A stretch of DNA of 40,887 bases from Cyclobacteriaceae bacterium (GTDB lineage Bacteria; Bacteroidota; Bacteroidia; Cytophagales; Cyclobacteriaceae), in contig JAHEGY010000034.1 of NCBI GenBank assembly GCA_024644875.1, positions 1-40,887 of the forward strand, in the 5' to 3' direction. Shown one piece after another: positions 1-40,887 of the stretch (positions are counted from its first letter, which is position 1; each line of letters opens with the position of its first letter). Position numbers and translations under genes: made by a program. The notes under the pieces were generated by a model. It had not been told where the DNA came from. It made no database searches and saw only the letters and a list, made by a program, of their open reading frames with translations.

Positions 1-248
1 AGTCCGCCTATCTTATATTGCTCAACCAATTCCAGTATTTCCAGCTTATGGGCTTCATCGCGGTTCGAATAGGCCGCTACCATGAACAGCTGCCCTATCT
101 TGGCGTCGAGATCCAATGTTGAAAATACTGAATCGACCCAATCGGTTTGGCTATCCAGGAAGGGAGGCCTTTCCTGTGAATTGGATGAACTTAGAAATCC
201 AAAGATCAAGAAGAAGGCGGTAACAAAAGTTTTTGAAAAAATTCTCAT
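1..248 (-). CDS. Glycoside hydrolase family 3 (NagZ-like), N-terminal part, cut by window edge
   Basis: Only the first 82 codons lie in the window, starting at the ATG complementary to 246-248. The product begins with a signal peptide (MRIFSKTF, then a hydrophobic core and SSSNSQ), so it is exported. After it comes 'WVDSVFSTLDLDAKIGQLF' and 'VEQYKIGGL', which is how the N-terminal TIM-barrel of GH3 beta-N-acetylhexosaminidases begins. In Bacteroidota such proteins are often long and carry a C-terminal beta-lactamase-type domain, but that part is outside the window. Likely role, by family, is periplasmic trimming of GlcNAc-containing glycans or muropeptides. It is transcribed away from the glycosyltransferase gene that starts at 546. 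The family call is good; substrate is unknown. Confidence 0.8.
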   Translation of the reverse strand, partial: MRIFSKTFVTAFFLIFGFLSSSNSQERPPFLDSQTDWVDSVFSTLDLDAKIGQLFMVAAYSNRDEAHKLEILELVEQYKIGG

Positions 249-545
249 TACTACATTTAGGTTTTATAAGTAAATTGACATTAATATCTTCAAAGTCCGC
301 TTTAAAGACCACATTGGTTCAGCAATTATGCTTACAGAACACAAAAAGTATCCCTTATTAAAACAAATCTATCATTAATAAATAAAACGGCTATGCCTGG
401 TGTACAAAATATAAATAAATTCTTTATTATTCATTTTATTTTGAAGCGAAACCAATTTAATAAGTGGTCCTTTTCCAGACAATTGGATAAAATATGCACA
501 ATTCGGTTATAATTTCTCCCTAGTTCTTAGTTTTGTACCTCCTGA
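249..545. promoter_or_regulatory. Divergent intergenic region
   Basis: This AT-rich stretch separates two divergent genes and should hold both promoters. On the plus strand TAGTTTTG near 532-539 fits the Bacteroidota -7 box TAnnTTTG but would give an almost leaderless message for the gene at 546. No repeat, RNA gene or further coding sequence was seen. Confidence 0.35.
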
Positions 546-2135
546 ATGAAAAATTCAATACCTGTGGGTAATTCAAAGAACCTTGTCATTATTATCATTG
601 TAGCTTTCGTATTGATCGGTGCAAATACAGGTGGATTGTATATTTATGCACTTGATGAAGCCAAAAATTCAACCTGCGCCCGGGAAATGATGGAACAGGG
701 GGAATGGATAGTGCCTACTTTTAATTATGAACTACGCACCGACAAACCTCCCCTACACTATTATTTTATGATAGGAGCATATTCGATTTTTGGGGTAAAT
801 GAATTCTCAGCCAGGTTCTTTTCTGTGATCATGGGGGTATTGACCGTTATAAGCATCTGGTTTCTCGCAGCAAAGTATTACGGGCATAGAACGGCCCTAT
901 ATACCTCTTTAGTGCTGCTTTCTTCTGCTCATTTTGCCTTGCAATTCCATATGGCCGTGCCTGACCCATACCTTATTTTCTTCATGACCTTTGGATCTGT
1001 AACTTTTTATATATTCTACCAGGAGAACAAACCACTGTATCTCTTTTTATCCTATTTATCTTTTGGCATGGGGGTACTGACAAAAGGTCCTGTGGCAATA
1101 GCGCTACCCGGACTGGCCATACTTTTTTTCCTGATATTTACCAGGACATTCAACTGGTCGTATTTCCTTAAACTCCGACCACTCTGGATCCTCGCCATAC
1201 TGGTATTGTTCATTGCTCCCTGGTTTATTATGGTGGGCATCAAGACCAATGGTGAATGGCTTATTGATTTTTTCTTCCGGCATAACCTGGGCAGATATAC
1301 GAATACCATGGAAGGGCATGGTGCCATTTTCCTGGTTACACCGATGATCGTTATTCTCGGATTGCTGCCCTTTTCAATATTCTTTATACAGGCTTACAGG
1401 TACTTATGGAAGAACCGGCGATCAGATGACCTTTTGTTGTTTGCAGGTATGATCACTTTAACCATCATTGCGTTTTTCGCCATTTCAAGTACAAAACTCC
1501 CCAATTACACGGTTCCCGCCTATCCATTTGTAGCACTTTTAATCGGAAGATACCTGGCTGTTCTCCAGGATAACTTCAATAAATTCCGTAAATCCTTATC
1601 TGTAAGTTTATGGATATATCTGATCATTGCTTCAGCCATACCGGTTGGCTTATTTATTGGCCTGAAATTCGACCCGGCTATCTCTGAATTCAAATACCTG
1701 TCCTGGTATTTTCTGATTATTCCCGCAGGGGCATTATCAGCGATCATTCTATTTTATAAGTCGAATTATAAAGGAATATTGCTATCCCTGAGCTTGTCAT
1801 GGATTATTTCCACCCTATTATTTTTTTACATCATATTTCCAAAGATCGACCAGGTCAATCCAATAGCCAAACTCCTGCCTTCCCTGGATATGGGCAAGCC
1901 TTATGCGGCTTATCAGCTCTATAATCCTGCTTTCTCCTTCTATCTGAAGAAGCCGGTTACGACTTTTAAGTCAGTTGAAGAACTGAATGCATATATTCTG
2001 CAAACCGGTGAAGGATACATTATTTCAAGAAAAGTCCTGGAGGATAAATTCATGCATCTTGAGAATATTCATAAGGTCGGTGAAGCAAAGGATATATTTG
2101 AGATACCCACCACAGTGGTTTACGAGATCAAGTAG
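546..2135 (+). CDS. ArnT/PMT-like glycosyltransferase (GT39/GT83 family), integral membrane
   Basis: A 529-residue polytopic membrane protein. Residues 13-36 form the first membrane span. The first periplasmic loop then carries the acidic pair D37-E38 ('ALDEAKNS'), 'GEWIVP' at 52-57 and 'DKPPLHYY' at 66-73. This is the signature of ArnT-type lipid A aminoarabinose transferases and protein mannosyltransferases, in which the Asp is catalytic. About ten further hydrophobic spans follow and the protein ends in a small soluble domain, as in ArnT. The family moves a sugar from a polyprenyl-phosphate donor to a lipid or protein acceptor on the outer face of the inner membrane. The downstream convergent PAP2 phosphatase could recycle the lipid carrier, but this link is inference. 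Acceptor and sugar cannot be told from sequence. ATG start. Confidence 0.85.
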   Translation: MKNSIPVGNSKNLVIIIIVAFVLIGANTGGLYIYALDEAKNSTCAREMMEQGEWIVPTFNYELRTDKPPLHYYFMIGAYSIFGVNEFSARFFSVIMGVLTVISIWFLAAKYYGHRTALYTSLVLLSSAHFALQFHMAVPDPYLIFFMTFGSVTFYIFYQENKPLYLFLSYLSFGMGVLTKGPVAIALPGLAILFFLIFTRTFNWSYFLKLRPLWILAILVLFIAPWFIMVGIKTNGEWLIDFFFRHNLGRYTNTMEGHGAIFLVTPMIVILGLLPFSIFFIQAYRYLWKNRRSDDLLLFAGMITLTIIAFFAISSTKLPNYTVPAYPFVALLIGRYLAVLQDNFNKFRKSLSVSLWIYLIIASAIPVGLFIGLKFDPAISEFKYLSWYFLIIPAGALSAIILFYKSNYKGILLSLSLSWIISTLLFFYIIFPKIDQVNPIAKLLPSLDMGKPYAAYQLYNPAFSFYLKKPVTTFKSVEELNAYILQTGEGYIISRKVLEDKFMHLENIHKVGEAKDIFEIPTTVVYEIK

Positions 2136-2241
2136 GGCAAAAAGAAAGGTCAGCTTTAGATATAAGATCAATACCATACAGTCCTGCAATTTAACATAGT
2201 ATGGCTGAACAAAATTTTTGCTTTTCCTGTAATATAATCCA

Positions 2242-2892
2242 CTATTTTCTAATCAACCCTCTTTTCAAAGAAGCTTGATTATTCATCCCACCGGAGCCCA
2301 TCCAAAGATAAACGATGAATCCAATAAGAAAACCGATCATCGATCCAAAATATATATCTATAAAAAAGTGTTGTAATAGGTAAACGCGGGAAATTCCAAC
2401 CAGGATGGCCATGACCATCAAAATACCTGTAATACTCCGTTTTCTAATCATTAGTGATAACAGAACGGCTACAGTAAAAGCAGTAGCCGTATGCCCGGAA
2501 GGGAAGCTGTTAGAGGAATGAATATCCACTCCGGGTACCTGGTAAAATGATTCGAAGTTATTAAAATATAGTTTGGGGCGAACGAAATCCACAAATACAA
2601 ACTTTTTCAATCCTTGTATGATTATGGTCTGGAGTATTACAGCTGCAATCAGAACAAGGGTCCTGTAATAACTGGTCAGAAGGAACACAATGCCAAAAAA
2701 TGCGAATATAAGTCCATCCCCCAGGTGGGTCCAGTATTTAAAAAACAGGTCCATGGCTTTATTATGATGGTTATTCAGCCAGATGAGGGCATCACCTTTC
2801 TGGGTAAGGACAAGGACAAAAAATCCAAGCACCAGGAAGAGGTAATATATATAATAACCACTACTTTTAAGCCTACTTACAAATTCCCGCAT
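2242..2892 (-). CDS. PAP2-family membrane phosphatase
   Basis: A 216-residue membrane protein with the three PAP2 motifs: KK followed by VDFVRP (residues 96-106), PSGH (131-134) and SR-x5-H-x3-D (168-179). His134 and His175 would be the catalytic pair. Hydrophobic spans lie around 13-30, 60-75, 79-94, 136-150 and 155-168, with another at the C-terminus. The family removes phosphate from lipid phosphates, for example undecaprenyl pyrophosphate or lipid A phosphates, at the periplasmic face of the inner membrane. It converges on the glycosyltransferase gene with about 105 bases between stops. A role in recycling that enzyme's polyprenyl carrier is possible but unproven. Motif 1 has one more residue between K and RP than the textbook form. 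Confidence 0.88.
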   Translation of the reverse strand: MREFVSRLKSSGYYIYYLFLVLGFFVLVLTQKGDALIWLNNHHNKAMDLFFKYWTHLGDGLIFAFFGIVFLLTSYYRTLVLIAAVILQTIIIQGLKKFVFVDFVRPKLYFNNFESFYQVPGVDIHSSNSFPSGHTATAFTVAVLLSLMIRKRSITGILMVMAILVGISRVYLLQHFFIDIYFGSMIGFLIGFIVYLWMGSGGMNNQASLKRGLIRK

Positions 2893-3027
2893 CTTTACCG
2901 AATTTTAACTGTGTTTTTAAACTCAGGCTTGGTCAGAGAGCTTTAAAATTGTATAGACTTTCTGACCTCTACTTAACTTTAAAGTGTTATTACATGCCCT
3001 TATGATCATTGAACTTCAAATATGCAT

Positions 3028-3702
3028 TTAAATCCCATCATGAGCGTTGAACCTGAATTTTAAATATTTTATCTCAGTCCCCTCTTCCAGATACCTTTTT
3101 TCATAGTTTGTCTGTATCCCATAATGCTCCGCCAGGTATTTGGAATTGTAAAGGTCCCGGGTAAAGACCAGATCAAGCACATCCCCTTCCGAGGATAGAA
3201 CTTCTAGGCTATATTCAAACAGGTCATGATTATCCGTCTTAAGTCGAACCTGCCCACCGGGCTTCAATATGTTCCTGTAAATGTCCAGGAATCTCGGATG
3301 AGTAAGCCTTCGCCTCTCATCCCGTCCCTTGGGTCTGGGATCCGGAAAAGTTATCCATATCTCATCCACTTCATTGTCATCAAAGCATGCCTCGAGGTTC
3401 TGAATATGTCCCCTGAGAAATCCGGTATTTATCAGCTTTTCCTCCTCGGCGGTTTTCATACCCCGCCAGATTCTTGGTCCTTTTATATCCACCCCTATAA
3501 AATTCCTGTCCGGGAAGGCCCTGGCCAGTCCTATAGTATACTCACCACGACCGCAGGCCAGTTCAAGTACCAGATCGTTCTCATTTTTAAAGTACAGGTT
3601 TCGCCAGTTCCCTTTAATCTGCTCAAAGATCTTCTTTCCTGGCTGAACCACATACCTGCTCAACTCATTATCCTTGAATTTATCAAGCTTGCTCCTGCCC
3701 AT
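3028..3702 (-). CDS. trmB: tRNA (guanine-N7-)-methyltransferase
   Basis: A SAM-dependent enzyme that makes m7G46 in the tRNA variable loop. The start is placed at the ATG complementary to 3700-3702, giving 224 residues beginning MGRSKLDKF, the usual N-terminus of Bacteroidota TrmB. A 15-codon upstream extension exists but would overlap folC. The SAM-binding stretch 'LELACGRGEY' and the family hallmark 'FPDPRPKGRDERRR' are both present, followed by 'HPRFL' and a C-terminal 'TNYEKRY'. It is the last gene of the SPOR-exbB-exbD-tonB-folC-trmB operon. The folC stop and the trmB ATG are separated by a single base, so translational coupling is likely. Confidence 0.95.
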   Translation of the reverse strand: MGRSKLDKFKDNELSRYVVQPGKKIFEQIKGNWRNLYFKNENDLVLELACGRGEYTIGLARAFPDRNFIGVDIKGPRIWRGMKTAEEEKLINTGFLRGHIQNLEACFDDNEVDEIWITFPDPRPKGRDERRRLTHPRFLDIYRNILKPGGQVRLKTDNHDLFEYSLEVLSSEGDVLDLVFTRDLYNSKYLAEHYGIQTNYEKRYLEEGTEIKYLKFRFNAHDGI

Positions 3703-3703
3703 A

Positions 3704-4996
3704 TTATAAATTCTCGAGTTCGGCGACCACAAAAGTACTTCCTCCAACGAAAATTACATCTTCATCTCCTGCTTTTTCCATAAGCTCTTTGAGTGCGGTA
3801 TTCACATCTGGAACAACATGTCCATCAATAAGGTATAGAGCTGCCTGAAGGGCCAGCCACTTAGCATCCATTGCCCTTGGTACCCTGGCCTGACAAAATA
3901 CATATTCTGCATCTTTTGGAAAAAGTGGAAGGATCTGAGCGATATCCTTTTCTTTCATGAAACCTAGAATGCAATATAGTTTTCCTTTCCTCAGGTCCAT
4001 CAACTGCCGTGTGATATTCTCCAATCCGGCCTGATTGTGTGCGATATCAGCAATCACCCATGGTTTCACATTCAATATTTGCCATCTCCCCTTCAATCCG
4101 GTTGATTTCTGATAGTGTTCAATCCCGTATTTAACATCCTCCAAGGAGATATTATATCTCTTATTCCTTAGGATATTGGCAACAGACAATACACCGGGGA
4201 TGTTTTTCAATTGCGTCAATCCGGGTGTTTCCAGGTAATAAGTATGGGACACTTCATATTCCAGGTCATTGATCTTAATTTCATGCCCTTTGTCCCTTAT
4301 TCCTATACTTTCTATTTTAAATTCATCTGATGCAAATACCAGTGGGGATTTCCTTTTCCTGGCCAGCGTAGTAAAAACGCTGCTTGTTGCTTTTTCCTTT
4401 TCGCCAATGACTACCGGAACTTTCTTTTTAATAATACCGCCCTTTTCAGCAGCGATCTTTTCCAGGGTTTCTCCCAGCATTTCCTGGTGATCATAGGAAA
4501 TATTGGTGATCAGCGATACTTCAGGAATAATGATATTGGTAGAGTCGAGCCTTCCGCCGAGGCCTACTTCTATAACCGCTATATCCACCTTTTCCCTGGC
4601 AAAATAATCAAAGGCCATCGCCACTGTAAGCTCAAAGAAAGAGGGCTTTATCCGCTCGATAAGGGGCTTGACAGATTTTACAAATTCGACAATATATTTT
4701 TCAGTAACTGGTTGGCCGTTAACCTTTATGCGTTCATTGAAGTGCTTCAAATGCGGCGATGTATAGAGTCCTGTTTTGTATCCGGCCCTCGCCAGGATGG
4801 AGGCCAGCATATGGGATGAACTCCCCTTGCCATTGGTACCCGCCACATGAACGGACTTGAATTTATCCTGGGGATGCCCGAGTACTTTGCACAGTTTCCG
4901 GGTATTTTTCAGATCCTTTTTTATGGCCGAATTGCCGATCCTCTGGTACATAGGAAGCATATCGTATAAATACCTGATTACTTCCCCGTATTCCAT
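3704..4996 (-). CDS. folC: Folylpolyglutamate synthase / dihydrofolate synthase
   Basis: A 430-residue Mur-ligase-like cytoplasmic enzyme that adds glutamate to dihydropteroate and folates using ATP. The P-loop 'GTNGKGS' sits at residues 53-59. It is followed by 'YTSPHLKHFNERI' (folate-binding loop), 'VGLGGRLDSTN', and in the C-terminal domain 'ADIAHNQAG', all standard for FolC. Length is normal. The gene lies 4 bases downstream of the tonB-type gene and 1 base upstream of trmB, inside a tight operon with an ExbB/ExbD/TonB system. No functional reason for that pairing is visible; shared transcription is the simplest reading. Confidence 0.95.
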   Translation of the reverse strand: MEYGEVIRYLYDMLPMYQRIGNSAIKKDLKNTRKLCKVLGHPQDKFKSVHVAGTNGKGSSSHMLASILARAGYKTGLYTSPHLKHFNERIKVNGQPVTEKYIVEFVKSVKPLIERIKPSFFELTVAMAFDYFAREKVDIAVIEVGLGGRLDSTNIIIPEVSLITNISYDHQEMLGETLEKIAAEKGGIIKKKVPVVIGEKEKATSSVFTTLARKRKSPLVFASDEFKIESIGIRDKGHEIKINDLEYEVSHTYYLETPGLTQLKNIPGVLSVANILRNKRYNISLEDVKYGIEHYQKSTGLKGRWQILNVKPWVIADIAHNQAGLENITRQLMDLRKGKLYCILGFMKEKDIAQILPLFPKDAEYVFCQARVPRAMDAKWLALQAALYLIDGHVVPDVNTALKELMEKAGDEDVIFVGGSTFVVAELENL

Positions 4997-5000
4997 TGGA

Positions 5001-5936
5001 TTATTTAGATCTGATGATAAAGGTTATTTTACCGGTTGAAACAGCTGCTGGTGAAGTATTGGAGGATATGGGACTGAAAGTAAGTGATTCTACTTCATTT
5101 TTGTATATTCTTTCAACGGCCGGACTGACCGTTTTTTCCAAAGTCCTGACAGAAATGATCTCTCCCATGTCGTCAATTTTTATTTCAAAAACGATACGGC
5201 CATTCTCATTTGAAGTATCCTTCGGATCAGGGGCAAAATCCCAGATCCATCCGGTCAGTTCCAGTAAGGGCCCACCGCCACCTCCGTAATTACCATACAA
5301 GGCGCGGGAATCCAGGGTTCCCTGATCATCACCTTTATCCCCGACAACATCCGCATCATCTCCCTGACTGGTGGTTTCGGCATCGCTATCCGCTTCTTCA
5401 GAGGTACCCTGTCCATCAACCACGGTTTCAGAGGCATTGTCATTACGTTCAACAGGTTGTTCATCTACTTCTTCCTCGGGTTCAGGTTCAGGTGCGATCT
5501 CCTCTATGATCTCCTCTTCCACTTCCGGTTCAACAGGTGTCTCAGGTTGTGTCTCTGCTGGTTTGATCACATCCGGTGAGTCTTCCATCTCACTATCTTC
5601 TATGATTTGCTCTTCTATAATCTCAGGTTCATCCTGTACAGGCACCTCTTCCACGGGAAGCTCTTCAACCGTTTCCTCGGCAGGTTCTTCGATAATTTCT
5701 TCCGAGATGATCTGTTCTTCGATGAGTTGCGGGGTCGCTGAAGGTTGCTCGGGTTGGACCTCACCCGATCCTACGGCATCCAATCCGAAATTGAGTTCAA
5801 TTCCATATTCAGGGACCGGAGGATCCGGTTCCCGCCATGCCATGATGAGGAAAAACAGGATAAGGATCAGCCCATGGATCCCGATAGAGACCCCCATTCC
5901 TATTCTCCGGTTCTTCTTCTCAAGTTCAGGTGACAT
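5001..5936 (-). CDS. TonB/TolA-type energy transducer with acidic linker
   Basis: A 311-residue single-span inner-membrane protein. The N-terminal span covers residues 13-34 and contains S17-x3-H21, matching the Ser-x3-His motif by which TonB contacts ExbB/ExbD. A long periplasmic linker (about 60-190) is strongly rich in Glu, Pro and Val instead of the usual Pro/Lys. The C-terminal domain (about 230-311) contains 'GRIVFEIKIDDMGEI' and a closing beta strand, as in TonB_C domains. By family it carries proton-motive energy from ExbB-ExbD to an outer-membrane partner. It starts 2 bases after exbD and ends 4 bases before folC. Whether it serves a TonB-dependent receptor or acts like TolA is unresolved. 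Confidence 0.85.
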   Translation of the reverse strand: MSPELEKKNRRIGMGVSIGIHGLILILFFLIMAWREPDPPVPEYGIELNFGLDAVGSGEVQPEQPSATPQLIEEQIISEEIIEEPAEETVEELPVEEVPVQDEPEIIEEQIIEDSEMEDSPDVIKPAETQPETPVEPEVEEEIIEEIAPEPEPEEEVDEQPVERNDNASETVVDGQGTSEEADSDAETTSQGDDADVVGDKGDDQGTLDSRALYGNYGGGGGPLLELTGWIWDFAPDPKDTSNENGRIVFEIKIDDMGEIISVRTLEKTVSPAVERIYKNEVESLTFSPISSNTSPAAVSTGKITFIIRSK

Positions 5937-5938
5937 GA

Positions 5939-6331
5939 TTATTCCATTGGTTGCGTAGCTACCGATACCCTTGCTTTTAAGGAGGTGGCTATACTGGCAA
6001 CATTTATAAGGTGTTCTGTCGGGACAGATTTATCCACATGAAGTACTACGACACCTTCCTGACCTTTCAAGGCAGCAGCCAGATCATCGGGTAATCGCCG
6101 GATATTGGTCCGCTGGTCATCCACGAAATACCTGAGGTCTTTGGTAATGGTAACACTGACTTTCTGCATCACTATGGTGGAACTCTTACTTGAAGGGAGG
6201 TTCACCGGCAATCCGGAAGGTGTTACGAAAGATGCGGTAAGCATAAAGAAGATCAGCAACAGAAAAATAATATCTGTCATCGATGACATACTGAATGCTG
6301 CCTGTACCTTATGTTTAGTATTCAGGTCCAT
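5939..6331 (-). CDS. exbD: ExbD/TolR biopolymer transport protein
   Basis: A 130-residue protein with one N-terminal membrane helix and a periplasmic domain. The helix carries 'MTDIIFLLLIFFMLT' with Asp20, the proton-translocating aspartate of ExbD/TolR. The periplasmic part keeps the family's 'GVVLHVDKSVPTEHLINV' strand-helix unit. With ExbB it forms the proton-driven motor that powers the adjacent TonB-like protein. The gene lies 7 bases after exbB and 2 bases before the TonB gene. ExbD and TolR cannot be separated reliably by sequence, so the symbol is by convention. Confidence 0.92.
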   Translation of the reverse strand: MDLNTKHKVQAAFSMSSMTDIIFLLLIFFMLTASFVTPSGLPVNLPSSKSSTIVMQKVSVTITKDLRYFVDDQRTNIRRLPDDLAAALKGQEGVVVLHVDKSVPTEHLINVASIATSLKARVSVATQPME

Positions 6332-6338
6332 AATATCC

Positions 6339-7016
6339 TTATTGTGGTTCCTGCAACAGATCCATAAAATTAATGGAAGTATATTCCATCCTGTAAATTA
6401 ACTTCTGGACTCTTGTGACAAGGTAATTATATCCCAGATAAGCAATAATACCCACAAACAGGCCGGCTGCAGTGGTCAGCATGGCCTCATAAATGCCGGA
6501 TGACAACAACTTCGGGCTAACCGTACCTTCTTCCTGTGCGATCGCCATAAAGGCCCTGATCATACCGGTCACAGTGCCCAGAAATCCGATCATAGGGGCA
6601 GCGCCGGATATGGTTGCCAGAAGTGAAAGGTTTTTCTCAAGTTTGTAGATCTCAATTTTCCCCACGTTTTCGATGGAGGCTTCTATATTCTTTAACTCTC
6701 CCCCTAATCTTGAAACCCCTTTCTCAATCATTCTTGCTATGGGTGAACTACTTTGAGCGCAAACTATTTTCGCGGCATTGATATCCCCTTTTAATACGAG
6801 TCCTTTCACATTTTCAAAAAAGCCATCCCCTATCTGAGATGCTTTTTTGATGGTCAGCATGCGTTCAACAAAGATATACACAGCCAGAATCGACAAAAGA
6901 AAAATGGGGACCATCATAAATCCCCCTTTAACAAGCAATTCAATGATCCTCACCTGTTCCTGGCCACCCGTAGATAGTGTATCTAACTGAGTGGTCGTAA
7001 TTTGCAATAAGTCCAT
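6339..7016 (-). CDS. exbB: ExbB/TolQ/MotA proton-channel protein
   Basis: A 225-residue inner-membrane protein with three helices: about 31-50 ('GGFMMVPIFLLSILAV'), about 130-160 ('PMIGFLGTVTGMIRAF') and about 170-195 ('AMLTTAAGLFVGIIAYL'). The 'GFLGTVTGM' and 'LTTAAGL' stretches are the conserved MotA/TolQ/ExbB motifs. With ExbD it forms the proton channel. It starts one base after the SPOR-protein stop, so it is almost certainly co-translated with it. Such tight linkage to a septal peptidoglycan-binding type of protein is more suggestive of a Tol-like than a nutrient-uptake system, though this is inference. Confidence 0.93.
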   Translation of the reverse strand: MDLLQITTTQLDTLSTGGQEQVRIIELLVKGGFMMVPIFLLSILAVYIFVERMLTIKKASQIGDGFFENVKGLVLKGDINAAKIVCAQSSSPIARMIEKGVSRLGGELKNIEASIENVGKIEIYKLEKNLSLLATISGAAPMIGFLGTVTGMIRAFMAIAQEEGTVSPKLLSSGIYEAMLTTAAGLFVGIIAYLGYNYLVTRVQKLIYRMEYTSINFMDLLQEPQ

Positions 7017-7017
7017 A

Positions 7018-7782
7018 TTAATATTTCAAAACCCAGATTGACTCTCCAAATATTCCTTTCAGCTCTCCCAAATTAGCCTCTGCAGCCTGAAACGTACTAT
7101 ATTCATTACTAAGGACTACCCTGTGGAATCCTTTCCTGGCTTCAGCGGGAGGGATTATCTTCGTATCGACCCCTTCCAAGGCCATATTTTGCGCAAAGTC
7201 CTCGGCAAAATCTTTATCAAAAAAGCTGTTCAATACAATATAATAACGACCGGTCCTTGCATTAATTGCTTCATACGATCCCTCAGTAGTCGTTCCTCTG
7301 CTTTCATCCACGGCTTCAGGTATTTCTTCCACCTCCTCTGGTACTGCCGGTGTCGGATCCACAGGCAGCTCTTCTTCGTCCACAGGTATTTCTTCTACTT
7401 CTTCAACAACAGGGCGCTGAACGATCTGCTTTTCCACAGGTTCTCTGAAGAAAAACCAATAAATGGCTATTGCGATTACAATAACGCCTATTAATACAAA
7501 CGATATTATTAATCCAACCGGATTTCTTTTCCGGTCATCATCATGTGATGAATGATATTTATATACATGTGAATCGTCCAGTTCATCATCTGAAATATCA
7601 TCATTAAACATGTCAGAATCTGAATCTGCGGTTGATAAAGGCTCAGTCTCCTCCTCTTCCATATCCAGTCCGCTATCCGATGAGGCTTCAGGCAGGCCAA
7701 AATCATCAGATTCCTCCTGGCTACCTTCGGATGATCCTGATTTCAGTTCATCATCCTGGTTGTTAGGTTTTTTATCTTCCAT
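7018..7782 (-). CDS. SPOR-domain membrane protein
   Basis: A 254-residue bitopic protein. Residues 1-86 are cytoplasmic and very rich in Asp, Glu and Ser. A membrane helix spans about 88-112. A Pro/Glu/Val-rich periplasmic linker covers about 115-165, and a C-terminal SPOR domain covers about 178-254 (starts 'RYYIVLNSF', ends 'GESIWVLKY'). SPOR domains bind denuded glycan strands at division septa, so the product should sit at the inner membrane with its C-terminus on the peptidoglycan. It is the first gene of the operon that continues with exbB one base later. The 145-base gap upstream (7783-7927) probably holds the operon promoter. FtsN-like architecture, but no FtsN-specific motif is seen. 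Confidence 0.85.
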   Translation of the reverse strand: MEDKKPNNQDDELKSGSSEGSQEESDDFGLPEASSDSGLDMEEEETEPLSTADSDSDMFNDDISDDELDDSHVYKYHSSHDDDRKRNPVGLIISFVLIGVIVIAIAIYWFFFREPVEKQIVQRPVVEEVEEIPVDEEELPVDPTPAVPEEVEEIPEAVDESRGTTTEGSYEAINARTGRYYIVLNSFFDKDFAEDFAQNMALEGVDTKIIPPAEARKGFHRVVLSNEYSTFQAAEANLGELKGIFGESIWVLKY

Positions 7783-7927
7783 GTTACGTATTGATTAGGT
7801 GATAATATTAATTCAATTTAATAAAATGTTAACTTATCATAAAAGTATAACAAATATTTTTAAAGTTCTCTAAGAAAGTTATCAAATCTCAAAAATATAC
7901 AAAACCGGGATAATCGATATGTTTCAG

Positions 7928-9607
7928 TTAAAAATTAATAGAAACCCCTCCTATTATCTGTATTCCTCTTGATGGGTACCTATAATATCTTTCATAATTT
8001 CTTCCTAAAATATTATCAAATCTTAGAAAAGCACCAAGTCTGTCGGAGAATAAATACTGTACGCTCAGGTTCAAATCGAATATGGCTGACAGGGTAATGG
8101 TTTCCTCAATCGGACCTTCATATGACTTTGCTTTCATCCCACTGATATAATAAATATTGCTTCCAAAGACTATCTTATCATATAAATTATATCTGAATGT
8201 GCCTGTTAATTTAAATGTAGGCCTGTGCCATGCTTCTTCCAGTGTCTTTGTACCGTAGTTAAAGTAATCTGCACGAATGCCCATATTATAATTTTTGATC
8301 CTGGATAAAACCAGTTCACCGTAAATATTCATCACATTCGTGTTTTCCTCTTCATATACAAGCTGGAAGGTAGCGGGATTCAGTGAATCGTTCAGGAAAA
8401 AGTATAGATCCTTGTACTCTGACAGTTTGAACCCGGCGAGGAAGTTGAAATAATTATTCACATTTCCGCGCACACCCCAGTCTATACCGAATTTCTTATT
8501 ACTATGCCTGAGTCCGACACCTTGTCCGAGGAAGGGATTCTGACTAACAACTGATTCAAAATCAACCTGCTCCATATCGCCGTCGAGCTTCAGGAAGAAA
8601 CTATAGTAGTCATTCAGGTTATATGCTACATCAATAAATGGGTATAATAACACATTGTTACTTGATGAAGTGGTATCGTTCTGAATTACAAAATCAAGTC
8701 CGCCCGTCACGTCGAAATCGCCGAATTTATAAAATACAAATGGCTTTACACTGATCAGGTTTCTACTCAACGACTCCGGATTCTTATAAGAGGAAAACAT
8801 GGTATTTACATCCAGGTGGAATCTCAATCCTTCTTTCAGGAAATAATTACTTAGGAAATTTACCTCGGTTCTGGATTCACTGCTGCTGAAGGTTTTATCC
8901 TTTATATAATTGTAATTTGCTTCTACAATATAGTCGAAATCATCTTTCTTATTCGTATTTCCGAACCAGAGCCCGAGATTGAAATTATTATAGACCTGTT
9001 TTATAGAATCAGCATCTATCTCAAGGCCTTCCGGATAACCATAAAAATGAACCATTCTGCGGTCGTAGTTCAGTTTAGCACCGACTGTCAGCTTTTGACC
9101 ATAATACCTGGTATCTAAAGCTGCTCCAGTTTCTGATGATCCGGAGTTTTGCTTATCTATGGGGCCATTCCGGGATGAAATATGATTCAGATTCACCCCG
9201 AGGGCATATTTGTTTTCCCGCTTATTGAACAAACTAGCATCCAGATACGGAGTCAGGTAATTCCCGAATCCAGCGGTTAAGTTTCCACCATAAAATTTTT
9301 CCAATGGCTGGGATTTCAGCTTTAACGCCCTGTTCGGGATGCTCAGATTTGACAATTCAGGAATTATGCTTAAATAATTATAGTTTTGCCTGACTTGCGA
9401 TGTTGGATTGGAAGGTAAAGGTGGAATTTTCTCAAACTCCCTTTTTTGCTGAGGCAATTCAATCTCCAGGTTCTTTTCCACGACAAAGCTTGCATCCTCA
9501 ATTTCACCCTCATCAATTTTTTCCCAATTTTCATCCTGGGCATATAATACTGATGTAGTGAAACCTATTAAAAGAAAAATGAACAATATGTATTTAAAGT
9601 GCTTCAT
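7928..9607 (-). CDS. Outer-membrane beta-barrel protein (TonB-receptor-like barrel)
   Basis: A 559-residue exported protein. The signal peptide spans about 1-23 with cleavage after 'LYA'. A short periplasmic segment (about 24-110, acidic, then 'PPLPSNPTSQ') leads into a barrel made of repeated amphipathic strands with many Tyr, Asn and Phe residues. The end is 'LRFDNILGRNYERYYRYP...GVSINF', as in TonB-dependent receptors and related barrels, with a terminal Phe typical of BAM substrates. No plug domain or TonB box is evident, so it is not a complete TonB-dependent receptor. It lies 17 bases downstream of the TPR gene and is probably co-transcribed with it. The TPR protein may be its periplasmic partner; that is inference. 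Confidence 0.75.
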   Translation of the reverse strand: MKHFKYILFIFLLIGFTTSVLYAQDENWEKIDEGEIEDASFVVEKNLEIELPQQKREFEKIPPLPSNPTSQVRQNYNYLSIIPELSNLSIPNRALKLKSQPLEKFYGGNLTAGFGNYLTPYLDASLFNKRENKYALGVNLNHISSRNGPIDKQNSGSSETGAALDTRYYGQKLTVGAKLNYDRRMVHFYGYPEGLEIDADSIKQVYNNFNLGLWFGNTNKKDDFDYIVEANYNYIKDKTFSSSESRTEVNFLSNYFLKEGLRFHLDVNTMFSSYKNPESLSRNLISVKPFVFYKFGDFDVTGGLDFVIQNDTTSSSNNVLLYPFIDVAYNLNDYYSFFLKLDGDMEQVDFESVVSQNPFLGQGVGLRHSNKKFGIDWGVRGNVNNYFNFLAGFKLSEYKDLYFFLNDSLNPATFQLVYEEENTNVMNIYGELVLSRIKNYNMGIRADYFNYGTKTLEEAWHRPTFKLTGTFRYNLYDKIVFGSNIYYISGMKAKSYEGPIEETITLSAIFDLNLSVQYLFSDRLGAFLRFDNILGRNYERYYRYPSRGIQIIGGVSINF

Positions 9608-9624
9608 TCACTCTTTTTATATAC

Positions 9625-12600
9625 TTATTCCTGAAGTGTATCCACTTCAATAATCTCACTTTCGGTAATACTTTCAATTTCCAACAATTTTTCTTCAGCC
9701 GTAGCTACAATTTCCTCAATCGGTGATTTCTCAATAACCGAGTTAAGTGTTGCTTTAGCCTGGAAAACCTCGTCCATGGAAATATAATTGTCAGCGATCA
9801 GTAAAAAAGATTTACCGATCCACTCTTCATAGATCCCGTAATTCTCATTCAAATCGAATAATGCTTCATTAGAACTTTGATATTGCCCCTGATCCCTGAA
9901 GATGGTAGCAATAAGAAACTGTGCTTCAGCACCGTTTACATCTTTTGCGGTATTCACGGTGGACAAGAAATAGTCCACGGCTTCTTCAATATCACCTTTG
10001 GCTAAATACGCCTTCCCGGCGAACAGCTGGGTCAGGTTTTGGGTATTTACTGAAAATGTTCCGATTCCTAAAATACGTTCGGCATAATAAATTGTAGAAT
10101 CGTATTTGCCAGTTAAATAGTAGGCTTTCATAAGCCCTTCCCATGCATCATATTCCTCCCTTTTATTGGAAGCTATGTTTTCAAGCCGTGCATAATATTC
10201 TAATGATTCCTGGTTATTGCCCATCAGTTCGTTGATCAGGGCCAGCCTTCTAACAGACCGGTTCCTCCACTTGGTATTTGGTATTTTTACCACCGATTCA
10301 TAGGCTTTAATTGCATTTTCATATTCCTTCGCCCTGTAATAACTTTCCCCCAGGTAATAATATACTTCATCCTCGAAAGAATTTTGACCATAATCCCTCA
10401 GGTACTGATTGAAGGCTGCAATCGCTTCATTATAGCTCTGGCTAAAATACAGGTTTTTAGCGGCATCAAATTCAATGTTCGACAGGTCCTGCCCATCCGG
10501 GTTCAGAAGTTTGTATTTTGCAAGATAATCCGAGAATTCTGCTGAACGGTCTGCATTGGTTAGCACTTCCTGCAATCCCATAAGAGCATTGTTTGCCGCT
10601 TCATGACGGGGATAATTATCGATAATAGATTTATAATCGTTTATGCTGTTATCCGTTTGCTGAAGGTTGCTGTAAGAGATGGCCCGGTTAATTAATGCAT
10701 AGGGCACAAATGAACTCTCCGGTTGCTCAGAGATCAAAAAGGAAAATTCCTGGATGGCCCGGTTGTAATCACCATTTTCAAAGGACAGTTCCGCACGCTG
10801 ATAAAGGGCATCATCGTAGTATACGGAATTCTTTGCCAGTGTAACCTGGCTCAGGTATCTGTTTGCTTCTGATTGGTTCCCTGTTATGCCATTGATCAAT
10901 CCGATCTGGTAATTACAGTAATCCTCTTCAGGACTGCCTGCCTGTATGGCCAATTTATAGATTGAGATAGCCGTATTGTATTCTTTAGTAGCATAATAAC
11001 AGTCCGCCAATCTTAACAGGGCATCTCTGTAAAAGAATTGATTTGAATTGGAACGCAACCTGTCGGTATAGAATCTGAAATGCGACAAGGCCTTATTATA
11101 ACTTTTCAGGTTATAATAGGCATATCCCAGACCATATCTCGCTTTCAGTGTGGTTTCCGAGGTATTGGAGGGATCCTTACTTAATACCATTTCATATGCT
11201 CTCCTGGCTTCCTCCAGACGTTTTCCAATAGCATAGGCTTCTCCAATCCAGAAATAAGATTGAAGGGTTGTTTCCTTATCATATGGGTATTCCAGGGATA
11301 GATTAAAAGTTTGAACAGCGTTATAATATCTTCCTGCATTAAACAATGAAGTTGCCTTCCGAAAAGTTACCAGCTGGTACAGTCGCCTGACCTTGTCCGT
11401 TTTTACCGGCAAGGATTCTATATATTCCAGGGCGGCATTTACATCATCTGTAAGCAGGTAGGATTCACTGATCAGTGCGTCTACTTCTTCCCTGTTTATA
11501 GAAGCATGTTCGGACTGATTATACTTGGTTAGTGCAGGTATCGCCGCGGAATACCTGCCTTCCTCAAAATTCAGTTTACCCAGGTAAAACAGCGATTCAT
11601 ATTGAATTGAGGCATCGAATTCCTGTTTAGATGCGTTTTCAAAAGCGGTGATGGCAAATGGTTTATTATCGAGCCTAAGATAAGACAGCCCCAGATAGTA
11701 GGATGCATATTGACCTGTGGCTTCTTTGTCTAGTGCGGCCTTTTTTAGATGTTCAACAGCTTCAGCAAACAATCCACTTTCATAGGCTGTAAAGCCGGCT
11801 TTATATAATATCTGAGTGGTCGATTTACCTCCTTTTCGTTCAAGGCTGCTTTCAAAGTACCGGTTGGCATTCCGGTAATCCTCCTTAAAATAGTAAGCAT
11901 CGGCAAGCATGATCTCCATGTCCCCAACATTTTTTACCTGCCTGCCTTCCATAAAAACTGATTGTGCATATGAGATTACCTTATCATAATCCTTTAAACC
12001 ATAATAGATCCTGGTGATCATAGGTGGGACTACATTTTTGTAGGTATCCTTTTCTTCGGCAATCTTCAGGTATGTCAATGCATCCTCATAATTCTCATTA
12101 TTTATTTCAATAAATCCGGCATAATAGGCAGAGGCTGCCTGAAATTCGTTTTCTGCCTGCAGGCTATATTTAAAATTTGCCAGAGCATCATCAAATTTTT
12201 TCAGGTTGAAATAGCTGTACCCCAGTTTAAATTTTAGTTCAAATCTTTGTTCGGGTGAAAGGTTGTAAGCCTTTACCTTTTCAAAGGCAGATATGGTTTC
12301 CTTGAATTTATTATTCCTGTAATAATAGTTTCCGAGTTCAAAGTATGCCATCATTGACTTCGAATTTGAGGGATACTCCTCCACAAAATTCTCAAATAGA
12401 TATTCTGCATCATCATTGAATAGCATCATGGCACAATAGGCCTGATAATATTTGGCCTCCGCCATCATTTCTGAACTAGGTTCAGTTTTTATATACTGTT
12501 CAAAGCTGCTTCTTGCAGCAGCATAATTATTGCTCTCGAGAAGTTTAATTCCCTTATTAAATATGTTGAGAGAACTGTTCCTATCGATCGTATTCTGCCC

Positions 12601-12657
12601 GAGAAGAGGGAGATATAGCATGACCAGCAGAAAAAGGAAGGCAAACCTCTTTAACAT
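9625..12657 (-). CDS. Large exported TPR-repeat protein (CpoB/YbgF-like organisation)
   Basis: About 1010 residues from the chosen ATG at 12657, whose product starts with a classical signal peptide (MLKRFAFLFLL... ending 'PLLGQ'). A start 14 codons further up would spoil that signal. The rest is nearly all tetratricopeptide-type helical repeats of about 34 residues, with recurring patterns such as 'AKYYQAYCAMML', 'ALYQRAELSFENGDYNRAI' and 'VYYYLGESYYRAKEYENAI'. The repeats resemble those of BamD, CpoB/YbgF and other envelope scaffolds. It is predicted to be periplasmic or surface-bound and to act as a protein scaffold. It sits between holA and the barrel gene, upstream of the ExbB-ExbD-TonB operon. 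The exact partner is unknown. Confidence 0.82.
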   Translation of the reverse strand: MLKRFAFLFLLVMLYLPLLGQNTIDRNSSLNIFNKGIKLLESNNYAAARSSFEQYIKTEPSSEMMAEAKYYQAYCAMMLFNDDAEYLFENFVEEYPSNSKSMMAYFELGNYYYRNNKFKETISAFEKVKAYNLSPEQRFELKFKLGYSYFNLKKFDDALANFKYSLQAENEFQAASAYYAGFIEINNENYEDALTYLKIAEEKDTYKNVVPPMITRIYYGLKDYDKVISYAQSVFMEGRQVKNVGDMEIMLADAYYFKEDYRNANRYFESSLERKGGKSTTQILYKAGFTAYESGLFAEAVEHLKKAALDKEATGQYASYYLGLSYLRLDNKPFAITAFENASKQEFDASIQYESLFYLGKLNFEEGRYSAAIPALTKYNQSEHASINREEVDALISESYLLTDDVNAALEYIESLPVKTDKVRRLYQLVTFRKATSLFNAGRYYNAVQTFNLSLEYPYDKETTLQSYFWIGEAYAIGKRLEEARRAYEMVLSKDPSNTSETTLKARYGLGYAYYNLKSYNKALSHFRFYTDRLRSNSNQFFYRDALLRLADCYYATKEYNTAISIYKLAIQAGSPEEDYCNYQIGLINGITGNQSEANRYLSQVTLAKNSVYYDDALYQRAELSFENGDYNRAIQEFSFLISEQPESSFVPYALINRAISYSNLQQTDNSINDYKSIIDNYPRHEAANNALMGLQEVLTNADRSAEFSDYLAKYKLLNPDGQDLSNIEFDAAKNLYFSQSYNEAIAAFNQYLRDYGQNSFEDEVYYYLGESYYRAKEYENAIKAYESVVKIPNTKWRNRSVRRLALINELMGNNQESLEYYARLENIASNKREEYDAWEGLMKAYYLTGKYDSTIYYAERILGIGTFSVNTQNLTQLFAGKAYLAKGDIEEAVDYFLSTVNTAKDVNGAEAQFLIATIFRDQGQYQSSNEALFDLNENYGIYEEWIGKSFLLIADNYISMDEVFQAKATLNSVIEKSPIEEIVATAEEKLLEIESITESEIIEVDTLQE

Positions 12658-12759
12658 GTAATTAAATAACCGTCTATATGCACCTTTAACGAAAATCAAT
12701 AGTTTTTATTTGAAATCCTGTAAGAATCCTTATAGCTAAAATCGAACCAAAAAGTAATT

Positions 12760-13782
12760 TCAATGTAAAAGTTTGTATACCAGCTCCTTTAAGATCTCAC
12801 CTTCTTTTATGCTCCCAACCCCAACACCTTTACTTCTGAGATCTGCTTCACGAATATAATGAATATTTTGGATTACTTTACCCATTGGATAATTATGGCT
12901 CGCATGAATATATTCATTGATAAAATAGGGGTTGACTCCTGTTAACTGGGCCAGTTTATTCCGGTTCTTATCCGGTGACTGATGAATAATCAGAAGTTTA
13001 GAAAACAGATTAAAAATTAAAGCAATTACCGGTATGATCGGATTAGTCCGGGTATTGGCGCTGAAATAATTAACGATCCGGTTTGCTTTGATGATGTCTC
13101 TAACTGCTATGGCACGCTGCAGTTCAAAAGCATTATAATCTTTACTTATGCCCACATATTTCTGAACAATACCAGGGGTGATGAGGGTTTTCTCACTATA
13201 GTTGATCAGGATCTTGTTTATCTCATTGGATAGTCTCTCGAGGTCATTCCCAATATAATCCACAAGAATCTGAGCTGCATTTAAATCTATATCATGACCT
13301 TTACCGGAGATGTATTGCAGAACCCAGTCAGGGATCTGGCTATCATAGAGTTTCTTTGACTCAACAACTATGGCATGCTGTTGAAGGTTTTTAAAGAAAG
13401 TTTTCCTTTTATCCAGACTTTTATTCTTATAGGCAAAAACAAGGATAGTGGAAGGCAATGGATTTTGGAAATAGTTCATTAATACTTCCTGTCCTGCCTG
13501 AAGATTAAAATCCTGAATATCCTGAGCTTCTTTGATGATTACCACCTGTCTGTCAGACATCATGGGGAACCTTTTAGCATTATTGATTATATCCTGTATT
13601 GTAACATCCTTTCCATACAATATGATCTGGTTAAATCCTTTTTGTGCCTCCGGAAGTGCATTTTCCTCAATGAATTCTGTGATCTCATCAATATAAAACA
13701 CCTCTGTCCCCGAAAGAAAATATATGGGTGCGTATTCATTTTCTTTAAGACGTTTTAGAATATCTTCCGGTTTATAGACCAT
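12760..13782 (-). CDS. holA: DNA polymerase III delta subunit
   Basis: A 340-residue cytoplasmic protein, usual length for HolA. It opens 'PEDILKRLKENEYAPIYFLSG', the N-terminal delta-subunit signature, followed by a Rossmann-like AAA+ module without a working Walker A, including 'RQVVIIKEAQDIQDF' and 'LVFAYKNKSLDKRKTF'. The middle has 'YIGNDLERLSNEINKI' and the C-terminal collar helices include 'FELQRAIAVRDIIKANRIV'. It loads the beta sliding clamp as part of the clamp loader. It is followed after about 100 bases by the TPR gene on the same strand. In Bacteroidota holA is often annotated next to unrelated envelope genes, so no functional link is implied. Confidence 0.93.
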   Translation of the reverse strand: MVYKPEDILKRLKENEYAPIYFLSGTEVFYIDEITEFIEENALPEAQKGFNQIILYGKDVTIQDIINNAKRFPMMSDRQVVIIKEAQDIQDFNLQAGQEVLMNYFQNPLPSTILVFAYKNKSLDKRKTFFKNLQQHAIVVESKKLYDSQIPDWVLQYISGKGHDIDLNAAQILVDYIGNDLERLSNEINKILINYSEKTLITPGIVQKYVGISKDYNAFELQRAIAVRDIIKANRIVNYFSANTRTNPIIPVIALIFNLFSKLLIIHQSPDKNRNKLAQLTGVNPYFINEYIHASHNYPMGKVIQNIHYIREADLRSKGVGVGSIKEGEILKELVYKLLH

Positions 13783-13888
13783 AATTATATGTTAATGGAA
13801 ATTCAGATGAAGAATTCGCACAGGTTAAGCAATATTAAATTGCTTGATATAATTTTCCCAATGATAAAGCAATTAAATAGAACAACGT

Positions 13889-14863
13889 TTACCTTTTCCA
13901 GGATGTCTGATTACTAGTTTTATCAAAGTGGGAAGATTCTACTGAAAGATTAATACGCCTCAGGGGATCTAATTCCTCAACCACGAAAAAACCATCATTT
14001 CCCGATCGCTGGTAGAGTGGCATAAATATCATCCCGTCCATTGGGATCTGTATTGGTCCATTCCTGTCATGGGCAATCACTTCTCCGGTTTTCACTTTCT
14101 GAAAATTCAAATAGCCAGGTTTCATGCGGAAATTATCTTCCTCTGTGATCCAGTAGTGATGGCGGACCCTCAACTTGTGTGGCAATTCAGCGGCAAAGGT
14201 CTGAAGCAGTGTCCCGATCTGCATTATACCATTTACATGATCCGGTGATACTGCTCCGGAAGCGAGTAGTATTTCCCATATTCCTGCCGTATGAAGCTCT
14301 ACTGCAACTTCACTTCCGATCAAACCTCCTTCAAAAGCAAATGCCAGGTAGCCTTTTTGGGTAAGGTATTTCAACAAAGTTCCTTTAATATGTTTCTCCA
14401 GATCCAGGATTAGTGGCAGTTTTAGTGCATTGATCACCGGATCGTCTGATGTGATCTCAGGGACGACAATAAAATTACCATTATCCGATGAGGTAGTATG
14501 GAGGTCGACACAGACCTTTTTCGTGGATTCAATAGATGATAATTCCTCAAAAATCCTATTCAGTTCCAGGACTTCATCATCTTCAGCGAAAATATGGTGT
14601 GATTCGGCTAAATGTTGAATATGCTCATCTGTCCAGCACCGGTTCAGATCATAGTCTATGAATCGTTCTTTCTTTTCAATGGCCTTTCTGTTCCCCTCCA
14701 GGCCAACAATTTTACCAGAAATCTCAAGATTATCCTCGTTTATCTTATTAAAGACCCTTTCAATGGCTTTAATACCCGTTAGTTCATTACCATGTAATCC
14801 ACCTATCAGGATAATTAATGGTCCTTTCTTCGTGCCTCCTAGCTCCCCAATTATCCTGCTCAT
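13889..14863 (-). CDS. Succinylglutamate desuccinylase / aspartoacylase-family amidase
   Basis: A 324-residue zinc-dependent amidohydrolase of the AstE/AspA family (peptidase M14-like fold). 'GGLHGNELTG' at 21-30 supplies the zinc ligands H24 and E27. 'DLNR' (72-75) is the substrate-binding arginine motif. 'VDLHTTSS' provides the third zinc ligand H122. A later 'FEGGLIGSE' stretch should hold the catalytic Glu. The family hydrolyses N-acyl amino acids such as N-acetylaspartate or N-succinylglutamate. It lies 6 bases downstream of a GCS2-type ligase with CBS domains, so the two are one operon, probably making and breaking the same amide bond. The true substrate is unknown; no arginine-succinyltransferase genes are nearby, which argues against classic AstE. 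Confidence 0.82.
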   Translation of the reverse strand: MSRIIGELGGTKKGPLIILIGGLHGNELTGIKAIERVFNKINEDNLEISGKIVGLEGNRKAIEKKERFIDYDLNRCWTDEHIQHLAESHHIFAEDDEVLELNRIFEELSSIESTKKVCVDLHTTSSDNGNFIVVPEITSDDPVINALKLPLILDLEKHIKGTLLKYLTQKGYLAFAFEGGLIGSEVAVELHTAGIWEILLASGAVSPDHVNGIMQIGTLLQTFAAELPHKLRVRHHYWITEEDNFRMKPGYLNFQKVKTGEVIAHDRNGPIQIPMDGMIFMPLYQRSGNDGFFVVEELDPLRRINLSVESSHFDKTSNQTSWKR

Positions 14864-14869
14864 ATTCTC

Positions 14870-16795
14870 TTACAGTGCTTGATCTTTATTGATTAATATA
14901 TTTAATAGTGTCGCAGAGATCCTTCTGAAATTATGTTCCGTGATCACTCCCACCAGCTTTTCATTTTTAATGACCGGCAGGCATCCTATTTTTTTGGATT
15001 TCATTATTTCCATAGCCTTTTTAATACTGGCATCAGGCCCTATAGATATCGGGTCCGTTACCATAATATCCTTTACAATACTAGCCTTACTGTTTCCTTT
15101 TTCCTTATTCCTGAAATGCCTCAACATAAGGCCTGAAGAAACCAGGCCCGTAAGTTTCCCTCTTCCATCCTCCACCAGCACGTATCTCAACTTCTGCCAG
15201 TCCATCATATCAGCCACCAGCTCAACAATATCATCCTGATGCACAGTAAACAGGTCAGTATCCATGAATTCTTCGACGATCAGATGTGTCGGCTTCCAAT
15301 CCCCAATATCGTCAATTCCAGCCAGGTCCCATGTATGGACAGGTCTTTCTTCTTTCTGGTTACGGACCATTGCGGAGGTTATTGCAATGGAGATTTCTTC
15401 ACGGTTCGCCTCCTTTGATAGTTTGGAAAAAGAATTCAGGATCCAGGTTGATCCATTTTGTCGTGACTCATTCCGTTCTTCTATTACCGATAAATATCTA
15501 TCAATATCTTTTTTATCGATATTTTGATCTTTCAGGCCTTGTTTAGCCAGTGGCAGTAATTCCTTTTTAATCAGCTCTGCTACCGATATTTTTAAATCAT
15601 TAATCCAGGAAAGCTCCGTTTCCATACCCTCCCTGGCAGCAGCAAAGAAATTGGATTTAGCATCATCGAAATCCATCAATTTGGTTATGTCTTTATACTC
15701 CCTTCCAAATCCAACCATAAGGCCCAGCCAGAAAGCTGCATTGGCTACTTCATCAACAACTGTCGGACCGGAAGGTAAAGCCCGGTTCTCTATTCTAAGA
15801 TGAGGCTTACCATCATCTCCGATTCCATAACAAGGCCTGTTCCATCTATAAACTGTAGAATTATGTATGGTAAGGGCTCTTAACTTGGGAATCTCCCCTT
15901 TGTCGAGGGATACCATTGCATCATCTTCCTGCCCGGTCATCAGCATGATCCGGAAACGCATGATGTCTTCCTTATACAGGTTTAATATTGAATTCTCCAG
16001 CCATTTGGTCCCGAAGATCACACGGGGACTACGGTCACGCAGATGCTCGCCGGTAACTCTTGTATCGATTGATTGCTGAAAGAGAGCAACCCTTGTTTCC
16101 CGCCAGAGTCTTTTTCCGAACAACATTGGGGAGTTGGAAGCCAGGGCCAATACAGGGGCTGTCAATACCTGGGCATTGTTGTATTGTTCGACAAAATCAC
16201 CCGGATTAACCTGCAAGTGGACCTGAAAACTCGTATTGCAAGCTTCAAGCATTGCAGAGTCATGTTTTATGAGCAGTTCATCGATTCCTCTTACCCTAAG
16301 CTCATATACTTTACCTCTTAAGCGATTCAGTGCAGTAATAAGAACATTATACCGTTTTAGAGGTGTCAGGTTATCAAGGCCCAGATCGAATTTCCTTATA
16401 GTTGGCAGAATTCCTGTTACAGCATAATCAACACCTATCCGGGCCGCTTCGTTTCCAAGTTCCTTAAGCAAATGAAGAATTTCGGATTCCAGTTTTGAAA
16501 AACAATTTTTTTCAAAAAAGTGTGGTGTCAGGTTGGCCTCAATATTGAATTTTGCCAGTTCTGTAGTGAAGAAATCCTTATTCAGGTTATCGAGGATCTC
16601 CATTACCTGAGGCGCCGGTTTATAATGCTCATCGATCAGACAGATTTCCTGTTCGGCACCGATCTTTACCTTACTTTCCTCAAAATATCCCTCATTCAGC
16701 ATCCGGTCGAGCGCCTTAACGTCCTGAAGCAATAACCTGGTAAATTCATTCAGGTCTTTTTGCTTTACTACAGATTTTACATTTATTTCGCCCAT
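14870..16795 (-). CDS. GCS2-family glutamate-amine ligase fused to two CBS domains
   Basis: A 641-residue cytoplasmic protein. Residues about 15-440 are a glutamine-synthetase-fold ligase of the GCS2/YbdK type, starting with 'GAEQEICLID' (46-55, the Mg/ATP acidic motif) and containing 'HDSAMLEACNTSFQVHLQV' and 'RIENRALPSGPTVVDEVAN'. Residues about 504-565 and 573-625 are two CBS modules ('VTDPISIGPDASIKKAM', 'IGCLPVIKNEKLVGVITE') that normally bind adenine nucleotides. The family joins glutamate to an amine or amino acid with ATP. The CBS pair suggests control by cellular energy state or by SAM-like ligands. It starts the operon with the aspartoacylase-like gene 6 bases downstream. The substrate is not shown by the sequence; glutathione synthesis proper is unlikely because no gshB is present here. 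Confidence 0.8.
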   Translation of the reverse strand: MGEINVKSVVKQKDLNEFTRLLLQDVKALDRMLNEGYFEESKVKIGAEQEICLIDEHYKPAPQVMEILDNLNKDFFTTELAKFNIEANLTPHFFEKNCFSKLESEILHLLKELGNEAARIGVDYAVTGILPTIRKFDLGLDNLTPLKRYNVLITALNRLRGKVYELRVRGIDELLIKHDSAMLEACNTSFQVHLQVNPGDFVEQYNNAQVLTAPVLALASNSPMLFGKRLWRETRVALFQQSIDTRVTGEHLRDRSPRVIFGTKWLENSILNLYKEDIMRFRIMLMTGQEDDAMVSLDKGEIPKLRALTIHNSTVYRWNRPCYGIGDDGKPHLRIENRALPSGPTVVDEVANAAFWLGLMVGFGREYKDITKLMDFDDAKSNFFAAAREGMETELSWINDLKISVAELIKKELLPLAKQGLKDQNIDKKDIDRYLSVIEERNESRQNGSTWILNSFSKLSKEANREEISIAITSAMVRNQKEERPVHTWDLAGIDDIGDWKPTHLIVEEFMDTDLFTVHQDDIVELVADMMDWQKLRYVLVEDGRGKLTGLVSSGLMLRHFRNKEKGNSKASIVKDIMVTDPISIGPDASIKKAMEIMKSKKIGCLPVIKNEKLVGVITEHNFRRISATLLNILINKDQAL

Positions 16796-16966
16796 AACCC
16801 AGTAGTTAGATTCGAGTAAGCATGGTTTTTGCTGATAAATACTTAAAAACAGACATCAATATTAGTGATTTTAATAGAGAAATTCACGTTGATGGCACTT
16901 ATGCTTACTAAATTTAACTATTTAATTCATAATTTAATAACTTAGGAATTAGCCGAAAGAAAAGAT
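16796..16966. promoter_or_regulatory. Divergent promoter region
   Basis: 171 bases between the GCS2-CBS operon (minus) and the MORN-repeat gene (plus). AT-rich, with no hairpin or repeat of note. Promoters for both directions must lie here; no box could be assigned confidently. Confidence 0.4.
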
Positions 16967-18577
16967 TTGAGAAAATTGAGATCATCACTGCTAATTATCT
17001 TTCTTAGTCTCTATGCTATAGGACTTTATTCACAGGAAGAACAGACCCTTTATTTTAAAGATAGTACCATGGTGGGCAAGGGCCTGGTAATTAATCAAAA
17101 AAAAGAAGGGAAATGGGTAATTTATAATAAAAACACTAAACTGACTGAAATTGGAAATTTTACCAATAACCAAAGGGATGGTTTATGGGAACTATATACC
17201 CCCAGCGAGGTCAAACTTCTTGAGCTCGAGTACGAGAATGGCCATGTTAATGGAACATATAAACAGTATTATTCTGACGGGAGCCTATATATTTCCGGGT
17301 TCATAGAGTCTGACAGTATAAAGACCGGAAGGTGGGAGGAAAGATACAACAATGGTGCTTTGAAAAGTGAGGGATACTATGAGAATAACTTAAAGAATGG
17401 TTCCTGGAATTACTACAAGGATACTTCTCTACCCTTTATAGAGTCGGAATATGTTAATGATACATTGAACGGGCCTTACAAGGAATATGATATTTTTGGT
17501 GATCCGACTTCCGAGGGTGAATATAAAAATGGAAAACGGCATGGACAATGGAAAGAATACAATGCTTTCGGGTATGTAAGCAAATCCTCTGAATACCTCG
17601 ATGGTGAACTGAATGGCGCTGTCACAGAATTCTACGAAAATGGCCAGCGAAAATCTGAGAAACAATACCTGCAAGGCCTTCCACAAAAAAAGTGGGTATA
17701 TTTTTATCCAAATAGCAGGAAAAAAAATGAGATGACGTTCGAGGACGGATTCCGGAATGGAGAGTACCTGGAATATCATGATAACGGGAAGCTTAGTGTA
17801 ATCGGTAAATACGTTCTGGATAAAAAGGTTGGCATATGGTATAATTATTATAATACGGGGATTCTGTTTGCTACCGGGCCTTATCTTGATGACAAGAAAG
17901 AGGGCTTATGGAAATATTTCAACGAATATGGTTTTCTCATTTCTGAAGGAAATTTCGAGAATGGATTGGAATCCGGCCAGTGGTTCTTTTATCATGACAA
18001 TGACAGTATTGAATCGATTGGCACCTATGTAGAGGGTAAGGAAAACGGTTTATGGGGAATATTCTGGGAGGATGGCACACAGAAGCAGGAAGAATTCTGG
18101 AAAAATGGCCGTCTGCTGATTGTTACAGACGTGTATTTTAAAGACGATACGCTGACAGCAGGCAAACTCATTAATGGAAACGGAACCCGGATAGACTATT
18201 ACCCCAACAAGGTCATTCAGGAAAAGGTGGATTATGTGGGTGGCAAAATGAACGGGAACTGGGAGTATTATGATGAAGAGGGGAATATATCTTTCCGGGG
18301 GCAGCTGATTGACAATGTCCGGCATGGAGAATGGACTTTTTACCATCCAAATGGTGAAATTGAATCCAAAGGCCGCTATAAAAACGGTGAAATGGATGGG
18401 AAATGGCAGTTTTTCAATAAAAGAGGAAAACTTAAAGAGACGATAGATTATACCATTGAAGAAGAAGAGGACCTGGAAACTGATGATGAGGAAGAGGCTG
18501 AAGACAATGAAGAAGAAAGCAGCCTGGAAGACGATTCTGAAGGCAGTACCCCCAAGGAGGACAATGAAGGCAATTAA
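16967..18577 (+). CDS. Exported MORN/YwqK-repeat protein with acidic tail
   Basis: 536 residues. The start is TTG at 16967, chosen because an in-frame TAG lies at 16963-16965 upstream side (16963 region) and the product then begins with a clean signal peptide, MRKLRSSLLIIF ending 'GLYSQ'. The body is about 17 tandem units of roughly 23 residues with the pattern G-x-W-x-x-Y-x-x-x-G-x-L-x-x-x-G, for example 'RHGQWKEYNAFG', 'KEGLWKYFNEYG' and 'RHGEWTFYHPNGEIESKG'. These are MORN repeats as in YwqK-type proteins. The last 40 residues (about 496-536) are almost all Glu, Asp and Ser. A surface or periplasmic binding role is likely; YwqK 'antitoxin' labels in databases are not supported by anything here. 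Single gene, divergent from the CBS-ligase operon. Confidence 0.8.
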   Translation: MRKLRSSLLIIFLSLYAIGLYSQEEQTLYFKDSTMVGKGLVINQKKEGKWVIYNKNTKLTEIGNFTNNQRDGLWELYTPSEVKLLELEYENGHVNGTYKQYYSDGSLYISGFIESDSIKTGRWEERYNNGALKSEGYYENNLKNGSWNYYKDTSLPFIESEYVNDTLNGPYKEYDIFGDPTSEGEYKNGKRHGQWKEYNAFGYVSKSSEYLDGELNGAVTEFYENGQRKSEKQYLQGLPQKKWVYFYPNSRKKNEMTFEDGFRNGEYLEYHDNGKLSVIGKYVLDKKVGIWYNYYNTGILFATGPYLDDKKEGLWKYFNEYGFLISEGNFENGLESGQWFFYHDNDSIESIGTYVEGKENGLWGIFWEDGTQKQEEFWKNGRLLIVTDVYFKDDTLTAGKLINGNGTRIDYYPNKVIQEKVDYVGGKMNGNWEYYDEEGNISFRGQLIDNVRHGEWTFYHPNGEIESKGRYKNGEMDGKWQFFNKRGKLKETIDYTIEEEEDLETDDEEEAEDNEEESSLEDDSEGSTPKEDNEGN

Positions 18578-18729
18578 CTGGAACCTCAAACCGAATAATT
18601 CATTTGTTGAGGAGCATCCAGATGTTTTTTGACGACGATTCAGTCGTTCTTTAAATCAACTTACGCATGGAAATTCCCCATTCTGTATATTTTTTTTGAT
18701 AATAGGAGTTTAAAATCAAATAATGCATC

Positions 18730-18867
18730 ATGAAGACATTTTTTAACCACAGCTGGCGTGTAGTCGTTGCTACCATTTCGCTGTTCTTTCTATGGGGGAT
18801 TAGTATGTCCATTAGTGAATCCATTATCCCCTCGGGATTAAAAATGCCAGATGCACCGGTAAAATGA
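18730..18867 (+). CDS. Short membrane ORF, probable N-terminal part of a split gene
   Basis: 45 codons encoding one strong membrane helix ('VVVATISLFFLWGISM') followed by 'SESIIPSGLKMPDAP'. It ends in TGA at 18865-18867, overlapping the ATG of the next ORF at 18864 (ATGA). The downstream ORF encodes further membrane helices but has no obvious membrane-targeting start of its own. The two therefore read best as one 4-5-span membrane protein broken by a -1 shift. Real frameshift mutation, assembly error and programmed or coupled translation are all possible. No function is recognised. Confidence 0.5.
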   Translation: MKTFFNHSWRVVVATISLFFLWGISMSISESIIPSGLKMPDAPVK

Positions 18868-19364
18868 GACTGAAGGGAGATTATGCAGTTCCCGGAATAA
18901 ACTGGCACAAACTATTATCCCTGGAATCAGGTATTAAGGTTATCGTATTGATTGTTATTGTATATCCCATGTTATACAATCTGGCCGGTTATTTTATTGC
19001 CTGGCAATTCGATTCAGTGAGGTTGTTTTATACTGATTCAGCTGAGATAAAACCATTTGGAGCGATGCTTATTGAGAATTTCAGGTCAGGATTATATTTT
19101 TTCCAGATCCCGAGGGGATTGATCTGGGTACTTCTTGCACTACCGGTATATTATTCGATTGAGGGAAGTTATATTAGAAAGGGAGTCATCATCGGGTTGC
19201 TATTCGCTACGCTGATGAATGCGCAGCATCTTTTACCCAATCCATATTTCCCTGCCGAGGTTTCCTTTGCCCACTTTATCGAAACCTATATATCCAATTT
19301 TATCTGGGGATTCAGTATAAGCTGGTTATTGAACTGGCATCCAATAAAAAGTATCTCCACTTAA
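18864..19364 (+). CDS. Membrane protein of unknown function (C-terminal part of split gene?)
   Basis: 166 residues with about four hydrophobic spans: roughly 24-46 ('IKVIVLIVIVYPMLYNLAG'), 75-100, 103-122 and 140-160. The stretches 'LMNAQHLLPNPYFPAEVSF' and 'AHFIETYISNFIWG' look like the conserved core of a Bacteroidota membrane family of unknown function. The frame stays open upstream of the ATG back to 18819, so the reading frames overlap by about 48 bases. That fits a -1 shift joining this to the 18730 ORF anywhere in that overlap. An ATGA overlap would also allow re-initiation. No domain with a known role was recognised. Confidence 0.55.
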   Translation: MRLKGDYAVPGINWHKLLSLESGIKVIVLIVIVYPMLYNLAGYFIAWQFDSVRLFYTDSAEIKPFGAMLIENFRSGLYFFQIPRGLIWVLLALPVYYSIEGSYIRKGVIIGLLFATLMNAQHLLPNPYFPAEVSFAHFIETYISNFIWGFSISWLLNWHPIKSIST

Positions 19365-19524
19365 AATTAATTAATCCAATTGCCTGGCATACAATTTAGA
19401 TACAATACAATAAATATTTCAGAGTGAGACATTTGAAGTTTTACAGTTCCAAACTCAAACTTTCTCTTTCCACACATAGTACATTAGTAATTTGTTTCCT
19501 TTCGAAAGTAGGCATAGAATTTGG

Positions 19525-19779
19525 TCATTTGAGATTTCTTATTTTCATTGATCTTACCTTGCCCGTATTAGCATCTATTTTGAATACCTTAAAAGTCCTT
19601 TGTTGTCCTATTTGAAGATAACTTAATGGAGTTGTCTCCATGTTTTCAAAGCTTAAAACAATATTCCAGTACTTATCATCATCTGTAATTTCAACTTCCT
19701 CAAGTTGAACTTTTTCAACATTAGGATAAAATTTTTTAAAATGTTCAACTGCTTTTTCTGTAGCTTCCTTTACATCCAT
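19525..19779 (-). CDS. Small conserved-looking protein, PepSY-like
   Basis: 84 residues, no signal peptide, cytoplasmic. The sequence begins 'MDVKEATEKAVEHFKKFYP' and ends 'YKVFKIDANTGKVRSMKI'-like (actual: 'FKVFKIDANTGKVRSMKIR'). A helix followed by beta strands with a closing 'IDANTGKV' turn is typical of PepSY-type folds, which often inhibit or modulate peptidases. Composition is normal for protein, and the antisense frame is poor, so it is considered real. It stands alone between two plus-strand genes. Function unknown. Confidence 0.65.
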   Translation of the reverse strand: MDVKEATEKAVEHFKKFYPNVEKVQLEEVEITDDDKYWNIVLSFENMETTPLSYLQIGQQRTFKVFKIDANTGKVRSMKIRNLK

Positions 19780-19966
19780 TTCAAATTAGTATATGGTTGT
19801 TTGAAAATTTAAATGTATAAGTAATTTAATACAATAAATTCTCACCTGGAAATCATTTTAGCATTAAATGAATTATGTTATATGAATGAATATAAATGAT
19901 CTTATATTAGAAGAATAAACCCATATGTTGTACAAGCACAATACAATTCAATATATTAAAGAAAGG

Positions 19967-20845
19967 ATGACTATCAAAAAACAATTAAATCATCTAGTAT
20001 CATATTTATTTATCGTATGTCTAATTGGGATAATTAGCTGCAAAAGCGAACCAGTAACCACTATTAGTTCTTTTGACGGCGTGCGAGTAAGTTTTGATAA
20101 TAAAGGAAAAGGAGATATAACAATTATCCTGGTCCATGGGTGGGCTAACACAAAGGATATATGGGATGATCAGATTTCATATTTTTCCGAGAATTACCAG
20201 GTTATAGCTGTTGATCTTCCAGGATTTGGCAAATCGGGTAATAATCGAAATGAATGGACTATCGAATCATATGGAGAAGACATATCCTCTATCATTCAAC
20301 AACTTAATCTTAAGAAAGTAGTTTTAGTAGGATTTTCGCTGGGAGGTCCGATAGTTATTGAAGCTTCCAATAAATTGCAGGATCATGTCATTGGTGTTGT
20401 ATTGGTGGATGCTTTGCAAGACGTAGAAACTACAATATCAGCGTCAACTGCCCAATATATTGATAGCCTGATGATGGATTTAGTCAATAACTATACCAAA
20501 GAAAATCTAATTGAAAAGCGCTTTTTTACCAGGAATACTGATTCAGCTTTTCAGAGGATAGTTGCAATGCTGGATGGGGTCTCTCACGTTGGATGGAGAG
20601 AATCATTAGCCGGCAATTTTAAATGGCAAAATGAAAAATGCAGAAATTCTATTAGAACTGTAAATGTTCCGATTATTGCAATAAACTCAGATTTGAAGCC
20701 CACAATGGTAGAAGCCTTCCGGAAATATGCGCCAACTTTCAGAGCGAAAATTCTACAAGATGTAGGGCATTTACTTATGTGGGATAACCCTGATGCATTT
20801 AATCAGTTACTTGAAGAGAGCATAGAGGAATTTTTAGAGGAATAG
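19967..20845 (+). CDS. Alpha/beta-hydrolase lipoprotein
   Basis: 292 residues from the ATG at 19967, preferred over one at 19925 because the product then starts with a lipoprotein signal (MTIKKQLNHL..., lipobox 'IISC', Cys25). The hydrolase fold follows: oxyanion loop 'LVHGW' (55-59), 'VDLPGFGKSG' (82-91), nucleophile elbow 'GFSLGG' with Ser124, and the C-terminal 'DVGHLL' histidine. A likely acid is the Asp in 'INSDLKP'. The class includes esterases, epoxide hydrolases and C-C hydrolases; no cap signature allows a closer call. Bacteroidota lipoproteins lacking acidic export signals usually face the periplasm. It is a single gene; a weak low-GC hairpin follows at 20858-20873. Confidence 0.8.
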   Translation: MTIKKQLNHLVSYLFIVCLIGIISCKSEPVTTISSFDGVRVSFDNKGKGDITIILVHGWANTKDIWDDQISYFSENYQVIAVDLPGFGKSGNNRNEWTIESYGEDISSIIQQLNLKKVVLVGFSLGGPIVIEASNKLQDHVIGVVLVDALQDVETTISASTAQYIDSLMMDLVNNYTKENLIEKRFFTRNTDSAFQRIVAMLDGVSHVGWRESLAGNFKWQNEKCRNSIRTVNVPIIAINSDLKPTMVEAFRKYAPTFRAKILQDVGHLLMWDNPDAFNQLLEESIEEFLEE

Positions 20846-21163
20846 TTGATAATTATCGGTTAAATTATTAACCTTTCAAACCTTTGGCTTACAAACCTTG
20901 ACAACCTATAAGAGAAAGCGTCGGATGTTTCTTTTCTACTTCGTAAAAGAATATACCACTTCAAAGTATCTGCTAACCGGTGCTTTTGATAAGACATATC
21001 TTAACAATATAGGGAAAACTAGAAATAAAAAGCAAATTCAGCTAAGCAAAATACATTTAACGAATTAAAACCTATATTTCTGGAAGTTGTAGGAATCATC
21101 TGTATTAATCTAAAATCTGAGCATATTCTTACAAAAGGAAAAACTTTGAAGGTTTTGGTATAG
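20846..21163. other. Intergenic region between convergent genes
   Basis: 318 bases between the hydrolase stop and the methyltransferase stop. A perfect 6-bp hairpin (GGTTAA/TTAACC, 20858-20873) just after the hydrolase is a weak terminator candidate. A 47-codon frame from 20925 to 21068 has no recognisable features and is probably chance. Otherwise nothing is seen. Confidence 0.4.
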
Positions 21164-21832
21164 TTATAAATAAACCTTTTTGTCTATAATTTTACGGTAA
21201 GTTTCTATATGCCAGGGAAATACAGCCTTGTGAGAAATTCTCTCATAACCACAATGCTCGAATGTTTTACGAATCTTCCTTACGGGATGTATATAAGGTC
21301 TGAATAAATTCCTTTTAAGCTTAGTGGATAAGATGGCCATTCCAAATATTATCTTTGATATCACATCATCCATTGGATAACTCAGTGTAATACAGCTATT
21401 CGCTTTGGTACAACTAATTTTAATAATTTCTTTGAAATCGGGATAACAACAAACCACCTTATCAAGTGTGATATAATCAGGATTATTTACCCGTTTATGT
21501 TCTTCAATATAGTCACCAAAAATAAATTGAGTTTTGCTATCCCAATTATTTTCTTTGGCATGAGCTTGAGATTGTTGCAGATAACTGGAAGAGGCATCAA
21601 TTGAGATAGTCCGAGCTCCATCCATTTCAAGAAACCACCATTGTAAAGCACCAATTCCACCACCTATATCAAGTAATGATTTGCCTTGAATTTTTTGACT
21701 TTTTATTTGATTTATAATTTCCAAGGTAATCCTTGGAGGCCCTTTTTTTAAATAATCACGATATTTTTTGTTTGACTTCTTTTCGTCAAAAAACATATCT
21801 GCACCACAGCAATGTTCCTTAGTGGAGATCAT
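21164..21832 (-). CDS. SAM-dependent methyltransferase, BchM/ChlM-like
   Basis: 222 residues, class I methyltransferase fold. SAM motif I is 'LLDIGGGIGALQW', then the acidic motif 'TISIDASSSYL' and motif III around 'KVVCCYPD'. The N-terminal 'CCGADMFFDEKKSNKKY' and the 'VVCCYPD' segment are characteristic of a group resembling Mg-protoporphyrin IX methyltransferase that is common in actinobacteria and scattered elsewhere. There are no tetrapyrrole genes nearby, so chlorophyll synthesis is not suggested and the methyl acceptor is unknown. It stands alone on the minus strand, with a long leader region upstream. Horizontal acquisition is possible but not shown. Confidence 0.75.
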   Translation of the reverse strand: MISTKEHCCGADMFFDEKKSNKKYRDYLKKGPPRITLEIINQIKSQKIQGKSLLDIGGGIGALQWWFLEMDGARTISIDASSSYLQQSQAHAKENNWDSKTQFIFGDYIEEHKRVNNPDYITLDKVVCCYPDFKEIIKISCTKANSCITLSYPMDDVISKIIFGMAILSTKLKRNLFRPYIHPVRKIRKTFEHCGYERISHKAVFPWHIETYRKIIDKKVYL

Positions 21833-22114
21833 CAGTGTATAATTAAAATTTTTAACCGGTTAATTTACTAAAATTTATCCATTTGATGTTGAAGAGATTG
21901 GTTAAAGGTATAACTTTTGAAGGTCTGGATTAAAGACCAGATCTTTTAAAGTTAATCGTTTAGCAATCGTATAGTTAGAAATCTTACCAATCGCAATTAT
22001 CGATATATTATGATACTAAAAGCGATTGATTGAATCACTTGATATTTACATGTCCATTTAGAATATTAGAACGCTATTTTGTTATGCCAGTAACTAAAAA
22101 TATCAATCTATAAC
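21833..22114. other. Divergent region with an imperfect hairpin
   Basis: 282 bases between the methyltransferase start and the decayed serine-hydrolase gene. At about 21914-21950 the arms GGTCTGG and CCAGATC (one G-U pair) extend with flanking T and A runs into an imperfect long hairpin. It lies too far from either gene to be an obvious terminator and could be a leader structure or chance. Confidence 0.3.
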
Positions 22115-22599
22115 ATGAGAAAAATAAATTTTATCATAGTATTAATCCTATTAGCACTTCTGGGGATTGCACAAAATTTTGAAAAGCGTTTTACAGAAGC
22201 ATTCAAACTGTTTGAGGTATGGCTGGATGATCAGAGAGATTTCGAAAAGTTGCCAGATATTACGAAGATTGTGGTTGAGGATCATTCAAAAGAAACGCCC
22301 GTGAATTTCGATTTGAAGGATTATTTCGGGTATTATGACAGATAACCATGGGTAAGTGAAGTATATGTTGGTAATGGCAGGAAAAGATAGTGCTCTTTAT
22401 GCTTCCAAACGTCAACCCAGAAAAATCAATGATTTTTTATAAGCCCATTTCGAAGGACACCTATTGAAGGATAAGAGAGGATGATGAATCGGGAGAAACA
22501 CTTCAATTTGAGCATGATGACATCGGTCTGGAAATCAAATTTAAAAGGCAGGGTAATTATTCGACCAAAATATTTGATCCCAAGTTAAAAGTATGGTAA
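22115..22599 (+). pseudogene. Decayed serine hydrolase (beta-lactamase-related), middle deleted
   Basis: Residues 1-50 of the open part read as a signal peptide plus 'EVWLDDQRDFEKLPDI', the N-terminus of Bacteroidota serine hydrolases of the class C beta-lactamase type. At 'VVEDHSKETPVNFDLKDYF' the sequence jumps to what should be the C-terminal domain, so the catalytic SxxK/YxN region (several hundred residues) is missing. The frame then meets TAA at 22343, continues as 'PWVSEVYVGN', shifts by -1 near 22375, and reads 'PEKSMIFYKPISKDTY', TGA at 22465, 'RIREDDESGETLQFEHDD', ending at TAA 22597. Two stops, one frameshift and a large deletion make this a clear pseudogene. The family call rests on recalled N- and C-terminal patterns. 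Confidence 0.75.
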
Positions 22600-22682
22600 A
22601 AAAAAATTTGATAGATCCAAATGATACATTCAAAGGAATGTTTTTTGAAATTAAACTGGAAATATTACTTTTATAGTATCAG

Positions 22683-22707
22683 AAGCAGTTTACTGCTTAA
22701 TCTTTTT
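22683..22707 (+). terminator. Terminator-like hairpin
   Basis: The arms AAGCAG and CTGCTT (22683-22698) pair around a 4-base loop and are followed within two bases by a CTTTTT tract. It lies after the serine-hydrolase pseudogene and before the barrel gene at 22763, and would have ended the former transcript. Confidence 0.5.
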
Positions 22708-22762
22708 GGGGGAAAGAAAAAGTTCTATTTTGTAAAACACAATTCTTATAATCTCAAAAACC

Positions 22763-23377
22763 ATGAACAAAACAAATCATCTTCGTGTATTTAAATCCCA
22801 ATTCAATTATTACAAAGTTTTAACCCTTTTAATCGCTTTTTTGTTATTTAATCCTTCCATCTCTAATGGTCAATTAGTTGGACGTATTGGTGGATCTGTA
22901 GGAAACGGATTTAATAATAAAAAAATTCAGGACCTCACTGGTGAAGATTTTAAGATCAATGAAAATAACCTGGCCTGGAAGATATTTGCTGCAACCAATT
23001 GGAAGTTTCTTGGAGTAGAAGGAGGATACAGGGATTTTGGAACGGTTGAAAGCACCAATGATAATGGGACAGGAAAAAGTAAAAGCCGAGGTGGAGATAT
23101 TTATGGTACCGGCACATTTAAGATTGCCATTATTGAGATTTTTGGTAAAGCAGGTGCCTACTTTGGAAGAACTAAAAATGAATTATATGATACTAGTGGC
23201 GTAAAGGTGGTCGATGAATCAGAGCGGGAGACTTCTTTTGCATGGGGAGTAGGTGCTGGAGTAAATCTGGGGATGCTTCATGTACGTCTTGAATATGAAA
23301 ACATGCATATCAGTTCGGGCAACCTGGCAATGTTATCCTTAGGAGCGGGCATTAACCTTAGTAAAAAGAAAGATTAG
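22763..23377 (+). CDS. Small outer-membrane beta-barrel protein (OmpA/OmpX-like)
   Basis: 204 residues. The signal sequence (about 1-36, ending 'SISNGQ') is followed by an eight-strand-like barrel with alternating hydrophobic and Gly/Asn-rich segments: 'RIGGSVGNGF', 'LGVEGGYRDFG', 'FGKAGAYFGR', 'AWGVGAGVNLGMLHVRLEYE', 'LSLGAGINL'. The pattern G-x-G-A-x-Y/F matches the porin_family/OMP_b-brl type. The last residues are 'SLGAGINLSKKKD', without a terminal Phe, so membrane insertion cues are less clean than for canonical barrels. Single gene; promoter presumably in the 65 bases after the preceding hairpin. Function unknown. Confidence 0.78.
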   Translation: MNKTNHLRVFKSQFNYYKVLTLLIAFLLFNPSISNGQLVGRIGGSVGNGFNNKKIQDLTGEDFKINENNLAWKIFAATNWKFLGVEGGYRDFGTVESTNDNGTGKSKSRGGDIYGTGTFKIAIIEIFGKAGAYFGRTKNELYDTSGVKVVDESERETSFAWGVGAGVNLGMLHVRLEYENMHISSGNLAMLSLGAGINLSKKKD

Positions 23378-23729
23378 TTTTGAGATTCTTGATGGAATGC
23401 TCATAGGCAAATATTGATGAGCCGATACAGTAAATGCTAATCACTGAGTGATAAGTATTATTAGCTTTTTTATAATTAATAAGGATTTGATGGTGGATAT
23501 ATCCTAAGAAAATAAAATTCAGGGAGTTTAGGTTCCTGATAAGGAGTCACTAAAAAATAAAGGTCCGGGATATGAAATCCGGGACCTGGAAATGCTCGCC
23601 TGAAAATATTTTAATTCAGGGCAAATATTAGAAAAATCTTCACTAATCGAAAATTTTATTTCAAAAGTTTTATTGATATTATATTCAGGATTATAATTCA
23701 CCAATTCTCCAGCAAAGATCCAGGAAGTC
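23378..23729. other. Intergenic region between convergent genes
   Basis: 352 bases between the barrel gene (plus) and the molybdopterin enzyme (minus). It contains the terminator at 23550-23587. A 72-codon minus-strand frame crosses that terminator and is judged spurious. No other feature is seen. Confidence 0.5.
23550..23587 (-). terminator. Rho-independent terminator of the molybdopterin gene
   Basis: An 11-bp stem with one mismatch (AGGTCC... at 23561-23571 with ATCCGGGACCT at 23577-23587) around a short loop. On the minus strand the 3' arm is followed by TTTATTTTTTAG. It lies about 140 bases after the oxidoreductase stop and fits a terminator in that direction only. Confidence 0.7.
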
Positions 23730-25964
23730 TTAGGAGTTCCATACATCCTCTTTCAGCCCGGACCAGGATTCAGGATGCTGTGGACCCTCACTTTTCTTGA
23801 CATCTACATTGAATCCGGTGAGATGGACCATGCCCGATACTTTTTCGATCTTATCAGGTCCGTCAGCCGCCAGGATATTTACATTGACACCCTTTGTCTT
23901 TCCGGCTACTGATAAACCTGAAGCCTGGTGTCCCCAACCATGGGGAAGGGCCACTGTCTTCATTCCCAGGTCATCATCCAGTCTCAAGGGCAACCTTACG
24001 GTGGCTGTTTCGGTGCTCACATCAACCATATCACCATCGGTCAAATGGAGATCAACGGCATCTCTGGAATTCATGTATAGGTAGTTTGTATGTCGCGAAC
24101 CCTGGACAAATTCCTCATAGTTATGAGTCCAGGAATTATGTGTCGTTACCGCTCTACGGGTAATTAACTTAAACCGGTTTCTGTTATTAATTTCGGAAAT
24201 AAAATCATCTTCCAGTTTCCTTGCCTGTTCCATGAACTTAGAAGGGGAAAGGTTGACCAACCCATCATCAGTAACCATTCTCTTATCCAGGAAATCTCTG
24301 GCTGTATGAGCAGGCCGCAGAATACCATGCTTAAAATTCAACAAACGTCTGAATCCCTTTTGCCGGGTGATCCTTAATAAGAGATTCAGCAGGAATATTT
24401 GTGGTATGGATCTTTGATATTTCTTGCTTTTGCCCAGGGAATTTACCCATTGCAGGAATTCAAAAAATTTCTGGGCTACATTAGATCCAAATATGGGAAA
24501 TCCGGAAGTCTTGGCCAGATCTAAATAAATTGAGGCTTCATCCCTTTGTTCAGCATCTGGTTTAACAACCGGCTTTGTTGCCTGCAAATAAGGCCTGGTC
24601 TGCAATCCAAGCATTAATGGAAAGATAAACGGAAGATCCGGACGTTCCAGCGGCGTGGTACATGGCAGCATATATGTTCCGATACTGGCTGTTTCAGTAG
24701 GTAGGATATCCAGGGTAACAAGCAATTCCAGCTTATCAAAGGCCTTTCTAAGCCTGTTCGAGTTGGCCATGGTGATCAAGGGATTACCACCGGTAACAAA
24801 AAGCGCTTTGATCTGTTTTTCCCCAGGTGTCAATATCTCATCAGCAAGAATTCCACCAGGGAATGCATCATTAACACTTTGAAAATTACCTATTCTTGAC
24901 CTGTCAGGCCGCATCAACAAACCGTTCTTTGCCCCGAACTTAGGGAAATCGATCACACCCCGACCCACTAGTGTTCCACCCTCTTTATCAAGATTCCCGG
25001 TAATAAAATTAATGCATTCCTGTATCCAGAAAGCCAGGGAGCCATTCGTGCCCATATTCACTCCAGTGGAACTGTAAAGACTGGCACCATTGCTGTCCAG
25101 GTAGGTCTTCACCAGATCCTTTAATATTTCTTTTGATATTCCTGTAACTTCTTCCGTCTTATCCGCAGGCCATTCCTTCGCCAGTTGAATCAGTTCTTCA
25201 TATCCCTTGCTATAATCAGCTACTCTCTGATGGTCAATACCATCCCGGTCAATAACTTCCTGGAGAAAGGACAAATAAAAGAAAACGTCGGTATTGGGCC
25301 TGATATAGTGATGTTCAGATGCGATCTTGGCCGTTTCTGTTTTTCTCGGATCGATCACTATTACCTTTCCTCCCCGGTTCTGGATATCTTTTATATGTTT
25401 GGAAGGGTTGGGAACCTGCAGAAAACTCCACTTACTGACCATGGGGTTCGCACCCACGATGATCAGGCATCCGGTATTTAAAATATCCGGAAATGGCTGT
25501 GTAAACGGGAAACCGTAAACCTGGTGAGACACTGAAAATTTGTTGCTGCAATCCTGCGTAGCTGAAGCGAACATACTCCTGGAGCCAAGGCCTGTCATAA
25601 ATCCCTGGGCAAAAACCGGGTGCAAAACCCCGAATCCAGCAGCTGTTCCAACATACATGGCTACCGCATCAGGATCATTTTCCTTAATTAATGTCTTGAC
25701 CTTACTGCCAATTTCTTTCAATGCCTGCTCCCAGGGTATTCTTTTCCAACCATCAGCTTCCTTTTTCATAGGGTACTTAAGCCGGTCTGGAGTATCAAAA
25801 AGTCTGTGCTGTTTCAGTCCTTTTGGGCAGGCAAATCCCTGCGAAGCGACATGGTCCCTATCAGGTTTTATCTCAATTACTTTATTCCCCTGCGTGGTAA
25901 CTTCCAGTCCACAAAGGGATTCACAGATCCTGCAGAAGGTATTATGCTTTTTTAAATCCGCCAT
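23730..25964 (-). CDS. Molybdopterin (bis-MGD) oxidoreductase, formate-dehydrogenase-like group
   Basis: 744 residues, DMSO-reductase superfamily. The N-terminal [4Fe-4S] site is C11-x2-C14-x3-C18 with C46 in 'ACPKG'. C139 in 'TQDCSN' lies where E. coli FdhH has SeCys140, so it is the likely Mo/W ligand. Further motifs are 'GANPM', 'VIDPRKTETA', 'FVTGGNPL', and a C-terminal molydopterin-binding domain with 'HTNYLYMNSRDA' and 'GDMVDVSTETATVRLP'. No Tat signal is present, so the enzyme is cytoplasmic. There is no partner iron-sulfur or membrane subunit nearby, so it probably acts as a soluble single-subunit enzyme. Substrate cannot be told; such proteins include formate dehydrogenases, acetylene-hydratase relatives and uncharacterised groups. 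Confidence 0.82.
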   Translation of the reverse strand: MADLKKHNTFCRICESLCGLEVTTQGNKVIEIKPDRDHVASQGFACPKGLKQHRLFDTPDRLKYPMKKEADGWKRIPWEQALKEIGSKVKTLIKENDPDAVAMYVGTAAGFGVLHPVFAQGFMTGLGSRSMFASATQDCSNKFSVSHQVYGFPFTQPFPDILNTGCLIIVGANPMVSKWSFLQVPNPSKHIKDIQNRGGKVIVIDPRKTETAKIASEHHYIRPNTDVFFYLSFLQEVIDRDGIDHQRVADYSKGYEELIQLAKEWPADKTEEVTGISKEILKDLVKTYLDSNGASLYSSTGVNMGTNGSLAFWIQECINFITGNLDKEGGTLVGRGVIDFPKFGAKNGLLMRPDRSRIGNFQSVNDAFPGGILADEILTPGEKQIKALFVTGGNPLITMANSNRLRKAFDKLELLVTLDILPTETASIGTYMLPCTTPLERPDLPFIFPLMLGLQTRPYLQATKPVVKPDAEQRDEASIYLDLAKTSGFPIFGSNVAQKFFEFLQWVNSLGKSKKYQRSIPQIFLLNLLLRITRQKGFRRLLNFKHGILRPAHTARDFLDKRMVTDDGLVNLSPSKFMEQARKLEDDFISEINNRNRFKLITRRAVTTHNSWTHNYEEFVQGSRHTNYLYMNSRDAVDLHLTDGDMVDVSTETATVRLPLRLDDDLGMKTVALPHGWGHQASGLSVAGKTKGVNVNILAADGPDKIEKVSGMVHLTGFNVDVKKSEGPQHPESWSGLKEDVWNS

Positions 25965-26330
25965 ATCCAGGTAATTTTAACCTAAGCCTTTGAAATATGT
26001 TTCAGAAGACATAAAAATTCTCGAAAGATACTCAATCTTTTTAATTGGGAGGAATCTATATTTTAAAAAGTACCCGTGATGAATTACCTGATATACCTGG
26101 CGGATAGCTAAAAGACGGGATACCCTCAATATATGTAATTGATTATGCGATAGGGCTGGATGCAAAGTGCTTCATGAATTGCGAGGACGATGCTTAGTGA
26201 AGCTAAACCAGAAGGATCCTTGAAAGGTAATGTTTAGATTGGATATAAAGGACTTACAATGATCTCAGCAGATCATATACACTAAAAAAGGAAAGGTTGT
26301 GGCCTTCCCTTTTAAAATTCAATTTATTTC
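25965..26330. other. Intergenic region upstream of molybdopterin gene
   Basis: 366 bases. They should hold the promoter of the minus-strand oxidoreductase and include the terminator at 26284-26315. Short frames on both strands show no recognisable protein pattern. Confidence 0.4.
26284..26315 (-). terminator. Terminator of the DUF6249-like gene
   Basis: A near-perfect hairpin with arms AAAAGGAAAGG and CCTTCCCTTTT-type pairing around TTGTGG, 16 bases downstream of the minus-strand stop at 26331. The A/T-rich ends on both sides would serve in either direction; the minus-strand gene is the one that needs it. Confidence 0.65.
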
Positions 26331-26723
26331 TTATTTTTCTTCCCCATTATCCTCTTTTTCGATCTTACGGCTGAGCTGGTAAGCTTTGACCAATGCTATT
26401 CCAACAAATAGAAATATCATGGCAAAATATACCTGCGGGTATTCGGCATGAGGATTCCCAGGTTGCTCAACTGCAATCAGGACCTTCTCTATTATAAATC
26501 CCAGTGTAATTCCAACTGCAAGACCAATACTTACCAAACCGATACTCAAGGTAAACGGTGTGGTTGACTTTTTCTTTTTCTTGGAATAAAACAAATCGGC
26601 ATCCGCGCCGGATTCGATTAACGCAAGCCGTTCTTTATTCCTGTAACTCAAGTAGAAATAAATAATTCCAAAAATGGTTGCAAACATGGCTATACCCATA
26701 AGAGCAGGAGCAATATCATTCAT
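26331..26723 (-). CDS. DUF6249-like small membrane protein
   Basis: 130 residues from the ATG at 26723 (a TTG 12 codons upstream gives a less natural N-terminus). Three hydrophobic spans: about 4-26 ('ALMGIAMFATIFGIIYFYL'), 57-80 and 96-116. A basic loop 'YSKKKKKSTT' follows 'ERLALIESGADADLF', the hallmark of DUF6249 proteins. The protein lies in the inner membrane. It diverges from the sigma-factor gene, with about 150 bases shared between the two starts, so it may be controlled by that sigma factor. No enzymatic motif. Function unknown. Confidence 0.72.
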   Translation of the reverse strand: MNDIAPALMGIAMFATIFGIIYFYLSYRNKERLALIESGADADLFYSKKKKKSTTPFTLSIGLVSIGLAVGITLGFIIEKVLIAVEQPGNPHAEYPQVYFAMIFLFVGIALVKAYQLSRKIEKEDNGEEK

Positions 26724-26872
26724 AATTATATATTTAAATTTTAAAATTTGATTCTTCAACCGTATGACAAAGCGATATGAAAAAAGGTTACAAAAAAATT
26801 AAAAAGGGATTCTATTTATTATTTCTTATTTTTATTGTAACCATTTTAAATCATGGATGGTCATTTAAGATA

Positions 26873-27463
26873 ATGGAGGCAAAAGGAGAAAATCCAAAAA
26901 TGTTAGAGACAATAGAACAGGTCAAGACCGGGAATGAGGAAGCTTTTCGCCTGATCATACGTGAGTATAAGGCCCCGGCTTACTCCATTGCTTTCAGGAT
27001 TCTCAGAAATGCGGAGGATGCTGAAGAAGTTGTACAGGATTCTTTCCTTAGGGCTTATAAAAAGATCCATCAGTTTAAGGGAGAGTCAAAATTTGCCTCC
27101 TGGTTCCTGAAAATCGTGTACAATCAATCTCTGACCCGGGCCAAAAAGAAGCGCATAAGTACTTTAGTGATAAATGATGAAATTGATACTTATGACAGGC
27201 AGAATAATATCAACCTGGATGGCTGGAACATGATCATGCAGGAAGAAAGAGAGAAATATGTTCGTCAGGCGCTGGGCAAATTACCCGATGATGATGCCTT
27301 AGTATTATCATTGTATTATATATCAGGGAATAACGTTCCTGAAATTTGTGAGATCACCGGCTGGACACAGTCAAGCACTAAGGTAAAATTATACCGCGCG
27401 AGACAAAAGGTTTATGCCAGTTTATTCTCCATTTTAAAATTTGAAATGAAATCGTTGATATGA
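26873..27463 (+). CDS. RNA polymerase ECF sigma factor
   Basis: 196 residues from ATG 26873. Region 2 includes 'AYSIAFRILRNAEDAEEVVQDSFLRAYKKI' split as 'AFRILRNAEDAEEVVQDSF' and 'FKGESKFASWFLKIVYN', the core- and -10-binding parts. Region 4 has 'ALGKLPDDDALVLSLYYISG', then 'EICEITGWTQSSTKVKLYRARQ', the helix-turn-helix. An alternative ATG at 26777 in the same frame would add 32 residues containing a strongly hydrophobic stretch; this is odd for a sigma factor and was not chosen. The gene overlaps the next ORF by 4 bases (ATGA), a typical sigma/anti-sigma pair. It is divergent from the DUF6249-like gene. Confidence 0.88.
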   Translation: MEAKGENPKMLETIEQVKTGNEEAFRLIIREYKAPAYSIAFRILRNAEDAEEVVQDSFLRAYKKIHQFKGESKFASWFLKIVYNQSLTRAKKKRISTLVINDEIDTYDRQNNINLDGWNMIMQEEREKYVRQALGKLPDDDALVLSLYYISGNNVPEICEITGWTQSSTKVKLYRARQKVYASLFSILKFEMKSLI

Positions 27464-27870
27464 GAGACACACAGAATATTCCGGAAAAAGATATTGAGGA
27501 TCTAATAAAAAGATCTGTTCTTCTTGAACCCAAAGGAGATATGGAAGACAATATCATGAATAGAATATATGCAACGGGCAAAAAATATGCTGTACAATCA
27601 CCATTGACAAGATGGATGCCTAAAATTATCATTGGCTTGCTTGCCTCGATTTTTATATATTTTATGGTCGCGCCGGTAAGATTTCAGTTCTTCTCAAAGA
27701 TGAACACAGCGATTGATATGAATAGATTCAGGATAGTTGATCCGGGAATTTATGATCTTAGTCCAAGCCAGCCTTATCTACTAATGTCAATCCTCATCTT
27801 TTCCGTCGCGGTCTGGATGATCATTCTATTTAACCTGCCAAAAAAAGACTCTCCAGACAGGTTTATTTAG
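27460..27870 (+). CDS. Probable membrane anti-sigma factor
   Basis: 136 residues. The N-terminal 50 are soluble and cytoplasmic ('DIEDLIKRSVLLEPKGDMED'), followed by membrane helices at about 54-72 and 107-126 separated by an external loop. Start codon overlaps the sigma-factor stop by 4 bases, so the two are co-translated. Small, two-span partners in this position usually hold the sigma factor at the membrane. There is no classical zinc-binding anti-sigma (ZAS) motif, so the assignment is by context. It ends at a TAG that overlaps the end of a convergent DinB remnant by 4 bases. Confidence 0.6.
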   Translation: MRDTQNIPEKDIEDLIKRSVLLEPKGDMEDNIMNRIYATGKKYAVQSPLTRWMPKIIIGLLASIFIYFMVAPVRFQFFSKMNTAIDMNRFRIVDPGIYDLSPSQPYLLMSILIFSVAVWMIILFNLPKKDSPDRFI

Positions 27871-28034
27871 TCCAGGGATCCGAAGATCTGCTCTAAATGA
27901 TGTTCCATATGTGCGAGGTAGTCAGTGATTAAGAATTCCGCATTATGTAATTCCACATCGTCTTTCCCTGTATCAATCTCCAGATTCAGCTTTTCAGGGG
28001 GATAATTTTTTATGACACGAATGAATATTCTGTT
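27867..28034 (-). pseudogene. DinB-family C-terminal remnant
   Basis: A 55-codon minus-strand frame reads 'NRIFIRVIKNYPPEKLNLE', then 'DVELHNAEF' and 'DYLAHMEHHLEQIFGSLD', ending TAA at 27867. The last block matches the C-terminal helix of DinB-type proteins, where a His three residues from 'DYxxH' binds metal. The upstream stop at 28035-28037 and only about 100 non-coding bases before the next gene leave no room for the other two-thirds of the protein. It is therefore a truncated leftover. No ATG was found. Family call from pattern recall. Confidence 0.6.
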
Positions 28035-28139
28035 TTATTCACAAACAGACTTGTCATTATATGTTATAAGAAATGATGTATATTTACCGATTCTTAAATT
28101 AGACTCGACAATTCTAGACACAATTTAATTTCTAAAATA

Positions 28140-28697
28140 ATGAAGAATGTATTTCCGATTTTATTCTCCCTGGCAATACTGACTAGCTGTTCAGACACTA
28201 CATTCAGGGCGGATTATGATAAAACCGTTGATTTTACAAAGTATAAAACATTAAGTTATTATGGCTGGGCCAAGGACAGCGATAAAATCCTGAATGAATT
28301 TGACAAGCAGAGAATTGAAGGTGCCTTTGCAACTGAATTTATGAACAGAGGTATTGAACTTAAACAGGCAGGCGGAGATATAACTGTTTCACTCTTTATT
28401 GTAATGGACCAGAAAACCGGGGCCACCGCTTACACAACCCATATGGGTTATGGTGGCTGGGGCTATGGAGCTGGCTGGGGCTGGGGAATGGGGGCCTCCA
28501 ATACCACTTATAATGAATATGACTATTATGTTGGAACCCTTGTGTGCGATGTTTTCGATACAAAATCCAAAAAACTGGTGTGGCAAGGTGTAGTATCCGG
28601 TGAAATCGATGATAATCCGAAATCAAGGGAAAGAAATATTCCCCGTGTTGTACAGGAACTTATGAAGAAATACCCGGTAAAACCCATTAAAAGATAA
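28140..28697 (+). CDS. DUF4136 lipoprotein
   Basis: 185 residues. Signal peptide with lipobox 'LTSC' (Cys17). The rest contains 'DYDKTVDFTKYKTLSYYGW', 'RIEGAFATEFMNRGIE', 'ITVSLFIVMDQKTGA' and 'LVWQGVVSGEI', the usual DUF4136 order. A Gly/Trp/Tyr-rich loop near residues 101-120 ('GYGGWGYGAGWGWG') is also common in this family. It should be anchored in the outer or inner membrane facing the periplasm. Function of DUF4136 is not established. Single gene with its own terminator at 28735-28768. Confidence 0.85.
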   Translation: MKNVFPILFSLAILTSCSDTTFRADYDKTVDFTKYKTLSYYGWAKDSDKILNEFDKQRIEGAFATEFMNRGIELKQAGGDITVSLFIVMDQKTGATAYTTHMGYGGWGYGAGWGWGMGASNTTYNEYDYYVGTLVCDVFDTKSKKLVWQGVVSGEIDDNPKSRERNIPRVVQELMKKYPVKPIKR

Positions 28698-28734
28698 GAA
28701 GATATACCTGAAATTCTCTAGCTTATACTTACAG

Positions 28735-28768
28735 GGAACCAAGAGCCAATCTTAGTTCCTTTTTTTTT
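28735..28768 (+). terminator. Rho-independent terminator of the DUF4136 gene
   Basis: Arms GGAACCAAG (28736-28744 region) and CTTAGTTCC (28751-28759), one mismatch, with a 7-base loop, followed by a run of nine T. It lies about 40 bases downstream of the stop. Confidence 0.75.
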
Positions 28769-28916
28769 GAATTTTAAAACCTCCCCATTCTAAAGAATCC
28801 CTGCAATAAGAGAAATACCAATTAATTTTTTGTATACGAATTCAACTCAATGGTATATATAACAGCGAAAAAGCTTCGGCTCAAGGAAACCGGCAGGGAT
28901 TTATGATGAATGTGAT

Positions 28917-30641
28917 TTAATGAAGATCTCTTAATACCTTCTGACCTGACCCCCCTTTCAAAAATTTAAAATCACATCCTTTGTCCGCCTGTTCTACGTT
29001 ATTGACATATAAATTCACATAACCTCTATTTGAGGCTGTTTCAGGAGCAGTCCACTCTTTTCTTCTTTTTTCCAGCTCTTCCTCAGAAATCAATAAATTT
29101 AACGATTTCTTTCCAACGTTCAATTCTATCAAATCTCCATTCCTTACCAGAGCCAGCGTACCCCCAATTGAAGATTCCGGTGATATGTGCAAAACGACAG
29201 TTCCATAAGCCGTTCCACTCATTCTGCCATCAGATATCCGAACCATATCCTTTACGCCTTTCTTGAGTAGTTTCTGTGGCAATTCCATGTTACCCACTTC
29301 GGGCATTCCCGGGTATCCCACGGGGCCAACCCCCTTAAGCACCATTACACAGGTTTCATCAATATCCAGTTTGGGATCATCTACCCTTTCGTGATAATCC
29401 TCAATAGATTCAAATACCACAGCTCTGCCGGTATGCTGCATTAAATGGTCCGTCGCGGCGGAGGGTTTAATAACTGCACCATTTTCACATAAGTTGCCTT
29501 TGAGAACAACAATACCAGCCTTTTTTTTAAAGGGTTTATCAACTGATGATATTACTTCATTATTATAACATACCGCATCCTGGCAGTTATCTCCAATAGT
29601 CTTTCCATTTATAGTAAGGGCACCAGAATGGATCTCTTTAGAAAGCTCCTTGATAACAACAGGTAAGCCTCCGGCATAATATAAATCTTCCATTAGATAT
29701 TTCCCTGCTGGCATCAAATTCACCAACAATGGCATTTCACTCGCTAAGCGATCAAAATCACCTATATCAAGCTTCACGCCTATCCTTCCGGCAATGGCCG
29801 TGAGATGGATCATAATATTCGTTGACCCTCCGATTGCAGAATTTATTTTTATGGCATTTTCAAAAGCTTTCTTGGTCAGAATGGCAGATAATTTCAGATC
29901 TTCATGTACCATTTCAACAATTCTGTTTCCTGAAAGGTGTGCCATCACTTTTTTGCGAGAATCGACAGCGGGAATCGAAGAAGCACCTGGAAGTGTTAAT
30001 CCCAGGGTTTCCACAACACTGGCCATCGATGATGCTGTACCCATTGTCATACAATGACCTGCACTACGGCTCATACAAGATTCAGCATCCCTTAAATCAT
30101 CTTGTGTAATCTTGCCTTCTTTCAGTGCGTCGGCCAATTGCCATGTGAAAGTCCCCGAACCTACATCCATCCCGCGCCATTTCCCGTTAAGCATGGGGCC
30201 TCCTGGTACGATGATGGTAGGCAGATCTACACTACAGGCACCCATCAATGTGGAAGGGGTGGTTTTATCACATCCTGTCAGGAGCACTATACCATCCAGG
30301 GGATTTGCCCGGATGGTCTCTTCTACATCCATACTGACAAGGTTACGCCACATCATGGTAGATGGTTTCATAATGGTTTCACCCAAGGACATTACGGGAA
30401 ATTCGAGTGGGAAACCTCCTGCTTCATAGACGCCCCGTTTGACGATATCCGCAAAATCCCTGAGGTGTGCATTACAGGGGGTAAGATCCGACCATGTATT
30501 GCAAATACCTATTACCGGCCTGCCACGGAACAAGTGATCGGGATGGCCCTGATTACGTAGCCAGCTTCGATGAACAAAACCCATTTTATCATCATCCCCA
30601 AACCATTCTTCACTTCTGAGTTTTTTTTTATATTTTTCCAT
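28917..30641 (-). CDS. IlvD/Edd-family sugar-acid dehydratase (L-arabinonate dehydratase-like)
   Basis: 574 residues. Candidate Fe-S ligands are C56 ('TPCNAHL'), C124 ('LTGCDKTTP') and C196 ('AGHCMTMG'), with K126 in the 'CDK' motif. 'GRMSGTAYG' carries the catalytic Ser. The N-terminal 'EEWFGDDDKMGFVHRSW' and the length match L-arabinonate/pentonate dehydratases better than branched-chain IlvD. Such enzymes turn an aldonic acid into a 2-keto-3-deoxy acid, using Mg and an iron-sulfur cluster. It is the second gene of an operon, 17 bases behind the DUF1080-PHP lipoprotein. The expected aldolase and dehydrogenase steps are not in the window. Cytoplasmic. Exact sugar acid unknown. Confidence 0.85.
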   Translation of the reverse strand: MEKYKKKLRSEEWFGDDDKMGFVHRSWLRNQGHPDHLFRGRPVIGICNTWSDLTPCNAHLRDFADIVKRGVYEAGGFPLEFPVMSLGETIMKPSTMMWRNLVSMDVEETIRANPLDGIVLLTGCDKTTPSTLMGACSVDLPTIIVPGGPMLNGKWRGMDVGSGTFTWQLADALKEGKITQDDLRDAESCMSRSAGHCMTMGTASSMASVVETLGLTLPGASSIPAVDSRKKVMAHLSGNRIVEMVHEDLKLSAILTKKAFENAIKINSAIGGSTNIMIHLTAIAGRIGVKLDIGDFDRLASEMPLLVNLMPAGKYLMEDLYYAGGLPVVIKELSKEIHSGALTINGKTIGDNCQDAVCYNNEVISSVDKPFKKKAGIVVLKGNLCENGAVIKPSAATDHLMQHTGRAVVFESIEDYHERVDDPKLDIDETCVMVLKGVGPVGYPGMPEVGNMELPQKLLKKGVKDMVRISDGRMSGTAYGTVVLHISPESSIGGTLALVRNGDLIELNVGKKSLNLLISEEELEKRRKEWTAPETASNRGYVNLYVNNVEQADKGCDFKFLKGGSGQKVLRDLH

Positions 30642-30658
30642 TTCAGATTATAATGCCC

Positions 30659-32107
30659 CTACCATCCGGGAACCCACATATCACTTCTTTCAAGTCCGCA
30701 TTCTTCGATGGCTTTCAGGCAGTACGTAAGGTTACCCAATTTAGAATCGATGTTGTTCGTTCCAAATGTAAATTTAACGCCCATTTCCTTTCCAAGCTTC
30801 ACAAATGCGTAACTAGGCATTTTCAAACGGGCACTGATCTCAATGGCAACATCATTATCAATAGCAGCCTGGATCACCTTCCTCATGCGTGGTTCTGTCC
30901 ACAATGCATCATATTGATCGACAATGGGATCAGGCAGATAGGTTGCATTGACATATATATCTATCGGTTCATCGTTTAATATAGTAACTATATAATCCAC
31001 CAGTTTATCCATAAATGCTTCAGGATCCGAAAAATCCAGGCGGTCCAGCTGATCGGCCATCCACATTTGTACGGGGCTTCCGTCCGCATCTACAAAAGTC
31101 ATGGCATCTGAAAACACATAATCAAATGTGCTGACAGCCTCCATTGAAAAAATATCCACCCATTCGCGTCCTTCTGCCTGCATGGCATTAAAAGCCGGAA
31201 CATTTTGAACTGTAGCTATATAGTCGAGGAGTTCCTGATCGTTGTTAATGGGAAAATTTTCAGCTTTACCACAATTTATAGCTATTCCATAATCTATACC
31301 TTTATACCTTGACTGGGATAAAGCTTCTTCCATGGTCAGGTCGCCTTTCAGGTGAACGTGGAGATCCATGATCGGAAATCCGGAGGTATGAAGTTTAGCT
31401 ATGGTCGTTTCAAGGTCCGGGTCAAGGCGTCTTTGTTTAAATTCAAAAGCAGCATCATCAGGCAAGGTTTTCACCATAATGTTTTTGTATTGTACTCTGC
31501 TTCCCGGGTCATGTCCCTGCAAAGCAAAAGTCCCTTCGCTCAAAATCCGATCCTTCATGCCCTCAGGACGGTATGGATTGTCAGGTTCTGTATAATCCGT
31601 AACCAACTGGTCATTAACACTGATCTGGATCCGGTTCCCTTTGACCGAGATATGCATGGTGAACCATTGATTATCTTCCACCGTAGTCAGGAATTTGTCT
31701 CTTATAGCATATAAACCAGCTGTTTTCCTTAGTTCAGGATCTTCTGGATTCCCTACGAAGGTATTATTGACCTGGATTTCATATCCTTTTGAAGGCCAGC
31801 CTTCTTCCTGAAATTCAGTATGAATGTATATGCCGGAATTAGAGCCGGGCATCGTCATAACATCAGCTTTAAATTCAAAATTCCTGAATGTCCCTTTATT
31901 TACCTCACCGGTATAAAATAAATGAGACCTCTCACCCTCACATACCAGGTTTCCGTCTTCTACTGACCAGGTATCGGCATTCTCACTGGCTGTCCACCCC
32001 TCCATAGATTCACCATCAAATATGGAGATCCAGTCAGATTCAGTATCAGAAGGTTGACAATTGATCAGAAAAATTGCCGTAAAAGATAAAATAAGTAAAT
32101 TTTTCAT
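30659..32107 (-). CDS. DUF1080 domain lipoprotein fused to a PHP-like metal hydrolase domain
   Basis: 482 residues. Lipobox 'LINC' with Cys17. The DUF1080/3-keto-disaccharide hydrolase domain runs about 25-215 ('WISIFDGESMEGW', 'SNSGIYIHTEF', 'KGYEIQVNN', 'FALQGHDPGSRVQYKNI'), a concanavalin-like sugar-binding or keto-glycoside-cleaving fold. From about 235 a second domain follows with 'FPIMDLHVHLKGDLTMEEA' (HxH metal motif), 'MQAEGREWVDIF' and 'AIEISARLKMPS', as in PHP/amidohydrolase TIM-barrels. The protein should be anchored outside the cytoplasm. It is first in an operon with the sugar-acid dehydratase. A palindrome lies about 40 bases upstream of its start. The fusion suggests combined processing of a modified saccharide; substrate unknown. 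Confidence 0.8.
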   Translation of the reverse strand: MKNLLILSFTAIFLINCQPSDTESDWISIFDGESMEGWTASENADTWSVEDGNLVCEGERSHLFYTGEVNKGTFRNFEFKADVMTMPGSNSGIYIHTEFQEEGWPSKGYEIQVNNTFVGNPEDPELRKTAGLYAIRDKFLTTVEDNQWFTMHISVKGNRIQISVNDQLVTDYTEPDNPYRPEGMKDRILSEGTFALQGHDPGSRVQYKNIMVKTLPDDAAFEFKQRRLDPDLETTIAKLHTSGFPIMDLHVHLKGDLTMEEALSQSRYKGIDYGIAINCGKAENFPINNDQELLDYIATVQNVPAFNAMQAEGREWVDIFSMEAVSTFDYVFSDAMTFVDADGSPVQMWMADQLDRLDFSDPEAFMDKLVDYIVTILNDEPIDIYVNATYLPDPIVDQYDALWTEPRMRKVIQAAIDNDVAIEISARLKMPSYAFVKLGKEMGVKFTFGTNNIDSKLGNLTYCLKAIEECGLERSDMWVPGW

Positions 32108-32146
32108 ATGTTTAGTATTTTATAAAAGTTGCAGCCAATTCTAAGG

Positions 32147-32159
32147 GTACAACCTGTAC
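32147..32159. promoter_or_regulatory. Palindrome, possible operator
   Basis: GTACA and TGTAC arms around ACC, about 40 bases before the start codon of the DUF1080-PHP gene. Its position suits a repressor site for a sugar-responsive regulator, but five-base arms can occur by chance and no regulator gene is adjacent. Confidence 0.25.
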
Positions 32160-32342
32160 ATTAAAAAGTTCGATATGGCTTCGAAATATAACATTATTTT
32201 AAACATATTGCGTCAAAGCCATCTTAAAATTTACCCTCTTCGTTATAACCTATCTTACCGTCCTTTATCTCATTCCGAAGGTCAAGATGTTCAGTTTAAC
32301 TAAACAAATTAACCCAAATTACAGTCTGGCACAACAGTAAAA

Positions 32343-32369
32343 GGCCGCTAGACGGCGGCCCTGTTTTTT
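32343..32369. terminator. Bidirectional terminator
   Basis: Perfect 6-bp GC stem GGCCGC/GCGGCC with a 6-base loop. It is followed by CTGTTTTTT on the plus strand and by TTTT on the minus strand. It backs up the glnN terminator next to it. Confidence 0.7.
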
Positions 32370-32372
32370 ACC

Positions 32373-32403
32373 AAAAAAAAAGACTGCCCATTTGGGGGAC
32401 AGC
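32373..32403 (-). terminator. Rho-independent terminator of glnN
   Basis: On the minus strand, arms GCTGTCC and GGGCAGT (one G-U pair) close a small loop and are followed by nine T. It begins 8 bases after the glnN stop. The stem pairs better as minus-strand RNA, matching the gene's direction. Confidence 0.8.
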
Positions 32404-32411
32404 CTCTTCTT

Positions 32412-34574
32412 TTATCTGATAAACAGAAGTTCTCTGTATTTTACGAGTGGCCAATCATCATTATCAACATAAAGTTCAAGCTTATCAACATGATATCGGA
32501 TGCGCTCAAAATACTTCTCTTTTACGTTATCGCAATATTCAATGGCTCTGTCATAGGTGTCTTCAATTTTATTGATCCTTCTTCTTTCATCGATCATTTC
32601 ATTGACCCCAACCTTGATTCCTTCAATATGCTTGGAGATCTCCGTAATTGTTTTAATGACTGCTGCGCTGTCAATACCAATTCCTTTGAGACCGTTAGCA
32701 TTTTCTATCAGTTTATTCTGGTACGAAACAGAGGTTGGAACAATATGATTTAATGCAAGGTCACCCATAACCCTTGATTCGATCTGAATCTTCATTATAT
32801 AGTTTTCCAGCATTGTTTCATTTCTGGCTTCCAGTTCCCTTTCATTCAAGATACCATTTTTCACGAAAACATCTTTGTTTTTCTTATCGAGATAGGATTT
32901 TAATGAACGTGGTGTATTCGTGATATTCGATAGTCCTCTTTTCTCAGCTTCCTTTATCCAGGCCTCAGAGTAATTGTCTCCTTCAAACCGTATCTTTTTT
33001 GAAGATTTTACATAATCCTTGAGAACACTGATTATAGCCAGCCTCTTTTCAGAACCTTTAGCAATCCTGGCATCCACATCTTTTTTAAACTGCTTGAGCT
33101 GCTCAGCTACAATCAGGTTCAATACAGTCATCGGAGCTGCCACATTGGCTTCCCCACCTACTGCCCTGAATTCAAATTTGTTACCAGTAAAAGCAAATGG
33201 TGATGTCCGGTTACGATCGGTATTATCCAATATTATTTCAGGGATTTTTTCGATACCGAATTTCATATACATATTATCACCTTTCTTAATCTTAATGTTG
33301 CCACTATGGTCCAGTTCATCGAGAACAGTAGAAAGTTGTGAACCAATAAACACAGACATGATGGCTGGTGGTGCTTCATTGGCCCCCAGTCGATAATCGT
33401 TTCCTGCAGATGCAACACTGGCTCTAAGTAAGTCAGAATATTCGTAAACCGCCTTTATGGTATTTACAAAGAACACGAGGAATTGGAGGTTTTCCCTTGC
33501 GCTGCTACTTGGCTGGAACAGGTTCACACCTGTATTTGTGATCAGTGACCAGTTATTATGTTTACCAGTACCATTCAGGCCGGCAAATGGCTTCTCATGG
33601 AACAACACCCTCAGGCTATGCCTTTCAGCTACCTTCTGCATTGTATCCATCATAAGCTGATTATGATCAGCAGCGACATTCAATTCTTCGAATAATGGTG
33701 CTACTTCAAATTGACCCGGAGCAACTTCATTATGACGCGTACTAACCGGAATTCCAAGTTTATGGCATTCGATCTCAAAGTCTCTCATAAAATTATAAAT
33801 ACGGGGAGCAATAGAACCGAAATAATGATCATCCAATTGCTGGCCTCGTGCAGGGTTATGACCGAAGACAGTTCTGCCACCCATTACCAGGTCAGGTCTT
33901 GCGTAATATAAGGCCTTATCGATTACAAAATATTCCTGTTCACATCCCAGGCTGGCATTCACTTTGGAAACGTCCCTGTCAAAATATTTACATACGGCAG
34001 TTGCTGCTTTATCAACCAGTTCCAATGCCTTTAATAAAGGTGTTTTATTGTCAAGCGCTTCACCCGTATAAGAAATAAATACAGTAGGTATACATAATGT
34101 ATTGCCCCAGATAAAAATTGGTGAACTGGGATCCCAGGCCGTATAACCCCTGGCTTCAAAAGTACTTCTTATACCGCCACTGGGAAAGGAAGAAGCATCA
34201 GGCTCTTGCTGAACCAGGGCACTACCCTTGAACTTCTCAATTTTTTCGCTACCATCAAAGAAAGTATCATGTTTCTCGGCGGTAGCACCGGTGAGTGGTT
34301 GGAACCAGTGTGTGTAATGGGTGATCCCTTTTGTCATTGCCCATGTTTTCACAGCCGCGGCAACTGCATCAGCAGTTTCGGTATCTATCTTTTTCCCTTT
34401 GTCAATATAATAGTTGACTTTCTTATATACATCAGGAGATAAAGTTTCCTTCATCCGCTCCAGCCCGAATGCATTCACTCCAAAATAATCAGATATTTTA
34501 TTCGATGGAGCTACGACCTCCGGGAAAACGCGATTACCCGCTTGCTCCAGAGATTTAAATCGAATTTGTGCCAT
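32412..34574 (-). CDS. glnN: Glutamine synthetase, type III
   Basis: 720 residues, the length of GSIII (about 730), not the 450 of type I. It opens 'MAQIRFKSLEQAGNRVFPE'. The GSIII body has 'FPSGGIRSTFEARGYTAWDP', 'GCEQEYFVID' (metal-binding Glu), 'GFEVAPLFEE'-like 'GQFEVAPLFEELNVAADHNQ', 'LNGTGKHNNWSL' and 'DRNRTSPFAFTGNKFEFRAVG'. The enzyme makes glutamine from glutamate, ammonium and ATP and forms cytoplasmic dodecamers. It follows amt, a porin gene and a small exported-protein gene on the same strand, which is a coherent ammonium-assimilation cluster. A 197-base gap with TATATTTG boxes suggests its own promoter. Tandem terminators follow. Confidence 0.96.
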   Translation of the reverse strand: MAQIRFKSLEQAGNRVFPEVVAPSNKISDYFGVNAFGLERMKETLSPDVYKKVNYYIDKGKKIDTETADAVAAAVKTWAMTKGITHYTHWFQPLTGATAEKHDTFFDGSEKIEKFKGSALVQQEPDASSFPSGGIRSTFEARGYTAWDPSSPIFIWGNTLCIPTVFISYTGEALDNKTPLLKALELVDKAATAVCKYFDRDVSKVNASLGCEQEYFVIDKALYYARPDLVMGGRTVFGHNPARGQQLDDHYFGSIAPRIYNFMRDFEIECHKLGIPVSTRHNEVAPGQFEVAPLFEELNVAADHNQLMMDTMQKVAERHSLRVLFHEKPFAGLNGTGKHNNWSLITNTGVNLFQPSSSARENLQFLVFFVNTIKAVYEYSDLLRASVASAGNDYRLGANEAPPAIMSVFIGSQLSTVLDELDHSGNIKIKKGDNMYMKFGIEKIPEIILDNTDRNRTSPFAFTGNKFEFRAVGGEANVAAPMTVLNLIVAEQLKQFKKDVDARIAKGSEKRLAIISVLKDYVKSSKKIRFEGDNYSEAWIKEAEKRGLSNITNTPRSLKSYLDKKNKDVFVKNGILNERELEARNETMLENYIMKIQIESRVMGDLALNHIVPTSVSYQNKLIENANGLKGIGIDSAAVIKTITEISKHIEGIKVGVNEMIDERRRINKIEDTYDRAIEYCDNVKEKYFERIRYHVDKLELYVDNDDWPLVKYRELLFIR

Positions 34575-34712
34575 AGTTTATTTAGTAATCTTAGTTATAA
34601 AATAATTAATTTATTCTTTATTTTGTTGCCAAATATTCAATATTTTCAACATTTTACCGTCATTATTATAAAATAATAGCTGATTTTTGAGATGCTCTAT
34701 CAAATTGCTGGA

Positions 34713-34740
34713 CAAATATATACCTTTTTACACAAATATA
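34713..34740 (-). promoter_or_regulatory. Putative glnN promoter boxes
   Basis: On the minus strand TATATTTG occurs at 34740-34733 and again at 34720-34713, both matching the Bacteroidota -7 box TAnnTTTG. They are exactly 20 bases apart and about 140-165 bases upstream of glnN. No clear -33 box is at the expected distance, so this is a motif match only. Confidence 0.35.
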
Positions 34741-34771
34741 AATTTTTTGACATTTTTTTTATGCACTATTT

Positions 34772-35350
34772 TTAATTATTACGTATTTCTGCCATTTTTG
34801 CCTCTAAATCTGCCGTTAATTTTTCAATTTTGCTGTTAATTGTCTCATAATGAGTTATCCACGTTTTTTTCTTATTATCGGGATAATATTTTTCCAGAGG
34901 GTATTTTTTTGAGCTTTTAGGAACGAACAAACCAAAGCGGTTCCTTTCATATTTTATGAATTTAAAGTTGTTGATCGTGTATTCATATTTTGAGTCATTC
35001 ACAGTGATTTTAATGTCGGCCATCATCACACCATCCACCTGTTTGGTAAGTGCAGGTTTTACTATGAGATAAAAACCCAACTGATGGGACATTGTTGTCA
35101 AGCTCTCATTGACCTGCACATCTTTCGTAAGTTGATCCGGAACCGAAAGGGTATTCAGGTATTTCATTGCATTGTCCCAGAGCGTCAGGGAAGTTCTTGA
35201 ATCGATATCGACCGACCTGGTGTATTCCACCATACCCTCATCGCTTACCGGCAATGCAATAGACTGACCGGCGCCATAATGCGAAAATGACATAATCAGG
35301 AATATAAGGAAAGGCCTTGAGAAGGCCTTTCCTTTTCCTGATGTAGCCAT
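34772..35350 (-). CDS. Small exported protein of unknown function, DUF4468-like
   Basis: 192 residues from the ATG at 35350 (4 bases after the porin stop). A signal peptide is likely: 'MATSGKGKAFSRPFLIFLIM' then 'SFSHYGAGQ'. The mature part has alternating strands and helices ('SLTLWDNAMKYLNTL', 'YEYTINNFKFIKYER') and ends in a Lys/Glu-rich helix ('KIEKLTADLEAKMAEI'). The 'KYEYTINNFKF' and 'YPLEKYYP' segments resemble DUF4468 proteins; the match is tentative. It is co-transcribed with the porin and amt. Codons 3-19 are embedded in a 48-base inverted repeat, which should hamper its translation. Confidence 0.6.
   Translation of the reverse strand: MATSGKGKAFSRPFLIFLIMSFSHYGAGQSIALPVSDEGMVEYTRSVDIDSRTSLTLWDNAMKYLNTLSVPDQLTKDVQVNESLTTMSHQLGFYLIVKPALTKQVDGVMMADIKITVNDSKYEYTINNFKFIKYERNRFGLFVPKSSKKYPLEKYYPDNKKKTWITHYETINSKIEKLTADLEAKMAEIRNN
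35295..35342. repeat. 48-base inverted repeat over the start of the small exported-protein gene
   Basis: Arms of 8 and 13 bp stack into a 21-bp stem with a 3-base bulge and a 3-base loop. Outer arms are ATCAGGAA/TTCCTGAT, inner arms AAGGAAAGGCCTT/AAGGCCTTTCCTT. It lies 8 bases inside the coding region of the downstream gene and just after the porin stop at 35355. In mRNA it would form a very stable hairpin that can protect the porin message 3' end and block or pause translation of the next gene. Confidence 0.75.
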
Positions 35351-35354
35351 ACAT

Positions 35355-36392
35355 TTAAAAAGCATAGATTGCTGCAAATAGAATTTGTGAAGCCGAAGAA
35401 GCAGGATTAGCATCCCCATCTACAAAGAAATCAGACGATCCGCTATCCAATCTCCACTCTGCCAGAAACCGCATTGGGCCCATCTGGAAGTTTCCTGTAA
35501 TAGTGTTAGCAAATACATTTTCATCAGATACCGTGGATTCTCCGCTTTTAATTTTGAAATATTCAGGCCTCCATCCGAGCGAGAACAAGTCGGAGAAAGC
35601 ATATTGAGGATAGAAGGCAAAACCAAAGTAACCCGCATCGCTATCTGAGGCTGAGTAATTAGCCGCATTCAGACCCAGGAAGAACTTATCCGTGATCTGA
35701 TAGGAGGAAGTCAGGTCAATAATAGTACCTGATGGACTTCCTGTTAGGAAGTTTACATAGAGGTCCCATCCCTCGACAGGCGCCCAGTATACCTGTGCCC
35801 CGAAGTCGGAAACACCATTAAAGTCCTGGTAAACATTCCAGTCATTAAATAATCCAACCATGACTGAGAGGTTATCCAGAATAGTCCAGTCCAACTTGAG
35901 ACCTGCATTCTGAAATGGGCCAAAAGAAAATAAATACGAGGTTGAATAATTAAAATTAGGAACCGGAGAGATCACTTCATAACCTACGAAAGTACCCATG
36001 TACCCGGCGGTCATTGAAATCTTCTCCGTGAAGGCATACGTGATATACAGGTTCTGGATGTTTACATTTATATCGTCATCCGAATCAATCTGAAAGGTAG
36101 GTATAGATTTGAAACTTCTCGGTCCGAAGGAAAATTCTCCAACAAAACTGGCTTTGCCGACCGTCTGTGACAAGGCCACATTCAGCATACCGATAGATAT
36201 TGAATTCTGGTTATCAGCAAAACTGGTAAAGATATTCGATGTACCATCATCAGAGACATAACCCGAGAAATCGTATTTATAATAGGTGTCCACAGACCCA
36301 GATATAGACAATCCCGGTTTATCGTCTTCCTGCGCAATTACAACGGCAGCAAGCAATAATAATGATAATAATATGGTTAATTTCTTTTTCAT
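35355..36392 (-). CDS. Outer-membrane porin linked to ammonium transport
   Basis: 345 residues. Signal peptide 'MKKKLTILLSLLLL' ending 'AVVIAQ'. The mature protein is a barrel of about 16 amphipathic strands with Gly, Tyr and Asn turns: 'SISGSVDTYYKYDFSG', 'NLYITYAFTEKISMTAGY', 'GAQVYWAPVEGWDLYVNF', 'MRFLAEWRLDSGSSDF', ending 'ILFAAIYAF' with terminal Phe. It resembles the beta-barrel porin-2 (BBP2) type found beside amt in Bacteroidota. It sits 107 bases after amt and 4 bases before the next gene. The likely job is to let ammonium or small solutes cross the outer membrane; this is context inference. Confidence 0.75.
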   Translation of the reverse strand: MKKKLTILLSLLLLAAVVIAQEDDKPGLSISGSVDTYYKYDFSGYVSDDGTSNIFTSFADNQNSISIGMLNVALSQTVGKASFVGEFSFGPRSFKSIPTFQIDSDDDINVNIQNLYITYAFTEKISMTAGYMGTFVGYEVISPVPNFNYSTSYLFSFGPFQNAGLKLDWTILDNLSVMVGLFNDWNVYQDFNGVSDFGAQVYWAPVEGWDLYVNFLTGSPSGTIIDLTSSYQITDKFFLGLNAANYSASDSDAGYFGFAFYPQYAFSDLFSLGWRPEYFKIKSGESTVSDENVFANTITGNFQMGPMRFLAEWRLDSGSSDFFVDGDANPASSASQILFAAIYAF

Positions 36393-36449
36393 TTTTATTC
36401 TATTTTGAGTTCGTTAAATATTTAGTTTTTTTATTGAACCGGTATTGGC

Positions 36450-36480
36450 CCGGGCAAGGTATCGTAAAATACTAACCCGG
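36450..36480. other. Hairpin between amt and porin gene
   Basis: Arms CCGGG/CCCGG with an inner GTAT/ATAC pair around CGTAAA. It lies 20 bases after the amt stop, and no U-run follows on the minus strand, so it is more likely an mRNA processing or stability element than a terminator. Confidence 0.35.
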
Positions 36481-36499
36481 ATCAGCACCTGTTTAATTT

Positions 36500-37852
36500 C
36501 TACTCGTCATAAGTAATTGTATACCCACGTATACCGTGCTCATGACTATCCATTCCTGTTTTTTCATGTTCGGGAGATACCCTGAGCCCCATTGTCATAT
36601 CGATGATCTTAAAGATCAGGAAGGCTGAGCCAAATGAAGCGACAGCATAGAAAGCCACACCTTTCAGCTGGATCAGGAACTGTCCCCATCCTGCCATTTC
36701 ACCAAAAATTCCAACGGCCAGGGTGCCGAATATACCACATACCAGGTGCACAGAAACAGCCCCTACACAATCGTCCAGTTTAAATTTATCCAGGATAACG
36801 GCTGAGAATACCACCAGCATTCCTGCGATCAGTCCAATCAGAATTGCCGCACCGGGACCCATCTTGTCCGCCCCGGCGGTTATACCTACCAGTCCGGCCA
36901 GGATACCATTCAGCACCATTCCAAAATCGAGGCGTTTGAACATGATGTAACCACCCATAGTTCCACCAATAGCTCCGGCTGCTGCTGCAAGGCTGGTCGT
37001 TACCAGTACCAATGATGTAGCACCCGGCTCGGCAGAAAGAACCGAACCTCCGTTGAAACCAAACCATCCGAGCCATAGCAAGAAGACACCAATTGTGGCC
37101 AAGGGAACCGAGGATCCCGGGAAGTCACTGACCCTGCCATTTCCATATTTTCCAATCCTTGGACCCAAGATCCAGATCCCGACCAGGGCTGCCCATCCGC
37201 CAACAGAATGCACGAGGGTGGAACCTGCAAAATCATAAAATCCTGCTGCATCGAGGAACCCACCGCCCCACTTCCAGCTACCAACAATCGGATAAACCAG
37301 TCCTACATAAAATAGAGTGAAAATCATGTAACCACTGATCTTTATCCTTTCCGCAACAGCACCGGAGACAATGGTGGCTGCAGTGGCTGCGAACATAGCC
37401 TGGAACAGAAAATCAGTCCAATAGGTATAGCCAGCATCTGCGTATTCCGGAGTAAGCCCGTTTTCAGGTAATGACAAACCTAATCCGCTCCATCCAAGCC
37501 ATGATCCAAGGCTGAATTCCCCGGGATACATCAAACTGAATCCGATAACGGTATAGGAAAGCAGACCGATCGCCAGCGTCAATGTATTCTTATACAGGAT
37601 ATTTACTGTATTCTTTGCTTGAGTAAAACCAGCTTCAACAGAAGCAAAACCCAGATGCATTATAAACACGAGGGCTGTGGCCAGCATCATCCAGATATTA
37701 TTTGCTGTGAACAAAGCATTAATGGACGCAGCTGCCTCATCCTGTGAGACACTTGTAACCTCCTGCACTGCTTTCACACCAGTTGTGCCCATCTCAGATA
37801 ATAAACCCGTGATCAGGGGCATTGAAAGAAATTCGGTAAAAAGTTTTTCCAT
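36500..37852 (-). CDS. amt: Ammonium transporter (Amt)
   Basis: 450 residues and about 11 membrane helices. Amt landmarks are 'FASVEAGFTQAKNT', 'GLSYTVIGF'-like helix, 'AAATIVSGAVAERI', 'DFAGSTLVHSVGGWAALVG' with the pore His, 'LGWFGFNGGS', 'GGTMGGYIM' and 'VHLVCGIFGTLAVG' with the second pore His. The product conducts ammonium/ammonia across the inner membrane. It leads a minus-strand cluster with a porin and glnN. No glnK (PII) gene is adjacent, although amt-glnK pairs are common elsewhere. A CAAAAATA box at 37975-37982 (TATTTTTG on the minus strand) may be its promoter. ATG start. Confidence 0.95.
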   Translation of the reverse strand: MEKLFTEFLSMPLITGLLSEMGTTGVKAVQEVTSVSQDEAAASINALFTANNIWMMLATALVFIMHLGFASVEAGFTQAKNTVNILYKNTLTLAIGLLSYTVIGFSLMYPGEFSLGSWLGWSGLGLSLPENGLTPEYADAGYTYWTDFLFQAMFAATAATIVSGAVAERIKISGYMIFTLFYVGLVYPIVGSWKWGGGFLDAAGFYDFAGSTLVHSVGGWAALVGIWILGPRIGKYGNGRVSDFPGSSVPLATIGVFLLWLGWFGFNGGSVLSAEPGATSLVLVTTSLAAAAGAIGGTMGGYIMFKRLDFGMVLNGILAGLVGITAGADKMGPGAAILIGLIAGMLVVFSAVILDKFKLDDCVGAVSVHLVCGIFGTLAVGIFGEMAGWGQFLIQLKGVAFYAVASFGSAFLIFKIIDMTMGLRVSPEHEKTGMDSHEHGIRGYTITYDE

Positions 37853-38409
37853 TACTTATAGTTTTTAAATTGAACATAAATTCCATTGTACTCATTTGAA
37901 TCTCTGCTAGAAGAAGTAAATTCCAGACTTCAAATATTACTCAGTTGCAGATCCGGATCGTCATCCAGATGGGGCAAAAATATGTAAGGCCAGTAGAATT
38001 TAAAAATATTGCATTTTTTATACAGTTTTAATATTTATGTGGCACCAAAACGACTACAATTTAATTTTTTCACATTCAATATGTGTTTTTATTATACTTT
38101 TCGTAATTTATTTTTAAATATGATCAATATCGGACATAAATTTTATTGTATTTTTTATATTTTATATTGTCTTTTTTAAAGTATTTTAAATTATTAATTT
38201 TCTTTTTATGCATTTTGTATCTTTTGTGGGTCATTTTATGCCTTTTTATTATTTTGTTTTTGATTTTTAAGTTTATTTATGTTTAACTTAAAGGTATTTA
38301 AAAGCCTATTATTGTTTTTTGCAATTATTCAGGGTATTTATGGATTGCATTATAATATTTGTATTATTGGCCCCATTTTTCCACCTTTATATGGAACTTC
38401 TGCAAAATC
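37853..38409. promoter_or_regulatory. Long AT-rich divergent region between amt and hbd
   Basis: 557 bases with runs of T, especially 38030-38340. It must contain the promoters for the amt cluster (minus) and for 3-hydroxybutyryl-CoA dehydrogenase (plus). On the minus strand TATTTTTG at 37982-37975 fits TAnnTTTG and would give a leader of about 115 bases for amt. A TTG-initiated extension of hbd to 38359 was rejected. No coding sequence or clear repeat seen. Confidence 0.4.
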
Positions 38410-39300
38410 ATGAAAACAATTGCCATAATCGGATCCGGCACTATGGGTAATGGAATAGCCCATGTATTCAGCCTAAACGGATACCGTGTACATTTAATTG
38501 ACATATCCCAACAAGCTCTGGATCAGGCCCTTAGCACCATAAATCTCAATATGGACCGCCAGATCAAAAAGGAAACCATAAGCGAAGAGGATAAAAAAAG
38601 GGCTTTAGGTAACCTGGAAACGGGTACACACCTGAAGAAGGGTGTTGAATCAGCAGACCTTGTCATTGAGGCCGTTATTGAAAATGTTGATATCAAAAAG
38701 AAGATTTTTACAGACGTCGATAGATTCGCCAAGAAAGAATCTATCCTGGCTTGCAATACTTCGAGCATTTCTATTAGTCGACTGGCATCCTATACGGCCA
38801 GGCCTGATAAGGTTATTGGTATGCATTTTATGAATCCTGTTCCCATGATGGAGCTGGTTGAGGTAATCAGAGGTTATAACACCTCTGATGAGACAACAAA
38901 AATGGTGCTGGATATATGCAGAAAAATACAAAAAATCCCGGTTGAGGTTCAGGACTATCCTGGGTTCATTGCAAACCGTATACTTATGCCCATGATAAAT
39001 GAATCTATTTATGCCTTACAGGAAGGTGTTGCAGGTGTATTAGAGATTGATACCATAATGAAGCTTGGCATGGCGCACCCAATGGGGCCTTTGCAACTGG
39101 CCGATTATATTGGCCTGGATGTCTGCCTCTCAATATTGCAGGTAATGTTCAATGGTTTTGGAGATCCTAAATATGCACCATGCCCCCTGCTTGCCAATAT
39201 GGTTCAGGCTGGTCATCTTGGAAGGAAATCAGGAGAGGGGTTTTATTTGTGGGAAGCCGGCAAGAAGGACCTGGTGGTGTCTCCAAGGTTTATGAAATGA
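38410..39300 (+). CDS. hbd: 3-hydroxybutyryl-CoA dehydrogenase
   Basis: 296 residues from ATG 38410. The NAD-binding Rossmann motif 'IIGSGTMGNGIAHVF' starts at residue 6. The catalytic region 'GMHFMNPVPMMELVEVI' contains the active His and Glu, 'VEVQDYPGFIANRIL' marks the domain boundary, and 'AHPMGPLQLADYIGLDVC' and 'GRKSGEGFY' belong to the C-terminal domain. It oxidises 3-hydroxybutyryl-CoA to acetoacetyl-CoA with NAD(P), in fatty-acid or butyrate metabolism. Cytoplasmic. Single gene with no neighbours from the same pathway in the window. Confidence 0.92.
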   Translation: MKTIAIIGSGTMGNGIAHVFSLNGYRVHLIDISQQALDQALSTINLNMDRQIKKETISEEDKKRALGNLETGTHLKKGVESADLVIEAVIENVDIKKKIFTDVDRFAKKESILACNTSSISISRLASYTARPDKVIGMHFMNPVPMMELVEVIRGYNTSDETTKMVLDICRKIQKIPVEVQDYPGFIANRILMPMINESIYALQEGVAGVLEIDTIMKLGMAHPMGPLQLADYIGLDVCLSILQVMFNGFGDPKYAPCPLLANMVQAGHLGRKSGEGFYLWEAGKKDLVVSPRFMK

Positions 39301-39498
39301 GATTAAACCAAAAATACTTTCTCTTATTGTCTTATGAAAACATATAATCAGTAGCAATATGTTTTTCGAACCAGGCCGATCGCCAAGGGAATAATACCAG
39401 ACAACTGGACGGAATTACCCCGGATTTCGAAACTTCAGGAAATAAACAGTATCCTGCAATTAAAATTACCTGATATTGTATGGATCTCAACTTTTATC

Positions 39499-40209
39499 TT
39501 AAGTCAGATCGCCCAACTGTGGACGAAGGATGATTTCCTCAACAACAGTCCTGGATGACATTTCGTAAGCATTCCAGACGGCCGATGCGACATCTTCAGG
39601 TTTCATAAGCCGTTCAGGAGGCAAATCAGCACCTTCCCAACTTGAGGTATATGTTGCACCAGGCAAGACAGCCGTAACCCTTACATTATGTTCTTTCATT
39701 TCTTCCCTCAATACCTGGGTCATGCCGTACATCGCATATTTCGAGATACAGTATGAGCCTCCGTTAACGTAAGGCATTATACTTGCCGTTGAACAGATAT
39801 TAAATATATGTCCCTTTTTATGCTGTATAATATCTCCTATAAGTCCGCGCGTCAGATGATAGGCACTATGCAGATTCGTTTCCAGCATTTGATCAAATAC
39901 CCCTTCCGATTCAGTGGATATCGAACCAGGCTGGAAAGTCCCCGTATTATTGATTAATACATCAACGGGTCTGTTGAAGGAACTGATGAACCCGACAAAA
40001 CCATCTACTTCCTTTCGGTTTCTCAGATCGGCCTTATATCCCCTGATCTCATTGGATACACCCCGTGAAAGGATCTCTTCGGTCAGTTTGTCTATATCCT
40101 TCTGATTACGTGAACAGGTTATAATATCAAACTCCTTCTGTGCGAAATTTTCAACAATTGCCCTTCCAATACCTTTTGTTCCGCCAGATATTACCAATAA
40201 TTTTTTCAT
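39499..40209 (-). CDS. Short-chain dehydrogenase/reductase
   Basis: 236 residues. Cofactor motif 'GGTKGIGRA' (9-17), 'NNTG' (87-90), catalytic S140 in 'NICSTAS' and Y153-x3-K157 ('YCISK') are all present. R34 in 'CSRNQKD' suggests NADP(H) preference. The C-terminal 'PGATYTSSWEG' and 'RLMKPEDVASAVWNAYEM' fit the classical SDR group often annotated as 3-oxoacyl-ACP reductase-like, but the substrate is unknown. It converges on hbd with 198 bases between stops and is otherwise alone. Confidence 0.9.
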   Translation of the reverse strand: MKKLLVISGGTKGIGRAIVENFAQKEFDIITCSRNQKDIDKLTEEILSRGVSNEIRGYKADLRNRKEVDGFVGFISSFNRPVDVLINNTGTFQPGSISTESEGVFDQMLETNLHSAYHLTRGLIGDIIQHKKGHIFNICSTASIMPYVNGGSYCISKYAMYGMTQVLREEMKEHNVRVTAVLPGATYTSSWEGADLPPERLMKPEDVASAVWNAYEMSSRTVVEEIILRPQLGDLT

Positions 40210-40750
40210 ATGTAAATTTTACTTTAAAATATGAATTATGTTTTTAAATTTACGCTACTGAAGATAATCGGAAATATTTAAGCATATTTCTTTTAAAAAA
40301 GTTTTTTTACTTTTTAGTGTGTTTTTTCGTTTTGTCATTTAATATTTAGTTAATCATTATTTTAGTCCAATTCCAATAAAAGCATCTTCTCGATATTATC
40401 GATTTCGGTACTTCCTGAATAAACTCCGCTGTGGTCTTTCTTCGTGACATAAAAAATATCCGATTGAAAAATCAATTGAAGCTAAGAAAAAATCTAATTA
40501 AGTGGAAATGAAGGATAATCAGAAATACAACATAATGCTATATTTTTCGGGGTACCATTTATCGATCGAAAACATATCCAATTCAATAACTTTTATATAA
40601 AGTAATAGAAGTTAAAAACGATTTAAAAAAACGGATTAATCTTTCTAGTGAAGATTTATTTTTTATTCTCCCAAAAACCAAAAATTTTTCTAAATTTATT
40701 AATCTTGGCTATTTCCCTTTTTATTTTTTCCTTTTAGCTTGAATTTCACT
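40210..40750. other. AT-rich intergenic region with a possible coding remnant
   Basis: About 540 bases, mostly AT-rich. A minus-strand frame 40362-40481 reads 'DIFYVTKKDHSGVYSG' and ends 'MLLLELD' at a TAA. It has protein-like composition but no start and no recognised family, so it is either a decayed gene tail or chance. The SDR promoter presumably lies in the first 100 bases. Confidence 0.3.
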
Positions 40751-40887
40751 TCCCGGGAGGGAAGTGGCCTTGAACTTTATAACATAGATGCTGATATTGG
40801 GGAAACAGAAAATTTGATTGTTTCCGAACCTGATATTGCTAAATCGCTACATACTCAACTTAGAAAATGGAGATCGGAAGTTGATGC
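40751..40887 (+). pseudogene. Sulfatase C-terminal fragment, runs off the window
   Basis: The plus-strand frame reads 'SREGSGLELYNIDADIGETE', then 'NLIVSEPDIAKSLHTQL' and 'RKWRSEVDA' to the edge. 'ELYN-(I/L)-x-x-DIGE-x-x-NL' followed by 'L-x-x-W' is the typical end of arylsulfatase-family proteins. Upstream, the frame has a stop about 20 codons earlier and only low-complexity Phe/Pro/Leu codons, so the catalytic domain is absent here. It is therefore probably a remnant of a deleted sulfatase gene. The rest of the tail would lie beyond the window. Confidence 0.6.

Follow-up and report, generated by a model that had tools for sequence, protein, structure and literature searches.

A GCS2-CBS ligase gene and an AstE/AspA-type amidohydrolase gene that are often adjacent and may act on one amino-acid conjugate

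The window, i.e., the whole stretch of DNA analyzed in this study, is contig JAHEGY010000034.1 (40,887 nucleotides) from a Cyclobacteriaceae bacterium (GCA_024644875.1). Among its genes are those for a carboxylate-amine ligase and an amidase (Table 1). A sequence-only reading of the window had put the two ORFs on one strand and 6 bases apart, which is exact to the base, and both are on the minus strand. The promoter of the gene pair is presumably within the 171-base spacer upstream of the ligase gene. No match was found in a scan of this spacer for sigma-70-type promoters or in an Rfam scan of positions 12500-18600.

Table 1. Positions of the ligase gene, the amidase gene and associated features in the window.
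Feature	Position	Strand	Basis or remark
Whole ligase gene, 641 aa, leading gene of the pair	14870..16795	-	ORF
Carboxylate-amine ligase domain of GCS2 fold (residues 1-490, with the GAEQE motif at 46-50)	15326..16795	-	Pfam, alignment, model fold
CBS domain pair at the ligase C-terminus, about residues 505-632	14900..15283	-	Pfam, model fold
6-base intergenic gap, ligase to amidase	14864..14869	-	ORF ends
AstE/AspA-type amidohydrolase, 324 aa, downstream of ligase	13889..14863	-	ORF, Pfam, alignment, model fold
171-base spacer, ligase to divergent MORN-repeat gene	16796..16966	.	Presumed promoter site
holA (DNA polymerase III delta), downstream neighbor	12760..13782	-	Housekeeping; outside the system

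The GCS2 fold that had been read from the sequence was supported by a match to PF04107 (30.9 bits vs. a cut-off of 21) and by the model fold. The PF04107 match is modest, with no single stretch better than 0.001. When the catalytic domain was searched as a profile against PDB sequences, no GCS2 structure and only one unrelated weak match came up. The AlphaFold2 model of the ligase is of middling confidence, with a mean pLDDT of only 63.9. Compared by VIA-align, this model matched YbdK (1r8g) with a Z score of 23.6 (rmsd 3.7, 319 residues aligned), 1tt4 also with a Z score of 23.6 and the plant glutamate-cysteine ligase 2gwc with a Z score of 19.3 (rmsd 3.8, 337 residues aligned). The GhExE Mg/ATP motif is present, and its G46, E48 and E50 were invariant among 18 aligned ligases, in which the catalytic motifs were intact and invariant. 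The ATP-driven ligase probably joins glutamate to an amine. CBS-less relatives of about 35% identity are annotated as "glutamate-cysteine ligase family protein". CBS-less relatives were also found in Actinomycetota and one haloarchaeon. The viral contigs searched contained one GCS2 relative and no AspA relative, and phage records searched with a green sulfur bacterial ligase gave no match.

The presence of two CBS domains was likewise borne out, by a PF00571 match of 77.1 bits over two stretches of the ligase and by an AcuB-like model fold. The CBS pair matched the AcuB-type pairs 2o16 and 9s51 with Z scores of 19.1-19.6 and identities of 27-29%, and AcuB structures contain AMP, ADP and ATP. 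The SAM-binding 3kpc (Z 18.3) and the c-di-AMP-binding 6yja (Z 17.1) scored nearly as high, about 1 to 3 Z below AcuB. Thus, the fold does not predict the ligand of the CBS pair. Moreover, none of the 11 green sulfur bacterial ligases read carried CBS domains, which shows that they are dispensable for the pairing of ligase and amidase.

The downstream protein is of the AstE/AspA type, as had been proposed: it matched PF24827 (AstE_AspA_cat) with 67.7 bits, above the gathering cut-off of 25, and its model (pLDDT 68.3) matched E. coli AstE (1yw6) over the whole length with a Z score of 16.6. Enzymes of the AstE/AspA family act on small N-acyl amino acids and free the amino acid. H24, E27, R67, N74, R75, H122 and E178 were invariant among 15 aligned amidases, of which H24, E27, H122 and E178 are presumably the HxxE...H zinc site and the catalytic Glu. 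In an alignment with human ASPA that included the HGNE and RxxDxDLNR stretches, the residues opposite ASPA H21, E24, R63, N70 and R71 (human numbers counted from the alignment) were conserved. The amidase scored below the equivalog cut-offs of both succinylglutamate desuccinylase AstE (TIGR03242, 49.6 vs. 305.65 bits) and aspartoacylase (NF002601, 70.4 vs. 180 bits).

Of the 296 genomes in the phylum sample, 62 contained both genes, 26 the ligase gene only, 2 the amidase gene only and 206 neither. This co-occurrence has a Fisher probability of 4e-40 when kinship is ignored, and AspA matches weaker than 1e-20 (G109, G147, G195 and G199) were dropped, lowering the number of AspA genomes from 68 to 64. 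Similarly, AspA was found in 25 of 27 GCS2 carriers and 3 of 33 other genomes of the own-family sample (n = 60; one weak match, in G342, dropped). The conservation of the two genes as neighbors, on which the earlier proposal depended, was also observed. Irrespective of strand, they were no more than 1.5 kb apart in 57 of the 62 phylum genomes with both genes. They were also neighbors in 22 of 25 own-family genomes, read by eye from the gene places. Their adjacency in 57 of 62 genomes is more than expected by chance. AspA was directly 3' of the ligase gene on the same strand for 50 of the 91 ligase genes read, and the gap was -14 to 11 bases in 34 of these 50 pairs. In six loci, two ligase paralogs preceded a single AspA, the first copy being incomplete in L079. 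Both genes were present in 15 of 16 green sulfur bacterial ligase carriers. AspA of this group is highly divergent, and the pairing there may thus be an independent recruitment.

The flanks of the pair changed from group to group. Neighbors conserved in some of the loci were considered as metabolic hints and rejected: PriA, ScpB, RNase P protein, aconitase, GH32 and Sua5, identified by Pfam, are housekeeping or variable, as are a pseudouridine synthase and a hydrolase, identified by eye. On the ligase tree, the label "followed by AspA" needed at least seven changes. The distances among ligases and amidases of the 50 pairs were correlated (Mantel r 0.81); this correlation may be explained by common inheritance alone and was not counted as a sign of interaction. 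The neighbor reading, the 50-pair comparison and the ligase tree cover the ligases other than L058, L075, L093 and L096, for which no ORF was called, and L085, which was split into two ORFs and removed by the length filter. The trees were built before seven later carriers (L134-L140) were added, and the amidase divergence comparison omits the G178 amidase and later family members.

The pairing has exceptions. Twenty-six of the 88 ligase carriers in the phylum sample had no strong AspA match, including three with a weak match, so that the ligase can probably work alone. No intact AspA adjoined the ligases closest to that of the window (L015, L182 and L183): L015 has only an AspA remnant between ligase gene and holA, and L182 and L183 have none. 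A genome-wide search for AspA gave no match in G306, the genome of L015, or in G310, which is of the same genus as the window's genome, is 87% complete and has its ligase in two pieces. In addition, five genomes of family f8 carry both genes unlinked, and in G351 and G363 AspA precedes holA with no ligase gene adjoining.

Five genomes had AspA and no ligase match (L127, L128, L211, L212 and L213). In four of them, AspA is beside a MATCAP gene and a GshB-like ATP-grasp gene; the fifth locus, L213, is cut by the contig end and its neighbors are unreadable. By the time the last two of the four were read, the first two had already led us to expect this arrangement. The amide ligases that AspA stands next to thus belong to two unrelated folds. 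Seventeen MATCAP loci were read, those of 15 of the 16 MATCAP genomes in the phylum sample (all except G234) plus L211 and L212. Twelve contained an FGase-like gene, four contained AspA, none contained both and one contained neither (Fisher 0.002). FGase was sought by similarity to a single protein, by which a divergent FGase could be missed. The genome of the window has an FGase-MATCAP-GshB-like cassette on another contig. MATCAP/GshB was rejected as an obligate genome-wide partner, as MATCAP was found in 16 of 296 genomes, 9 with GCS2 and 10 with AspA.

Given that the pair is often kept together and that the amidase is sometimes beside an unrelated ligase, a small-molecule cycle is a reasonable guess for its function. 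The two genes would constitute a small operon that serves to build up one kind of amide and to take it apart again. The AstE/AspA-type zinc amidohydrolase would split the conjugate produced by the ligase, or a close relative of it, into its parts, and the CBS pair probably allows adenine nucleotides to tune the ligase, so that the level of the conjugate would track the energy state. We give about an even chance to the prediction that both enzymes act on one amino-acid conjugate, gamma-glutamyl or N-acyl; its glutamyl nature, the directions of the two reactions and the nucleotide control are inferred. A wider scheme is possible but tentative: a modular "ligate and release" system, in which one AspA family serves both GCS2-CBS and GshB-like plus MATCAP ligases, can replace the FGase-like deacylase and together with these ligases would build and split one class of glutamyl or N-acyl amino-acid conjugates, with nucleotide gating via CBS in most Bacteroidota carriers and no CBS in green sulfur bacteria.

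The enzymes could also work in series, with AspA removing the acyl group of an N-acyl amino acid to give the amine that the ligase then uses as its acceptor, so that nothing is made and broken in a cycle. The release of free amino acids from N-acyl forms by AstE/AspA enzymes is in line with this, and so are the 26 of 88 carriers without a strong AspA match, as if AspA merely supplied a substrate. However, the occurrence of AspA in place of the FGase-like gene, beside MATCAP and an ATP-grasp ligase, suggests a general logic of ligase plus deacylase, which does not distinguish a cycle from a series. We regard the serial arrangement as rather unlikely.

The ligase might be a plain glutamate-cysteine ligase whose product, gamma-glutamylcysteine, serves as a thiol itself or feeds glutathione synthesis, consistent with its fold in common with 2gwc, with the annotation of its CBS-less relatives and with a GshB-like gene in 8 of the 88 carriers. 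This gene is divergent, and the window's genome is among the eight. However, the other 80 carriers had no GshB-like match better than 1e-30 to the one divergent GshB-like query used, and the next best match in a carrier was 1.2e-16. A plain glutathione pathway is thus unlikely for most carriers. To our knowledge, AspA-type amidases have no role in that pathway. Furthermore, the green sulfur bacteria that have been studied have N-methyl-bacillithiol as their thiol and no glutathione (PMC6282198); according to the same paper, genes of Chlorobaculum tepidum can be deleted in frame. Overall, a plain glutamate-cysteine ligase, the case that would have undone the sequence-only reading, is improbable. 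That reading is partly supported, by the conservation as neighbors and by the misfit of plain glutathione. The RimK-like partner suggested along with it was not borne out: no RimK-like gene recurred next to the two genes among the neighbor clusters checked, by Pfam or, for clusters 3 and 5, by eye. RimK/GshB-like ATP-grasp matches were found in 48 of 88 carriers vs. 39 of 208 other genomes, and none was beside the ligase gene among the places listed for carriers (by eye).

Modification of a protein or peptide end by the ligase, with AspA taking the tag off, is quite improbable. PafA, which carries out such a modification, has its fold and the GhExE motif in common with GCS2 (PMC2588565), and RimK adds glutamates to a ribosomal protein that the protease RimB removes (PMC12239564). 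In addition, MATCAP, the alternative neighbor of AspA, carries the name of a tubulin carboxypeptidase. However, no conserved tag-like ORF of at least 80 aa was found beside the pair, and AstE/AspA enzymes work on small N-acyl amino acids. Finally, an inherited operon position with no shared substrate, to which the frequent housekeeping neighbors (PriA, ScpB, holA and RNase P protein) and the splitting or loss of one gene in some near relatives would conform, is hardly probable against the persistence of the pair between varying flanks, the retention of both genes in f8 though unlinked and the repeated changes on the ligase tree.

If a shared conjugate is indeed the substrate, about a fifth of the phylum sample (62 of 296 genomes), among them 15 of the 16 carriers in the green sulfur bacteria, would make an amino-acid conjugate of which we found no description. 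The exchange of the neighboring ligase would narrow the search to chemistry that the two ligase products share. Proteins annotated as "glutamate-cysteine ligase family protein" need then not take part in glutathione synthesis.

Several known systems resemble the pair in part. Iyer, Aravind and co-workers reportedly predicted uncharacterized systems around GS-fold ligases in 2009. Their amidoligase neighborhoods (2008-2009; 2008: PMC2588565) were, like ours, comparative-genomic predictions around GS-fold ligases; in the passages of PMC2588565 considered here, other GCS2-like families have glutamine-amidotransferase-like or cyclotransferase partners, different from the GCS2-CBS/AspA pair. The window's ligase has the fold and GhExE motif in common with YbdK/GCS2 ligases (PF04107; 1r8g and 1tt4) and plant 2gwc, but is only 10-15% identical to YbdK and 2gwc in structural alignment, has an extra CBS pair and an amidase neighbor in many genomes, and its glutamate-cysteine ligase activity is only putative. 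Similarly, the amidase has the fold and aligned residues of AstE/ASPA (PF24827), but is far below both NCBIfam cut-offs and, different from AstE, its Pfam-checked neighbors are not arginine-catabolic. RimK-RimB also combines a glutamate ligase with an enzyme that undoes its work (PMC12239564), but it couples an ATP-grasp ligase with an aspartic (retropepsin-like) protease, two families absent from this pair, and its target is a ribosomal protein. The FGase-MATCAP(QEGLA)-GshB-like cassette has an ATP-grasp ligase instead of the GCS2 fold and an added MATCAP peptidase. Similar to the pair of this study, however, it joins an amide ligase with a member of an N-acyl-amino-acid amidohydrolase family, and in four loci AspA replaces FGase.

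The pair of genes in the window is best read as a ligase/amidase couple acting on an amino-acid conjugate, because of the gene identities, the folds of their models, the intact motifs, linkage, co-occurrence and exchange of the neighboring ligase. The ligase gene is read first and the amidase gene second, with 6 bases between the two ORFs. The sequence-only reading had proposed this place, strand and spacing as well as the domains of both proteins, and the ORFs and Pfam matches agreed with it on all points. The window is one entire contig (40887 bases) of a 5.06-Mb draft genome, in which one copy of each gene was found, besides two weak hits to the CBS portion. Among named genomes, the closest to this one are Cytophagales drafts, including Roseivirga, Bernardetia and Cyclobacteriaceae, and the host probably belongs near them. 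Upstream of the pair lies a divergent MORN-repeat gene, and the genes downstream include holA and a large TPR gene. The gene order of another locus, L214 (holA-like, 1036 residues, 558 residues), resembles by eye the region behind holA. The window also holds a nitrogen-assimilation cluster.

Features of the window
Feature	Position	Strand	Description
Amidase gene	13889-14863	-	ORF; Pfam AstE_AspA_cat, 67.7 bits (cut-off 25)
Ligase gene	14870-16795	-	ORF; Pfam GCS2, 30.9 bits (cut-off 21), and two CBS domains
MORN_2-repeat protein	16967-18577		536 residues, strongly acidic tail; divergent from ligase gene
Genes behind holA	5939-12699		One direction: ExbD, ExbB/MotA-like, SPOR-domain protein, 559-residue protein without Pfam match, 1024-residue TPR protein
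Nitrogen-assimilation cluster	32412-37852		One direction: glutamine synthetase type III, DUF4468 protein, BBP2 porin, ammonium transporter

In the AlphaFold2 model built for the ligase from 10 sequences (pLDDT 63.9), the matches to YbdK structures (Z 23.6; 311-319 residues at rmsd 3.5-3.7) and to plant glutamate-cysteine ligase (Z 19.3; 337 residues at rmsd 3.8) fell within residues 20-481, and those to AcuB-type CBS pairs (Z about 19) within residues 501-636. The accessible portion of PMC2588565 describes GhExE as a motif belonging to the Mg/ATP site of the superfamily; in the ligase it reads GAEQE at residues 46-50, of which G, E and E were unvaried in 18 of 18 aligned sequences. In the amidase model (pLDDT 68.3, built from 3 sequences), residues 1-299 matched E. 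coli AstE over 261 residues with a Z of 16.6 and an rmsd of 4.0; lower scores were obtained with further structures of AstE and with those of DoeB, aspartoacylase and CphZ. Residues H24, E27, R67, N74, R75, H122 and E178 were unvaried in 15 relatives, including one green sulfur bacterial sequence, and the HGNE and RxxDxDLNR stretches align with their counterparts in human aspartoacylase. The amidase scored far under the cut-offs of both the true AstE and the aspartoacylase profiles; therefore, its substrate is not fixed by family match.

Among the 296 genomes of the phylum sample, the ligase was found in 88 and a strong amidase match in 64 (68 minus four weak matches), so that 62 genomes contained both, 26 the ligase alone, 2 the amidase alone and 206 neither. 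In the own-family sample (60 genomes, 27 with the ligase), the amidase was found in 25 of the 27 carriers vs 3 of the 33 others. The Fisher values of 4e-40 (phylum sample) and 2e-11 (own family) overstate the strength of this co-occurrence, because sampling was uneven and relatives each entered the count separately. Conservation of the two genes as neighbors, a check proposed with the sequence-only reading, was observed in both samples: the matches were no more than 1.5 kb apart in 57 of the 62 phylum genomes with both, the other five all belonging to one family (f8), and the pair adjoined in 22 of 25 own-family genomes, as judged by eye from the listed places. One of the best nine own-family loci fetched ends at a contig edge, and AspA was behind the ligase in 6 of the remaining 8. 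The amidase directly followed 50 of the 91 ligase genes read, the two being -14 to 11 bases apart in 34 of these 50, the overlaps varying with the chosen start codon. On the tree of the 91 ligases, the label "followed by AspA" requires at least seven changes.

The flanks of the pair differed between groups. In family f23, many loci had PriA on the upstream side and ScpB on the downstream side; in family f7, five loci had the gene for the RNase P protein next to the ligase; and holA adjoined the pair in the window as well as, judging by eye, in some of its relatives. Therefore, the pair is kept while its surroundings are not. Moreover, tandem ligase paralogues preceded one amidase of the long form (383-407 residues) in six loci (L071, L074, L076, L078, L079 and L080); in one tandem locus (G171) the first ligase copy was incomplete. 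On the amidase tree, these long-form amidases were joined by those of six loci in the same family that have a single ligase, as if one ligase had been lost and the amidase retained. Family f17 was taken as green sulfur bacteria, since the bacteriochlorophyll a protein family PF02327 was found in all 10 carriers tested of its 16. Their ligases were without CBS domains in 11 of 11 loci read, and the amidase, present in 15 of the 16 carriers, was always within 1.5 kb of the ligase. This amidase was very divergent on the tree and may therefore have been recruited independently, which, if true, would strengthen the functional link of the pair.

Against this reading, the 26 carriers of the phylum sample noted above had no strong amidase match, and the ligases closest to that of the window had no intact amidase adjoining. 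In a Cyclobacteriaceae draft (L015), whose ligase was 73% identical to that of the window over part of its length, an apparent amidase remnant lies between the ligase and holA (L015:937-1220), with both gene ends seemingly left; by eye it resembles the first residues and the MPLYQ...GFF end of the amidase, although an error of the draft assembly is possible, and an AspA match sought in this genome was not found. No amidase was beside the ligases of L182 and L183, and their genomes (G317 and G315) have amidases elsewhere. G310, a genome of the same genus that is 87% complete, has its ligase split into two pieces and gave no match to the amidase. Conversely, G351 and G363 have the amidase before holA, as in the window, without an adjoining ligase, and a ligase of the other type on another contig. 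Thus, the pair is dissociable in these relatives, yet within the own family each gene is rarely missing where the other is present.

Single genes were also seen on other replicons. In Bernardetia sp. Wsw4-3y2, AspA occurs on a replicon of 0.6 Mb (NZ_CP147018.1, L179) with no ligase among its annotated neighbors. Ligase relatives on replicons of Streptomyces, Tsukamurella and the haloarchaeon Natrinema (L175, L177 and L178) had no AstE/AspA-annotated neighbor in the incomplete gene tables; in L177, an "amidohydrolase" gene is two genes upstream. A further relative (33% identity over residues 17-336, no Pfam match) ends at the right edge of IMGVR_UViG_3300020045_012307 (L141/L181), a viral-collection contig with genes phage-tail-like by eye, and is possibly an auxiliary metabolic gene or a misassembly.

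The amidase was also found with another ligase. In the two phylum genomes that have the amidase but no ligase match (G053 and G273), it adjoins genes for MATCAP (QEGLA) and for an ATP-grasp enzyme resembling glutathione synthetase, all in one direction in G053 and with the amidase convergent in G273. The same arrangement was then informally expected in the three own-family genomes with AspA only; it was found, with the amidase convergent, in G336 and G350, while the contig of G311 starts at the amidase gene. The 17 MATCAP loci read had an N-formylglutamate-amidohydrolase-like deacylase (FGase) neighbor in 12 cases, AspA in 4, neither in 1 (L164) and both in none (Fisher 0.002), which suggests that AspA substitutes for FGase at such loci. 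Labels were Pfam-based for FGase of L143, MATCAP and ATP-grasp of L127 and L128 and MATCAP of the phylum-sample count, and otherwise by similarity to these proteins. In addition to the pair, the window's own genome has FGase, MATCAP and GshB-like genes in a row on another contig (C151; L143:1814-5610), a predicted second amide-ligase system. Genes resembling, by eye, MgtE magnesium transporters flank this cassette.

A RimK-like third partner, suggested by the sequence-only reading, did not emerge as a recurrent neighbor in the loci read; RimK/GshB-like ATP-grasp matches away from the pair were found in 48 of 88 carriers vs 39 of 208 other genomes. A plain glutathione pathway is unlikely for most carriers, a recognisable second enzyme being missing in 80 of the 88; gamma-glutamylcysteine may be a minor product. 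The accessible part of PMC6282198 reports that Chlorobaculum tepidum and other green sulfur bacteria tested are without glutathione and have N-methyl-bacillithiol as main thiol.

From family knowledge, the ligase of the proposed couple would use ATP to activate a carboxylate, usually the one in the gamma position of glutamate, and the amidase would free an amino acid from its N-acyl form. The substrate of AstE is succinylglutamate, which a gamma-glutamyl amino acid resembles, and such a dipeptide is a natural first guess for the conjugate. The resemblance to AcuB makes adenine-nucleotide control of the ligase plausible, but the CBS pair may bind another ligand.

No title or abstract naming the GCS2-CBS ligase/AspA combination was found in the open literature; a survey of amidoligases, reportedly by Iyer and co-workers in 2009, may list the pair. 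The combination is not named in the accessible portions of PMC2588565, PMC4431377, PMC12239564 and PMC4000134. Similar to the proposed couple, RimK and RimB, as described in the part of PMC12239564 available, are a glutamate ligase coupled to an opposing hydrolase. Such an arrangement is thus already known, and the aspect most likely to be new is an amidase common to two ligase folds.
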